A stretch of DNA of 64,000 bases, taken from NCBI RefSeq assembly GCF_947623445.1, contig NC_135248.1, positions 992,001-1,056,000 of the forward strand, given 5' to 3'. Source of the stretch: Clavelina lepadiformis. Lineage: Eukaryota; Chordata; Ascidiacea; Aplousobranchia; Clavelinidae. Position 1 is the stretch's first letter. Each line of letters opens with the position of its first letter. The position numbers were made by a program, and so were the translations under genes. Below the pieces are notes generated by a model. That model was given only the letters and a program-made list of their open reading frames with translations, ran no database searches and had not been told where the DNA came from. This document shows, in pieces, positions 1 to 64,000 of the stretch.

Positions 1-51
1 TATTAACCGAAAAAAAAACGAGAACAAAAGTTTTCTAAGTCCGTGGCCGAC

Positions 52-2571
52 CTGAGGAGAGCAAAGTGGGGCTCGTGGGTGCAAAGAGCAAGGATTATGA
101 GGTCAGCATCCAGCCCGTAGAGACAATGCCTCGTGTTTGGATCATAGTCTGGCTGTGATCTTTCATAACGTATGAATTCCATGATTTTGTGCTCACCCTC
201 ACCGGGGGTCTATGAAATAGAACTTCATTACCACTGGCAGGGGCAGCATATGCCCACATCAAACATCAAATAATATACATTTGTATGTTTAAGTAGAGAA
301 TATGTGAATCGTAAACTGTCACATGAACTTATTCAAACAATGGATTAACAATATGGAAACATCAGATGACCGTGAAGCAGTTCAAGAAAAGAATTTCTAA
401 ATTTATCGTTTGTCGTGGCAAGAAAGAAATGGTTCGAAATACAATTTTCACGCAAAATCATCGCTTTCAAAATTATTCACCTGGTGCCCTGAAAGATAAA
501 CGCTTATTCCCTGCCACGCCTGGTCGTAAGTTATTTTACTTTTCACAAAATATTCCAGCTGAGTTTGTAATCTCTCCATGAAAGCTGTGCCTGAAAGTGG
601 TAAAAATAAAACAAGGAGCAATTATGTGCCAGGATATTTGCGCACCACACAGATGCAAAGACTTTTAAATTTCCTGATTTGAATATGGCTAAATTTCTCA
701 TTTTTTTGAATAGTTAATTTTGAATTCAAAATATCAACTGTTTGTTGCAGATATGTCTGGTTGACAATAATGACATATAATTAAAACAATGTAATGAAAC
801 CAACTATTGATCGTTATATACATGATTGTCATCGAACAAAGTTTGACCTCAACAAAAACACACCAACGTCATAATGCTAAAAAGTATTGAGCATTTTTTG
901 TGAACTTGTCACCAATCTACGACAAAATTTTAAAACCACCTTATGTCTTATCTTCCGCATTTTGCTTTAGAGAGAACAAGGACATACATGTTTGAATATT
1001 TTACGAATCAAAAAGTTGTATAATGTATAATTATTTTATTCGTGGAATAAACAATCCTGTGCAAATACAGGTTTTGTTTGAGCAATTCCATGCTTTGTTT
1101 TGCTCACCAGGTGTGATGCAGTTTGAGTCGAATCGTTTCTCAGTTGGAAGTTTTTCGCCTTTCGACAACGCCTGCTTTATATTCTCTTCGGCCTCTTTTG
1201 CCGATCTGAAAGATGAATCAAATATGGTCGGTTACGAAAATCCTGTTATTTCCGAGGGTACTTCTTCATATTACTATTTCACATAAGATTTTGCAATCGC
1301 AGGCACATTTTTACGAATTCTGTATTTTACGATTATATGATGACTGAAAACAAGTGGCATTGAAAAAAGTTTCAGGAAACATGACTGGAAACTGTTTGTA
1401 TAGAACTGGGCAGGAGGTTCAAAAAGGGCTTTTTAGATGATATTTCATGTGATATTTTAACACTATCATGAAATATTATACTGACAATGTTCATCTACAA
1501 TCATGTCCAAACTTTGTCAAGAATCATTGCAAAGAACATTGCAGTATATGATTTATCTAAAATCATCCAAAGAAATAGAAACAATCAAAATAATTAGGAC
1601 ATCATACTCATTACAAGTCCTACTCCAATGTACAGCAAAAGCCAACCAGAATAAATTACAAATTATCGAACTATCTTGGATTTAGTTCAAAAATTTTATT
1701 GCCAGTGTATTCAAATATAACAATATATCACAACATAAACACAACATAAATATTCACCTGAACCTTCGACCTCTTTGCTGGTTCATCTTGGCACGAGGGG
1801 CAACCCCATCGACTGCCATGAAGAACGTCTTCCTTGGACGAATAACGCGAAACAAGACCTGAAGGAAAAATTAATGAGCAAATCTACCAAGACCAATCTA
1901 TGTAGTGATTCTAAAACACAAGTTCTATGAAAAAGTAAATGTCTATTACCAGAACATGCCGTACAAAGAACGCAGGACAGTGCATGTATATACAGAGAGA
2001 TAGTCCTATTACTACGTAAGTCATCGCTGTACTTATTTGACAGACTCCTACTAACGATAATACGCGTCATGCATAGTCAGCTGTAAGCACTTCACACAAT
2101 ATAAAACTGATAAATAATTTAATAAACCCCGGAAATGGTGGCAAGACTTTTCAAATTGAAGTTAAATTTTAACCTCTATGTAGTGGAAAATATCCTGGAA
2201 GATTTGTTCTTCTGTGATTCGGAAGTGAGGATCATCGTCGTTCGGATGGGAGCAATTATGGATGATTCCGTTCATGTCCAGGTATAGATTGTCAAACTCT
2301 GGAACCTGCCATGGAAATCATATATTATAAACCTGAACGTACCATGGAAATCATATATTATAAACCTGAACGTACAACGTTGTGTAAAAATCGAAGCAAA
2401 TAACTACAAAGATGAAGCAAAATAATTCTGTCACAAATAAACTATTTTACTAGTTTAAAAAAACAAACGTTTGATCAATAGATATAAAATAATTACCTGG
2501 TATTCCTTGACTACTTCACTAAGACATGGATATCTTTCGCTTATCCAGCGATAAAACTTCGGCACACCCAT
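52..2571 (-). CDS. XRN1: XRN1, 5'-3' exoribonuclease 1, N-terminal part (six exons, runs off left edge)
   Basis: Cytoplasmic 5'-3' exoribonuclease that degrades decapped mRNA. Exons in coding order: 2571-2497, 2305-2174, 1858-1758, 1205-1108, 590-481, 209-52; all have GT-AG junctions and the frame is continuous through residue 224, with a last donor at 51-50. The start is [15 protein letters not shown], the usual XRN1 N-terminus. Counting from this Met, the acidic metal-binding residues fall exactly where known XRN1 proteins have them: D35 ([11 protein letters not shown]), D86 ([11 protein letters not shown]), E176 and E178 ([11 protein letters not shown]), D206 and D208 (YGLDADLI). The numbering and the short spacers favour XRN1 over nuclear XRN2. 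The rest of the catalytic core and the C-terminal domains lie beyond position 1. Syntaxin-16 lies upstream on the same strand, its stop 533 bp before this start. Confidence 0.95.
2309..2374. repeat. 33-bp perfect tandem duplication in XRN1 intron 1
   Basis: Two identical 33-bp units (2309-2341 and 2342-2374) sit directly against the intron 1 acceptor of XRN1 (AG at 2307-2306, minus strand). Each unit carries a TTCAG on the minus strand, so the duplication adds decoy acceptors upstream of the used one. Confidence 0.9.
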
Positions 2572-3104
2572 TGCCTTATTTCGGTGATTAACCTACACTA
2601 AATAAATTCCTAACCAGATGGTGACCTTAATTGGTTTCCCGGCTATTTGAAATATTAACTACAACAGTCTTATTAATAGGTATTTAAAACGAAATGCAAT
2701 GATGCCATAGTGTAAGATTTCTATTATAAAACTTAAAGCAAGTTCATATGATACAGAAGAGATTAGCAACAACAAGAACAAAAACGCGGGTATATTACAC
2801 ATTGACGCGTATAAATACTATTGCACAACAGCTGATCTACGTTAAAAACTCATAAACTTCAGCCTAACTTAGATTAAAAAAGACAACTGAAGTCATATAA
2901 AATAATTCAGTTGGGATTAGTCCGCACTAGGATTAAAACAACAATAAAACTTTGTGGAAGTTTCTATCCACAGCTTTGCTGATGCACCATAGCTTTCGAA
3001 GAACTGATTTTGCTGGAGAGCATTAAAAATTTGGTAAACATTTCAAGAAGAAAACAAAAACTAGTCAATAAATGAAAAAACAGAAGTGACGCGTCCCTGT
3101 CAAC
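2572..3104. other. Short spacer between syntaxin-16 and XRN1
   Basis: This 533-bp AT-rich spacer must hold the syntaxin-16 3' UTR and the XRN1 5' UTR. No open frame of note. On the minus strand, just before the XRN1 ATG, there is a run ending in TTTAG and GTAG that could be an acceptor for a 5' UTR intron or for spliced-leader trans-splicing; this is inference only. Confidence 0.5.
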
Positions 3105-4028
3105 TTACGATTTACTAACAATTAAAATAATTAGAAGAACAATTAAAATAACTGACATGGTGAATATGATTAACATTTTCCTGTTTTTCTTTTGATAGTT
3201 TTCGGCTTTTTTCAATTCTTCAAGACCGGTTTCAGTTTTTATAACGGCGTGTTCGACGTTATAGTCAATTCGATCTAAAACTGTTCCTTGTTCGATGACA
3301 ATCTGACCGAGATCTTGAAAGATTTCGGCAAGATCAGTGATACTTTGTACGACTGATCTAATCTCCTCTTCCCGTTGGTCGATGTTGACGGAGTTTTGGT
3401 TGATTATCGCGACCTGATCTTGGGTGAATCCCCGTTCAAACATTTCATCGCTGATATCATCTTGTTCGATCATTAATGCCGTGTTAGAACTAAAGTACTG
3501 ATGGGATCTTTCTTCTCGGGCTTTGAGTTTTTTCAAATAAGTTGATTGTCTTATTCGGAAATCAGTCGAAAGTTGTTGAAGGTGATTAGCAAACGATGAA
3601 ATCGCGTTTTTCAAGATTTCTCTCTCCTGAAAAGTTGCTTTTTCACTCGATCTTCCGATTGATTTTATACTGTTGTTGCATTTATGAAAAATTTGGGTAA
3701 TCTCCTGAGTGAATATTTCAATCCCGTGTTCCTCATCAAGCGTGTCATCCAGAGTTGGTCGAGTAAGATGTCTATCGTGAAGCGTGCTTAGTTCATCAAC
3801 TTTTTCCTTTATTCTATCAATATCATATTGAATATCTTGAAAACGATTGTTCCACTCGATGGAGAATGTCTTTCTGAAGGATATCGTCGTGTCTTGTTTT
3901 CTTTTACTGACCAACGCAACGGTGTCATCTTCCTCATAATAATCAACATTCCTACCGAGAAAGTTCTTATTCTGTATGGCATTATTTCTCATCAGAACAA
4001 ACGCTTCCATTAATGAACGAACAGCCAT
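3105..4028 (-). CDS. STX16: Syntaxin-16, Qa-SNARE of the trans-Golgi network (intronless)
   Basis: Tlg2/syntaxin-16 class t-SNARE for endosome-to-trans-Golgi fusion, tail-anchored. The start is MAVRSLMEAFVLMRNNAIQ at 4028, matching the conserved syntaxin-16 N-terminus (a binding site for VPS45); the 18 in-frame codons upstream are not family-like. Product 307 residues. Residues 55-165 look like the helical Habc region; the SNARE motif is about 212-274, with the zero-layer glutamine at Q247 in IEQGTVLDRIDYNVEHA; the transmembrane anchor is about 285-304, followed by only three residues. The whole protein is one exon, unlike every other gene here, which suggests an old retrocopy or complete intron loss. 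No poly(A) tract or target duplication is visible. The stop codon lies inside a GTAAGT donor-like sequence. Confidence 0.93.
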   Translation of the reverse strand: MAVRSLMEAFVLMRNNAIQNKNFLGRNVDYYEEDDTVALVSKRKQDTTISFRKTFSIEWNNRFQDIQYDIDRIKEKVDELSTLHDRHLTRPTLDDTLDEEHGIEIFTQEITQIFHKCNNSIKSIGRSSEKATFQEREILKNAISSFANHLQQLSTDFRIRQSTYLKKLKAREERSHQYFSSNTALMIEQDDISDEMFERGFTQDQVAIINQNSVNIDQREEEIRSVVQSITDLAEIFQDLGQIVIEQGTVLDRIDYNVEHAVIKTETGLEELKKAENYQKKNRKMLIIFTMSVILIVLLIILIVSKS

Positions 4029-6760
4029 CTTAAGCAATTGCAAAGTGACAATTGCAACAACGCTATGCGCAAATATCAACAATGGACAAATTTTCTAAAA
4101 AACAACAGAATGTAAAACAAGCTAATTAAATTTTACAGATTCTTAAGGAAAATGTGGAAATAATGAATTGTAATTTCCTTATCTTAACTCCTGTTTAATG
4201 CCATCGAATATGATTCTGTCAACCAACACTTCACTGTTAGAGAACAATTGAAATACGTCTGACTAGATCTTGCCAAAAAAGGCAATAAACGCAGTCCGGT
4301 GCACAGCACATTATTCCCATCTTAACCTAAACAGTATGCTGCAGAGGTTGACCTGTGGCTCTGTGAGAGGTTTCAATCACTCACACACAGTATGGGCTGC
4401 AAAATATGGCAGTTTTCGGCGTGATCACTGAGGTACAGAGGCAAAAATCTGGTGTGCGAAATACCAGCAGATGTAAACTCCTGTCCAGGACTTGTAGTCG
4501 CAGTAGGGAATGCAGGTTGTGTCAGGTTTTGCACAACAGCCTGATAAGCTCTGTACATTACCACTCTTAAAAAACAGTTGTAAAAACCATTTTTACAGAA
4601 ATATGTATATTTATACATCATCATATACGTACATTTGATTTCTATGAAACCATTGTTCCGTCAAATTTCAACCTATTAACCAATGGTTTTGTCTACTCGC
4701 TACTTGGAGGATTTTGTTGTGCAAAACTTTACAAGACCCGGAATGCAAAGCCTAGAAAAGCAAAAAGACAGCGTCTCCTTTTCTAATGCCTGCTCTTCTC
4801 CAACAAAAAAACAGGCATTGTCATATTATCTTGTCGCCTGCTGGTGTGTAATAACTAATAACTAATAACTGCGAATACTATTTTGCCAGAAAATCGCAGG
4901 TGTGCTTCTGCCATGCTTTATGCAGTTTGGGACACAATCATAATTATATTACTTGCCACAGCAGTTACTGGTCTGTCGATGGCTCCTAAATGACACAATA
5001 TCTGAGAATATTATGGTTTTGCAGACACTTGCACTACGACATGAGTAGGAGGCTAAATATAATAAATGCAGAAACAGGCTATACCATACCGTAAGCTATT
5101 ATAAGCCTAATCATATAGTAAACATATAATCTATGAAAAGCTGATAAATTATAATGGAAATGCTTTCGCCTTCTTAATGCAGTAATGACTGAATGAAATA
5201 TCCGGATAAGTCCTAGCCACCTTCCGCCTATAGGCTACCGGTACAAACCACTTCTGATCTAGTAGGCTATACAAGTGCACAACCACAGAATACCTTTGTA
5301 TACTAGGCCTAGACCCCAACTACTAAAAATTGTGAAGTCATCTGGTTGTGTATTAGACCCACCTCTTCTGAACCAAGACAAACTCAAGTAAGATTGCTCC
5401 AAGTCCCTACGTAGATTTTCAAATCTCGTTTCACCTTGCCATTAGTTTTAGTAATAAATTTACTTTATTCGAGCAAGCAAAAACCGCTCACCACTAAAGC
5501 AGTGAGGCACGGTTGGCATTTACAGCCATTTAGCCTTGCGCCCTCTTACTTCTGCTGCCCTGATGAAGGCCTGGGTGCTAATAAAAAAGAGTTTTGACGT
5601 AACAGAAAAGAAATTATGATGTAACGCGACCCCAACACTTGATTGTGTTCAGTGATGTGGAAGAGCAAAAGCCGAAAGACGCCATTCTAGCAGACAATTT
5701 AATGACGCGTCCTGTTGCAAGCGGTCCTAGCTCACCTTAGCTACAAAGGGAAACTGCGGCATGTGACAAAGACCAAAGATGACAAAAGGTGGCAGCAAGT
5801 TGAAGCCAAGTTTGCTATTCTGCAAGGAATGTGTTTGTCGGGCCAAATAGGGCTTGCATAAATCGATTCCGACAACGTTGAAATTATAATATTTTTTTGC
5901 GATTTCTACAAGCGACAGTTGAACGTTTTTTCATCCAAGCAGCGACAGACTTGAATATGTCGCTAACTAGCTGGCGTCAAAGCCATAAACTTAGGTGGCG
6001 ACTGACAGCTCCTGGCAACAAAAATGCTGCAAACATAAAGTCATTCGCAGTGTCAGATTTTAACCTTTCTTAGCATCATTTTGACAGGAATGCAGATTGA
6101 GATTAAGTGAAATTGTTGTGACACCGACAACACTATCAAATGAATGCTGAAGCTGGGTCGGCTAACAACTCATATTCGCTGTGCTTTAAGTTTTGCTTCA
6201 TAATTTAATTACTTCTTGTCGTTGATTACTTTTTGTTAAATCTTTACGTTGGTTGCATTTACACTGTATGTTGCTTGGAGTATTCAATTAAAAACTAAAT
6301 TTGTTAAATCGTTAAATTGTTCATTGAGTTTGTTAGACTTGAAAATGACAAGCAATTACACAACCATCCGGCTAGGAGTTTGCTGGCGTCCTAAGGCAAT
6401 CCGTGGTCAACTTTTTTAATAAATGGAAGTAGGCTACAGTGTAAACAATTTACAATTCCTTTCCTAAGCATGTAGCAAAGATCTTCTGAATTAAGACAGA
6501 ACGTCGGATAACGTTGTTGTTACAATCGTTTTAAAATATTTAAGACTATTCATCTGAAATTACCTTTAATACCCAGTCTACTTGCGCGAATTAAGTATTT
6601 CAGTGTGTACAGGCAAAACACAACGGAAAATTCAAATTTAAAACCTCGCACTCACGAAATTTTGCAGCAGCAGTAACCAGCAATCATTATTACACATCAT
6701 TCCATAAACCATCGGTTTGAAAACATCGATTTCTTCTGTGCTCGGGCTGCTGTACAGCAC
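4029..6760. other. Intergenic, no gene seen
   Basis: AT-rich DNA upstream of syntaxin-16. Open frames are short, lack plausible splice partners and resemble no family I know. A small ATAACTA tandem lies near 4850-4870 and there are scattered TAGGCTA/TAGGCCTA words. Confidence 0.5.
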
Positions 6761-6944
6761 ACTATACTAGGGTTACCATATTTTCGTGGCCTAAAATCCG
6801 GACACTCTTTAGTGCCCACTAGCGGTTTTTAAAAATGGGGTATGAACACATTGTCTGTCAATATGACGTCACACTAGCAATGCTTTGCCTATCCATTGTA
6901 TACCGGAGTGGATTTTTGAACATAGTGTCGTGAATTCACTCGGC

Positions 6945-7272
6945 CAGTGGTTCCCAACCTGGGGTTCGCGGACCCCTTGGGGGTCCGTGAGATAGTGTAA
7001 GGGGGTCCGTGAGTGTCTTGGTTGCATGTAGGCTACTTTGTTTCTCTATTGTTTGTGCAACGAAAGAAGAGAATCATAAACATTTTAAGACACTATTTCA
7101 TTTAAATTTGCAGCAGCTCTCAAGTATATCCGATATTACAGTAAATATCCCTCAATAGTAGGTTATGCATTAAATAACAAGATATTTTCTGATTGAATTC
7201 TTGGCAAATTTTAGGTAGGGGTCCGCAGGCTTGAAAAAGGGGTCCGTGACTAAAAAAGGTTGGGAACTACTG
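6945..7272. mobile_element. hAT-like MITE (328 bp), nested
   Basis: Terminal inverted repeats CAGTGGTTCCCAACCT and AGGTTGGGAACTACTG, the typical hAT end pattern. It is flanked by 8-bp duplications CACTCGGC (6937-6944) and CACTAGGC (7273-7280), seven of eight bases alike. Inside, GGGGTCCGTGA-type words recur near both ends. No coding capacity. Confidence 0.88.
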
Positions 7273-7306
7273 CACTAGGCTATTGGGCTATTTCTGATTT
7301 GACCTC

Positions 7307-7354
7307 TGGTGATCTCTAGGCTAGGGTTAGGCTATGGTGATCTCTAGGCTAGGG
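7307..7354. repeat. Two-copy 28-bp tandem repeat
   Basis: The word TGGTGATCTCTAGGCTAGGG occurs at 7307-7326 and again at 7335-7354, with TAGGCTA-type spacer. It lies inside the right arm of the 6761-7542 element. Confidence 0.7.
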
Positions 7355-7552
7355 TCTAGGTCAGACACGTCGCGTGCCACGTGTTGGACACCCCTGATTT
7401 ACAGGATTATTCCCGCAATTCTAATTCCCCTAAAACGCCCATCATAAAATTCCGGACATTTGAGCATTTTTTAAAATTCCTCCCGGACGCAAAATTTAAC
7501 CCTACATTCCGGACATGTCCGGAATTTTCCGGACGGTATGACTGTACAGCAC

Positions 7553-9454
7553 TCTAGGTATTGTACATTGATGATAATCCACTACCGTATGACCCGTTGC
7601 AATTAGAATGGGTTTTGGAAGTGACTACAAAAAGATCAAATTTTCAAACGCTTTGTTTCCAAGGGCATTGTTTTTGCAGTATTGAACGTTGACAGTTTGC
7701 CCCGGGCAGAAAACAAAACTACGCATCCGACCACGCGTCTTGGAACAGCAGCCTTCAGTCGGCTTTCTGCAGCGTTCTCTGTAGCGATTATGTGTAAACG
7801 TGTTTGATTAAGATTTGTGTATGAATATATATGTATGTATGTATTTGATAAAGGGTTTATATGTGTATGAGACATCACAACTTAAAATTTCAAATTATGA
7901 GACACACTCACTCATCAAGCTCAAGTAAAACAGTACCCGCCAAAACCTTTTTACATTCGCAAAGAAAAAAAGTTTTTTAAATTCGAAATTAATTTCATAG
8001 ATTGTTTCAATATGAGAGTTATGGGACTATTATTTAAGAGAATTTGCGGCTGGATATTTTTGATAAGATATCGCGCGACAAAAACGGTTTTGTGATTCTA
8101 AGGACGACTGAAATTAACGCTTCCTAATGGTCATACGTTAATGGTTTTTGATTTTTATCCTGCTGTGTTTGTGATTTTTTTTATGAAACTGATTCGCGGA
8201 AAATCTCAAAAAGTTACAAAAACAGGAGGTTAAAAGGCCGCCATTGAAGAGACTTGGAAACAAATGAAACGGCTTCATTATGGCCGCACATAAACAAACT
8301 TTGAAGTATTTCTTCTGTTTTATTTTTCTTCCTCTAAAATCGCTTATTTACCGCCTTGCGGTTTGGAAATTTAACCACAGCCTGAATTGTTTGTCCGGTG
8401 AAGTTCTTGTCGGATAAACACTGCAGCTAAGTGATGGGTGGCGTTGTTGTATTTCCACGATGTTTGTTTAGTATTGTGTCGTCACAATAACGGTAATAAC
8501 TATTAAGCAGATTGAGGGTAATGTTATATAACCTATTTTTTTCAAATTTATTGTTGTATAATGTATAATGTATACTGACAAAGATTTTATCAGCTATTTT
8601 GGGTTTAACTCAGACTATATATATACCAACTTGAACTCAGACTATAGCTACAACACAGCAACTTCAAGTTAACAAGTTTATTTGCTGTTGCAGTGACAGA
8701 TAAGTAAGCATTGTGCTGGAGTAGGGTGGAACATTTACGTTTGCGGCACACACGTATAGCTTACATCTCAAAACATGTTTATCACAATATAGCTTTGACA
8801 TAACCAACAGCTGGTTGGAAGAAAAGCGGTATACGCCTCTTCAATCGCGGTTCAAAAATAGAAATAGTAAAGTTTCTGCGGACATAAAAAGCAATGTTGA
8901 ATTTGTTTTGTTTATGATTGAACGTAATTTCAAGAACAATTGACTTCGATGAACTCTGCGTCATTGGCGGTTGTTTCCGGATTAGAAGTAAAGTCTTAAA
9001 CCTGATGAGTCATAAGAAGTCAGCAACACTTGTCAACATACCTCCAGCTAAAGCTGCACAAACATTCTATTGGCTATGCCAGCAATTCCTGATATGGAAA
9101 AGCAGCAAAACGGGAACGAAAAAGGCGAATTTGTTCCGATATAAAACGGACAAACAATAAGCGGGAGATTGAAACTTGGTAATTTTGTTCTCGAACTATC
9201 AAAAGGGCGAAGTTCGCATGAATCCCATGACGAATCTAGTTAGAGAGATTGCAATCCGGTTTAGAGCTTAATTATAAAAGCAAAGTTAAACCAAAGTTAT
9301 AAGGCAGTTAAAGCAGCGAATAATGCAATTTTATTATAAAAAATTTAGTCAGGTATTGCCTTATATCATTTAACGATTCTCTTTATTTAAAGGGGCAAAC
9401 TCATACAACCGAGTTTAACCCGTTAATAAAATAGGACGATTTTGCGACGTCACA
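7553..9454. other. Intergenic and upstream region of the aquaporin gene
   Basis: No gene recognised. A short TGTA microsatellite lies near 7826-7842 and an AT stretch near 8615-8630. The aquaporin start codon at 9455 is preceded by GCGACGTCACA, a CRE-like word. Confidence 0.45.
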
Positions 9455-11490
9455 ATGAAAGGTCTCAAAGAATTCTACGAAGAGTGGGCTCGTCCAATGA
9501 TCGCCGAGTATTTCGGTCAGCTGATCTTTACTTTTCTTCATTGCTCGGCCGGTTTCAACAACAAAGATGTTGGAAGCGCTCTGGCGCCAGCTATCAACGA
9601 CGGTCTAGTGGTCACCATCCTGGTCATCACCATTGGCCATATAAGGTGAATGGCTACGTCACTATCTTTGCCTGATAACTGTTTTTATGAATGGAAGTCA
9701 AAGGTTACTAAAGGACGTAATCCTACACCGCTCGGCTATGTTACGTAAGAGCTTCAGGACTCTGCTGTTAAACACTTTCATTCATGCAGACAAAATTACT
9801 GCCTGAAGTTTTTGTTCGAAAAATAAGTTATGTCAATATATGCGTGAGTCGCCTTCGGCATTGTAATTTGCTCATTGGTTGCTAAGCGTTTTTTTTTTCA
9901 CCGCACAGTGGCGCCCACGTCAACTTTGCAGTGACCACAGCAGTTGGACTCGGTGGCGGCATCAGGTGGCAGAAGGTACCACTCTACCTGGTCGCCCAAA
10001 TGCTGGGGTCTTTATCAGGGGCTTGATTGTCCTACGTGAGTTTGCCAATGCTGTATAGTTAACAGTCACCAATTGAATGTGCTTTCCCGATAGCAGAGGT
10101 TGGTTGAGAAAAAATACAAGTCTAGGTCACTTTGGGTATCCAGGCGATATGAATACTTTCAACTTCTTGTGTAATCAGGCAGGGAAAGTTGTTGAAGAAG
10201 TTTGGATCAGCAAATGTGATCAATATCGATTATCAACAAGTCTCCTTAACCTTATCATACGCATGTTTATAGAACTCGAGCAAATTGTTTTTTTGTGACT
10301 CAGGTTACAACGGGGGAATCGGCTGGGGCTTTTTCGTTGGGTGATGGGGTCACCGTGGGGCGTGGAGTTCTCACCGAACTCATTTTGACTTCTCTCCTCA
10401 CTTTAGCCGTGCTGCTCGCCGCCGTTGAACTTGACACCAACAATGCGGCGTTCGCAATTGGATTTGCAATTCTCATCGATATTTTGGCTGGGTTGGTCGG
10501 AACAAATTAATTTGAAGCTTCTGTTGTTGACTTTCAATGCGCTTGAACAGCTTTTAAAGAGCCGGTCAATCATATCGTATTGAACTCTTGCCCTAAAGTC
10601 GACTTCTTGTTTTTCTTTCATAAATGCAATTGTGACATCATTTTTGTAGGTTCCACGTCACAGGAGGTTGTATGAATCAGACGTTGAGCTTCGGACCAGC
10701 AGTGGTGGCGGGGCAGTGGATGAATTATTGGGTTTACTGGGTCGGTCCCTTGTTGGGGGCTTTTGTGTCCGGTTTGCTTTACAGGTGAGCTGCAAGGTTC
10801 AGCCTTGCGCGGAATGAAAGTTAGTTACGAGAATTTGTTATACACGTTTGGATAAATTTACCTCCTATTGCAAATAACTTGAATCAGAGCATGCGTCTAT
10901 GATACAACGGGGAACTTTTAAGTCAAAATTTCCGACAGCTCAAGCTGCATTACTGGGCCTCAATGAGATGTTTTTTAAAATACATTGAAACAAATTGAAC
11001 CTACAGTTTATAATCTCCTTAACTTAAAATTTCGGTTATCTTGAAGTGTTCTTGCCCCAAGGCATAAACTGCACTTGTTGTCTTGGAATTAGTTCAAGAT
11101 TACTCAACATCTCATAATGAAGCACACACAGCTGTGCTTATGTGAAAATGAAGAGGATTAAGTTGTAGTTGTTACTCCGGTGTAAACAGAACACTGTAAA
11201 GTGTAGCGTTGTAGTGATAGTGTAGTGATACCGTGCAAGTTCAGTGATTCGTTTTCGTTGATATTTCACGTCCACTTAACTAAGTATCAAGTCAAACTTT
11301 GTATAAATTGAAGCAATTTAATGGATTATATTATGACAGTTATGCGTAGCGTTACTTTGACTGAATAAAGTGTAGACTGAAATTTAGAAATTATGCGATT
11401 TTATTTTTTTTCAGACTTTTTCTCGGTGGAAACGCGAGATGGCTTTTCCGTGAGGTGGCGCCAAGTAACTCTACAAAGAGCAACGTCTGA
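9455..11490 (+). CDS. AQP8-like aquaporin with degenerate NPA motifs and an in-frame stop (possible pseudogene)
   Basis: Membrane channel of the aquaporin-8 class. Exons: 9455-9645, 9909-10035, 10304-10491, 10650-10784, 11415-11490; frames join exactly through 238 codons, close to AQP8 length. AQP8 hallmarks include GHISGAHVN, the DILAG before loop E, GGCMN, FGPAVV and W-x-YWVGPLLG near the last helix. Three oddities. The first NPA is NFA (9922-9930). The second is NQT (N-Q-T-L replacing N-P-A-R), so the selectivity-filter arginine is leucine. Codon 103 is TGA (10024-10026), in the position where relatives have Gly or another small residue in a helix. Splice sites and the frame after the TGA are intact. 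An AATAAA lies at 11764-11769. Either a recently dying gene, a nonfunctional allele, or a base error; as written it ends after 102 residues. Confidence 0.85.
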
Positions 11491-11936
11491 AAAAACTTTG
11501 AACACGTGTGTTTATTCTTGCTGTAATTCGAACTATATGTTCATGGTCAGATTGTGTTTCCGACTACACATTTACCAATTCATTTACCATATTTCTTTTT
11601 GTTTGAACAAAAGTAAAATTATTTGCTGCTGCTTCGTTTTACAGAGTTTTCTTGTTGTTATTGCATTCTGTGAATGCTGGTTGTGTTAATTTCTTCTTAT
11701 CATTTGACATCTGATATTTGATGACGTCTGATAGTTTATTTGTTTGAAAGTCATTTGCAAAATAATAAAACTTCTGTTACATATTTTTGGTCAGAGGTTT
11801 AAAGTTGTTCAGTCCAATAACAATTTTAGGCCTCACAAAGTGAAACACAAAGCTCTGTTATCGCTTTGTGACGTCAGAATTTGCTAAAGATTCAAAATGC
11901 CCGATTAATTTAGAAATAAATGAGCAGCGCGATAAA
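11491..11936. other. Aquaporin 3' flank
   Basis: AT-rich 3' flank. The likely polyadenylation signal AATAAA is at 11764-11769, about 275 bases after the stop. Nothing else seen. Confidence 0.5.
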
Positions 11937-11944
11937 GTATAAAC

Positions 11945-12246
11945 CAGTGGTTCTCAAACTTTTTTAAAAGAAAGTACGTGACGGTCTCCTAGCAATTTTT
12001 TAAATGTCTCACGGTCCCTTAAAAATCAACACAAAACAACACGTTGGTTATTATGGTATCATTCTGACGGGTGTACCTGCTTCTTTGCAACCAGTTCGGC
12101 TACGTTTTGGACAACGCAACCCTAATATCGTGAATCACATTCAACCGGTTTCGGGCTTTTGGCTTGATGGCAAGTAATGCCTTTTTTTGGAAGGTGCTTC
12201 GCGGTCCTAGAAAATTGTCTCGCGGACCCCAGTTTGAGAACCACTG
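11945..12246. mobile_element. hAT-like MITE (302 bp) with perfect 8-bp target duplication
   Basis: Begins CAGTGGTTCTCAAACT and ends AGTTTGAGAACCACTG, perfect terminal inverted repeats of the hAT type. The flanks GTATAAAC at 11937-11944 and 12247-12254 are identical. The interior contains CACGGTCCC and CGCGGACCCC near the ends, related in style to the 6945-7272 element. No open frame for a transposase. Confidence 0.95.
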
Positions 12247-12254
12247 GTATAAAC

Positions 12255-14420
12255 TTTACTACAAAGGAGAATAATCCTCGCTACTCCAACACAGTACATG
12301 GAAAGTGAAAAACTGAAAGTTATTCTTCCGCAACGTTGTGCTACAGAGCAAGCTACGTAAGACCTTTTGTACCGAAAATAGCTAATCGCATAAAAGGTAG
12401 CAAGAGCACGAGTGATATTTCCTTGTCAGCAACGGAAATACGTCATCACACTTAATTTACTGCGCATATGCCATGATTGTAAATAACTGTGAAAATTACC
12501 AGAGGTTTTGCTGATATAGGCGGGGATATTTGAACAAAGTACTAGCAGGAACGCCCGTATAGGTTTTACGATGTCAGGGATGAAAAGGCAAATATTTGGC
12601 TTGTCTAAACACTGGCCTGCCAAAGTTGATTCGTGGTTCTTAACAAGCACAGAACTCACATGTAGATAGCTTAAGTGTTACTTATATTACAATTGCTTCC
12701 GCGAAAGTTAGATAGTTAAGTTAGTTTTTCGAAGAGTACAACCATAGCCTATAGGCTAAGTTGAACTTAAGCGTGACACTAGCTCAGCTTTCTGTTTTCA
12801 TTAGTTAAAACGTCATGACGCAGTAACACGACCTACAGCGATCGGGTAAAATGTTTTCGGTGCCGCTCAACACTATAAATATCGATTTTCAGGCCTGGGA
12901 TAATCAAATAGAAACGGTCCCTTGAGAAAAATTTGTCGTCTCTACTTAATACGTTTCTCGCTAGATTGGTTAAACTGGTCAAGCAATATGTCCGGAACAA
13001 TTTGATCGGAACTAGCTGGTTTAGCTAAGCCAGCAGTTTAGAAAAAATTTATAGCCTAACAGTTAAAGTTTCTTACTAGTGGTTTTTAAGTCATCAAGAC
13101 TTAAATCGGTTTTAAATAAATTTGTTGAAAAGGGTCAATCTACCCGTGTTTTGTCGAAACAAAAACTAGCTGCTGGCGAAGTTTGTACAAGCCTAACAAA
13201 TATAGGCAGACCGAATTCCGTTTATACACGTGTCGCATGGCGGAATGCCAAAAATTTCCAAAGCAAAATGAGAATATTGTAAACGAAAAATACTTCTTTT
13301 ATTTTTGACTGGTAGTCTCTTAGTTTTCCAAAAACGCAAAAGTTTCTTACAAAATTGACATGAATTGCCGCGATGGCGAGCAGAAATCCTTTGCTTTTTA
13401 TTTATGGCATTCTTTGTACAATAGAGTGCACTACAAGAGGAACCTAATCATATCAACACAATAATTCATACTGTTTAAAAAGAGAATTCATTTTATTTTG
13501 AACGAGTAGGCTATACTCCAAAACGCTTTTAAAACTTTATCACTTTACTACCGGAAGCTTTAGATTGAACTTTGGACCAGTTTAGAGTTTCACAGCAAAG
13601 CGAAATTTTCTATCCAACTAGGCTACAGAGAGAGAGGATATATTTTAGCTTTACCGTGTAAAAGTTTTGAAAGTAGCTTTCTTTCTAATCCTGTTGGCTG
13701 ATTGGAAATGGCTGACCAAACTTTCAGCTGTCCGCTGCTATGGTTAGCTTTAAACGAAATCTTGCAACTATGTTTAATTTATGTAAAAGTGGACTTCATA
13801 TTTTTTAATTATGCATGTTTAAAGGACATAGGCAAGGGCAATGTAAGCTGGTTGTTAACAGAAGTGTTTGTTTTATCATAGAAAAGCCTCCACAACGTGA
13901 ACCCAAATTATATTTTAAAACAGTTTTAAATAACCTGCAAAAAAGAATTGTTTGGTTAGGTTTGATAATTAATTGTTATGCCACACCAAAATTAAGCAAT
14001 CATCTTTTAATGTCAGGTTTGGGTTAATTCATTCCGCATTTTGCACTAAGTTGTCTAATGCCTATTTATGTTTATCCTCATTGACATTATTCTTTTAAGG
14101 TGACAATCAATCTCTGATGTTGCGCTGTTTACAAAAGCTAAATAACACGGTTTAATTCCTTGTTTTAAAATATTCTTATTTTAATTCAATATTGTTCAAG
14201 CGCGTGTTAGCAAGTATCGAGAATCAATAAAATTGATTATTTATAATGTGTCTATAAATGAAGTTTCAGTCTGACACGCATCATTGCGTTATTTATGACG
14301 ACACAATGACTAACTGCAGAACATTACACAGAGACAAGAGTGGTTCGGAATTAGGACTGAGTCGTTAAAAATGTAGCCTAGTAGAAAACAGTGCTGTTTA
14401 GACTTAGTGTTGCTGCCATC
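12255..14420. other. Intergenic, upstream of LAMP5-like gene
   Basis: No gene recognised. Short open frames on both strands (for example 13079-13282 and 13815-14027, plus) have no family resemblance and no splice context. Confidence 0.45.
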
Positions 14421-17366
14421 ATGAAGCTTTTTGGAGTTTGGACGGTTTTGATATTATTTATTCTCCCTTCGAATGAAGTAATTGGACATTCCGGCACTTC
14501 TGACCAGCCCGTATTTCACGTGTCCGGCAGCCATTTTCTAAACACTCAAGTCGCAAACCTTTGTCTTTTGGCGCAGCTGAACGCAACCATCCAAATCACA
14601 TACAGGTAGCTTATGATATAGCAGCCGAAAAGTTCTCCAGTGGACTGACCGTGCAAAACTTACAAGTTTTGTTTTTTGACGATCTTTCTACTAGCTTACA
14701 ATACAGGCATTAGGCCTAAGCCAGATTCGAACGGTGATGTGCTAGACACATAACCTACTTGCCTACTGGTCTGTTCTCAAATAGGTTTCTTCTACTTTTG
14801 CATGCGCGCGGAATGACCTGAATTGAAATTGTGAGGTAATACTGAAGAAATTGTGACGTAATAACGCCTCAATACTCGATCCTGATAGGGGAGTGAAAAG
14901 TAAAAGAGACCAGCACATAAGCCCACAGCTGTACAGGCACTAATCTTGTTTAAAAATTGCTAAACCATTAACCCACGATTAAGTTGTCTGAGTTATTGAT
15001 TGCGGTAATGCAACGAGGAAATGTAGTTCATTTGAGAAAGAATTGTGTCGCAATACTGAAATTGTTACGTAGAGGAAGAGGAATTGTGATCAACAAAGCG
15101 TAACGACACACAGGTGGAATGACTGCGCATTCCAGCGTCAGATGGCTGCTTCTAGCTAGCTGAAAAAATCACCTGTTGTCATATCAGACGAATACTTTTA
15201 AGGGCAATCAACCGTTCCACTGTTAAAAAAATCAACGAGGTGTTTCAGTGTTCACCCAAGCATATAACCATAGACATGCCTTTGTTAAACATTTCAAGCA
15301 AACATGACAAAGCAACTATGACGCGGTTGGTTGATTCTAACAATGAGCTGTGTAACCTAATCTTGACTGTTAGCGGCCGTAGCTGCAAAACTGCCACGAA
15401 TGATTGCTATTGAATTATCACGTTTGTACTTTGACATAAATGTTACCCTAGGTTGTGTGTCGTTTGTTTATACTGTAGTAATACAGCGGTTTCAAAACGC
15501 TAGATTTCTGATGTTATGTGTGCATAGAACATCTTCGTGCAATATCAGTTCATGATTGTATAAGATGCTTTGTTGGACGGCAATGCTCAAAGTTAAATTG
15601 ATCATGTGTGTGAATAACTGAATCGAGTTTGTGTTCCGCCAACGCTAGCCGCGGCGTAGCCTTTAAAAAGACGCCATAACCATTTAAGTCACCTTCAAAG
15701 CAGATTGTCGAACGCAGTCATTGTAACATAATCATTAATGACGAATCATGGAAAAGATTTCAGGCTCACGCGTTATGTGAGGTGGCCTCCAGTTTTGGCG
15801 TACGTGGCAATCTGCAAAATTAGCGGACATAGACATCGCACTCACAACAGTGACGTACCAATTATGACGAAATAGATATCACATTATCAAGTGATAACGT
15901 TCCTGGTTCTATGCAGGTCCCCGGGGGCAGAGCACACCATGGAGACTTACGACATTCCGCTACCGGCGTCCGCTTCAACTGAGGGCAGCTACTGCGATAT
16001 GGAATACCATTCTCTGCTCACACTTAGCTTCGATGACGTCACCATGCAATTGTTGTTCATGCGTGACGAGGTGACCGAAGTCGAAGCTCAGAGAGTATAT
16101 TGCAACACGTGAGGGCACCCTTTTTACGATTTTCGTTAATGATTTATTCGGCTCGAATAATAGTTGAGTCAAACATGGTAAATTAAAACGACGCAATAGA
16201 GTGTTTTATGAAGTCATAATTCAAAGTGTCACATATCGGTTTTATAACGCGCTGTGACTACAGTACTGTACTGTCACGGATACTAATAGCACATTTCTTG
16301 TAACCTGCCCGGCCTATGCTTTTTCAGGGCGGTTTTATGCGAATATTTCCGTGTCTGCGTGTGCAGCTTAATATTTTGTGCATTACTCGAATTAAGTTGT
16401 TAGCTTATTGGTCCGTAAATCAAACCAATTTAAACTCAAAATTAGTACAGCTTATGGTATTTTACGGTTTCACGTCACATGTGACGTCATTGAACAGATG
16501 TGACATCGGCAATTGGAAACTGGAAAAAGTCAAGGTGAGCGTCGGCAACGTCAGTAACTATGCCAGTGGCTCGCTATCGCCACCACCAACCCGCGTGGAG
16601 GCTAGCGCGTGGGGAAACACGATCAATGGTGTCGCACTTGCGCTGAACGAAGGTGTCAGGCTGCAGCGAGCGTACAAATGCTCCCAGGAGATAGTGATCG
16701 GGCTGGACATAAACGACGCCATAGATCAGGCGGAGAATCACAACCACACGGAGCAATGGAGAGGAAGAGTCGTGTTCGATTTCTTTCAAGTCCAACCGTT
16801 CCTAGTCACCGACGACATATTCAAAGACCCGTTACTATGCAAGTAAGTGGCTTTACGTCAATGTAGTCGTTGATTGGCTGTATGGTTTTGGCAGAGTTCA
16901 AAATTGTTGGACACTGCCATAATGGGTAGTTTATCCCCGCTATAACTTAACCATATTATGAATGTAGGTTTATATATTGACGAAAATTTGTTATTCGCAT
17001 CATAATTATTACGTCATAGTGAAAATTGATTAGGGTGGTATTTCGCGATAAAACAATCGTTTCAAGACACTTTCCTTTTCAACTTGCAGAGACGTCACAA
17101 TCTTCCACGCTCTGGTGATCACGCTGCCACTGATTTACTTCATCGCCCTCATCGTCTGCTACAGGGTCAAAGACCGGTACGGCTGCCCCCCGGACTGCTC
17201 CAAAAAGCCCCCCGATCGACAGAACTCCGCAAAGACTGACATGAAACCCCTTGTGACGTCACAGAGACCTCAAAAGTTTAGAATTGCGTCGTCGGGTTCG
17301 ACGCAATCTCAGTCGATTACGGTCACGTGTACACCTCCCGACCAATCAGAACCATGCGTTGCGTGA
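14421..17366 (+). CDS. LAMP5: LAMP-family type I membrane protein, LAMP5 (BAD-LAMP)/UNC-46-like
   Basis: LAMP5/UNC-46 proteins sort cargo in endosomes and synaptic vesicles of neurons. Exons: 14421-14605, 15917-16108, 16498-16842, 17090-17366; 332 residues, all junctions in frame. The Met at 14421 begins a signal peptide (KLFGVWTVLILFILPSNEV); the Met ten codons upstream is less likely. The LAMP domain shows CLLAQLNATIQITY (Cys48), a second Cys at 88, WKLEKVKVS near 133, YKC (Cys187), and FFQVQPFLV with the final Cys240 before the membrane span at about 245-265. The spacing and the QPF match LAMP5 better than LAMP1/2. N-glycosylation sequons include N54 and N144. The 67-residue tail is basic and serine-rich and has no clear YxxPhi ending. 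The stop overlaps a GTGAGT donor, so an alternative last exon is possible (see 17906). Confidence 0.82.
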
Positions 17367-18733
17367 GTTCATTCACGGTACGGATGCTTGCATTGTGACA
17401 TCACAATGGTAAGAAATTCGAACATTGCCCGATTAAAATCAGTCAAAATATCGACAAAATTAGACAATTGTTCACTTTATAGGCCGGTTCATTTGTACAG
17501 CTTCCATCAGTATTGGGAGAGCAAATATAGAAAATTAGAAGACTTGCAGATGTGAAAGGTGAACCTGCGTAGTTGCAATGAATCTGTTTTTATTGCTTTT
17601 TCAGTCGTTTTTTCTCTCGAAAATTTTGCTTAATTTTCAAAAGCGCCCATTCTCCATAATAAAGTAACATTGCTTTTGTTATTCAACGTTGTCTGAATAC
17701 AGCACCTCGCTTCGGGCCGCATGGTTTAAAAGTTTCTCATCGTATAATCAGCTTCAACTTTACTGTGAGTTCCTTATTACGCCTTCAACTATGGGTGCAC
17801 TTTTTTCCTTTGCAATTTTATGGGCATAATTATTCAAATACGTTGAGGTTGCATTAAAATATGATTTTGATCTGAACTGTGTTGATGCCTGACGTTTGAT
17901 TCCAGCAAAGCCAACTATTGGAAGGGGCTGTCGGAAGATTCAACCCACGGACGTCTCAATTCCACAAACGTATGTGAGTTGAATCGACCCAATCGTTAGA
18001 GGTTCATTTCAAAATCTGGAGATGACCAATCAGCGTTTAAGTTTCGAAAACGAGCCAATCACCGTGTTACTTGATGTAATGCAATTAAACGCGCGAAAAA
18101 TAGCACTTACCCAACCACTTATAGAATTACTGCAGAATTGTTACGAACAAACGAGGAACACGTCATCATAATTACATAAACGCAGGGGGAATACCCATTC
18201 GCACGAAAAATACGTTATAATCGTAGGCAAGAAAAGAAACATTTTTGACAAACGCGATAAAGTGCTATAAAACTCTCTTTGTGACGTCAAAACCGCATTG
18301 GTCGTAAGATAATTGCAGCGATGCAAAACCGTTTCAACATTTCGAAAAGTCCATTATGACGTAATCATTACAGTGTCCCAATACGGTTTCATTGGCAGAT
18401 TATAATAAAACACGAAATCACTCAGATAATTAATTGACTTACAATGAGTGATTGTGGCAATTGTTACGATACAGATTGGAATAATGAGAATTATCTAAGA
18501 TAGCAGCAGATGCACCTGCACCTAACTCGGTGGCAATTATCCGAAACAAACTTTGCAAGAAAATCGTCTCCGAGGGTCATACATGCTTCATTTACGGTTG
18601 CTATGACAATATACAGAAATATTGCGTCCTGCGTCACCGACTCGCATAAGTAGAACGAAAGTGCTATATGACGTATTTTGCGTAATCGGTTAAAATGCTC
18701 CCCAACCACGGGGGAGTTCCCTATTCCAGGAAT
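17367..18733. other. Convergent spacer between LAMP5-like and WASF, with a possible alternative LAMP5 exon
   Basis: An AATAAA lies at 17658-17663. A candidate alternative exon runs from 17906 (after TTGATTCCAG) to a TAG at 17997-17999: joined to a donor at 17362 (GC before GTGAGT) it would add 31 codons in frame in place of the last Ala and stop. It has no known motif. The remaining DNA lies 3' of the minus-strand WASF stop and should hold its 3' UTR. Confidence 0.4.
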
Positions 18734-21700
18734 TCAATCCCACTCGTCATCGTCTGAACCAGCATCTGATTCGGAATCGGAAAACTCGACTGCGATTCTT
18801 CGCGCCAGAATCGAGGCCACGTCGTTGCCTCCGCTAGACGTCGCCGCCGCGGCGGTTTTCTCACGTTGTTCGACTTTCTTCAGGTTTATTCCTGATAAAA
18901 TAGGAAATTGTCACGTAGTATTTTGTCACAATCATGGCACTGTAACGTAACAATCAACAGCAAGGCATCGATGTAATCGACAACTGCAAGATTGAGAAAC
19001 GCTTTTAAACCCATTGCATTGATTGCTTACATGATTAGCTCGGGTAAATGTATTCAATGTAAAACATTAAGTTTGACAAAGCAAGACATAAACCAGCAGA
19101 GAGAGGTCAAATGGTTTATTCTCGAACTGGAACTCGAACTGTCTCAATCGCAGTTTTGTAAATCGTGCAAGTTGACGTAATCAGCCGGTGCCACAGACAA
19201 AGTGCGTGTCTAGCGCTGCCGCCGACTATAAAACGCTAATCTAGTTACAAACGAGACACTTAACAGGCACATACCAACTCTTATAGCAGAAAGAAGTCCA
19301 CCTCTGTTGTCCCCAGCCGGGGCAGGCTTGGGATTGTCTTCCGTCTTCCTCAAGGTGGCGTTAGCGAGTGCATTTGCAAAACCGCCTTGATTTGGATCTG
19401 GCGGAGCTGAAGATAAAGGCATTGGTCAAAGATATTACTTACTATTTTCATTAACTAGGTTACGAGCTTACATGCAGAGGTTTACAAAAGTGTGTATTAG
19501 TGCAAAATTGGTATCTAATGAGTAATGACATAATTAAACGCACTTCCTACGATGGAAGCCAGTGTTGTAATGACTCGAGTCGAGTCACGTTTTTAAATTG
19601 CTTAACTTGACTCGAGTTAATGCTTGAAATGACTTGACTCAAGTCTCAGAAAGTAACTTGACACAAGTCAATAAATCTTAGTTGTTAATTTATTAACCAA
19701 CTGAATTACAGACATTTGATTTCGCTGCAAACCATTGGTTAAAGATACAGCCAATGACATGCATTATATTTTAACTTGACTTGATCCAATTAGTAATTTG
19801 ACTCGACTTAAGTCAACTTTCCAAATGACTTGACTTGTTCGAGTCATAAAAAAATGTCTTGGTCACTGATGGAAGCAGAATTCCACCAACGTACACTGGT
19901 CAGCAGGGTCTGGGCAACGAAGCAAACTTGTAGTGTTCTGGATCTATACTCTCTAAGTCTAAAGACTAACAGACTGATCAAGTTATCCTGTTGGTAAGAA
20001 TAGTAGCTGAATCGTGCGAAACAGTGCTGTTTCACACTTGAGAAATTCCCAGAATCTTTACTGAATACGCTAAAGCTAATATTGCTGCTGCACACGATCT
20101 CAATAAAAATTGATGCTACCTGCACAACAGGCTCTGTGCTTTATCAAGGTCTGGTGATCAACTACTTGGCATGAATTGTGATCTAATATTCACGGTGTTG
20201 TCCCACATTAATGTTCTAAATTTTATTTTCATTGCAAAACCCGAGAAACTCGATGTTTTTAACCCGATGCACTAATATCTATGCATGACGTACAGAGCCG
20301 TCTGCAGTATTGGCTTTGATTGCAGATATATAACAAAATCACAGAACATTTGCTAAATTTTCCGGTGCATAAACCGAATTTTATCGATCAACTGACCCTT
20401 ACATGAAAACCTTGGCTTTTTACAAATGGCTTTTTACAAAGCACATTCTCCTGAGCTCCCTATTTCTTTCAACAAAGTTCACAAAATTTCGCTTCCTAAA
20501 GTTAATCGGCAAACTTACGTGATGGGGCTGCGTTGACGGGTGGTGGGGGAGGTGGTGCTGGGATGTTCGGAGCTGATGGGGGCGCGGGGACATTCGCGAC
20601 TGGTGGGGGTGGTGGGATGTGGCCAACATCGGGGGGTGGAGGGCCACTCATGGTCGTGGGATAATCGGGAAAACCCCCATTCATGTCAGGGGGTGGAGGT
20701 GGGGGTGGAGCGGGTAAATCTGTCATCGGGGACACGTAATGCTGCGTGGGACCGTCTGCCATCTTCGGTGGGGGAGGGGGTGATGGGTGATGGCCTTGAG
20801 GTGAGCCGTACCCATCCGGAGATACCGACAGGTCAGGTGACTTTGTAGACGACATGCTTGGTGATGACATATTCGACCTGAAACAATGAAATCAAAAAAT
20901 TTTGAAAAAAAGTGAAATTTTTAACAACGCTGGCCTGATAAGAATAATCAACATGAAATTGAGTTATTTGAGATTTTTACTTGAAATGTGTCAGCAAGCT
21001 CTCGTTATTAGAAATCAATGGTGGAATTTGTGAATGAAATTTATTAATACTTTGGTACAGATAGCAACAACAAAGGATAACTTACTGAACAGAGTTAACA
21101 GGAGTAGAATGAACATGATTACGAACGGTAGTGTCAATAAATTCAACGCCTTGTTGCATTTGTTGAGCTTTTAAACGAGATTTTGGGATCGCTTTCCGCA
21201 CTTCCCCTTGTTTACGAACTGGATTTGTTTTTTTCTGTGAATAAACAATAAACATAAAGATTCTTCTAAGCAAGTATAACATAATAGTATATGTGGCTGT
21301 CAAAAGTACATATAAATAACTGTCCAAGGTCAGAAAATGTCAGCAAATGCAACAAAAACATTAAAAGCTTTCCCACCATTGGCAGTGGTCGATTGATTCC
21401 CCAACCTTGTAAGCACAAAATTTAAAATTGGTTATGACAGGACTGGGTCAACATCAGTAGAATAATTAATAAAAGCAAACTTTAATTTATTACAATTTAG
21501 CTCACTGCTGTGTTTATGCTGTTCTAGCAGACTTCAACATTGCAACTTTGAAAATTTTTGCCGTCTTATTGTTACACCATTTGTTACACTTGCCTTGATA
21601 AGTCAATCTTAAAAGCGCAGAAGTGCAACATATTTTGCTTCTGTTTTTATTCATAATGTAAATTAGTCTTTGCACTGCACTTGTGATGGAGATAAACACA

Positions 21701-24700
21701 TGATTTTTTCATGTGTTGCATAATGTACCAGTTGAAGGATACTTGCAGGTCCACAAATGAGTATTCAGTGAATGATTTGTTTAAATAATTTGCAACTGCA
21801 GACCAAATCAAACGAATAGAGAATTGAAATAAATAAAGAATGAGTTAGACAGGGGGGAAATGGTTTGTCCGTGAGAATGTTTGTGTTATTGGTTAACGTT
21901 CGTAATTAACTAAGTGGTACACAGCACATATGTCATTTTCAACAGTAAATTGGCAGAGCTCGTTTACGTCTAACTCACAAATAATACAAAAAGCAGGCAC
22001 TGGCTTATTACAGCAAACATCAACACACTTGATGCCGCGTTCATCAAAAATGGACAAAATGCAACTCTGTGCAATTATTTCTAAATATTTTCACAGACAA
22101 GAGATGTGATGATTTGGCGCGATAATAAAAGATTTCGCCGTTGTGTGGTTTAAACCATTTCCTGCTATCAAGGAAGTGTTGATATGCAATGCGATATTGA
22201 GTAATGATATGAGCCAGTGAAGCAAATAAATAACTCCTAATGACCTAATAGGACAATCTAAAGCTTTAAGTCTGTTCCATCGCCAAATAGTGAAACGTCC
22301 ATCAGGTTATATTTGATAACAAAATAACAGATTGTCCCGTTAAACTACTGGTTGCTATTTACATTCAGGTTAATTATAGAAGCTTACCTCCTTTTTCCTT
22401 TGTTCTCTCCTTTTCTCCTTGGCATCTCTCATCTCCTTCTGCATTGCCTCTCTCCACAAGTTGAAGAAGTAATCAGGATCGGTGTAAATTTTCAGTGCGT
22501 CTCGTCCATCGTCCCTGTAAAACGTGTTATAATATGTTATACTTTTTACATAAATAAGGGAAATAATCATATGTTTCAAAGATTGAGTGGTTTGCACAGG
22601 TCGGTGCTGCTCTGTCCTGCGTATTTTCGTAAAAAATTGTAACCTGCCATTGCATGCATTCAACCATCGATTCTTTACCCACATATTGTGTCATTTCCTT
22701 TCTGGGTAGTTAATCATGTCAGACACGCATGAGTGCATAAAGCGATAACAGCCTATGCAAGTTTGACTAATTAGCCTAAAACATACAGTCTAATTCTAAT
22801 CGAACAGCACAGAACATGCTATATTATACATCATACAACATACATGATTGGTAGAACATTGCGAAGCAGATAATGTTCTAATTAATATATTTTCACCTGA
22901 ATTGATTAAGATCTTGCAAAGGAGGGGGCTTATCAGCCTTATTATAAGTTGCATGTAGCGTCTGTGACAATGATTCTCTCGATACAACTTGCTGATCAGT
23001 TATTCGGTTCGATCGAAACGCTTTCCTCATGTTGATATCATGCAGAGATACTGAACATGAAAGGAATAGAGCAAGGTTAGGTTATAAATTATAATTACTG
23101 GTGTGATATTGAACAAGATATTTTGTAATTTTGACCAACAGATTGCTAATTTTAAACAACGTAAGGTGGCATGCGGAAAGTGAGATTTCCCAATCCTTGT
23201 TTAAGTTGCAGCACGCTAACTGTGGGTGACAATACCATACAGAAAGATGCCAGTCACAGGTTACTGCTGTGTTGCGCAACACTGGCGACAGCTGGGGGAG
23301 TGAATTATGAAAGTTGAAATCATTCTAGGTTGAGGGAAAATTATCCTTACAGTAACTGCTGTTCAAGACTAAAAACTTGCAGTTTGCATGACATAATTCT
23401 GACAAAGTTTAACGCAGGATTAAGCTAACCTATACATAACTGGACGATTAACTTCACTTCCTTTAAATTTATTTTTAAATTATGACACCTAAGTGTTCCC
23501 TGTCCAATACATAGACTATATGAAGACATTGCATGCAATATTTTTAATTAGCATAATAACTATATCAATTCATCTGTAACATGTCTAATTGAAAAGAATT
23601 TAAACAACTTTTTACCTTCTTCTATTGATGAATCCAGTTGTGTTACTTTTACGCTGAGTTTATCGATTCTATCCTGTAATTTACTAGCTCGTGTGTAGAA
23701 TGTACTCGCTTCCGTGAAGAGCTCTCCAAAGAGATCTTCTGCGTGAATCGACAACGACGACAACTGCTTGATAACTCCTGTGAAGATATGATGTCTATGT
23801 GTTAAAAATTGGGGGAATCATAATTGTAAAAAAGTTGAATTGGTTATTTGAAAAATAAAACACAAAAACATCAGATTATTTTATATTAAACAGTTCATAA
23901 AATGTATTGAGACTATAGGAAAATTTTGGAAAGGTCTGAACCAAAAGAGCTTGTAATGCAAAAACGAGTATTATATTAGTACCATGAACTACTCTGAAGG
24001 AAAAATATATGATGCACATTGCAGAGTTTAATGACTCAAACCTGTTATATATATGCATTTGTTATATAGAGGCCTATATGTATATTTCATGGGGTTTTTC
24101 AACCATAAATAATTTAATCATGACAACATAACTTAAGGCATGTTGTAAATGTTATGAATTTGGTCGGGAAAAAGATTCAAAACAATATACGCTGCCGTCA
24201 TCGGATTTTAAAATCCTAAGTGGAGTCCTGCCGTGAACCAGCTGTGCTTTTGGCAAGCAATCAACTTAAGCAAGTTGTTTGAGCAGAAAATGTAAAACAA
24301 TTAAATGTTGGACTCATGAAATATTTAAAGGTTACGTCTGAAACCTGCATGAAAACCCAAAAAGCAGAATAAGTTAGACAATCGAGTAATTTTTTTTTGT
24401 GAACCCATCTGCATCTTCTTCTTTGTAACAGCAGTCAGCAAGATAAGGTACAGTGACTCGTATAATAAGTAGACAACAACCCAATGTAGAAAATCTTTAA
24501 TCTTTTTATTTAACACCAACATTGTTGTTAATTGACATGAATTTGACCAATACCATTAAAAATTGTCAAATAAGTTTGATTATCATGAATTTGAAAATGC
24601 CAAGTTTATATTATTTCGATATTATCGACACCAAAATGAACAATTTCATGCAAGCTTACAAAGTATATCTCCAGAATTTCCAAAATTTTTTATGATGGCT

Positions 24701-25285
24701 TAAAATCTAAAGAAATCCAGCCATTGTTTTGTGATCAACGATTTATTGTGGGTGTGGCCAAGGTTATCAACTTGTCAGACAATACTGACCACATATCCCA
24801 GTAAAATTTTTTTCCCAATATGCACTTATGAAAAGTTTGTTTCATATTGTCTGATAATGATGATGTGCACTGTTGGTGAATTGCGTGCAGTGCGCATTTG
24901 CGCACATTGTGCAAGAGACAAAATTTGTGAGAGATTTGTGATGGGACGTTTATTGTTTTACCATCATCAACGGGTAAGCTAAAAAGTTTGAGAAGCCCTG
25001 ATATAAATCACTTAAAACTTATGAGATTTTACAGATAGACTATTGCAGCATATTTTTTCAGATTTTATTTAATACTAATATCTATTTATTTAACACACAC
25101 AGTTTCAACAGTGTTATTGCTAGTCAGTTTAATCTATGTTCGACAAATGCACACCAGTAGAAATGACCTTAGTCCTTACCTGAAAGAGTGTTGTTGGTGA
25201 CACATTCTAATTCACTTTTAACGTTTCGTGGAAGTGACTGTCTACATAATGCAGAAGGCTCCACTGCTCGTTTCACTAAAGGCAT
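18734..25285 (-). CDS. WASF: WASF/WAVE, activator of Arp2/3-driven actin nucleation
   Basis: Subunit of the WAVE regulatory complex; links Rac signalling to Arp2/3 at lamellipodia. Exons in order: 25285-25180, 23777-23616, 23050-22897, 22514-22388, 21234-21086, 20877-20519, 19406-19275, 18891-18734; 448 residues with every junction in frame. The N-terminus [20 protein letters not shown] and the segments [51 protein letters not shown] and [10 protein letters not shown] make up the WAVE/SCAR homology domain (about 1-175). A basic stretch follows (KRREQRKK), then a proline-rich region (about 260-355) with runs of five to seven prolines for SH3 and profilin binding. The WH2 motif is about 387-408 ([18 protein letters not shown]), split by the last intron; then a central helix and an acidic tail ending EWD, whose Trp contacts Arp2/3. 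It appears to be the single WAVE gene of an invertebrate. Intron 6 carries a hAT-like element. Confidence 0.95.
19560..19868. mobile_element. hAT-like MITE with GACTCGAGTCAAGTC repeats, inside WASF intron 6
   Basis: Ends CAGTGTTGTAATGAC and GTCACTG, flanked by a perfect 8-bp duplication ATGGAAGC (19552-19559 and 19869-19876). The interior is packed with ACTTGACTC/GAGTCAAGT words in both orientations. It is the inverted relative of the element at 27422-27756: both share, in opposite sense, an AACAACTAAG/CTTAGTTGTT stretch next to AATAAATTAA-type sequence and the ends of the arms. Confidence 0.9.
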
Positions 25286-26200
25286 CTTCACTCACCTTAA
25301 ATCATCTACATCATATGCAAACTTAAAACAACTTTACTTAAACCTGTAAAATGTGAGTAGAAATTTGTATTAAAAACTGCTGGTGTATGTAGTTTATTAA
25401 TAATGGGTTAAACTTTGTAACCTTATCTGCCTCACTTGCATAGTTTCGTCAAAATATTAAACATCATTATTTAGATACACACACTTAGGAGTTAACGTTA
25501 TAGCATTTCAATTTGTATAAAAGTATTAAACATAATGTATAAAGTATTTTGTATAAAGTTAGGGTATAAACAACCTTTTACATTTTGTATAACCTTTTTC
25601 GTCTTCAAGCCATTTTATTATTTGTACAAAAGAATAAAAACTGGTTGTTTAAAGTCAATTTAGGATAATAAATCAACTAATGATTGAGGCTTTGGTGCAC
25701 GTCACCACGCCAAAATTTGCATCTTTGCACGCACGATTTCAGGATTTCTTGTCGAATACTGCTGTATTTTCCAATCTGGGTGCTTTGTACACTTGAATGT
25801 CAACATTAGGAAAAGGGCAATTTTAAAAAAAAATAAAGACATTTTGCTTTGCTCTTTTCTACAAAAAAACGTCCCTTTTTTTAGAGATCGCACATTATAC
25901 TGCCTTATTTGGGTCTTGGTAATCAGTCCAAAGTTAAACCAACAATCTTCAGCAAACCATCATGCACCTCCAAAGATCTCATCAAAAAGTGGCGCATTAC
26001 AACACAACCCCGACTAAAAAATCTCGCGTGTAAAGATGTAAATTTTGGCATAAAGATTCAATTCTTTGTTCATTTATTATATATTGGTATTCAAACAACC
26101 ACCTTTTCTTTGTCTGTTAATTATAAATCAGCGTGAAGATATGCATTATGCACGTTGTAAAATCTCGTGCGTGCAACAATTGCCACACTTTCCATTATGG
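25286..26200. other. WASF upstream region
   Basis: 5' flank of WASF (minus strand). AT-rich; open frames at 25702-26263 are short and overlapping and resemble no family. Confidence 0.4.
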
Positions 26201-26208
26201 CTCACAAC

Positions 26209-26632
26209 TAGGGATGTGCCGCGGAGAAAATTATTCGGGTTCGTGCGAACCCGAATATCATGAAGGTCGACACGAACGAATCCCGAATCTATTCGTATTA
26301 GAACCAAACAATAAAAATTCATTCAAAAGTCGTCAAGTCTTGCTTGTACAATGACGTAATCGATAAACAAATCGCTTTCTTTCGAAAAATAGTGTTTAAA
26401 AAACGTTTGAAAAAGCAAAATCGTTGAGAAAACGACCTTCATTGTAAATACTGCTGACTCTATTTTAGCTTTGTCGGGAAACTAGATCATCATTTTTAAC
26501 GAAAGTCAGTAAATTTATAAGTAATATTGTATTCGGGTTCGACATTGTTGGTATTCGTGTTCGCCCGAATCTTCCATAAAGGCGATATTCGGCGAATCTA
26601 TTCGAGTTTGGGTTCGTATCGGCCCATCCCTA
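26209..26632. mobile_element. Non-autonomous hAT-like element (424 bp) with TAGGGATG ends
   Basis: Begins TAGGGATGTGCCG and ends CGGCCCATCCCTA, flanked by a perfect 8-bp duplication CTCACAAC (26201-26208 and 26633-26640). TTCGGGTTCG and CGAACCCGAA words recur near both ends as subterminal repeats. No transposase frame; short frames within it are artefacts. Confidence 0.93.
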
Positions 26633-26640
26633 CTCACAAC

Positions 26641-27413
26641 TCTTATCGAGTTATAACTGTAATGTTTGAGTTCAAAAGTAAAAACGCTTTAATTTATAAA
26701 CTTTGGGAACTTGCAATATGAGCCCAGCCAACTTGCTAAACTTGGTGAAATACAAAAAATTCAACATGTGTTAGAACGTTATTTGTTTTTAACGCTTTCT
26801 CGAATTCGGCAAACAGTTCTTTCATGCGAGCCATTACCTAAAAAATAGCAATTTCTTGTACTTTTGCACTCCGACTTGAATGCCTGAACGGAAATTAGCC
26901 TTGTTGTGAGGTAATAAAAAAGATGTTATGACGTAAGAATTCCTGATCCTGATAAGGCAATGCAAAAGTAAAGGCGATTCAAAATTAGGGCATTTTCCAG
27001 ATAAACATTACATTTAGACAATCGGCAATTCTACGAGTTTAAAAACCTGAAAACCGTGCGATACGGTACCGGTAATCAACCAACTAACTAAACAACAGGC
27101 TCGCCAATGGTTAGACCACAATGTCCCTCCTGAGGAAAAATTAATCAACAAAAATAAAATAAATTCCTATCAACAGAAACTGCTCAGATATTAACGCTCA
27201 AGAGCCATAAATTTCTAAAAAATTTGCCCAACTTCTGCAGAAACTCCTTAAATTGGCAAAGATCTAAAAATAATCTTTCTGGTTCGTTTGGCACCACCCT
27301 TTGCTGGTATCCGCACACTAATAAGATTTCTATGCGGAATGGCAAAATTGTTGCTTTGTAGTTTCATTTTCGACAATTGATAATAACTTTAGCATAAGCA
27401 GAACTAGAAGAGA
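26641..27413. other. Intergenic
   Basis: No gene seen. The stretch near 26880-26970 (TTGTGAGGTAAT, then GACGTAA, then TGATCCTGATA, then AAAAGTAAA) resembles 14817-14911 and may be a short dispersed repeat. Confidence 0.35.
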
Positions 27414-27421
27414 CTTCCTGT

Positions 27422-27756
27422 CAGTGCTGTAATCAAGTCATTTTTAAGATCCGAGCCAAGTCAAGTCATTTGGGAAGTTGACTTAAGTCAAGTCGAGTCA
27501 AATTACTAATTGGATCAAGTCAAGTCAAGTTGAAATGTAATGAAGGTCAAATCAAGTCATGGCATTGTATATACTGTAACTTTAACCTATCGTTCGTAGC
27601 GAAATCAAATGTTTCTATTTCGGTGGGTCAATAAATTAACAACTAAGATTTAATGATTTGCGTCAAGTTACTTTCCCGAGACTCGAGTCAAGTCAAGTCA
27701 TTTCAAGCAGTGACTCGATTCAAGTCAAGTCATTGACATGAGTCATTGCAACACAG
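27422..27756. mobile_element. hAT-like MITE with CAAGTC repeats (335 bp)
   Basis: Begins CAGTGCTGTAATCAAGTC and ends GTCATTGCAACACAG, flanked by a perfect 8-bp duplication CTTCCTGT (27414-27421 and 27757-27764). Interior made of repeated AAGTCAAGTC and GACTCGAGTC words; same family as 19560-19868 in the other orientation. Confidence 0.92.
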
Positions 27757-27764
27757 CTTCCTGT

Positions 27765-28675
27765 CTTCAAAAGTAAACAAAAGAATATAATTTGAGAAAA
27801 CTGCATTGTTTCGCTAATTTAGTTTATTTTATTGCATTATTCCTGCCAGTTTTCAGCTATTGGACGTTGCTGCTTTTTCCGGCTCATTTTTTGCTGGTGG
27901 AATTGTTACATTGTAGCGGCCTGGGTGGTATTTTTTGATATCATTACATCATTTCTTGCAAAAGTGTTTTCCGGTTATTGATTGAAGTTTTTGAATTTGT
28001 TTTTTGACAAACTCTTCAAATGTCATTGATATTTGGAAACTTGCTTTGAATAACTTCGTGTGAAAACTCCTTATAGTTCGTTCCCAGGTTGTTTTCCAGC
28101 ATCTGTGCTGATAAGAAGTCTTTTTGGAAATGCCCGCTTCTTAACTTTAACACTGATTAAATTATTATTTATCTATGTCTGAATGTGTCAGATTTAGCTA
28201 TATGTATCTCACATGGCCAACACATTGTTTTCGTCGCAGCACCTGCTACGAATTTCTGGATTTTTCTTGTCGAACATTTTAACTCCCATCGCTTTCACGT
28301 TTTATAAAGATAGAGAACGTTAACTTCGTGAATCGATCAGACCAACAGACTAGAACAACAGTCTAAGCTAGTCATGCCGATTGCAACTCATGTAGTAGAC
28401 ATCTTATAAGCAGTAGTATTACTTATGTTCTTGATTATTCGTAATTTTGAGAAAGTGTACAGCACCTATAATAAAAACCTTTTCTTGTGAGCGTGGTCAT
28501 ATTAAAATCGTTTCTGTGGTCATTTTCGCACGCAACAATAGAGTCGGATAATTCAACAAGTTAATTAAGTTAAGACACCCTCATAAGTCAAAGTCCTACT
28601 CTTCAACTTTATGAAGTCGTAATAGTTAGCATGTTATTTTCCCCTCCCCATCCCCAACACGAACTATGACCAGTA
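27765..28675. other. Intergenic
   Basis: AT-rich, no open frame or RNA gene recognised. Confidence 0.4.
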
Positions 28676-28683
28676 TAATAGAC

Positions 28684-29507
28684 CAGGGCTTCTCAAACTT
28701 TTTTGTTCTGCGACCCCATTTTGAAAAAGATATTTCTATGCGACCCCATTATGGGGACATTCACGTTAATGACATTAAAACGGGGTTAGTTCTTTTGTCT
28801 ATTAAGACTAGGGTTAATTAGGTTATCAATAATTTATTAATATAATATATATTAATATATATATTAATATATCTATTCCATCTTCATAACTACAAGTAAA
28901 TCCAATATTGCAAAAATGAGTCATTATATATTCTTTTTCTTTCTGACTTATCTATTGTTTTCTTTGTGCTTCCATTGTTACCACATGAATCTACGAAGCC
29001 TAACCACTGATCCATACTAAATTAATCTTGTAACTGCTTTAGACTTTAGCTTAGGTTCCTTCAGAAACTAGTTACTACGCTACTCTGAAATCGTAATGCG
29101 AACGGTAAGGTTACTTTTGGTCAGCACGTTACAGCAATGATAGCGTAACAATGCATCAATTGTTACGATTGGTTATATTTTATCGTTGGACATTTCACAC
29201 CAACGGTTGCGGTCAATCCGTCAAAAACACATTTCTTGGAAATGGATAGCCTATTAACATGACAATAAAAATATTTAATAGCCTTTTTCCATGTGCACAG
29301 GCCGGGCTGGTTGTAAAGTCATCAAGGACCGCTTACATAACGGCCCTAAAATGCAGTCATTTCCATGTGATTTTTTGAAAAACTTGGCCACTTCAGATTG
29401 ACATCATGGCAAGACTACAACCTACCGGCACTAGACTAAAATTACGACCCCAAAATTTCATTACGCGACCCCATTTGGGGTCGCGACCCATAGTTTGAGA
29501 AGCCCTG
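28684..29507. mobile_element. Non-autonomous hAT element (824 bp) with perfect target duplication
   Basis: Begins CAGGGCTTCTCAAACT and ends AGTTTGAGAAGCCCTG, perfect inverted ends; flanks TAATAGAC at 28676-28683 and 29508-29515 are identical. GCGACCCCATTTTG near the left and GCGACCCCATTTGG near the right are subterminal repeats. An AT microsatellite (TTAATATA type) lies at 28834-28870. No transposase frame was seen, so it is a deletion derivative or a long MITE. Confidence 0.95.
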
Positions 29508-29515
29508 TAATAGAC

Positions 29516-30888
29516 GATACGAATATACGATTCGTTTGGTAAAATCAATTCCTACTCTTTTTACGATAGGTCTTTAATCATTAAATCGACAATTCAAAGC
29601 ATACGATAAGAACAAATGTAATGTAAGCTCAAGGTGTTGATCCAGTGATGAAGAAAACGTTAAAGATAACAAATATTAATAATAATAATATCAAAATAAT
29701 GAATAAGTTATTAATACTACAAAATAGCCAAAGCCAAATTATTAAAATTGTTAAGTACTTTTTGTGTGTTCAATTGTTTATTAATGGTAGTTCATTCACT
29801 CAGGTCTAAAAGATCTTGTAATTCAATCAAATTTTAATCGAATCGAAACTGAATTTGAGTAATCTCGGTTTTGAGCTATTTGAAGTTGCACTCGTGGAAG
29901 CCCACAAACACGAAAAGGTCACTTTTCAACAATACTGACTGGCAATGACAAAAGTACTATTTGAAGACCTGTTAGTAGTCTATTAAATAGTCTGAAAGGC
30001 TATAATACGATAATTTTTGGCTGTATACAATATTTCACAAAGACTCAATAAATCAACGCTTTAAGTTAGTGTTTCGTCAATTGCTGGTTCGATTATTTGG
30101 CCTAGCGTCATAAACAACTCTTCCCTGAAAAAAAGCTCGGGGATTAACGGAAAATGCAAGCGATTTGCGAAAGGAAAACGTCCAGCTTTGACATGTGCTG
30201 AACTCATAACTGACAAGTGACTATAAATTATCTTGAAATGCAAATAGAATAAAGTGTAAGAGACCAACAGTTCGACCAACAACCAGTAGCCGAGATGGTG
30301 CAGTCACAACTCTCCTTTGGTCTGGTCACGATCGCTTTTGCTGAACTGGTAAACGTGGCGAAATAGCGCGCAATGTTTGAGAAGCTTTTAATGCTGCTGC
30401 CGAATTAAGAAGAATTAATAACGAACGACGTATCGTACGTATTGACATGACGTATCCGTTTGGAAAGAAAGTTACCAGCAGTGAAAGTTCATCGAGCTTT
30501 GTTAAGCTTCTCTGCCACGAGGAGGCAGCAGTACGTCTTGGATCTGTCAAGTCACATCATGACGTCACGTCATGTTAACGCGTTGGCTTTGTTTCAACAA
30601 GAACCAACTGGACGAAGCTGAAACTTAATGTAGAAGTTTAATTAGGAAAACCAAAAACGTCTATGGCATAGTATGATTATAATGTCGTGTGTACAGCACG
30701 ACATCCAGAAGTAGAATGACCACGTTCAATGTAAAGAGTCAAACTATTTGCGAAAAGCTTTGACATAACTATAAGTTGTAGGAAAATGAAAAAACAAAAT
30801 GACTCAATTTTACAACATGGCAAAAGATCTATTCTAGTTGACGACTATTAGATCACATTGATACGCACAATCGATAAATCGTTCCTAC
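29516..30888. other. Intergenic with a degenerate coding-like stretch
   Basis: An AAT microsatellite lies at 29670-29690. On the plus strand about 30340-30560 one frame reads coding-like (GKRGEIARNV, a TGA, then EAFNAAAELRRINNERR and on to KLLCHEEAA), interrupted once; it could be a relic of a gene or retroelement, but I cannot name it. Confidence 0.3.
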
Positions 30889-30896
30889 ATACTGTC

Positions 30897-31429
30897 ATAG
30901 GTAGGCAGTACCAACAGTACAGTACAAGGCAGTACAATAAAACCGAATTACTGTACTGCGGTACTTTTTCAGTACCGACACCGGTACTGTCGGTACTTTT
31001 GAAAAGAATACCAAATTACTTTATTCAATAAATTTCTGTCGGTACCGGTACTCGTTACTTTTCACGTGATCATTTCATCACGTGATCATCAATTTAGCAA
31101 GTATAGCCTATGTTTTTAAAAATACATGTTAATTAATCCTTAATGCCAACTTTAGCCTCTGTTGATCTTTTTTAATCTAGAAATATCAAGTAAGATTGCG
31201 ATCAATTAAGGTCACATATGTTTTGGCCTGGAGTAACCTTTACCGGGGCATAATAGCGGAAAACATAGCATTTGCAGCAGCATCTTTTACACAAAAAGTA
31301 CCGAGCACCGACAAAGTACCGAATTACTTCTTTAAAATAGTACCGAATACCGGAACCGTCGGTACAATTATTACCAAGTACTGGTACCGTTACCGACGGT
31401 ACTTTCAGAATATTGACTGTCCACCTCTG
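30897..31429. mobile_element. Non-autonomous DNA element (533 bp) with GGTACCG/CGGTACC-rich arms
   Basis: The left end CATAGGTAGGCAGTACC and the reverse complement of the right end, CAGAGGTGGACAGT, are imperfect inverted repeats. The flanks CATACTGT (30889-30896) and CATATTGT (31430-31437) match at seven of eight bases. Both arms are filled with CCGGTACTGTCGGTAC-type words that can fold on themselves. A fragment of the same family lies near 36530-36595 in an intron of the first MAM gene. Confidence 0.8.
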
Positions 31430-31437
31430 CATATTGT

Positions 31438-33741
31438 TACAAATTTGTGACACAAAGGGATTGTTGAAGCCTACAGTTGGATTATTTTGGACTACCGGTA
31501 ATTGAAGATTAAGTTGGGTCATAAAGTTCAATCGTTCCACAAGTGGTGGGAAAGTAGCAATGTTAAACACAAGTAACATTGCTGGATACTGCGAGCTATT
31601 AGTATTACTAATAAGTGATAGTTCATAAACAAACAAGGCAGTCCAGCTAGTTCGAGATCTGACTACCCAGGGTAAAAGTTTAAAGGTGACAACAGTCATC
31701 GTACAGCACATAGACATCACAGTTGTATCACGGTTTTGTTTTGATCAAAACAAATTGCAGATATTGACTTGCACGTAGCGGAAGACCTGGAAAGTCTACC
31801 TGGTATGTATCGAATCAAAATGCAACCTTTGTCCATCCATATTCCAGAACGTTTTTAATATTTCTTATTAAGCACTGCTGGTAGAATCTAACATTGACAC
31901 ATGCAGCCGCGGTAGGCTTATGGCATCCTGAATTCATCACAAGTGCGTCAGAAATGAAGTTTTCATTGAAATAATTGTAAACGCTTGCCGAGATTGCCGG
32001 TCTGCAAAGTTGCAGTGTCGCGGCAGTCATGTTACATTTCAATGCTTGCAAACTGCTGCTGTGTAACTGAGATATTATTTCCTTTGAATCAAGGGAGGCC
32101 TTCTTGAGATTTCCTGAAGGCGTGCTTTCTTTAAAGTTGCCATCGGAGTGAATACGTCGATTACTCTGGCAGTTGAGAGCTTAGCTGAATCTACTTTGAA
32201 TGAAGCAAACCCTATTATTATTACACCTTTCAATGGGATAACATTTTCAATGCAGTGCAATCAGCAATTCGTGGCAACAGCAGCAGCTCGACCTAGATAC
32301 GTAACAGCTAGCCTTGCAACTATTCGGTGATGTGGACAAGTTTTGCATGTTCTGAGTTTCAGCACTTGAGTTTGTTCAAAATAGTCCAAAGGTAAAAAAG
32401 TACCTGTAACCAAATGCATTCACCACTGGTAGCAAGTACGACAGGAAATAGTTGCCATAAATTATTTGGTTGTGTGTGTGCGTGTCTGTCAACTTTCATT
32501 CCAGCATAGCAGCGCATGAACTCAGCATATGTTTGGGGCTTATAGAAACTTACCAAAATAGAGCAGGGTAGCTGTTTAGTATATCAACGCAGTGGAAGGC
32601 ACTTTCCGATATTTATGTAGGAGTGTAAGTTGTATTTCAGTGCTTTTATGTTAATCTCAACGCGGGAATAATTTAACTGTTTTACAAAAATTTTATTCAT
32701 TAGTTTGCGCAAATTAACCTAGACTCTCAAAATCATCCGAAAAACTTAAAATTATGAGCAAGTCTCTATGTTTGACCTGCCACTTATGTGTGGTGAGATT
32801 ATTCCGTTCTAGGTGGGTTCCATCAAATGCGTGTAAAAAGTCAGATGTTGTCAACTAGGTGTAACACGTATCCGTCCGGTTCTGTAAAATGATTTGTGAC
32901 GAAACAGGATGTCCAAAGAGAAAAGCACTCGCTGACAAATTATTGAAATTGTATCTCGTGATTACGAACACACACATTTCACATTTTAAATAATGCATGG
33001 GAATGCGCCAGTCTTTCAGCCAACGACCAGGATAAAGGGTAGCAGAAAGACTTGGTGACGGATACGTTATGATTAATAGGCTCAAGGCGGCCGCTTATAT
33101 AAGTTACCTCGGGAAATTTTGACTGTAACCTTTTGCCCGGAAACTCTCACCTAATTTGAGACCTTGACCAAACTAAACCAGTCTAGATCAATTGACATTC
33201 AATCGCTATTTCGAGACGAGTGTATACGTTTCTCTTCGTGACGTAACAAACCTGTTTGTATCGTGACTATATGAATCTGGATTCATTTGACGATAATGTC
33301 GCAGGCTCGCGTTAGTAAAGTCCTCATAACTCGGATTTCCTATTCGCATCATAAACGGTATGTGACTTGCTTGTTGTCATTACACAAGCATGGCGATGTG
33401 TCATGACACCACGACCCTACAGCAGGTCAGTCTTTTTTTTGAACTGGAAAGGATCTGTGACAGCTATCACGGCACTGAGCCTACAATAAGCGACCAGACG
33501 CGCGTTGCAGCTTTACCCTTATAGCTGTTGCGTTGCGAGGAAGTCGATGTGAGATTGGCTCCGCGACGTGTCGTAGTGTTGCTTTTGCTATCGTGATATT
33601 ATTTCCAGGATTTTACTGGCGTTTTTTGTCTTTACAGTGTAACGCTATGTAGTAAAGGTTTTGAGTCATTGTTGATGTGTACGATATCAAAGTCAGTGGA
33701 ATGATCTTCAAAGAACGTTAAAGCCGATTTACTACGTCACA
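31438..33741. other. Intergenic, upstream of the first MAM gene
   Basis: No gene assigned. Minus-strand frames at 31202-31720 and 31815-32051 and a plus-strand frame at about 32120-32330 are open but show no motif I know. The DNA just before the MAM start ends CTACGTCACA, like that before the aquaporin start. Confidence 0.35.
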
Positions 33742-36700
33742 ATGTCACAGAATCAAGTTGAAACCAGCGTCTTTATGCAGCAGCAACAGGACAGACAGAC
33801 CCAGCCTACAACAGGTAAACACCAACTGTGTTTTTGTTCCAAGTTACCGGGTTCATGGTCGCCTAGCGCTGCGTTAAAACAAGATCTAACCGGTTGAAAA
33901 TCTCCAGGGTTATTTTTAGTCATATCTCGTTTCATGTATTTCACGGCTTCTCCCGTAATTTTTCTCTTTAATAAGACTGCCATGTATAAACAATACCTTG
34001 TTGATGCATTTTATTGTTTTTTGATCACGCGTCGACATTATTTTGGCATCAATTGCAGTTGACCAATTAAAATGCAGCGTATGTGGTTGTTAATAAAGTC
34101 ATAATTAACGAGATTTACCGAAAAATATTTAAGTTTTCGTTCAGATTTGTGACGTCACTCAAACACAAACATTTGCGTGAGAATGCGGAAATAGGTCCAA
34201 TTTGTGACGTGTGAAACGCGAAACCACATGTTTGTGTAACTGGTCAACTTTCGGGAAGTTCTTCTTGAGATGGAATATTCTACAGTAGTTGTCTGGCGTC
34301 TCTACGTTCAGAAGCGTTTCGAAATATCGGGCGGAAATTTCTATGTTTATAAACTTAGAATCGTTATTTTGGATTGTGTGTGTACTCGCACGAGTCGATG
34401 AAGCGTTTTCGTTTCGGTATCGGCATCTGCTTTGATCTCACCAGTCTTAATTTACATTTTCATGGCGTGTCTTTGTTTTGTTGTAACAACTGTATGAGTC
34501 CGATTTCGATTGTTTCCCAGAATATTATTTTTGTATTCTGACCCATGTACAATTTGCGCGCGTGCGTAACAAAGGTGCTTCTTTTATGACATAACAATAG
34601 CTAGCTCCAACGTGACATAACGAATTTGTTTGCTCGATTCGCAGTGGTCAGTAGCCGTCCACTGCTTTCGTCCACGAATAGCACGGCCAAGCGAACGACG
34701 TCACAAACCCTCCGCCGTTCGATTGTTGCGTCACGATGGAAGCTGGTCGGCGTCCTCGTCATAATTTTTCTCCTCATCGCGATCATCACCATCCTCACGC
34801 TCCTCCTGCTTCCCAGTGAGTATGACGTCATAAAGCTTGGAGTGTGACGCAACTTACTGTCATAATTTCGATTTTTAAACGATTATTATTTATCGACAGA
34901 AAGGAAATCGACAGCAGACGAAACATCATCAAACCAGCTAGCGCAATCAATAGGTTAGTGATGGTTGGCGAATTACGTCATCGTCAGATATTTTCTTAAG
35001 ACATCATAATCATCCAATTGTTTTAGCATGAGATTTTTCGCTCCTGGTTATCTATATTGAAGTTTATTCAACAAGATTTACTGTAACTACTTATTTTAAC
35101 TACAGTTTATTATTATAAACAATAAGTTTAATAACTACTCAAATCTGCTTCATTTTAGATAGCAGCTCCTCTTTGCACCTGCGCTGCCCTTCGAATGGAG
35201 ATATCGGGTCCGGGGATTCCCCAATCCAGTGGCGCGCTTACCCCTCAATCACAGCGACGTGGGACGAGTCGAGTTCGATTTGGGAGGAAATCCAACAATC
35301 GACATCTGGCGAGTTGCCAAAGTATCCCTTTGTTGTCATTTCTCCAACTTTCACAATGAGCAACGAATCATGCTCGGTCCAAGTCTCATTCGACTTCCAA
35401 TCAGAATCGAGCTTTCATGTTTTCCTTGTTACGTCATCGGAGGTGAGAGAGCTAAATGTGACGTCAGAATCATGTCATTACGCCTTCGTCGATGATGCAG
35501 TCCTCCTGTCCAACGTCTCTTCCTTTCAAATCCTCATCTTCTCCCCGTCTTCAATCGAGATACGTGGCTCTAATGCCTCTGTTACGTCACAAAAGTGCGC
35601 CGAGTTCGAAAACATCGCAACCGGAGAAATCTCCAGCGGGGTCGGGACCTTTGCTAGGGTCAAATCGGGGTCAAGAAACCTCTGTTCGTCGGAAATCTAC
35701 AACAAGACATTAATCGAATGCGATTGGCTGTACGTCACGTCGCTAGGCAGCGGGCACTTCACGCGGCAAGAAGAACACGATTGCGTGGCGCGCGGGGTTT
35801 CCTACTTCGAAGGAGACGGCCTCAGTTGGTTCCTGGCCCTAACCGGGACCCAACCGGACACCAGGGGCTACCTGGTATCTCCCGTGATGGAAAGCGGGAC
35901 CTCCCATCTCCTGCTCTCCCTCTGGTACATCGCTCAATGCAACGGAACTCATCTTCGGGTCTATCTTGTCCCCTCCTACCGTGACATAGGGGCGGTGACG
36001 TCGGAATTGACCCCAGTTTTGGTGATCAGTGACGTCAAACCAAGCCAGAAGTGGATATTCTTTCGAACCACGATTCCAGTGCCGGCAGAATATATGAACT
36101 TCCAGGTGAAACGAACTTTCATGATTTCTTCATTGATTATGTTGTATAGTTTTTACGTTTCATTGTTCACGTAATTAATTGGACTATGACATCACAAGCT
36201 TCACATAACGTAAGTGCAAAGGGAGCTTTTTCAAAATATTGCTTTAACGCAACAGGCGTATGGTTTTAATCACAATAAATCTACATTGCGTTACTACTTC
36301 ATAGAACTTATAATGATGCAAGGTTCCTATTCTCAAGATCCTATTTTCAGCGGGGGGGGGGGGGCATTCCCCCAACTTTTGAACACCAAGAGACGAAAAA
36401 AACTTGTCATTAAGGTTCACTTAAAATGAATTTTAGAAAAACCAGCCTGTGAAAAAAACTTAAAATAATCACTTTTTTAGCATCGGGACCGACTAAAATT
36501 TCTTGAAAATGTAATTCTGTACAGAGATTCTTTTTTCCAAAAGTACCACAGTACAATGATCCGGTACTATGGTGCCGCGGTACTGCCCATCTCAGACTAC
36601 CAAGGTAAATAAAACTGTCAATGTTCTCAAATAAAGCTGATAATGATTTGTTGTCATAATAAAAGGTTTATCAAGTTATTTTGCTGTACATATGTTAATT

Positions 36701-39638
36701 CCACCCGAGTGCGATTGAAAGAGAGCCATGAGGAACCATTGTCAGTAGCAACAAAGCACTTGTTACGGCTTGCGTGATAGCGTCAAATCACAGCTCAAGA
36801 TAACGTAGTAACCGCGCTCATGTTGTTTCATTCACAAATTCGCTTAAAAATCTGATGAAAACTTGCGTCTTGCCAGGATGATGGAAAATTAAACTCATCC
36901 ATATTTCATGACAAGTAATTGGATATTGTCTTGAGTTTTTCGTTAGTTACAGCGGAAATGAACGTTCATTTGTAGGTAAGACTCGACTTAGATTGATTTA
37001 ATGGAAACTGAATTTCGATTCCAATTCATCGGTTTTCTTTGGTCGTCCTGTATTTCAATTCTCCGATAGCAATTGCTTCAGTCCACTTAAATCAATTTGT
37101 ATCGAATTCATCGAAGACGTGCATTTCTTTGCCATTTTTATATTCCTCATAACGTTCATTGTTATGACATAAGCAAGCTGTTCGTCATTGCAGAGAATCA
37201 TCGGACAACAAAAGCCCAACTACAAAAAGAGACGGGAATTTTCGGTCTATTTTTGGCGTTGCATGCATGATGTGAAGATGTGATCTGTTTTGACCCGTTT
37301 TGAAGGGGTTTGTTTGTTCATAAGCGGGGTTACCAGTAACTTAGGTTGTTTCATTGTAGTGACGGATGCGGCGGAATATATTTCGTGGAACCTTGTTCAA
37401 TATAAGGCGCGATTTCTTTTGTGTACGGTCGTGGGTCGATTTACATTCTAGAATATAATGCCCGGGGAATTTTGCTTAGTGGATGTTTCAATCTCGTGTC
37501 TTGGTGACGCGCAGTTGATATTATGTGAGAGAAGTCGACAAGACCGTTCAAAATTTTATGGAAGGCTCACAATCCATGGACATCATATAAAACATTTCGC
37601 GTTAACACATTTGACCACAACGTGTTTTTTTTTTAAATAGAATCAAAAAGTGACTCTTGCCTGGAATTTAACGTTTTTTCTTTTTTCTAAAATACGTCGT
37701 AGGTTGTCATAGAAGGGGTTGTGACATCACAAGGGAGTTGCGAAAGACACAAATGTCACTTGGACCAGAACGCTTCTCCGAAAGATGCCGAAGTTCCTCT
37801 TCTGGCTCTGGATGAGTTAGCACTAGAAATGAAATACGATCAGTGCCAGCCAAGTAAGAGACAACGATTATTATCAACGATTCTAAGTCGTTCGAAATAG
37901 ACGTTTGTTGTGTGACGTAGGATGTTTCGCAGCTTTTTCTCACGTGACAATGTCTTACGTCACTTTCAGGTGACGTGAACAGAACTACAATCGATTGCGA
38001 GTTCCAGATGAACGCGAACACGTCGACCGTTTGCAAATGGCGGTCGTCGCTCCCTGAGTGGGCCAAACTTCTGGATTCTGATTATTTTAATGAATTCTAT
38101 TACTGGATGCCAGGCAACCAGGGTGACGACGAGGAGGTTTTCCACGGAGCCACGACAGACCATTTGAAAGGTGAAGATATTTTGAAGAGTTTATTCCCAA
38201 CATCTACTGCGTCATTTTTGAATTGCGGTTGTGAAAGTTATGAGTCTGTTGCACCGCATGCGCCAGCAGCGTTGGCGGCGTGGACATATTTAAGTTATTT
38301 TATTAAAGTAAAACATTGCTGTATTTAATTTAGGTGATTAACTAATTTACAGTTACAGTAATGAATCGGTTAGATATGGTAGTCATCGCATGACTATGTT
38401 TATGCTCCTATGGGTATTTATATAGGTATAGGTTGTTAAGTCGTTTCTATGGCTCTCTCTGTTGTCGTAACTCATCAATTGACCAATAATCTTCGCAGAC
38501 CGTGGTTTCATTCTTAACTTTGACGCTACGGGGCACACGGGGATTTCCCCTCACTTCAGGAGCCCCCTACTCGTGGCCGGGTCCCGGTGTTCGTGCGCGA
38601 TGTCGTTCCTCTACCTCCTCCGGGGAGAGTGGGTAAGCGCTTGGGGTTAACCCCTGGGGATTCCCCGCCGTAGTTGAAGATTATGTAACGATTATGGACC
38701 CAACTTTTCCCTATTTCCCCCAGGCCCCAAGACTCAACGTGAACTTAGTTCTGGGCGCCGACACAGACGATCAATTCAGACCGTTAAAGCCCCAATTTTC
38801 GGTGATCGGGCACCAGAGCGACGATTGGATGGTCGCGCGTTTGCCCCTTAATCTACAACCGGGAATCCCCTTCCAAGTTGAGATCAGATTGTCGGACATC
38901 GAGGAGAGCAGGGCTGACGTCAACATCGACGACATTTTCTTCCATGACTGCGGTAAGCTCATGCAGTTTAGTGCCCGGATTAGATTAGGATGCTTACAGA
39001 GTATAGAAGCCGGTTTATTGCGCATTTTAAATAGAATTAATCGCGCTTTTGGTCTGGGTTGGCACGTTTAATAAGTTTTTTTTATTGTTTGAGATCTAGG
39101 TAATTACATAGATATCTTATATTTAGGTACGTACCGTATTCCGAGCGTCTAATACAGTATAAATGAAATTAAACTGGGATCGCGCAGAGCTAATAGTAGT
39201 TGGCTGTGTTGTTTTCATTTATCGCGTTCGCCGCAACGGAGCTATTTATAACATTAAATATCTTGTTTCTGTCTCATCTCACTTAAGTCTGATTTCATGC
39301 CAAGTCGGAGTTTTCGAGACGAAGAACGTGACAATCGATGAACCGCTTATGCGCCTGTGATTAATTTTGTTTTGGCGCTGGAATTATGACGTCATTATTG
39401 TAATTTCGACGTCTGTCGCTTTGAGAAAGACGTGAAACTTAACACATACTCAAAATCGAAAGTTTTCGGTGAAGCGCTATGCTGATGTACTGTGACGTCA
39501 CCATGTGATTGTAAGCTGATAATTAGCATAACTGAATTGGGTTGTGGATGAGAGAATTCATAACCGCTGGTGTTCAATCTATTTAATTGTTAAAAATTGT
39601 CGGTTTTTTCAGATTTTCACCTCTACGATGAAGAGTGA
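33742..39638 (+). CDS. Type II membrane protein with three MAM-like ectodomains, copy 1
   Basis: Exons: 33742-33814, 34645-34815, 34900-34953, 35159-36105, 37703-37853, 37970-38170, 38499-38632, 38724-38952, 39613-39638; 661 residues, all junctions in frame. No signal peptide. Residues 1-56 are polar with a basic cluster before a membrane span at about 57-80 (VGVLVIIFLLIAIITILTLL), so N-in, C-out. The ectodomain has three cysteine-paired blocks like MAM adhesion domains: a divergent first block, a second from about residue 245 (RNLCSSEIYNKTLIECDW, then LLLSLWYIAQCNGTHLRVYL, ending LALDELALEMKYDQC) and a third from about 470 (TIDCEFQ, CKW, FRSPLL, INIDD-like NIDDIFFHDC). N-glycosylation sequons are frequent. 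The last exon (eight residues) is the least certain. Intron 4 (36106-37702) holds a 13-G tract and a DNA-element fragment. A tandem paralogue follows at 43287. Role unknown; adhesion or receptor function is inferred. Confidence 0.8.
36352..36364. repeat. Run of 13 G
   Basis: A homopolymer of 13 guanines followed by CATTCCCCC, inside intron 4 of the first MAM gene. It can pair with the adjacent C run or form a G-rich structure, and is a likely spot for length error. Confidence 0.9.
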
Positions 39639-42600
39639 CCTCTTACGTTCATTGTGACGTATCAATAGTTTCCATTGTGACGTTGATGTCGATAGCACTT
39701 GCACAGGCTCACATCTTCAATTTATTTTTCATTATATCGTTTTTTTCCCTGAGTTTTTGACGCTGCTCCAATATTACTACCAAGTTTTTGATTTAAATTC
39801 ATAATGACGTCAGACTTTCGACAAGGTTGTGTTACTTTCTATCAAAATGAAATTTTTATGCAGCGACCGCAATTGCTCGTTCATTATGACTCTGATGTCT
39901 TCTTTATGACGGGACACTTCGATTCATGCATTCACTCATGCGTAACGTGTACAGTGTACCTGCACGTATTTTGATGATCTTTATTAGTTGGGAGTATTTT
40001 AGTACATTTTGCATTGAAGATCATAATTTCTTGCACATCCTAAGGTGTATGTCGTTTTGCTATGACCGACTTCATAATATCCACATCAAGCAATCTGCAG
40101 TCTGTTATGATAACTTGAGTTCTGATCAAGTCACCTTTTTCGTTTCAGCTTAAGTCACTTTAAGCGTTGTCTTGAAGTCAATGTTACGTCATCATTCGAC
40201 AAAAATTGCGTCATTTGTTTTCATTTTTTTTGTTTTTTTGATTTGCACTTAACTCAGCAAGACGATGTCCTTCACCTATTTCCTTTCATTTTTTATTGAC
40301 TTGGTATAGTTTGACGTTTCGTTTTGTGACGTAACAATGGCCCCCGAATAATGATTTGTGTTTGTTTTTTCCATCACAATATCCACTGTTTTCACGCAAA
40401 GTTTTATGCTCGGTCCCAGATTAGATCGGCCTAAACAGTCTCGGCCATTGATCGATTTAGTTGTGTTGTACTTAAAGGTACTGTCTCACATGCTGTTGTA
40501 TAAGGTAATGTCTCAACAACACCCAGTCCTTTGTTGTTAAAACGAGCTGATGAATTCTTTTTGATAAACTTCACGTAACGTTTAGACATTTAGTCACTTC
40601 TAAATTTCTAAGCAAATGCGATAAAAAGCTTTAATCAACGGTAAGTTGTTTGTTTACGTTAAATTAAGTGCACAAATATTAATTCATTTAACGTTCAGAT
40701 TCGTGGAAAAATATTCAACGTCATTGCCTTTCAAATGCTATTTACCGAAATACACACATCGATGCCATTATGACGACATTATTGCCTCGTTTGTTTTATT
40801 TTATTACTCAATAAAGTTCAATTGGTTATTGGCCTATACAGAAGCAACCAAGTTTGGAAAATCACGTTTTCACGAATCACGAAGCTTCTACAACGATTCA
40901 TTTTCAAAAAACTTTTTTTGGGGAGTGATGTTAGCTTTGAAATTGAATCAACACGTACTGGCATAAGCTTGCCCCAAATCTACCATTTAATTGAATTCAA
41001 CTCCAAATTTCTCCCATAAATGTTTAATAAAGGTCTGGGCAGCCGTGATAAGACGTTAGCGCAGCTTCCAGCCTTGTTTGTTGATTTAATTTATTTCCAA
41101 CATAACAAATAAAAATAAAATTTCTTTAGCGCCCACTTACGGTCTTAATTATTTATGTTGTTTAACCACAAGCGACGTAGTGGAGCAAAAAACAGCAAGT
41201 GTTCAGTGCTTTAGTTTTGGTACATCCCAGCGGTAACAATTCATCAAACTGTAATTCAGATGGCTGGTTAAACAAATTTCACCAATAATATAATTTTATA
41301 AAATCTTCTCAACCTAAATACAGAAGTTGTTTAAGATTAACGCAGCAGGAGCAGCATATACGAAGCAGGCCATAAAATATGACTTCTACCCAAATCTTAT
41401 CGATAAACACCAGTTTCGAATTACAACAATATGACACGGCCGGAAATTCGAACACGCGATAAAGAAATGCAATTGTGACGTCATTATGGTTTTCTGCTTT
41501 CTTCTCTTTGCTTTGCGATATTAGAACACATTGATGCCTTTTCGTCGTCTGCATGACGTCTTGTTCGTTATGGCGTCTAAGCAAAGATTAAGGTGGAATG
41601 GATTTATAGTTACAATTTATACGTGTGGGCAGTTTTCCACAAATTTCGAGAAAAATATTGAAGCAAGAGTCACGATTAAACATTTACTGACTGGTATTCC
41701 CGCTTCGTCCTTGCCTGAGCATTGGTTGAAGTTTCTATTCAACAAAAGTCGGATTTAAACGCTGAAAAATAAATTGACAAACCAATCAATACCAGTCCAT
41801 AAGGGTTTGCTGCCACGGTGAAGTGACGAGTCAGCATAATCAATGACAATGGCAGTTACTGAATTTTGTGTGTTTTGACGGATAGCTTTCGTGACAAGAA
41901 TGGTCTATTAACAGAGAGAGTTGATATATTTGTTCTGCCTCGCCAATGCACGAAACAATCATCATATTAATGGAAGAGAAAGTCACGTGATCACCAGGCT
42001 AATTGGAAGCGAAAAGTATGCTTTGTTTCGTTTCGGTTTTAAGACAAACAATTCAGCTCTCTTGCAAGTTGTTCGATGAAAGCATTTTCTAAAGCTTCAG
42101 GTCGGTTTTCACTCAAATGACTTTGGTAACAGCAAGAATGCTGGACATTGATGCATAAACAAAATCAATTCCCTACGTGGGAGCATGTTATCGACCTGTG
42201 GTAGGCTGACGTTTTGGAAAATATTTGTTGTTTTGTGCAAGCTTCTCTAAAGGAAGCTTTATTTAGAAACATCTTAGACAGCAGAAAGGACGAAAAGCTG
42301 TCATCTCGGTTTATTTAAAACGGGCTATTGTCATTGTTTGTTACAAAACAAAAGACCTTTGTTACTTTTGCTAGTTAAAAACAACGTTAAATTTGCTGAA
42401 TTTGGGCCCTAAACCTGCTACAATTGCTTAAAGTCAAAAGGACAATTTATCTATAAACAATTCAAAGCTTAGAAGAAAGCGCCACAGGCCTAAAACTGCG
42501 ACGATGGTCGATGGTAAAACAGTAAAGTTCCTGTAGACAACATACGTGGTGATAATAAAATAAGACACCTTGTGATAAATCACGTAGACAAAGGCCAGGC

Positions 42601-43286
42601 GGTTAATCTTTCCACCAATTGCGAGGTTAACACGCGATAAGTCGATAGTTCGAGGCAATTTACGAAGATAAAAAGTGTATTTTGCTGCTAAACTACCCAT
42701 CGTCTTAAGTGTCTGAGACGTAAACAGTGGTTCTCAGAGCTTAACGTATTTTGTTGACGTAGCCCTTTAATTTTTTAACACAGTCCGCAGTGACACGCTG
42801 AATTATTAAATGTAGTTTGATGTTAATTAAAATTAGTCTCCAACCCTCACTTTATGCAACTGGACGTGTTGTGAACAGCCGGAAATGATATTTTAGAATC
42901 TGCTGTGTGGGACTTTTGTGACGCAATAATCATGGAGCTAAATATAGCGTAGGGAGAAAAAAATTGAAGGCAATTTGATCCAGAGATTTGAAATAAGATT
43001 CCCAATCTAGAATGCGTAATTAAGTGCAGGGCCTATCTACTGCACCCTCCATTCACCGGTTTTAAGCCCTTTCTAGGTACTATGGCCTTTTCTACCGCGG
43101 AAGTATTTCAACACTTCGATGAGGAAATTCAGCGCTGAACTAAACAAAGCCTCAGAAGAAGCGAAAGCAATTTTGTTACTTTCAAAAACTTTTCCTTTTG
43201 CCAGTTTATAGTGCCATAGTTGTTTTGTTGTTTGCTTAACTCTTTGAGGTGGTTTGATTTGAGTTGGGAGTAGAACAGATTCCAGA
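39639..43286. other. Spacer between the two MAM genes
   Basis: No gene recognised in about 3.6 kb. A lone hAT-like left end (CAGTGGTTCTCAGAGC) lies at 42727 without a visible partner end. Several TGACGTCA words (39388, 39491, 39804, 41476). AATAAA candidates for the upstream gene are distant (near 40810 and 41025). Confidence 0.45.
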
Positions 43287-46200
43287 ATGGACCAGCGAGA
43301 GCCGCAGAATGAACCCGCCTACATTCAAGGAAGTACAACGGTTAAAAAGAAACGTAAGTTTGTTTTTTTTGCAGCGATTGGATTCCGCGTAAATTACTTC
43401 TGATTTTGAAGCCTGCTAGTTGAAAGCGTTTGTGGGTTTAGTCAAAGTCTACTGAGCTCGTCTTCGTTTTGAGCATCTTTACATCTGTTATTTCCAACCA
43501 TACGACTAAGTGGTGTCATAAATTTAGTTACACGTTTGTGCTAATGCCATAACCGTTTCTATTATTACGTCACAGCCAAACATTTGTTTGCTTACTGTTG
43601 CCCATCTGCACCCACGTCATCGGACAGACAACGCTCTTCCTTTATTAGGTCAAAACGAGCAAGAAATTTTGGAGCGGTCCTGCTACTAGTCGCCCTGCTC
43701 ATCGCAGTAGTCGTGATTGTCGTGATTTTGATGACAAGGAGTGAGTATGACGACATAAAGGCAATAATATGACGTCAGGAAATTTTATAGCCACTTGAAA
43801 CGTTTGCTGTTGTCATAGGCGAAGCCGATGAAACTTCCGTAGCACCCAAGAAAAATCCTTTGCTTTGTCATATGGGAAAGAATCCTGTAGGTAAGTGACC
43901 TGGCCAGTGTAGTGGCGTGGCGTGTGTGTCTGACGACCTCGAAACGCATTTTTAACCATACCGCGATTTAGCTTTTCGAGTTTATTTGTTGGCCTGAAAC
44001 GAAAAACGACTTTAAGTTGTGGCTTCTCGAAGTTTTGAAGCCGAAGCGGACATGGTTTGCGGTGAAGCTATTTTAGGTGTGTGACGTCACAATAGTTGTG
44101 TGTGATTAATTGCTTCGTGGAAATTGCGACCAAACTGCAAGGCTGTCTTCGTGGTAACGTTACGTCGCTCTCATAAACATTAGCTACGTTTGCCTTTACC
44201 CAGCCGACGAGGCATCATAATGACCTCATGACGTCAGATATTTCAAATTTTTTTCTTGGTTCATAGACTCACGGAGTTCATCTCACGGAAGATGCGATAC
44301 GCTTCTTGAAGTCGTGAATTCGACGACGGTTTGCCAAGAAAGAGGAGACGACGCTTGGTACACGATGGCCGCCGGGACCTTTGGTGAGTTGTTAAATTCG
44401 TGTTAATTTTACTTTTTTTGTGTCCAGTCGTGACTGTTTTGGAAATTCCACTCGTGTTGGTCTAACCACGTTTTGGAGCAAAGAGGCTTCTTTCGTGTAA
44501 GTCGTGTCATGCGTTTTACGTCACGGCCGCATATGACGTAATACTAGATAGTTATAGTCGCGTTCTAGCAGAAAATTGTAAACGTGTTTGACGGAGGAAT
44601 CCTCGCTTGAAGCATGTACCGTCAAAAACCTTTCATAACGAAATGGCGTAATAACTGTAGTTGATAAAGGATGTGATGTAACAATGTGGAACAAAGCATG
44701 AGCCTGCACCCATCGCCTACGTTGGATATGAAAACGCGCGCGTTAATGACGTGCGGACCTATGATAGTTTGTGGTAACTCTCTTACCCTAGTACGAACTT
44801 ACAGGCGCTTTAACCCATGTAGGCCCCAGTGCAAGCAAATTCTTTTTTGTTTTGTGCAAATCATGGAAAATATCTTGATATAATCTCGTCTGTTTTATTC
44901 CTGTGACGTTTGTGTGTGCTGTTGGATGTTTATCACGGACGTTTCTTTCTTTTCTCAGCTCACTTGAAAATTCTTAAGACATTTTGGATCAGAATTTTAG
45001 TATCGATAACTCAGATTTTAGTTTCTTTTGCTTTGGCGGATTGTTATTAAAATTCTAAAGATTCTCTTGAGGTAGAGACGTCAAGTTTCTTTAAAACAAC
45101 ATTTGCTGAACAAGGGTTGACATTATGAAAATACCAAACATGAAACAAATTGCATCATCTTTAAAGTTTAAACAGAACCAACTGATTTTGTGCTTTCTGC
45201 TTTTAAAAACAACTTCAACCCAAAATAGAAAAAGCAAACTCAAAACGCAGCAGTTTCTTTAAACTTAGTTGGTGTTAGGTCTAACAGGATTTCTTAATAA
45301 TTAATGAGGTTTCATGTTTCCAAAATAAAGCCTTTAAGTTTCCTTATAAAGGGTTTCTTGAGCCACTTAATCTATCTAGTCTAGCCTAGTTATCGAAACA
45401 TACTGCATTATAACGCAAAAGCTCTTTGCAAACACGAAAGAGCTGCTGTAATGGCAACATGTGTTACAAATATGGAACCGGTGCTGCCATAATCGGCCCA
45501 AAAACTTTAAATTTTGAATACCTCTAATGATAATGAATGTTACACTGGAAACGACCGGATTGGTTGGAAAGAAATTTGTCCTGATGGATGCGAGACTCAT
45601 TTTTCTTTCTTGTTCATTCAGATCGAGAAGAAGTTGATCAACTTCTTCCTCCAAACCTCACAGACTTCAGCGCAATCGTCATGTCGCCCAACTATCTCCT
45701 CCCCAACGACAGCTGTCACCTTCAAGTGAACTTCAACTTCAGTTTCCAATCAAACTATGCCATCTACGTCACTTCTCCTGCGGAAGGCCACAGAAAAATC
45801 TCTGTTACGTCACAAACTTGTCACTACGGTGCTTTGGACGATGCCCAATTTCTCTCCAACAGCCAATCCCTTCGATTCATAATCGTTTCGAGTGGACCAA
45901 TCGGGATCGAGGGCGCTTCCGGTTCTGTGACATCACAGCCGTGTGAGAGCTTCGAAAGCGTGGGTTTTTCCCCTGTTGTGGGAAGTCACCCCGAGTTCGC
46001 AGTGGTCGGGTCAGGGTCGCGGAATCTCTGCTCGTTCGAGATTTTCAACAAGACAACGGTGGACTGTGACTGGTGGAGGGTGACCAGCCTGGGAAGTGCC
46101 GCCTTCACCCGCACTGACCATCACAGTTGCGTGGAATTTGGGGTTTCCCACGATGGGGCCGATAATAACCCTATTTGGTTTCTTACCCTTGACCCCATTT

Positions 46201-48986
46201 CTGACGACACAAAGGCTTTTCTCATTTCACCCATACTGGATACCAATGGGGCCACCCACTTATTGTTGTCCCTTTGGTACATCGCACAATGCAACGGGAC
46301 TCATCTCCGAGTATATCTTGTCCCCTCCTACCGCGATGTAGGTGCGGTGACGTCAGAATTGACCCCTGTCGAAGTGATTAGGGGACCAGAGAAGAGCTTT
46401 AGATGGGAATTCGCTTCCATAGATGTTGAAATACCTGCCGGTTACAATACAGTCCAGGTGGGGACAGACAGGCTAGTTCTTATAAGTGCTGTGATAGACA
46501 CATTTATAATAATAAGTACTGTGCTGCAGTCGAAACGTACGTTTATAGCTTACTAAGCGTTCATGCGTACACTTGCATCATAAATTATACTCTCACATCT
46601 TTCACGTGTGTAAACAACCTACCCACAAATTTAAAACCTTTCTTTTGTGAGAACGGTGGTGTAATTGTTTTTCTGCTTGCTAGGTTGTTATAGAAGGCGT
46701 TGTGTCAAGCACTGGCGATTGTGGAGGTCATCTTTGTCACCTCGGTCACCCCACCACGGTTACAGCGGTTGAAAGGCCTCTGCTAGCTTTGGACGATCTA
46801 GGAGTCGAAGTCCGTTACGACCAATGTACTTCGGGTAAGTAAAATTAACGAAACAACAGGGATATTGTGTGCGGGCAAATTGTTGCAATGATGTTTCAAC
46901 ATTCCGCGATAATTCGATGTAGCCCCCATACAGAGAGATGCTTTTTTTAAGTCAAGATGACGTTGCATGGCGTGATGTTTTTTTGTCTTTTTAAATACAG
47001 AAAACATTCGACAGAGTAACAGTAGGATTTTTTGGTGAATTTAACAACAGACAAAAATCAGCAACCATTAAACTTTTTCGGATTTTCTGTTTTTTTGGCG
47101 CGTTTGCCTCCTCGAGACATATTTTTGTGTTCGTTTTTTTAAAACTATTTTCCAATTTCAGACAAACCGTCCTCGATCGACTGCACTTTTGGAGCGCCGG
47201 GTAACTCGTTATGTGGATGGACGTCATCAAGATCGGCGTCTATTCCGGTTGAGATCATACAATTTCACCACTGGGTGGTTGAGAATAATGACAGAGGTAC
47301 CAGTGCGTGGTAACTGATTGACGTCATAGGCCGGAAATGACGCAAACTTACGCAGGTTTTTTTTTTAAAGGCGATGAAAGTTTCTTGAAATTTAATGTAA
47401 TGGCCTTACCGGAACACGACGCGTTTTTTCGAAGTCCGCTTGTTGTGGCGAGATCGACGTGTTCCTGCTTACTATCTTTCCGCTATAGACTCTTCGGCGC
47501 TGTGGTGAGCGGCCATTTTGTTTTCTTTGTTGTTTAAGTACCTCTGTTACGTAACAAGGCGATCGGCCAATCAGAAGCGTGAGCTGTTTTTTGCCCTTGT
47601 TTTCCTTAAACTTTAACCCACCTTTGATAGGGGTCGACCCGTCTTCAAACGAACCTGGTCCTGGGTGAACCTGGTACTGGTACTGGTCGCATCCTCAAAC
47701 CCCAGTGGTCAGTGTACGGCGAGATAAGCCAGGACTGGATTCCTGTCCAAGTACTTCTTAACCTGGATCCGAGTCAACCTTTCCAAGTCGAATTCAGGAT
47801 ACTGGGAGGGGGGAGCGGTTCAAACGCTTACGTCGACGATTTTGTTTTCCACCAGTGCGGTAAGTTAACATCATTGTGACGTCAATTATGCTGAAATAGT
47901 TTAAAATGTGCCGAGTTGCCAAATCGGTTCTGATTGGTGGTAAAGTTTACATCGGCGTATAAAGCGATATCATCTGCTCATTCAAAGATATTTCCGAGAA
48001 ATCGTCTTACGTAATAGAGTAAATAGACCATTGTTACGAGATAAATGCTTTACTATACGAAAAGGGAGCGACACTGATTATGATGTATACAAAGAGTCTC
48101 CTCGACATAAAAGTATCATCACATCACAATAAGTTTACCTGAAAGACCTCTCTCAAAAGTATTCATGACGTCATCGTGACGTTTTGTTTAGATATCAGCG
48201 AGGTCAGGAATCCCAGTTAAAATTTTGACGTCATAAAGGATTACATAATGTACAACCTTTCAAATGGGATGAGGCATCGGAACCAAGATGGCGGTAGAAG
48301 AAGTTCCAGGTTCGAAACCCTCACCAAGCAACTCGCTTGGACCCCTCGCTTGGCTTTTCAATCAAGTTAATATCCAGTGACGTTGATTATTGATGACGTC
48401 ATCAAAATAAGCAGAATACCTTATCAACTGTTATCGTTACAAGAACATTTTTAACCACTTTTCTTTCTATTTTATTCAAGTACTTTACTTTGAAATTTTT
48501 TCTTGTGTTTTGATGTTTTCTTGATTTTCGCTTTAACTTTTTCGCGTTTTTCAAGTTTTTGACGTTAGTATGACGATGTCATAAAAATGCGATGCATTTT
48601 TACGTCATAAATCAGTGCGAAAAACTCTTTTATTTGTTTCTCAGATTTTATTTTTGTCTTTTTTTCGATCTTTGCTATCCAGGGTTTCCAATTATTAATT
48701 TTCATTTCACTTCTCACTTCATTTTACAGTAATGAACTAAAATCAGTTTTGTTGAGAAATTAATTTGTCTCGAGTACGACGGCAGTTATGCAATTTCAAT
48801 TATTTTCAAAATGTTGCCTGTATTTTGCTGTTACAATCATTTTACTTGATCTTGCCATTATTTTTTATTTCAGAAAGAGGCATTAACTGCAATAAAAAAT
48901 ATGAAAATGAAACATTCTTATCTGAAATTTTCATCGTTTCAGATTACAGTATTTTGTCTTTCGTTTTCCCAAATCCAACTTCATGA
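43287..48986 (+). CDS. Type II membrane protein with three MAM-like ectodomains, copy 2
   Basis: Exons: 43287-43353, 43576-43740, 43819-43890, 44267-44383, 45622-46457, 46684-46834, 47162-47296, 47371-47504, 47631-47859, 48874-48986; 672 residues, all in frame. Cytoplasmic N-terminus of about 53 residues with RSKRARN just before a membrane span at 54-75, no signal peptide. The three MAM-like blocks correspond to copy 1; exons 6, 8 and 9 have the same lengths (151, 134, 229) and phases as copy 1 exons 5, 7 and 8. The second block holds SRNLCSFEIFNKTTVDCDWW and the near-identical LLLSLWYIAQCNGTHLRVYL; the third holds SIDCTFG, LCGWT, FFRSPLVV and AYVDDFVFHQC, a good MAM ending. Exon 10 gives a 37-residue tail unlike copy 1, and is supported by AATAAA 32 bases after the stop. 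Function unknown; cell-surface adhesion or recognition is inferred. Confidence 0.82.
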
Positions 48987-51302
48987 CAAAAATTCAATGC
49001 TTCGTCAAATCGGCTTCAATAAAAATCCCCTCATCAGATACCGGACCCCAGTAGTTTAACATATCGATCTTACATAGGATTTCTAACCCTAATTTTCTGC
49101 TTAATAATATAAGGTTTAGGATCAATATTGTAGACAAACATTCACGAAAACAAGCTTTTTAAAAATAGTGAAAAGATAATTGTTATAGTATGACGTCATG
49201 ACATTAAAGAATATAAATGCAATTAAACGAAACTAAATGAGAAAAAAGTTTTTTTTCTTTGTATAATTATTGGATGCGCTTCTTTGTTAATTTCCTTCGA
49301 ATCCCGTTGGAATGGAAACCCCCTTACTGTGAGTTTTTTGAAGAAAAGTTTTTAGGAATCTCTAGTACCGGTGTGTTTTATTTCAAACTTTATCAAAAAA
49401 ATAAAGAATTTCAAAGAATTTTCAAACAAAACGCACACAATTTATGGAAACTCTTTATATTTAATGCGCACTTCTATTGTGCAATTTACAACAAAAATCA
49501 TACAAAACTAATCAACTATCTGTTATAGCACACTTTTCAATGTGATGGTTTTTTACTCCCTAACAATGATATTTTAATTGAAATGAAACTTTTAGAAGCT
49601 TTCAAATGATCAGCGTTTACCTGAAAGTATTAATCCGCTAATTATGGACCACACACACGGACCAGGCAATGAAATTTTCCGCACATCCCACTCCATATTG
49701 CCTCACCGGTACCTTCCTATACTTTCCCACCGAGTTTATTGAAACTCCCCAAGCGACATTTTTGTCGCGATCAAACGTCGCCAACTGTTTCGTGGTGACG
49801 TCAAATTATCTGCATAATATATATACTACATTAGAGAGCGATGTATCGGTAAACAACTGGCTCAGTGACGTTCAGTGGAAGAACGTTATGCGAATACGTT
49901 GTGAGAAAATCGTTTCATTTACTGTGGTTAATGGACCATGACCAGATACCAAGGTTACGACTGAAGCAACGGTTGTTTATCAACCAGGCACGTTACCATT
50001 GGTTGTGTAAATAAGGGCGTTGAACGTAGAATAAAATTTCATTTAGACCTGATCTCAAATCTAAATTCACACAAAAATACCTTAATAGTTAAAAATAAAA
50101 TCTGGTTATGATTCTGGTTGGTCGTTGATTACTCTGGTTATTTTTATTTGTTCTTTGTTAAAATTAGTCACAAGCCCGAACCCGCAAAGGAACAACATCG
50201 GGCAGATTTCTATGGAATTGGCCAAACACAGCCTCACTAGTATTTCTTTGTGATGAAAAAATTTATAATATGATGAAAAATATATTTTTTAAAACAATTA
50301 AAAAATAAAAAATTATGATTAAACAACAACAAAGGAGTGATACAATAGACAGGTCGATTGTTATTTATTGTATAACAAAACGTGACTGTTAAACAAATGC
50401 ACAGAAAATGGCCATTGTCTTTCACAGACTGCGAGAACATGAAAAAACAAAACGAGCGAACCCGACTTCCGATCAAGAAACGGTTATTGTCTTTCGCAGA
50501 AAGCAGATCGAGCAGTTCGTTTGTTAAGATGGTTCATTGTACGGTCACCAGATAAAGTTGATTGAATTTCTTATTCATTGTAAAATTGAGGTCAAACTTA
50601 AACTACAGTAGAAGACAGATTGGATTTAGGTTTGACAATTGGTTCACCAAAAAAAACAGTTCATTAAAAATTATATTAAACTTTTTATTCAACAAATGCA
50701 ACTAAATACCAGTAAACAATAGGTTTGTAGGAATCGAATTTTTGGCTGAACCATAACGCGAAAATCTTTCTAAAACAAAAATGTGTGAATGTGAATGAGC
50801 GGCAGCGGCGGCAAAATTAAAGTTATCGCTCCATTAAATTTCTCCTCCACCATCGCTTCTATATTGACAGACAAATTTTACGCTCATTTATTTCCTTGGA
50901 ATTCAAAGAAACCTAACCTCGCGCGCCAACTACCGTCGTGAGATAAATGCGACGCAAACGGACACTGACGTTTTAATCAATGAAAACTAAGGGCGCCAAC
51001 TCGCGACTTGAACTTTTTAAAAGGATTATTAAAAACCACATTTCACCACTTGGTACCTCGGTTTACTGTTTGTGAAGCTGCCTTTGAAACCAGGCAGAAC
51101 TAATGCAAAAACCAAGCAATAATTCGGTCCAATAAAGTCTTATGCAACCCCACCGTATAACATGGATCCAGCATATTTCTCGATTTACATTTCAGTCGAA
51201 ACTGTTCAGGCGAAGTTGTTTGCGCATTCAAATTGAACGAAGTTTGTTCATTAAGCCCAGTTTCTCGCCAAAACAGCGAGGTGGCAATATATAAAAAAAA
51301 AT
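48987..51302. other. Intergenic, 3' of the MAM pair
   Basis: Very AT-rich. Frames at 49259-49528, 49669-49941 (plus) and 50237-50476 (minus) have biased composition and no motif. No RNA gene recognised. Confidence 0.45.
49018..49023 (+). terminator. Polyadenylation signal of MAM copy 2
   Basis: AATAAA, 32 bases after the TGA at 48984-48986, the expected spacing for a 3' end; it supports the choice of the last exon. Confidence 0.6.
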
Positions 51303-51717
51303 CTCAGTCAAAAAGTATGAAAAAACTACAACAAACACGGTAATTGACTTCTTGATTTTTAGCTTCTACACTGATTTTCTCACTTAAACTTTGTCATTTC
51401 ATTTCTCACACGTAACAAAGTTGTTTATTTCTTTGAACAAGTTAATAACAGTCTATTATAGTACGATGACAACTGAAACTTGTCTCCTGCATTTATTAAT
51501 ATTTCTCTTATTTTTATTTTTCAGGATCATAGGACACATAAAGAGATCATTTAAAGAAGAAAAAGATCACGAGTGCGTATATTTAAGTGGAAAATACAGA
51601 ATAAAAGTTGTCTGCATTGAAAGCTCTTGTCTTGAAATCTCATTTATCTTTGTCATGTTCTGTCAGGTTATAAACTCACCACACACATTACACAGACAGC
51701 AAGTAGCTCTGTATTGC
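51303..51717 (+). repeat. Direct repeat copy A, upstream of the glycine-rich gene
   Basis: About 415 bp that recurs at 61329-61745 in the same orientation with roughly 90% or better identity by eye. Both copies begin at CTCAGTCAA and end at GTAGCTCTGTATTGC. Copy B lies immediately 3' of the stop codon of the glycine-rich gene, so copy A may be the 3' flank of a lost tandem copy. Both contain TTTTTCAG before GATCATAGG and an open frame after it; between the copies most changes in that frame alter residues or create a stop, so coding is unlikely. Confidence 0.85.
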
Positions 51718-52111
51718 TCTGGCTTTCAGCGCCAGTAGTGGCAAAGATGTCGTTCAGGGCCACGCTTCGTTTTGAAAGAGATAGTTTGTGCAGGTTGGGT
51801 GTCGATAAGACTGCGGTCAAAACATTTGGAAAACGGATCAATGTTTTTAAAAATAAGGATATATATAAAAATAATAAATAATAAATAACGAATTTGTAGG
51901 AGGGCGAGTTCTTTTCTCTATTTCAATTTTTAATTTGTTTTTTTTTTTAACTTATTCTTCTTCTTCTTTCTTCTTCAGAAAACTTCTTCTTTCCAGGCTG
52001 TTTTGCTAGGAACCAATGCCGTAAGTGTCAGTAAGCTAGGTTAAAAGCAGACTAACTGTTTGAACAAGCATAACATTTCGTCTTGCAATTGCCATAATTT
52101 TCCTTTAAGAA

Positions 52112-52705
52112 GTCATGACATAACGAGTTATCACTTTCATCAGTGTATACCCCAGGATAACCATTAATGGAAGCGAAGCATACAGTGCATGCAGTTATAC
52201 AGCATAAATGTAATATGGGGCATCAGTTCCACGAGCGAGTGTAGGAAGCTCGTTCATTAAACTCAGAATCGCAAGCTCAGGCCGATGTTGTGGATTATCG
52301 ATTATCTGTGGATGAGAAACGAAAACTAAACGTTAAATGAATTATGATAACAGGGAAATAGGGAAACGAATTCCGCGTTAAAAATTACTGGGAGCGCTAA
52401 AATTCGTTTACAAATTATAATGTTTGAGGTAAAAAGGACATATTACGTTGAAAAACCTGGAACCGTGACATCACTTTGATTAAGTGTGGGCGACTGGAAT
52501 TTTGTGCTCAACTTTTGATTAATATAACCCGTTGCATCATCCGAGATATCCACTTTCCACTGCTGTCCAAAAACATAACTTCGTTCCCAGCATTACCAAC
52601 AAAAGGAAATAAATTTTTAGAATAAAATTGTTCGATTGTTTGAAATTGCATTCATTTTTCAGCAGTGATGGAAACAAATCATTTAAACAACAAAATACAA
52701 GTCTA
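52112..52705 (+). repeat. Tandem repeat unit A (offset 840 bp)
   Basis: First copy of a direct repeat, running from GTCATGA to CAAAATACAAGTCTA. Closely matches 52953-53600, apart from point changes and a 56-bp segment missing here. Confidence 0.88.
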
Positions 52706-52952
52706 GTCGTCGAGATTTTGCAAAAACCTGACTCGAATAAGACTTGTGTCAATTCATTGAGGCGAATCATCTATTTTTGCTTCTCACAGAACTCGCCAAA
52801 GCTATGTTTAAAAAAATAACAAACATTTCTTCTGTTTGAAGTTTGAACAAATATGAAAGTTATCATAACAGTGAAGGACACGCAAAATTACTGTATAATA
52901 AATCGAACAAAACTTTTATGATATTTTTTGGTATTGGACGGCTCCTCAAAGG

Positions 52953-53600
52953 TGTCATGATAACAAGTTATCACTTTCATCACTGTATACCCCAAGATAA
53001 CCATTAATGGAAGCGAAGCATACAGTGCATGCAGTTATACAGCATAAATGTAATATGGGGCATCAGTTCCACGAGCGAGTGTAGGAAGCTCGTTTATTAA
53101 ACTCAGAATCGAAAGCTCAGGCCGATGTTGTGGATTATCGATTATCTGTGGATGGGAAACGAAAACTAAACGTTAAATGAATTATGATAACATTTTAACA
53201 TGTTGTCGGTTTAACCGAATACGTGCGAGTGATTCGTGCGAATAAACCGGGAAATAGGGAAACGAATTCCGCGTTAAAAATTACTGGAAGTGCTAAAATT
53301 CCTTTACAATTTATAATGTTTGAGCTAAAAAGGACTAGTTCCGTTGAAAACCTGGAACCGTGACATCACTTTGATAAAGTGCATGCGACTGGAATTTTGT
53401 GCTCAACCTTTGATTAATACAACCCGTTGCACCATCCGAGATATCCACTTTCCACTGCTGTCCAAAAACATAAATTCGTTCCCAGCATTACGAACAAAAT
53501 GAAATAAATATTTAGTTTATAACTGTTCGATTGTTTGAAATTGCGCTCATTTTTCAGCAGTGATGGAAACAAATCATTTAAACAACAAAATACAAGTCTA
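52953..53600 (+). repeat. Tandem repeat unit B with a 56-bp extra segment
   Basis: Second copy of the repeat. It carries a 56-bp segment at 53193-53248 that is absent from unit A between GATAACA and GGGAAATAG. The open frames on the minus strand in each unit are shadows of the repeat. Confidence 0.88.
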
Positions 53601-54635
53601 AATGATATGATGATTTGAGTCATTCTTTATTTGCTTTTGGCTCACTCAATTTTTTTTAATCATAATTATTCACAGAGAGGATTGAGCTCACAGGCGTCAT
53701 TTCGACTTCATACTGTTAACACGTACCCTTGTGTAAGTCGTCAATTTGCTTTTTCTTGTGGTTGGTTTATTTTGAAGGTCAACCAAAGTACGTTTAAAAA
53801 TTAGAAAACATTTCCGTTGTTCTCAAACTTGTTTTGACCTGTACTGAGCACGCAAAAGATGAATCCAGTAAATTTTGGTTTATATTTAAGTTAAAAATTT
53901 CCAGGCTCAACTTAACGCAATTTGAAATTTGAACAAATATTAAGCTTTGGCCAAACCATGGTCAAAAGTTTATCTTTCATTTGGAAGTTAACCGGGTGAA
54001 TATCTTTGTTTGTTACATGTTGTGAGTGTGTCTGTAGGCTGAGGTTGCGTAGCGTGCTATAGATCAGTGGAAAAGATCAGACGTAAAAGGACAAATCATA
54101 ATTTTAAAGATTTATAAAAACACTTTTTAACAAGATGTCAGTTCAGTCACAGCCAGATATGTAAATTAACTGGTAAGCGGTCCATGGCCGACTTCAAATC
54201 GTGGTAACTGTTTGTAACGTTACTGCCGGTCTCAAAGGTGCATATTGCCTCAGTATAGCCGCAAATATAAACGGTTTTGCAAAAGCTCAGCACGTGACAC
54301 TTCTTTAATTGTTTTAAAAGTGTCAGTAATTTGTAAATAGGTGAAAAAGAGCCCACGTTGCGTTTCAAAAATTAATGAAACTGACATAATCAATTTTTTA
54401 ACGCCTAACACGTTCTGAAAAATGATTCTAGGTATTGTGAATAAATCAACCGCCTTCACACTTTGCCGACATAACGTCAGCAAATCCGCGTCATATTTGA
54501 TATAAATAGCCATATCCAGTGCGTTAACCGTTATTGTGGATTTAGATATAACAGTGGATGTTGAATAAGAAAAGTCAACATTAAAACGTACTTTTTCAAG
54601 CTTTATCAGGTTGAAAATTGGGTTAAGCACCAAGT
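53601..54635. other. Upstream region of the glycine-rich secreted protein gene
   Basis: No gene recognised. Frames on the minus strand at 54147-54797 overlap the first exon of the plus-strand gene and have no family features. Confidence 0.4.
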
Positions 54636-57600
54636 ATGCTGACTAGTGTGCTTATTCGGGCGATGTTTATTTCTGTCGCTATCTTGTGTTACCTGGGATG
54701 CAGGAACAATGGTAAGTGTTGGTAGACGATAACGAACACAATCATTCGAATTTTTAAAAGTTAAGAAATCCCAAAAGCAAAGTCGGCAAAATTTCATCTG
54801 AATACTTTCACTTTATGAAACGGTTATAAAGTTAATCACGTTTTCTCGGAACTTTAGACACAGGTTGTATGGAAGCAATTGCAAAAGCATTGCTCGTTCA
54901 TTTGTGTTGTTATTACATATTATATAATAGGCCTACTTTATTTTTTTATATGCAGCTAACGCCTTCTTCTACGACGGCTTCCTCCCAATCGGGTGGTGGT
55001 GGCCAGTATTTCCAACAGAAGCTTCACCCATAATTAAAACAAATACAATTGGAACATTTACCGGAAATGTCTACGATATTCCTCCGAAGAGTTGGCTTTT
55101 CACTTCATCAGTAGAAAAAAAGTCCTCCAAAGTTTATGAGGTTTTCGGCAGAGAAATCTACATCAGTGATGTTAACCAAATGCTGAGTGACGTCATTAAA
55201 AAGTAAATAACTGTTATTGGAATCAATTTGTTATAAATTAATCAACTTGTTTGATGCCAAGTCGATAGAGACTAAGAAATCTTTAGTTATTAAGTTTGCT
55301 TTAATCAAATACCAAGTATAAAACTACAATTGATAAAAATTAAACCTATGGTCGTAGAAATTTACTAGTTATAGCAAAATGCAAAATGCGAGGTGAATGT
55401 TATTTGCAACACTCGTTTATGCCGCAAATGGTCGAGAAGAAGCCGTTTGATCAATGTACACCGCAGAGACAACTTGCCTTTCCCGGTCCAACACTCCACG
55501 GCAAGTGAAGCGCCCTATGAAGTCATAATTCGAGGTGATACACTCTACCTGGACGATGACGTCACTTGGCAGGGACTCAAAAAGCTGAAAATCTTGGCGC
55601 GGAGGATGATCGCCAACAACAAAAAGCTGACCCTAAAAGTAAGACTTTTTGACATATTAACGGAGCCGCAGAAATGGAAGCGTGCCAACACCTATTTAGG
55701 CTGTGCATCCTTTATATATAACTACATTTGTTCTTTTTAATTGGATCTAACTATTAACGAATCTATAATACCAAATTAATTCCACGTACTTTGTTGCAGG
55801 CGCCGGAAGTATGTCAATCGGTTTCGGGTTCGACGTGCGAACAACTTCGCAAAGCGGCACCGGCAACGGCCGGCAGAAATGGAAGGAACGGAATTCCAAG
55901 TACTTCTGTTGAAATCTACGTTTATAGCATTGATGGCAATGTTGAAGTCATAAGCCAGGTATGCTGTCCTGTAGCTTTTACCTCTTTGTCGTCAAAATGA
56001 AAATTAAAAAAACGTTCACAGAGAAGTCGCTATAGGGTCGGCCATGGTGAAACTTATTTTTCGAGACCTTGCTTTTTTTGCAACAACAATCAAATTTACT
56101 TCGCACTTTATAACCGGAAATTACCCAACTTAAAAAGTAGTCTCGTGTCGCTGCTTTAATTCTTTCATGTCAAATTTAATTTTGTTAAATTTCTGTTTTG
56201 ATGTGTTTGTTTGATGTGCATAAAATAACTCATTGTTTCCTCTTATACTGTTCAGGCATCCAACGGAGCTAGGGGCGAATCGGGTGGAGATGGTGTTGCA
56301 GGAAGTATAGGTCGCGATGCTACCGGCGTCCCGGATTGTTCAGGGCGCTGTGATTCTAGAGGTGGTACGTTAACTTTTCACTATTGTTTATATTTTGTCT
56401 TTGTAAAATTGCTATATTTTGAAAAATCTTACCTAGATAATTTATAGTAGCCTTATTCGCATTTCGTGTACTCACTAACATTTTTTTTTACTTTTATGCG
56501 TGAAAGTAACCGTAAGTCACAATAACTTGTATGTAATGAAATTGTCATAAAATGAAGTTTGAAAATAACTTATTACCAAACCATATGATGAATGGAAGTT
56601 TGATAAAAAATATCATGTTTGTTATATATGCCTACAAACTAAACTTACAAACAGGTTACAACGGCGGCAATGGTGGGGATGGCAGTGATGGGCAAAAAGC
56701 AGGTGACTCAGGGAAAGGAGGAACCGCGAAAAAAGTAATCGTCAGTGCAGCAAGAGTTTCTGGTTTGTTTAAAGTGACGAAACAAATAGCTGCAGGAGGT
56801 GAAAAGGCAACCAACGGAGACGGAGGAAGCGGAGGGTATAGTGGCTTTGTCTATTTAGTTTCACCAAACGGCGATTATTATTGTTCACCTTGAATGCTGT
56901 TCAACAGGAGAGGTGGAATCGGCGGATGCGGGAAAAGGTGCGAATGGAAAACTGGAAGCGGTAGATTCAGCAATAAGAGATGCTCTAGAAATACAGATTG
57001 TGGTCTTCGCGGATCAACTGGTAGTACTGGCAAGCATGGACGGAGCGGAGACGAAATATACGGACAGCGAAATGACGTAGCAAGGCTTATGATTCATTGA
57101 ACCAATGAAGAAGTCATTTTGTCCACTCATGTTTATTTTTCTTTGACAGGGAATAAATGGCGATGATGAGACGAATGATCTTAAAACTGGAAGCATTAAA
57201 GCTTGGTTCTCTGGTGAAGATGATCTCTTGGAGCTCATTTATCGACGCGCTGAATTTGATTTTTTAAAAAATCGCACCGACAAAGCACTTGAAATATTTG
57301 ACTTTTTGATGTCAGCAACAGACGAAGGTTCTTCCATGCATACAAAGGTTATCGATTTGATCTGAGCAGTTAGTTGTTCAAGTTACAAACGTTTTATTGT
57401 TGTCTTACAAACAATGTTATATGCAAGGCTTCCACGTTAAAGATTGCGCTGGAAAATGGATTTGACTTCTACGGTAACGCAAAATACTACGCTCCTACCA
57501 AACACTGGGATTATTATTCTGACACAAGCAGATATTTACTTGTCACTGGCACCGCTTATGAAAATGCATTCAACACAGTTAAGGAAAAGGTATTTTTGCA

Positions 57601-60600
57601 ATGTGTCTTATTCAAATAAATGTTAAAGGTTTAATTGTGATAAGTTAGAAATCTCTTTCTTTGTTGTTGATTCACAACATGGAGCATGGATATATTTGCT
57701 CTCAAATGCTACAATATTCTTAATAAGCACTTTGAAATCCATGTGGACCAAACAATTACTGAAATACGTAGGTCCACTGATTTGATTGTTGTTTGAAATC
57801 TTGCTCCGGTGCAATTGTAAATAATGTAAATATATTTTATCTCCTCAAATGTGTGTGAGTTTAACCATTAACTCTGAAGCTATATCCAACTTTGACCGGT
57901 TTAGATGGACGATGTGAAGCAATTAAGCGGAGCTTTAAAGTTGCAAATGGCTGCCGGATATACAGATTCCACAAGGGAACTTCTTTCTGACTTAAACGCA
58001 CAAACATCTAGAAAAGGTGTTTACATTAATGCCCTGACTAAAATTGAAGTAATGATGAGAAATCAACGACAGGAAATCAACAAGTTGCTCTCAGAAGCAA
58101 TCGTGGAAAAGGTAATGTTATTTTCTTTCAATATCAGCCATAAAGGTGTCAACGAAATTTGCAGAAAATTAATTGCAACCACTTCGTTTCGTTTTCAGAA
58201 CAAACCAAAAGCCTTTAACGTACTAGATTTCTTTGATGGGGTCACTGGTTTTGTCGGTGGCTTTACAGGAAAGAATCCTTGGCAAACATATGACAGCGCA
58301 GTAAAAGTAAGTTGCGTATTGTGCGTTGAGAGTTGGTGATTTTTATGTCTAAAACCCAATGTTTTCGCAGCTTGTCAAAATGTTTACTGATGAACCGGAT
58401 TGTAACGCTCCAACTATTTTGGACGCACAAACTACATTGAAATCGAGGTTGGAACGAATTTTGACAAACTAACAATCTAATGAGTTTAGGTCACTGTGAA
58501 ACATTTTCTTCAGATTGTAACATTAAATTCTATCATCCTTAAATCATTTTACTTTTCAGAATAGAATTCGCATTTCAATCCGCGGATGTTGACTACAACA
58601 ACTTTAGCTTACCCGAAATGACCAATGTCGACGCTGTACCTATCATTATGCGAAGCAAACTTGCCAAAAACAAACGTAAACTCTTCCAGGAGTTTAGCTG
58701 TTTGCTTGACACCGAGGATAAAAGTGACACGGTATGAACAAAGACGCATGTATTAAATTGCTCAACGCTGAAAAGGTGAAGGGGTAACACCTTTATAGTT
58801 ATTTGATTATATTTATAGGAACGAAAACGAGCTGTAATACAGTCAGATGAAAAGCTTGCGAGTAACTTTAAAGATTAGATAAATAACTATCGTGAGAAAA
58901 CCTGCTCACTGTTAAAATCTATTGGTCCAGGTTGCAAATTTACAAAGAGTGATGGAAGATTTTTTCGGAGACGCGGACTTGCGTATTTCCCTTATTGACA
59001 AAATAATCAGCATCCAAATTCAGATAATCGTAAGTTTTGGTCATAGTATGGAACGTTTCGATACGATATACTCATAGACTGTTTTCCAAGGTGACATTAA
59101 CATAGCAAATATTTCATTGTCTAAAGGCATGTGCAAGCGCCATGCAAAACCAATCAGTTGTAATTAATAAAATGGGTTTACGTGAAATTTTGAACAAACG
59201 TAACGTGTAGTTGTTTCCACGCAACTTTGACCCTATCACTGACAATCTTTGGAGTACTGGATTCGACTTGCTTTTTTCGACCTTGATTTCTTCAAACGAT
59301 AGCAACTTACTTTAACAAACCTTGAACACAAAGACGCAAGAAATTACATCCTATCATATTGTAAACATTATGTTGAATAACCAATACATTTTATCAGCTA
59401 ATCAACGACCGACTTACAATGATTCGTCAAGGACAGTCCGACTTAGACACAGTTGTCGATTCATCTATCAATAACATACCGATGTCTATCAAAAGGACAT
59501 TCACGGACTACGTTTTCAAGTAAAATCTTTTTAATTGCTGCTTGATATTTGCCGAGCTTATCTTGCTCTTTATAACCGGTCGTTGATGTTTCAGCTTGTA
59601 CCAACAGCAAGAGGCTGAGATCATGCATTCTTTATACGATCTTGCCAAAGCTTCCCAGTTTTTGAGTCTGTGGAAGTTTAACGCTTTTCATGACTATGTG
59701 AATGCATTTTCAGACCGGGTAAGCACCGAAACCCAGTAACACTGGGACGGTTCAAATTAGATAATTGAAAAAAAATGATCAGGTTCGATAATTACCACAG
59801 TAAAGTATCACTTGTGCTTTGTAATGTTTCCGGGAAAATATGTTGAAAGTTATTCTTAAATTTTCCTTTGCACCGTCATGTGCTTAAAGCCAATGGTGAA
59901 CAATCTTGGATCTTTGAACGGGATATTTCATCTTCAATCAGTAAAAGGAAAACTGGAAAGTGAAAGAAAAAATTTTCTTGACACGTTGGATACAACGGCT
60001 GGCGAAGATTCTCACACCTACACGGTTGTGCGGATATACAATAAGGTAAAAGTCTAACTTAATCGTATGGGAGTTGGAGCATTGAAAATTTGCATCAATC
60101 ACCATTTGGTAGTCAACCAATCGCCCACTTCGTAATTGAGAAATTCTACGCCAATTGTCACTGGCAACAAGTTACGATTATATTAACATCAATAAACTTT
60201 GCAAATGTGTTGAGTTTTGGTGCACACACAGGCAGAACAGCCGGCCATATTCAAGAACCTTGAGGAAACCGGAAGATTTACGATAACCATTGATCTAGAG
60301 CCCAATAACATTGTCAGCGTGGGTTGTGACTCTTGTTACAACGGTCGTCTCGTGTCCATGTATGTCGATTTGGGTGGCTCTGCGCAACCAGAGAATGTTC
60401 CAGACGAGTAAGTGCTGAAATGGTTAAGTTGGAAAAATAATTTAGTTAACTGCATTTAAACGAGAGAAGCTTTTGCGTAACTAAAATAAATTATCAACAA
60501 AACTACGCATACAATTGAACGTGTCTCAATACAAAACATCTGGATCCTTTTTGTTTTGACCCTTTTCTATTCTTCAGCATCTACGTAAAAGTTGCTCACA

Positions 60601-61313
60601 TGGGCAACTCGTACTTCTTGCTGCCGCTTTCAGACGGAACGAAGACGTCAGTTTATCTTCAACAAGAACCTCAAAATATTTACGGCGGCAACGTTATGTC
60701 TTTTGATAGAAAGGATCTGGTGACGTCTGTCAACGACGATTCATTGGAAGACATTTTGCATAACCCTTTGGTAATTTCAAGCTATTTTCAGATGTTATTC
60801 CACAATACGTTTGCGCTTGTAGGATCGCTCCGTCCACAAGATGTAACGTGCGTTTGACGACGTCTCGCCTTTGTCCATTAAATCCCATATTTAGAAACTT
60901 AAACCGAGTCACACCATTGTGTTGTATCATAATCATAAGTTGATCTTGTTTTCTAATCTTTTAGGGAGGGCACAAGTTTTGCACACTTCAAGGCGACGCC
61001 GAAAAATTCTACGGTGGTCAAATGTGTAAGAGTCCATACGCCACTTACACCGTCACAGTGCCTAAGACTCCCTCACTTCCGTGTAATGTAGCAAAGGCCA
61101 GAGGCACGTCAGGCACAAACTGCAAAGATCTCGATTATTCCAAGTAAAATTTTTGTTTAGGTTTTGATGTTTATAAAAGCAGTGATTGATAATAACGTAT
61201 AACTGACAATGAAAAATGTTTTTCGTAGATTCGACAAAGTGCGAGTGTATGCCTACGTCCGATCATTCAGCAGTTACCCGGCTCCTAGTATGACGTCTTT
61301 CATAGACTCATGA
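54636..61313 (+). CDS. Large secreted glycine-rich protein of unknown function (21 exons)
   Basis: Exons: 54636-54711, 54956-55202, 55467-55638, 55800-55958, 56256-56364, 56655-56835, 56908-57076, 57150-57347, 57443-57589, 57905-58111, 58199-58306, 58371-58447, 58560-58731, 58931-59029, 59398-59519, 59595-59718, 59890-60045, 60232-60407, 60578-60770, 60965-61143, 61229-61313; 1051 residues with all junctions in frame. Exon 1 is a signal peptide (VLIRAMFISVAILCYLGC). About 55-180 is beta-rich, with DTLYLDDDVTWQGLKKLKIL. About 225-375 is glycine-rich and partly collagen-like (YNGGNGGDGSDG, GSTGSTGKHGRSG). About 375-820 is largely helical, with KLQMAAGY and RQEINKLLSEAI. The C-terminal 250 residues are beta-like, with VGCDSCYNGR, VKVAHMGNSYFLL and MCKSPYATYTV. 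No membrane span apart from the signal. Weak points: the exon 5, 6 and 7 junctions and a possible micro-exon near 58819. I do not recognise a named family; similar layouts occur, as I recall, in uncharacterised invertebrate proteins. Confidence 0.75.
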
Positions 61314-61328
61314 TTGACACAAGGACCT

Positions 61329-61745
61329 CTCAGTCAAGAAGTAGTGAAAAACTAGAACAAACACGGTAATTGATTTCTTGTTTTTTTAGCTTCTTTCCTG
61401 ATTTTCTCACTTAAACTTTGTCATTTCATTTCTCTCACTTAATAAAATTGTACATCTTTGGTTAACAAGTTAATAACAGACCATTATAGTAGGATTAAAA
61501 CTGAAACTTGTCTCCTGCATTTATTGATATTTGTCTTATTTTTATTTTTCAGGATCATAGGACACATAAAGAGATCATTTACAGAAGAAAAAGATCACGA
61601 GTGCGTATATTTAAGCGGAAAATACAGAATAAAAGTTGTCTGCATTGAAAGCTCTTGTCTTGAAATCTCATTTATCTTTGTCATGTTCTGTCAGGTTATA
61701 AACTCACCACACACAGTACACAGATAGCAAGTAGCTCTGTATTGC
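61329..61745 (+). repeat. Direct repeat copy B, immediately 3' of the glycine-rich gene
   Basis: Partner of 51303-51717. It starts 16 bases after the stop codon and includes an AATAAA near 61438, so it probably forms the 3' UTR of the glycine-rich gene. Confidence 0.85.
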
Positions 61746-64000
61746 GCAGTTGCAATAGTGAAGACCAAAAGGTGTCATTGGTATTGTAAAAGGAAGTGCA
61801 ACATTTGAAAAAATAAAAACTTTCGAAACAATAAAATAAATGTTAACAAAATAAAAGTTATGCACAAAAACTTAGTGAAATAAGAAACAGGATATAGTTC
61901 GGCACTCTGAAGGCTAAATTTAAATTATTCTACACGAGCTTTCGCAAGTATAAGCTTGCTTCTTCAGGTGTACATTTCGCAGTGCAGAGACAGAGCACAA
62001 AAGCACGGAGACAGAATTTGGGCGTCGCACAATCTATTAAAGATAAATCGAACGTTTTTTAAAATAACCAAAGATAATAGGCATTGTTGCAAAATAGTTC
62101 TTTTATTAAATAGACCTAACTTTTTAAAAGCAGTTCTCAAACAAAAAATTAGGTCACCCGTCGGCTTACTTTTGACTGCTAGCGTTAATCTTGCCGTTAG
62201 AGTACGTAACTTGGCACGGCTCAGCCTGCACTTGACTTGCTATGGGCAGGTTATGGCTGGACATTTCCAGTTTCCTATTTTGAATACAACAACACAGGAC
62301 ATTTATCGTGATAGTTGTGACGTCATAGAGAAAAATCAAGGCGCGTGTGAGTGACGTAGGCTGGAATGCGAAAACGAAGCAGAAATCAAAGAAGGTGCTT
62401 CGCTTCGCTGGTGAGAGATCGTGCTTAAATAATCAATTAATCAGCAGCAGGTGAAGATTAATTAGTAAGCAGGGTTATATTGAGTAACTTCCATCATCTA
62501 TCTTCGTCAAAGGCATGGCTTCAATGCTATGGCTGACTGGCTGTGATCAAGTTGGTATATGCCTCTATGGCGATAGTGCTTTGTAGTTGACAATTGTGCT
62601 TTGTAACTTAGTAACAACGTACAGCGCAAATAACTGACGGTTGATGCAGCGACAGCGTAGTTTTGCGATGAATTGTACCGAAATCTGCCAATTACTTAGG
62701 TACAAATGGATTCTATGATATGCTCAATGGATCATATTTACAATTTCACTCTTTTAAACCTCTCTCCCTTTCACTTTGAAGTCAGGATTGTTACTATTTT
62801 TACGTCACAATTAGCCTGGCTTTCCAGATGCCTTCCAGCCGACATCCTTTATTCGAGTTAAAGAAAGAGCCGCCTTTTTTACATTCTCTCGTCTAGACTG
62901 TAGACTTAAGCCATTTGCTGTCAGGCCGAACAATACACGAAAGGTGAATATTGATTAGGCAAAAGCTAAAATAGGCTTAGGCTAAGGCTAATAGGCACAG
63001 GCTTAGTTGGTTTAGCTACCAAAGTGTGAAGGAAGAAATATCTGGCAAAATTAAAAGTATCAGAACTGTAGCTTTTATGTTTTTGAGCGGTTTTAAGTTA
63101 ACCACAGGCACATTTAAGCGGAAAATGATTAACGCAATGCTAATAGCATGTTTGCCATTAAGCAACACCCCAATTCTAAAACACGTTTTAAATTCTGAAT
63201 TCATTCCGCATTCCAGTACCTAATCGAGCATGAAAATCCGCTTTGTGTTTGCTTTGCCTCTTGGACGACGTCACCATTGCAAAAACTGACGGTTTCGTAA
63301 GAAAGAAAAGTATGAAAAAGTTGGTTTGAATTCGATGATGAATCTACGTCAGACTGTTTTTCTAACTTTCACTTTGAAGTGAGGGCAAGTCCAAAACCAA
63401 GTTGGCTTTAAATCAAAGAGTAGCTGTCAGCAACTGATCATAATTTCGAACCAAAATGTTAACAGCACGACTCAATTGGACGTGCGAAAAGTCGTTCCAG
63501 CGATGCGAAATGTTTTCAGCTTTTTTGCCAATTTTTTATCATCAATGTATTTAAAGGATTGCATAAAAGTTGCAGAATTTACTTCAGGTATTTTGATATG
63601 TAACCTCTAAAAATCTTTCACCCACGACCCACAAGCGGTTGGTGTTCCAGTTATCCTCAACCTGTGTTTGCGCAAGCAACGATGCCGCATTATTTTGCGA
63701 GGGGCTGCAAAACTGACTTCTTATGGAAGGGGTGCGGACAGTGCAGTTAAGAACCACTTTGCCTACAGTCTGAGCTCTGGTTAAATCTGGGCTTTTTGCC
63801 CAGAATATAGGTCGCCGGTACAGGTAACTGACATCCGGTCTCATCTAAGTTTATTAAATTAAATCGATCATCTTATTCCGGTACCTGATTCTGCTTGTTG
63901 TTTGCTCATGACTTCTCATTCAATGCACAACCTCGTCAGCAACCAGCGAACATGTTATCAGTTATCTCCGTGATTTTTTACTATTACGTCACAATATCGC
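61746..64000. other. Right-end region, no gene assigned
   Basis: A plus-strand frame at 61956-62354 (132 codons) and a minus-strand frame at 63584-63844 are open but unlike any family I know. Near 61925-61975 the minus strand reads CCTGAAGAAGCAAGC, a short loop, then GCGAAAGCTCGTG: a stem-loop of the kind seen at the 3' end of some Penelope-like or other retroelements, so the adjoining DNA may be a retroelement fragment. TGACGTCA occurs near 62319. Confidence 0.35.

Follow-up and report, generated by a model that had tools for sequence, protein, structure and literature searches.

MAM domains are usually found as a component of mosaic proteins or of type I proteins. At the locus described here, the question is whether two neighbouring genes encode type II membrane proteins with three MAM-like ectodomain blocks, as claimed in the original prediction, and whether such proteins could constitute a recognition or adhesion system. 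The window analysed, a 64-kb stretch of DNA of Clavelina lepadiformis, contains two adjacent gene models on the + strand, designated gene A (8 modelled exons, 33742-38952, 653 aa) and gene B (9 modelled exons, 43287-47859, 635 aa). As listed in Table 1, the modelled exons extend from the start codon to the last Cys of a third ectodomain block. An in-frame stop lies upstream of the ATG of each gene, and as predicted gene models both look real; the presence of two neighbouring genes was borne out by these + strand models, in which every modelled intron is of the GT-AG type.

Table 1. Coordinates of the modelled exons and of other features of gene A and gene B within the window.
Feature	Coordinates	Strand	Remark
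Gene A exon 1 (73 nt, phase 1 donor): carries the start codon and the N-terminal cytoplasmic part	33742..33814	+	in-frame stop upstream of ATG
Gene A exon 2: juxtamembrane part, basic, then the predicted signal-anchor; hydrophobic run 34743-34811, residues 58-80	34645..34815	+	
Gene A exon 3: short stalk; ADETS common to gene B	34900..34953	+	
Gene A exon 4: block 1 (35179-35619), then the larger part of MAM-like block 2 (from 35677)	35159..36105	+	
Gene A conserved core in block 2 (37 residues, 350-386)	35908..36018	+	36/37 identical to gene B
Gene A exon 5: block 2 end	37703..37853	+	51% identity to gene B exon, E 4.1e-10
Gene A exon 6: block 3 (MAM) start	37970..38170	+	alone without match in gene B protein search
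Gene A exon 7: block 3 (MAM) middle	38499..38632	+	alone weakly matches gene B, E 0.389
Gene A exon 8: block 3 (MAM) end, phase-1 donor behind last Cys	38724..38952	+	gene B match E 1.5e-9
Gene B exon 1 (67 nt, phase 1 donor): carries the start codon and the N-terminal cytoplasmic part	43287..43353	+	
Gene B exon 2: basic part, then the predicted signal-anchor; hydrophobic run 43668-43736, residues 54-76	43576..43740	+	
Gene B exon 3: short stalk	43819..43890	+	
Gene B exon 4: block 1 start; separate exon in gene B only	44267..44383	+	
Gene B exon 5: block 1 remainder, then the larger part of MAM-like block 2	45622..46457	+	
Gene B counterpart of the 37-residue core	46260..46370	+	36/37 identical to gene A
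Gene B exon 6: block 2 end	46684..46834	+	
Gene B exon 7: block 3 (MAM) start	47162..47296	+	
Gene B exon 8: block 3 (MAM) middle	47371..47504	+	
Gene B exon 9: block 3 (MAM) end, phase-1 donor behind last Cys	47631..47859	+	
Candidate terminal exon of gene B (earlier end point 48986)	48874..48986	+	one of nine filter-passing candidates

The two predicted proteins share 44% amino-acid identity, and the exon phases matched as originally claimed, each of the seven introns of gene A being paired in gene B with an intron that has the same place in the order and the same phase. In the pairwise alignment, four of the seven matched introns lay within one codon of each other and two fell into alignment gaps, while the first pair, which sits in the poorly conserved tail, was separated by about 5 codons. 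Gene B has in addition a phase-1 intron (44384-45621) within block 1. The silent sites of the pair were saturated overall (pS 0.75), which indicates that the pair is old. Protein searches of the genome (209,060,895 bases in 95 contigs, representing one haplotype of one species) gave 12 matches at E ≤ 10, of which eight were in gene B itself and four in gene A, and a block 2 query gave 2 matches; no further copy beyond gene A and gene B was found by these protein searches. Judged from the sequence, gene A and gene B are thus tandem paralogues that were anciently duplicated.

One hydrophobic segment, 23 residues long, is present in each protein (Kyte-Doolittle values over 19 residues of 3.43 in A and 3.75 in B), with a basic N-terminus of 53-57 residues before it and approximately 560 residues after it. 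The 20 residues before the segment carry a net charge of +6 (A) or +5 (B), against 0 in both proteins for the 20 residues after it, although the charge asymmetry in gene A is weakened by three basic residues (PKRK) directly behind the hydrophobic run. The nearest Met ahead of the segment is residue 12 in A and residue 1 in B. The segment itself, its flanking charge, the lack of a nearby Met, and the location of the MAM domains behind the segment led us to read it as a type II signal-anchor, a call made from hydropathy and charge only rather than with a topology program. The claimed short basic cytoplasmic N-terminus and signal-anchor accordingly held as a prediction, and both products fit predicted type II single-pass membrane proteins. 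Since the models contain just one hydrophobic segment and no second membrane anchor, the proteins might instead be secreted, the segment being a signal peptide that has a long basic n-region and is cleaved off. The n-region and hydrophobic run of cleaved signals are, however, usually far shorter than the 53-57 and 23 residues found here, and no Met lies close enough ahead of the segment for the n-region to be shorter; we thus regard secretion as very unlikely.

In agreement with the predicted orientation, nine of the ten sequons in gene A and all six in gene B lie behind the segment, while the remaining one of gene A, in the predicted cytosolic tail, speaks against it. A pattern search of both tails for ITIM, YxxPhi, and acidic dileucine motifs found none. 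In gene B, the ectodomain also contains two RGD triplets, and the predicted cytosolic tail contains a furin-like RSKR, whose position likewise speaks against this orientation; gene A encodes neither.

The MAM content of the ectodomain was assessed with Pfam, in which the MAM family (PF00629) has a cut-off of 26.4 bits. The spliced proteins matched MAM with E-values of 2.1e-16 (A) and 1.9e-16 (B), in two stretches each, and no family other than MAM exceeded its cut-off in either protein. Of the three MAM blocks originally claimed, block 3 passed the cut-off in A as well as in B (44.1 bits and 41.7 bits, respectively), block 2 remained just under it (19.0 bits, E 0.0013, in A and 25.9 bits, E 1e-05, in B), whereas block 1 gave no MAM match at E ≤ 10 in either. 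The description of the ectodomain as built only of MAM-like repeats was thus upheld, as a prediction, for blocks 2 and 3 of the modelled exons, but is unproven for block 1, in which no MAM signal was obtained. When a block 3 profile was compared with PDB sequences, neuropilin-1 ranked first among seven matches at E ≤ 10, with two sequences (E 0.0061 and 0.014). Meprin alpha (E 0.073) was ranked under gamma-tubulin complex proteins (E 0.031 and 0.069), and because these unrelated proteins outrank it, the meprin alpha match by itself counts for nothing. Likewise, a phmmer match to PTPRK (E 0.76) was at chance level, ranked under an unrelated enzyme (E 0.065). The profiles of blocks 2 and 1 retrieved no MAM protein from the PDB, the only matches being unrelated chance ones (two sequences and one sequence, respectively).

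The relationship among the blocks was also evaluated by Smith-Waterman comparison with 500 shuffles. Between blocks 2 and 3, the number of shuffles scoring as well was 0 for B2-B3, 3 for A2-B3, and 18 for B2-A3, and A2-A3 was not above shuffles (355/500). In ten comparisons of block 1 with block 2, block 3, or another Clavelina MAM domain, 21 to 454 of the 500 shuffles scored as well, with at least 30 doing so in eight comparisons and 21 and 28 in the other two, so that the MAM nature of block 1 is unproven. Alignment of two-row block profiles with hhalign, a test without power, gave probabilities of no more than 1% in three pairings, including that of blocks 2 and 3. On the profile scores, block 3 can be clearly assigned to MAM in both predicted proteins, and block 2 is a probable MAM-like domain near the threshold.

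Within block 2, a core of 37 residues is almost invariant, 36 of them (97%) being the same in A and B. The longest identical run in the core was 27 residues, a length reached by none of 10,000 shuffles (maximum 17). Fourfold sites agreed between A and B at 10 of 21 positions in the core and at 39 of 99 elsewhere, and codon identity was 20/35 as compared with 93/227 (p 0.059); outside the core, the silent sites are too diverged for selection to be measured. Because such residue identity coexists with silent divergence much as elsewhere, the core has probably been held by purifying selection and not copied recently. Recent gene conversion was considered and is not favoured, the silent agreement being somewhat, though not clearly, higher than elsewhere; an old conversion is possible. 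A core constrained in this way points, as a prediction, to a conserved surface used for binding or structure, and speaks against a fast-evolving recognition family.

This constraint bears directly on the proposed recognition role. Clavelina lepadiformis is described as a colonial ascidian in PMC10884593, and together with the predicted surface topology and the tandem arrangement, this would suit a polymorphic pair for self/non-self recognition. Against it stand the presence of two copies only, as found by the genome protein searches, and the strongly constrained core of block 2, and we consider such a pair highly improbable. The pair may still have an allorecognition role, although the low number and age of the copies and the constraint on their core do not favour it. 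Of the recognition or adhesion system originally envisaged, adhesion or scaffolding is plausible; a young or diversifying recognition family is at odds with the two copies, the saturated silent sites, and the near-invariant core.

Both models end at a phase-1 donor directly behind the last Cys of block 3, so that at least one further exon is probably missing from each, and further domains could follow on downstream exons; unspliced read-through past the last modelled exon is also possible. A pyrimidine filter left nine acceptor candidates behind gene B (47875-51000) and ten behind gene A (38970-43000). The end of the span at 48986, as first proposed, was not confirmed: the exon concerned is one of the nine candidates, and the region behind gene A yielded no homologue. 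The models may accordingly cover just the region next to the membrane in type II proteins that are larger mosaics. Enteropeptidase (TMPRSS15), which is a type II protein with a signal-anchor and includes a MAM domain, provides a model for this. In addition to the phase-1 donors, all four loci read by eye (L043, L044, L045, and L051) out of 14 other MAM loci fetched from the Clavelina genome had a mosaic look, assuming that the stretches at each belong to a single gene. Beside MAM, these four loci showed astacin-like, EGF-like, collagen/Kunitz-like, and fibronectin-III-like plus lectin-like stretches, likewise by eye, and Pfam confirmed MAM and collagen on two stretches of L045. On the other hand, the stretches 3' of A and of B had nothing in common above chance (best tblastn match E 0.023; best blastn match E 0.007 over 22 nt), and, apart from the exon 8 frame, the + strand open frames listed for 38953-43286 and 47860-52000 do not exceed 116 aa, the latter being a weak objection because exons can be short. 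Taken together, we consider a larger mosaic unlikely.

A Pfam MAM profile search of the genome gave at least 109 exon-level matches at E ≤ 0.001, with 150 of 203 candidates scored. None of the exon-level matches at this threshold fell inside the 64-kb window, indicating that members as divergent as A and B escape profile searching at the level of single exons. A search for GH6, the tunicate cellulose synthase, as a marker of the organism had no match in this genome and none in 14 control genomes either, and so carries no information.

The reading that we regard as reasonably probable is that gene A and gene B are old tandem paralogues for single-pass type II MAM membrane glycoproteins that act via their ectodomains. 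The short basic tail would stay in the cytosol, the hydrophobic segment would be retained as an uncleaved signal-anchor, and the cysteine-rich ectodomain would project from the cell, with block 1, which has no MAM match, followed by blocks 2 and 3 as two MAM domains. Adhesion, receptor clustering, or scaffolding could then result from contacts, homo- or heterotypic, that the ectodomain makes with other proteins. The ectodomain is most probably the acting part; the tails lack the three signalling and sorting motifs tested. By analogy, we infer ectodomain contacts in adhesion or receptor assembly, just as we infer expression, topology, disulphides, glycosylation, surface location, and any partner. 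A bolder proposal, decidedly unlikely in our estimation, is that the pair represents a tunicate-specific MAM-only type II class with a near-invariant block 2 surface, in which A and B would be partners of each other or alternative ligands or receptors for one conserved partner. In the papers listed for MAM proteins in ascidians and tunicates, neither the titles nor the abstract openings named such a type II protein. Should the proteins indeed be of type II and have no other recognised domain, they would offer a small system for what MAM repeats do alone; the pair sits in a colonial chordate relative of vertebrates, and the 37-residue core provides a testable site.

In comparison with known systems, A and B are an unusual arrangement of known parts, with a function that is predicted. 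Neuropilin and the receptor phosphatases mu and kappa are type I proteins. They resemble A and B, in which the membrane anchor is predicted, as single-pass membrane proteins with MAM folds, and the MAM domain of neuropilin-1 was aligned by the block 3 profile over most of its length (E 0.0061); A and B differ from them in the predicted type II anchor and in having only MAM over the Pfam cut-off. According to PMC5104691, neuropilin combines its MAM domain with CUB and factor V/VIII-like domains and RPTPmu with Ig and FNIII domains, MAM domains are jelly rolls that contact partners via context-specific surfaces, and the neuropilin-1 MAM domain is monomeric by itself. The likeness to meprin and other astacin-MAM proteases lies in the MAM domain, with the meprin alpha match at chance level (E 0.073), and neither astacin nor another protease family was matched by Pfam in the A and B models. 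Enteropeptidase carries SEA, LDLa, CUB, SRCR, and trypsin domains. None of these had a Pfam match in the A and B models, which, as regards a C-terminal trypsin domain, stop before the last exon or exons. MAMDC4, a type I protein, and MAMDC2, a secreted one, consist largely of repeated MAM domains; they are alike to A and B in the MAM repeats, from which A and B are distinguished by their predicted type II anchor.

The exon-level Pfam MAM matches in the C. lepadiformis genome amounted to at least 109 at E ≤ 0.001, with 150 of the 203 candidates scored, and a count of the list placed 71 of the 109 listed matches within a single array on contig C2, where they are densely packed on a single strand over ~73 kb. 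This array could perhaps represent a single giant gene with many MAM domains, or a small number of such genes.

As summarized in the table below, the window carries other putative coding stretches and repeats. The two copies of a direct repeat, spaced ~10.03 kb apart, were 96% identical over 282 nt and 90% identical over 69 nt, and their sequence is perhaps that of a mobile element. The adjacent repeat pairs showed 91–97% identity. Moreover, the palindrome TGACGTCA occurred in 30 copies across the whole 64 kb, the expectation for a random octamer with equal base frequencies being ~1.

Features in the window and at two other loci of the genome
Feature	Location	Strand	Pfam match
Syntaxin-like open frame	window 3111-4094	minus	SNARE, E 1.6e-16
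Aquaporin-like exon	window 10250-10507		MIP, E 0.00017, 21.9 bits (below cut-off 25)
Direct repeat pair	window 51356-51717 and 61383-61745		
Adjacent repeat pairs	window 52120-53600		
MAM exon array	C2:16133073-16206414		MAM
Collagen-MAM locus	L045:1233-4232		collagen, E 9.5e-18; MAM, E 2.6e-14

At L045, another MAM locus of this genome, collagen repeats were found close to a MAM domain, which sits within one open frame and whose similarity to the third ectodomain block of gene A was higher than that of 500 of 500 shuffles.
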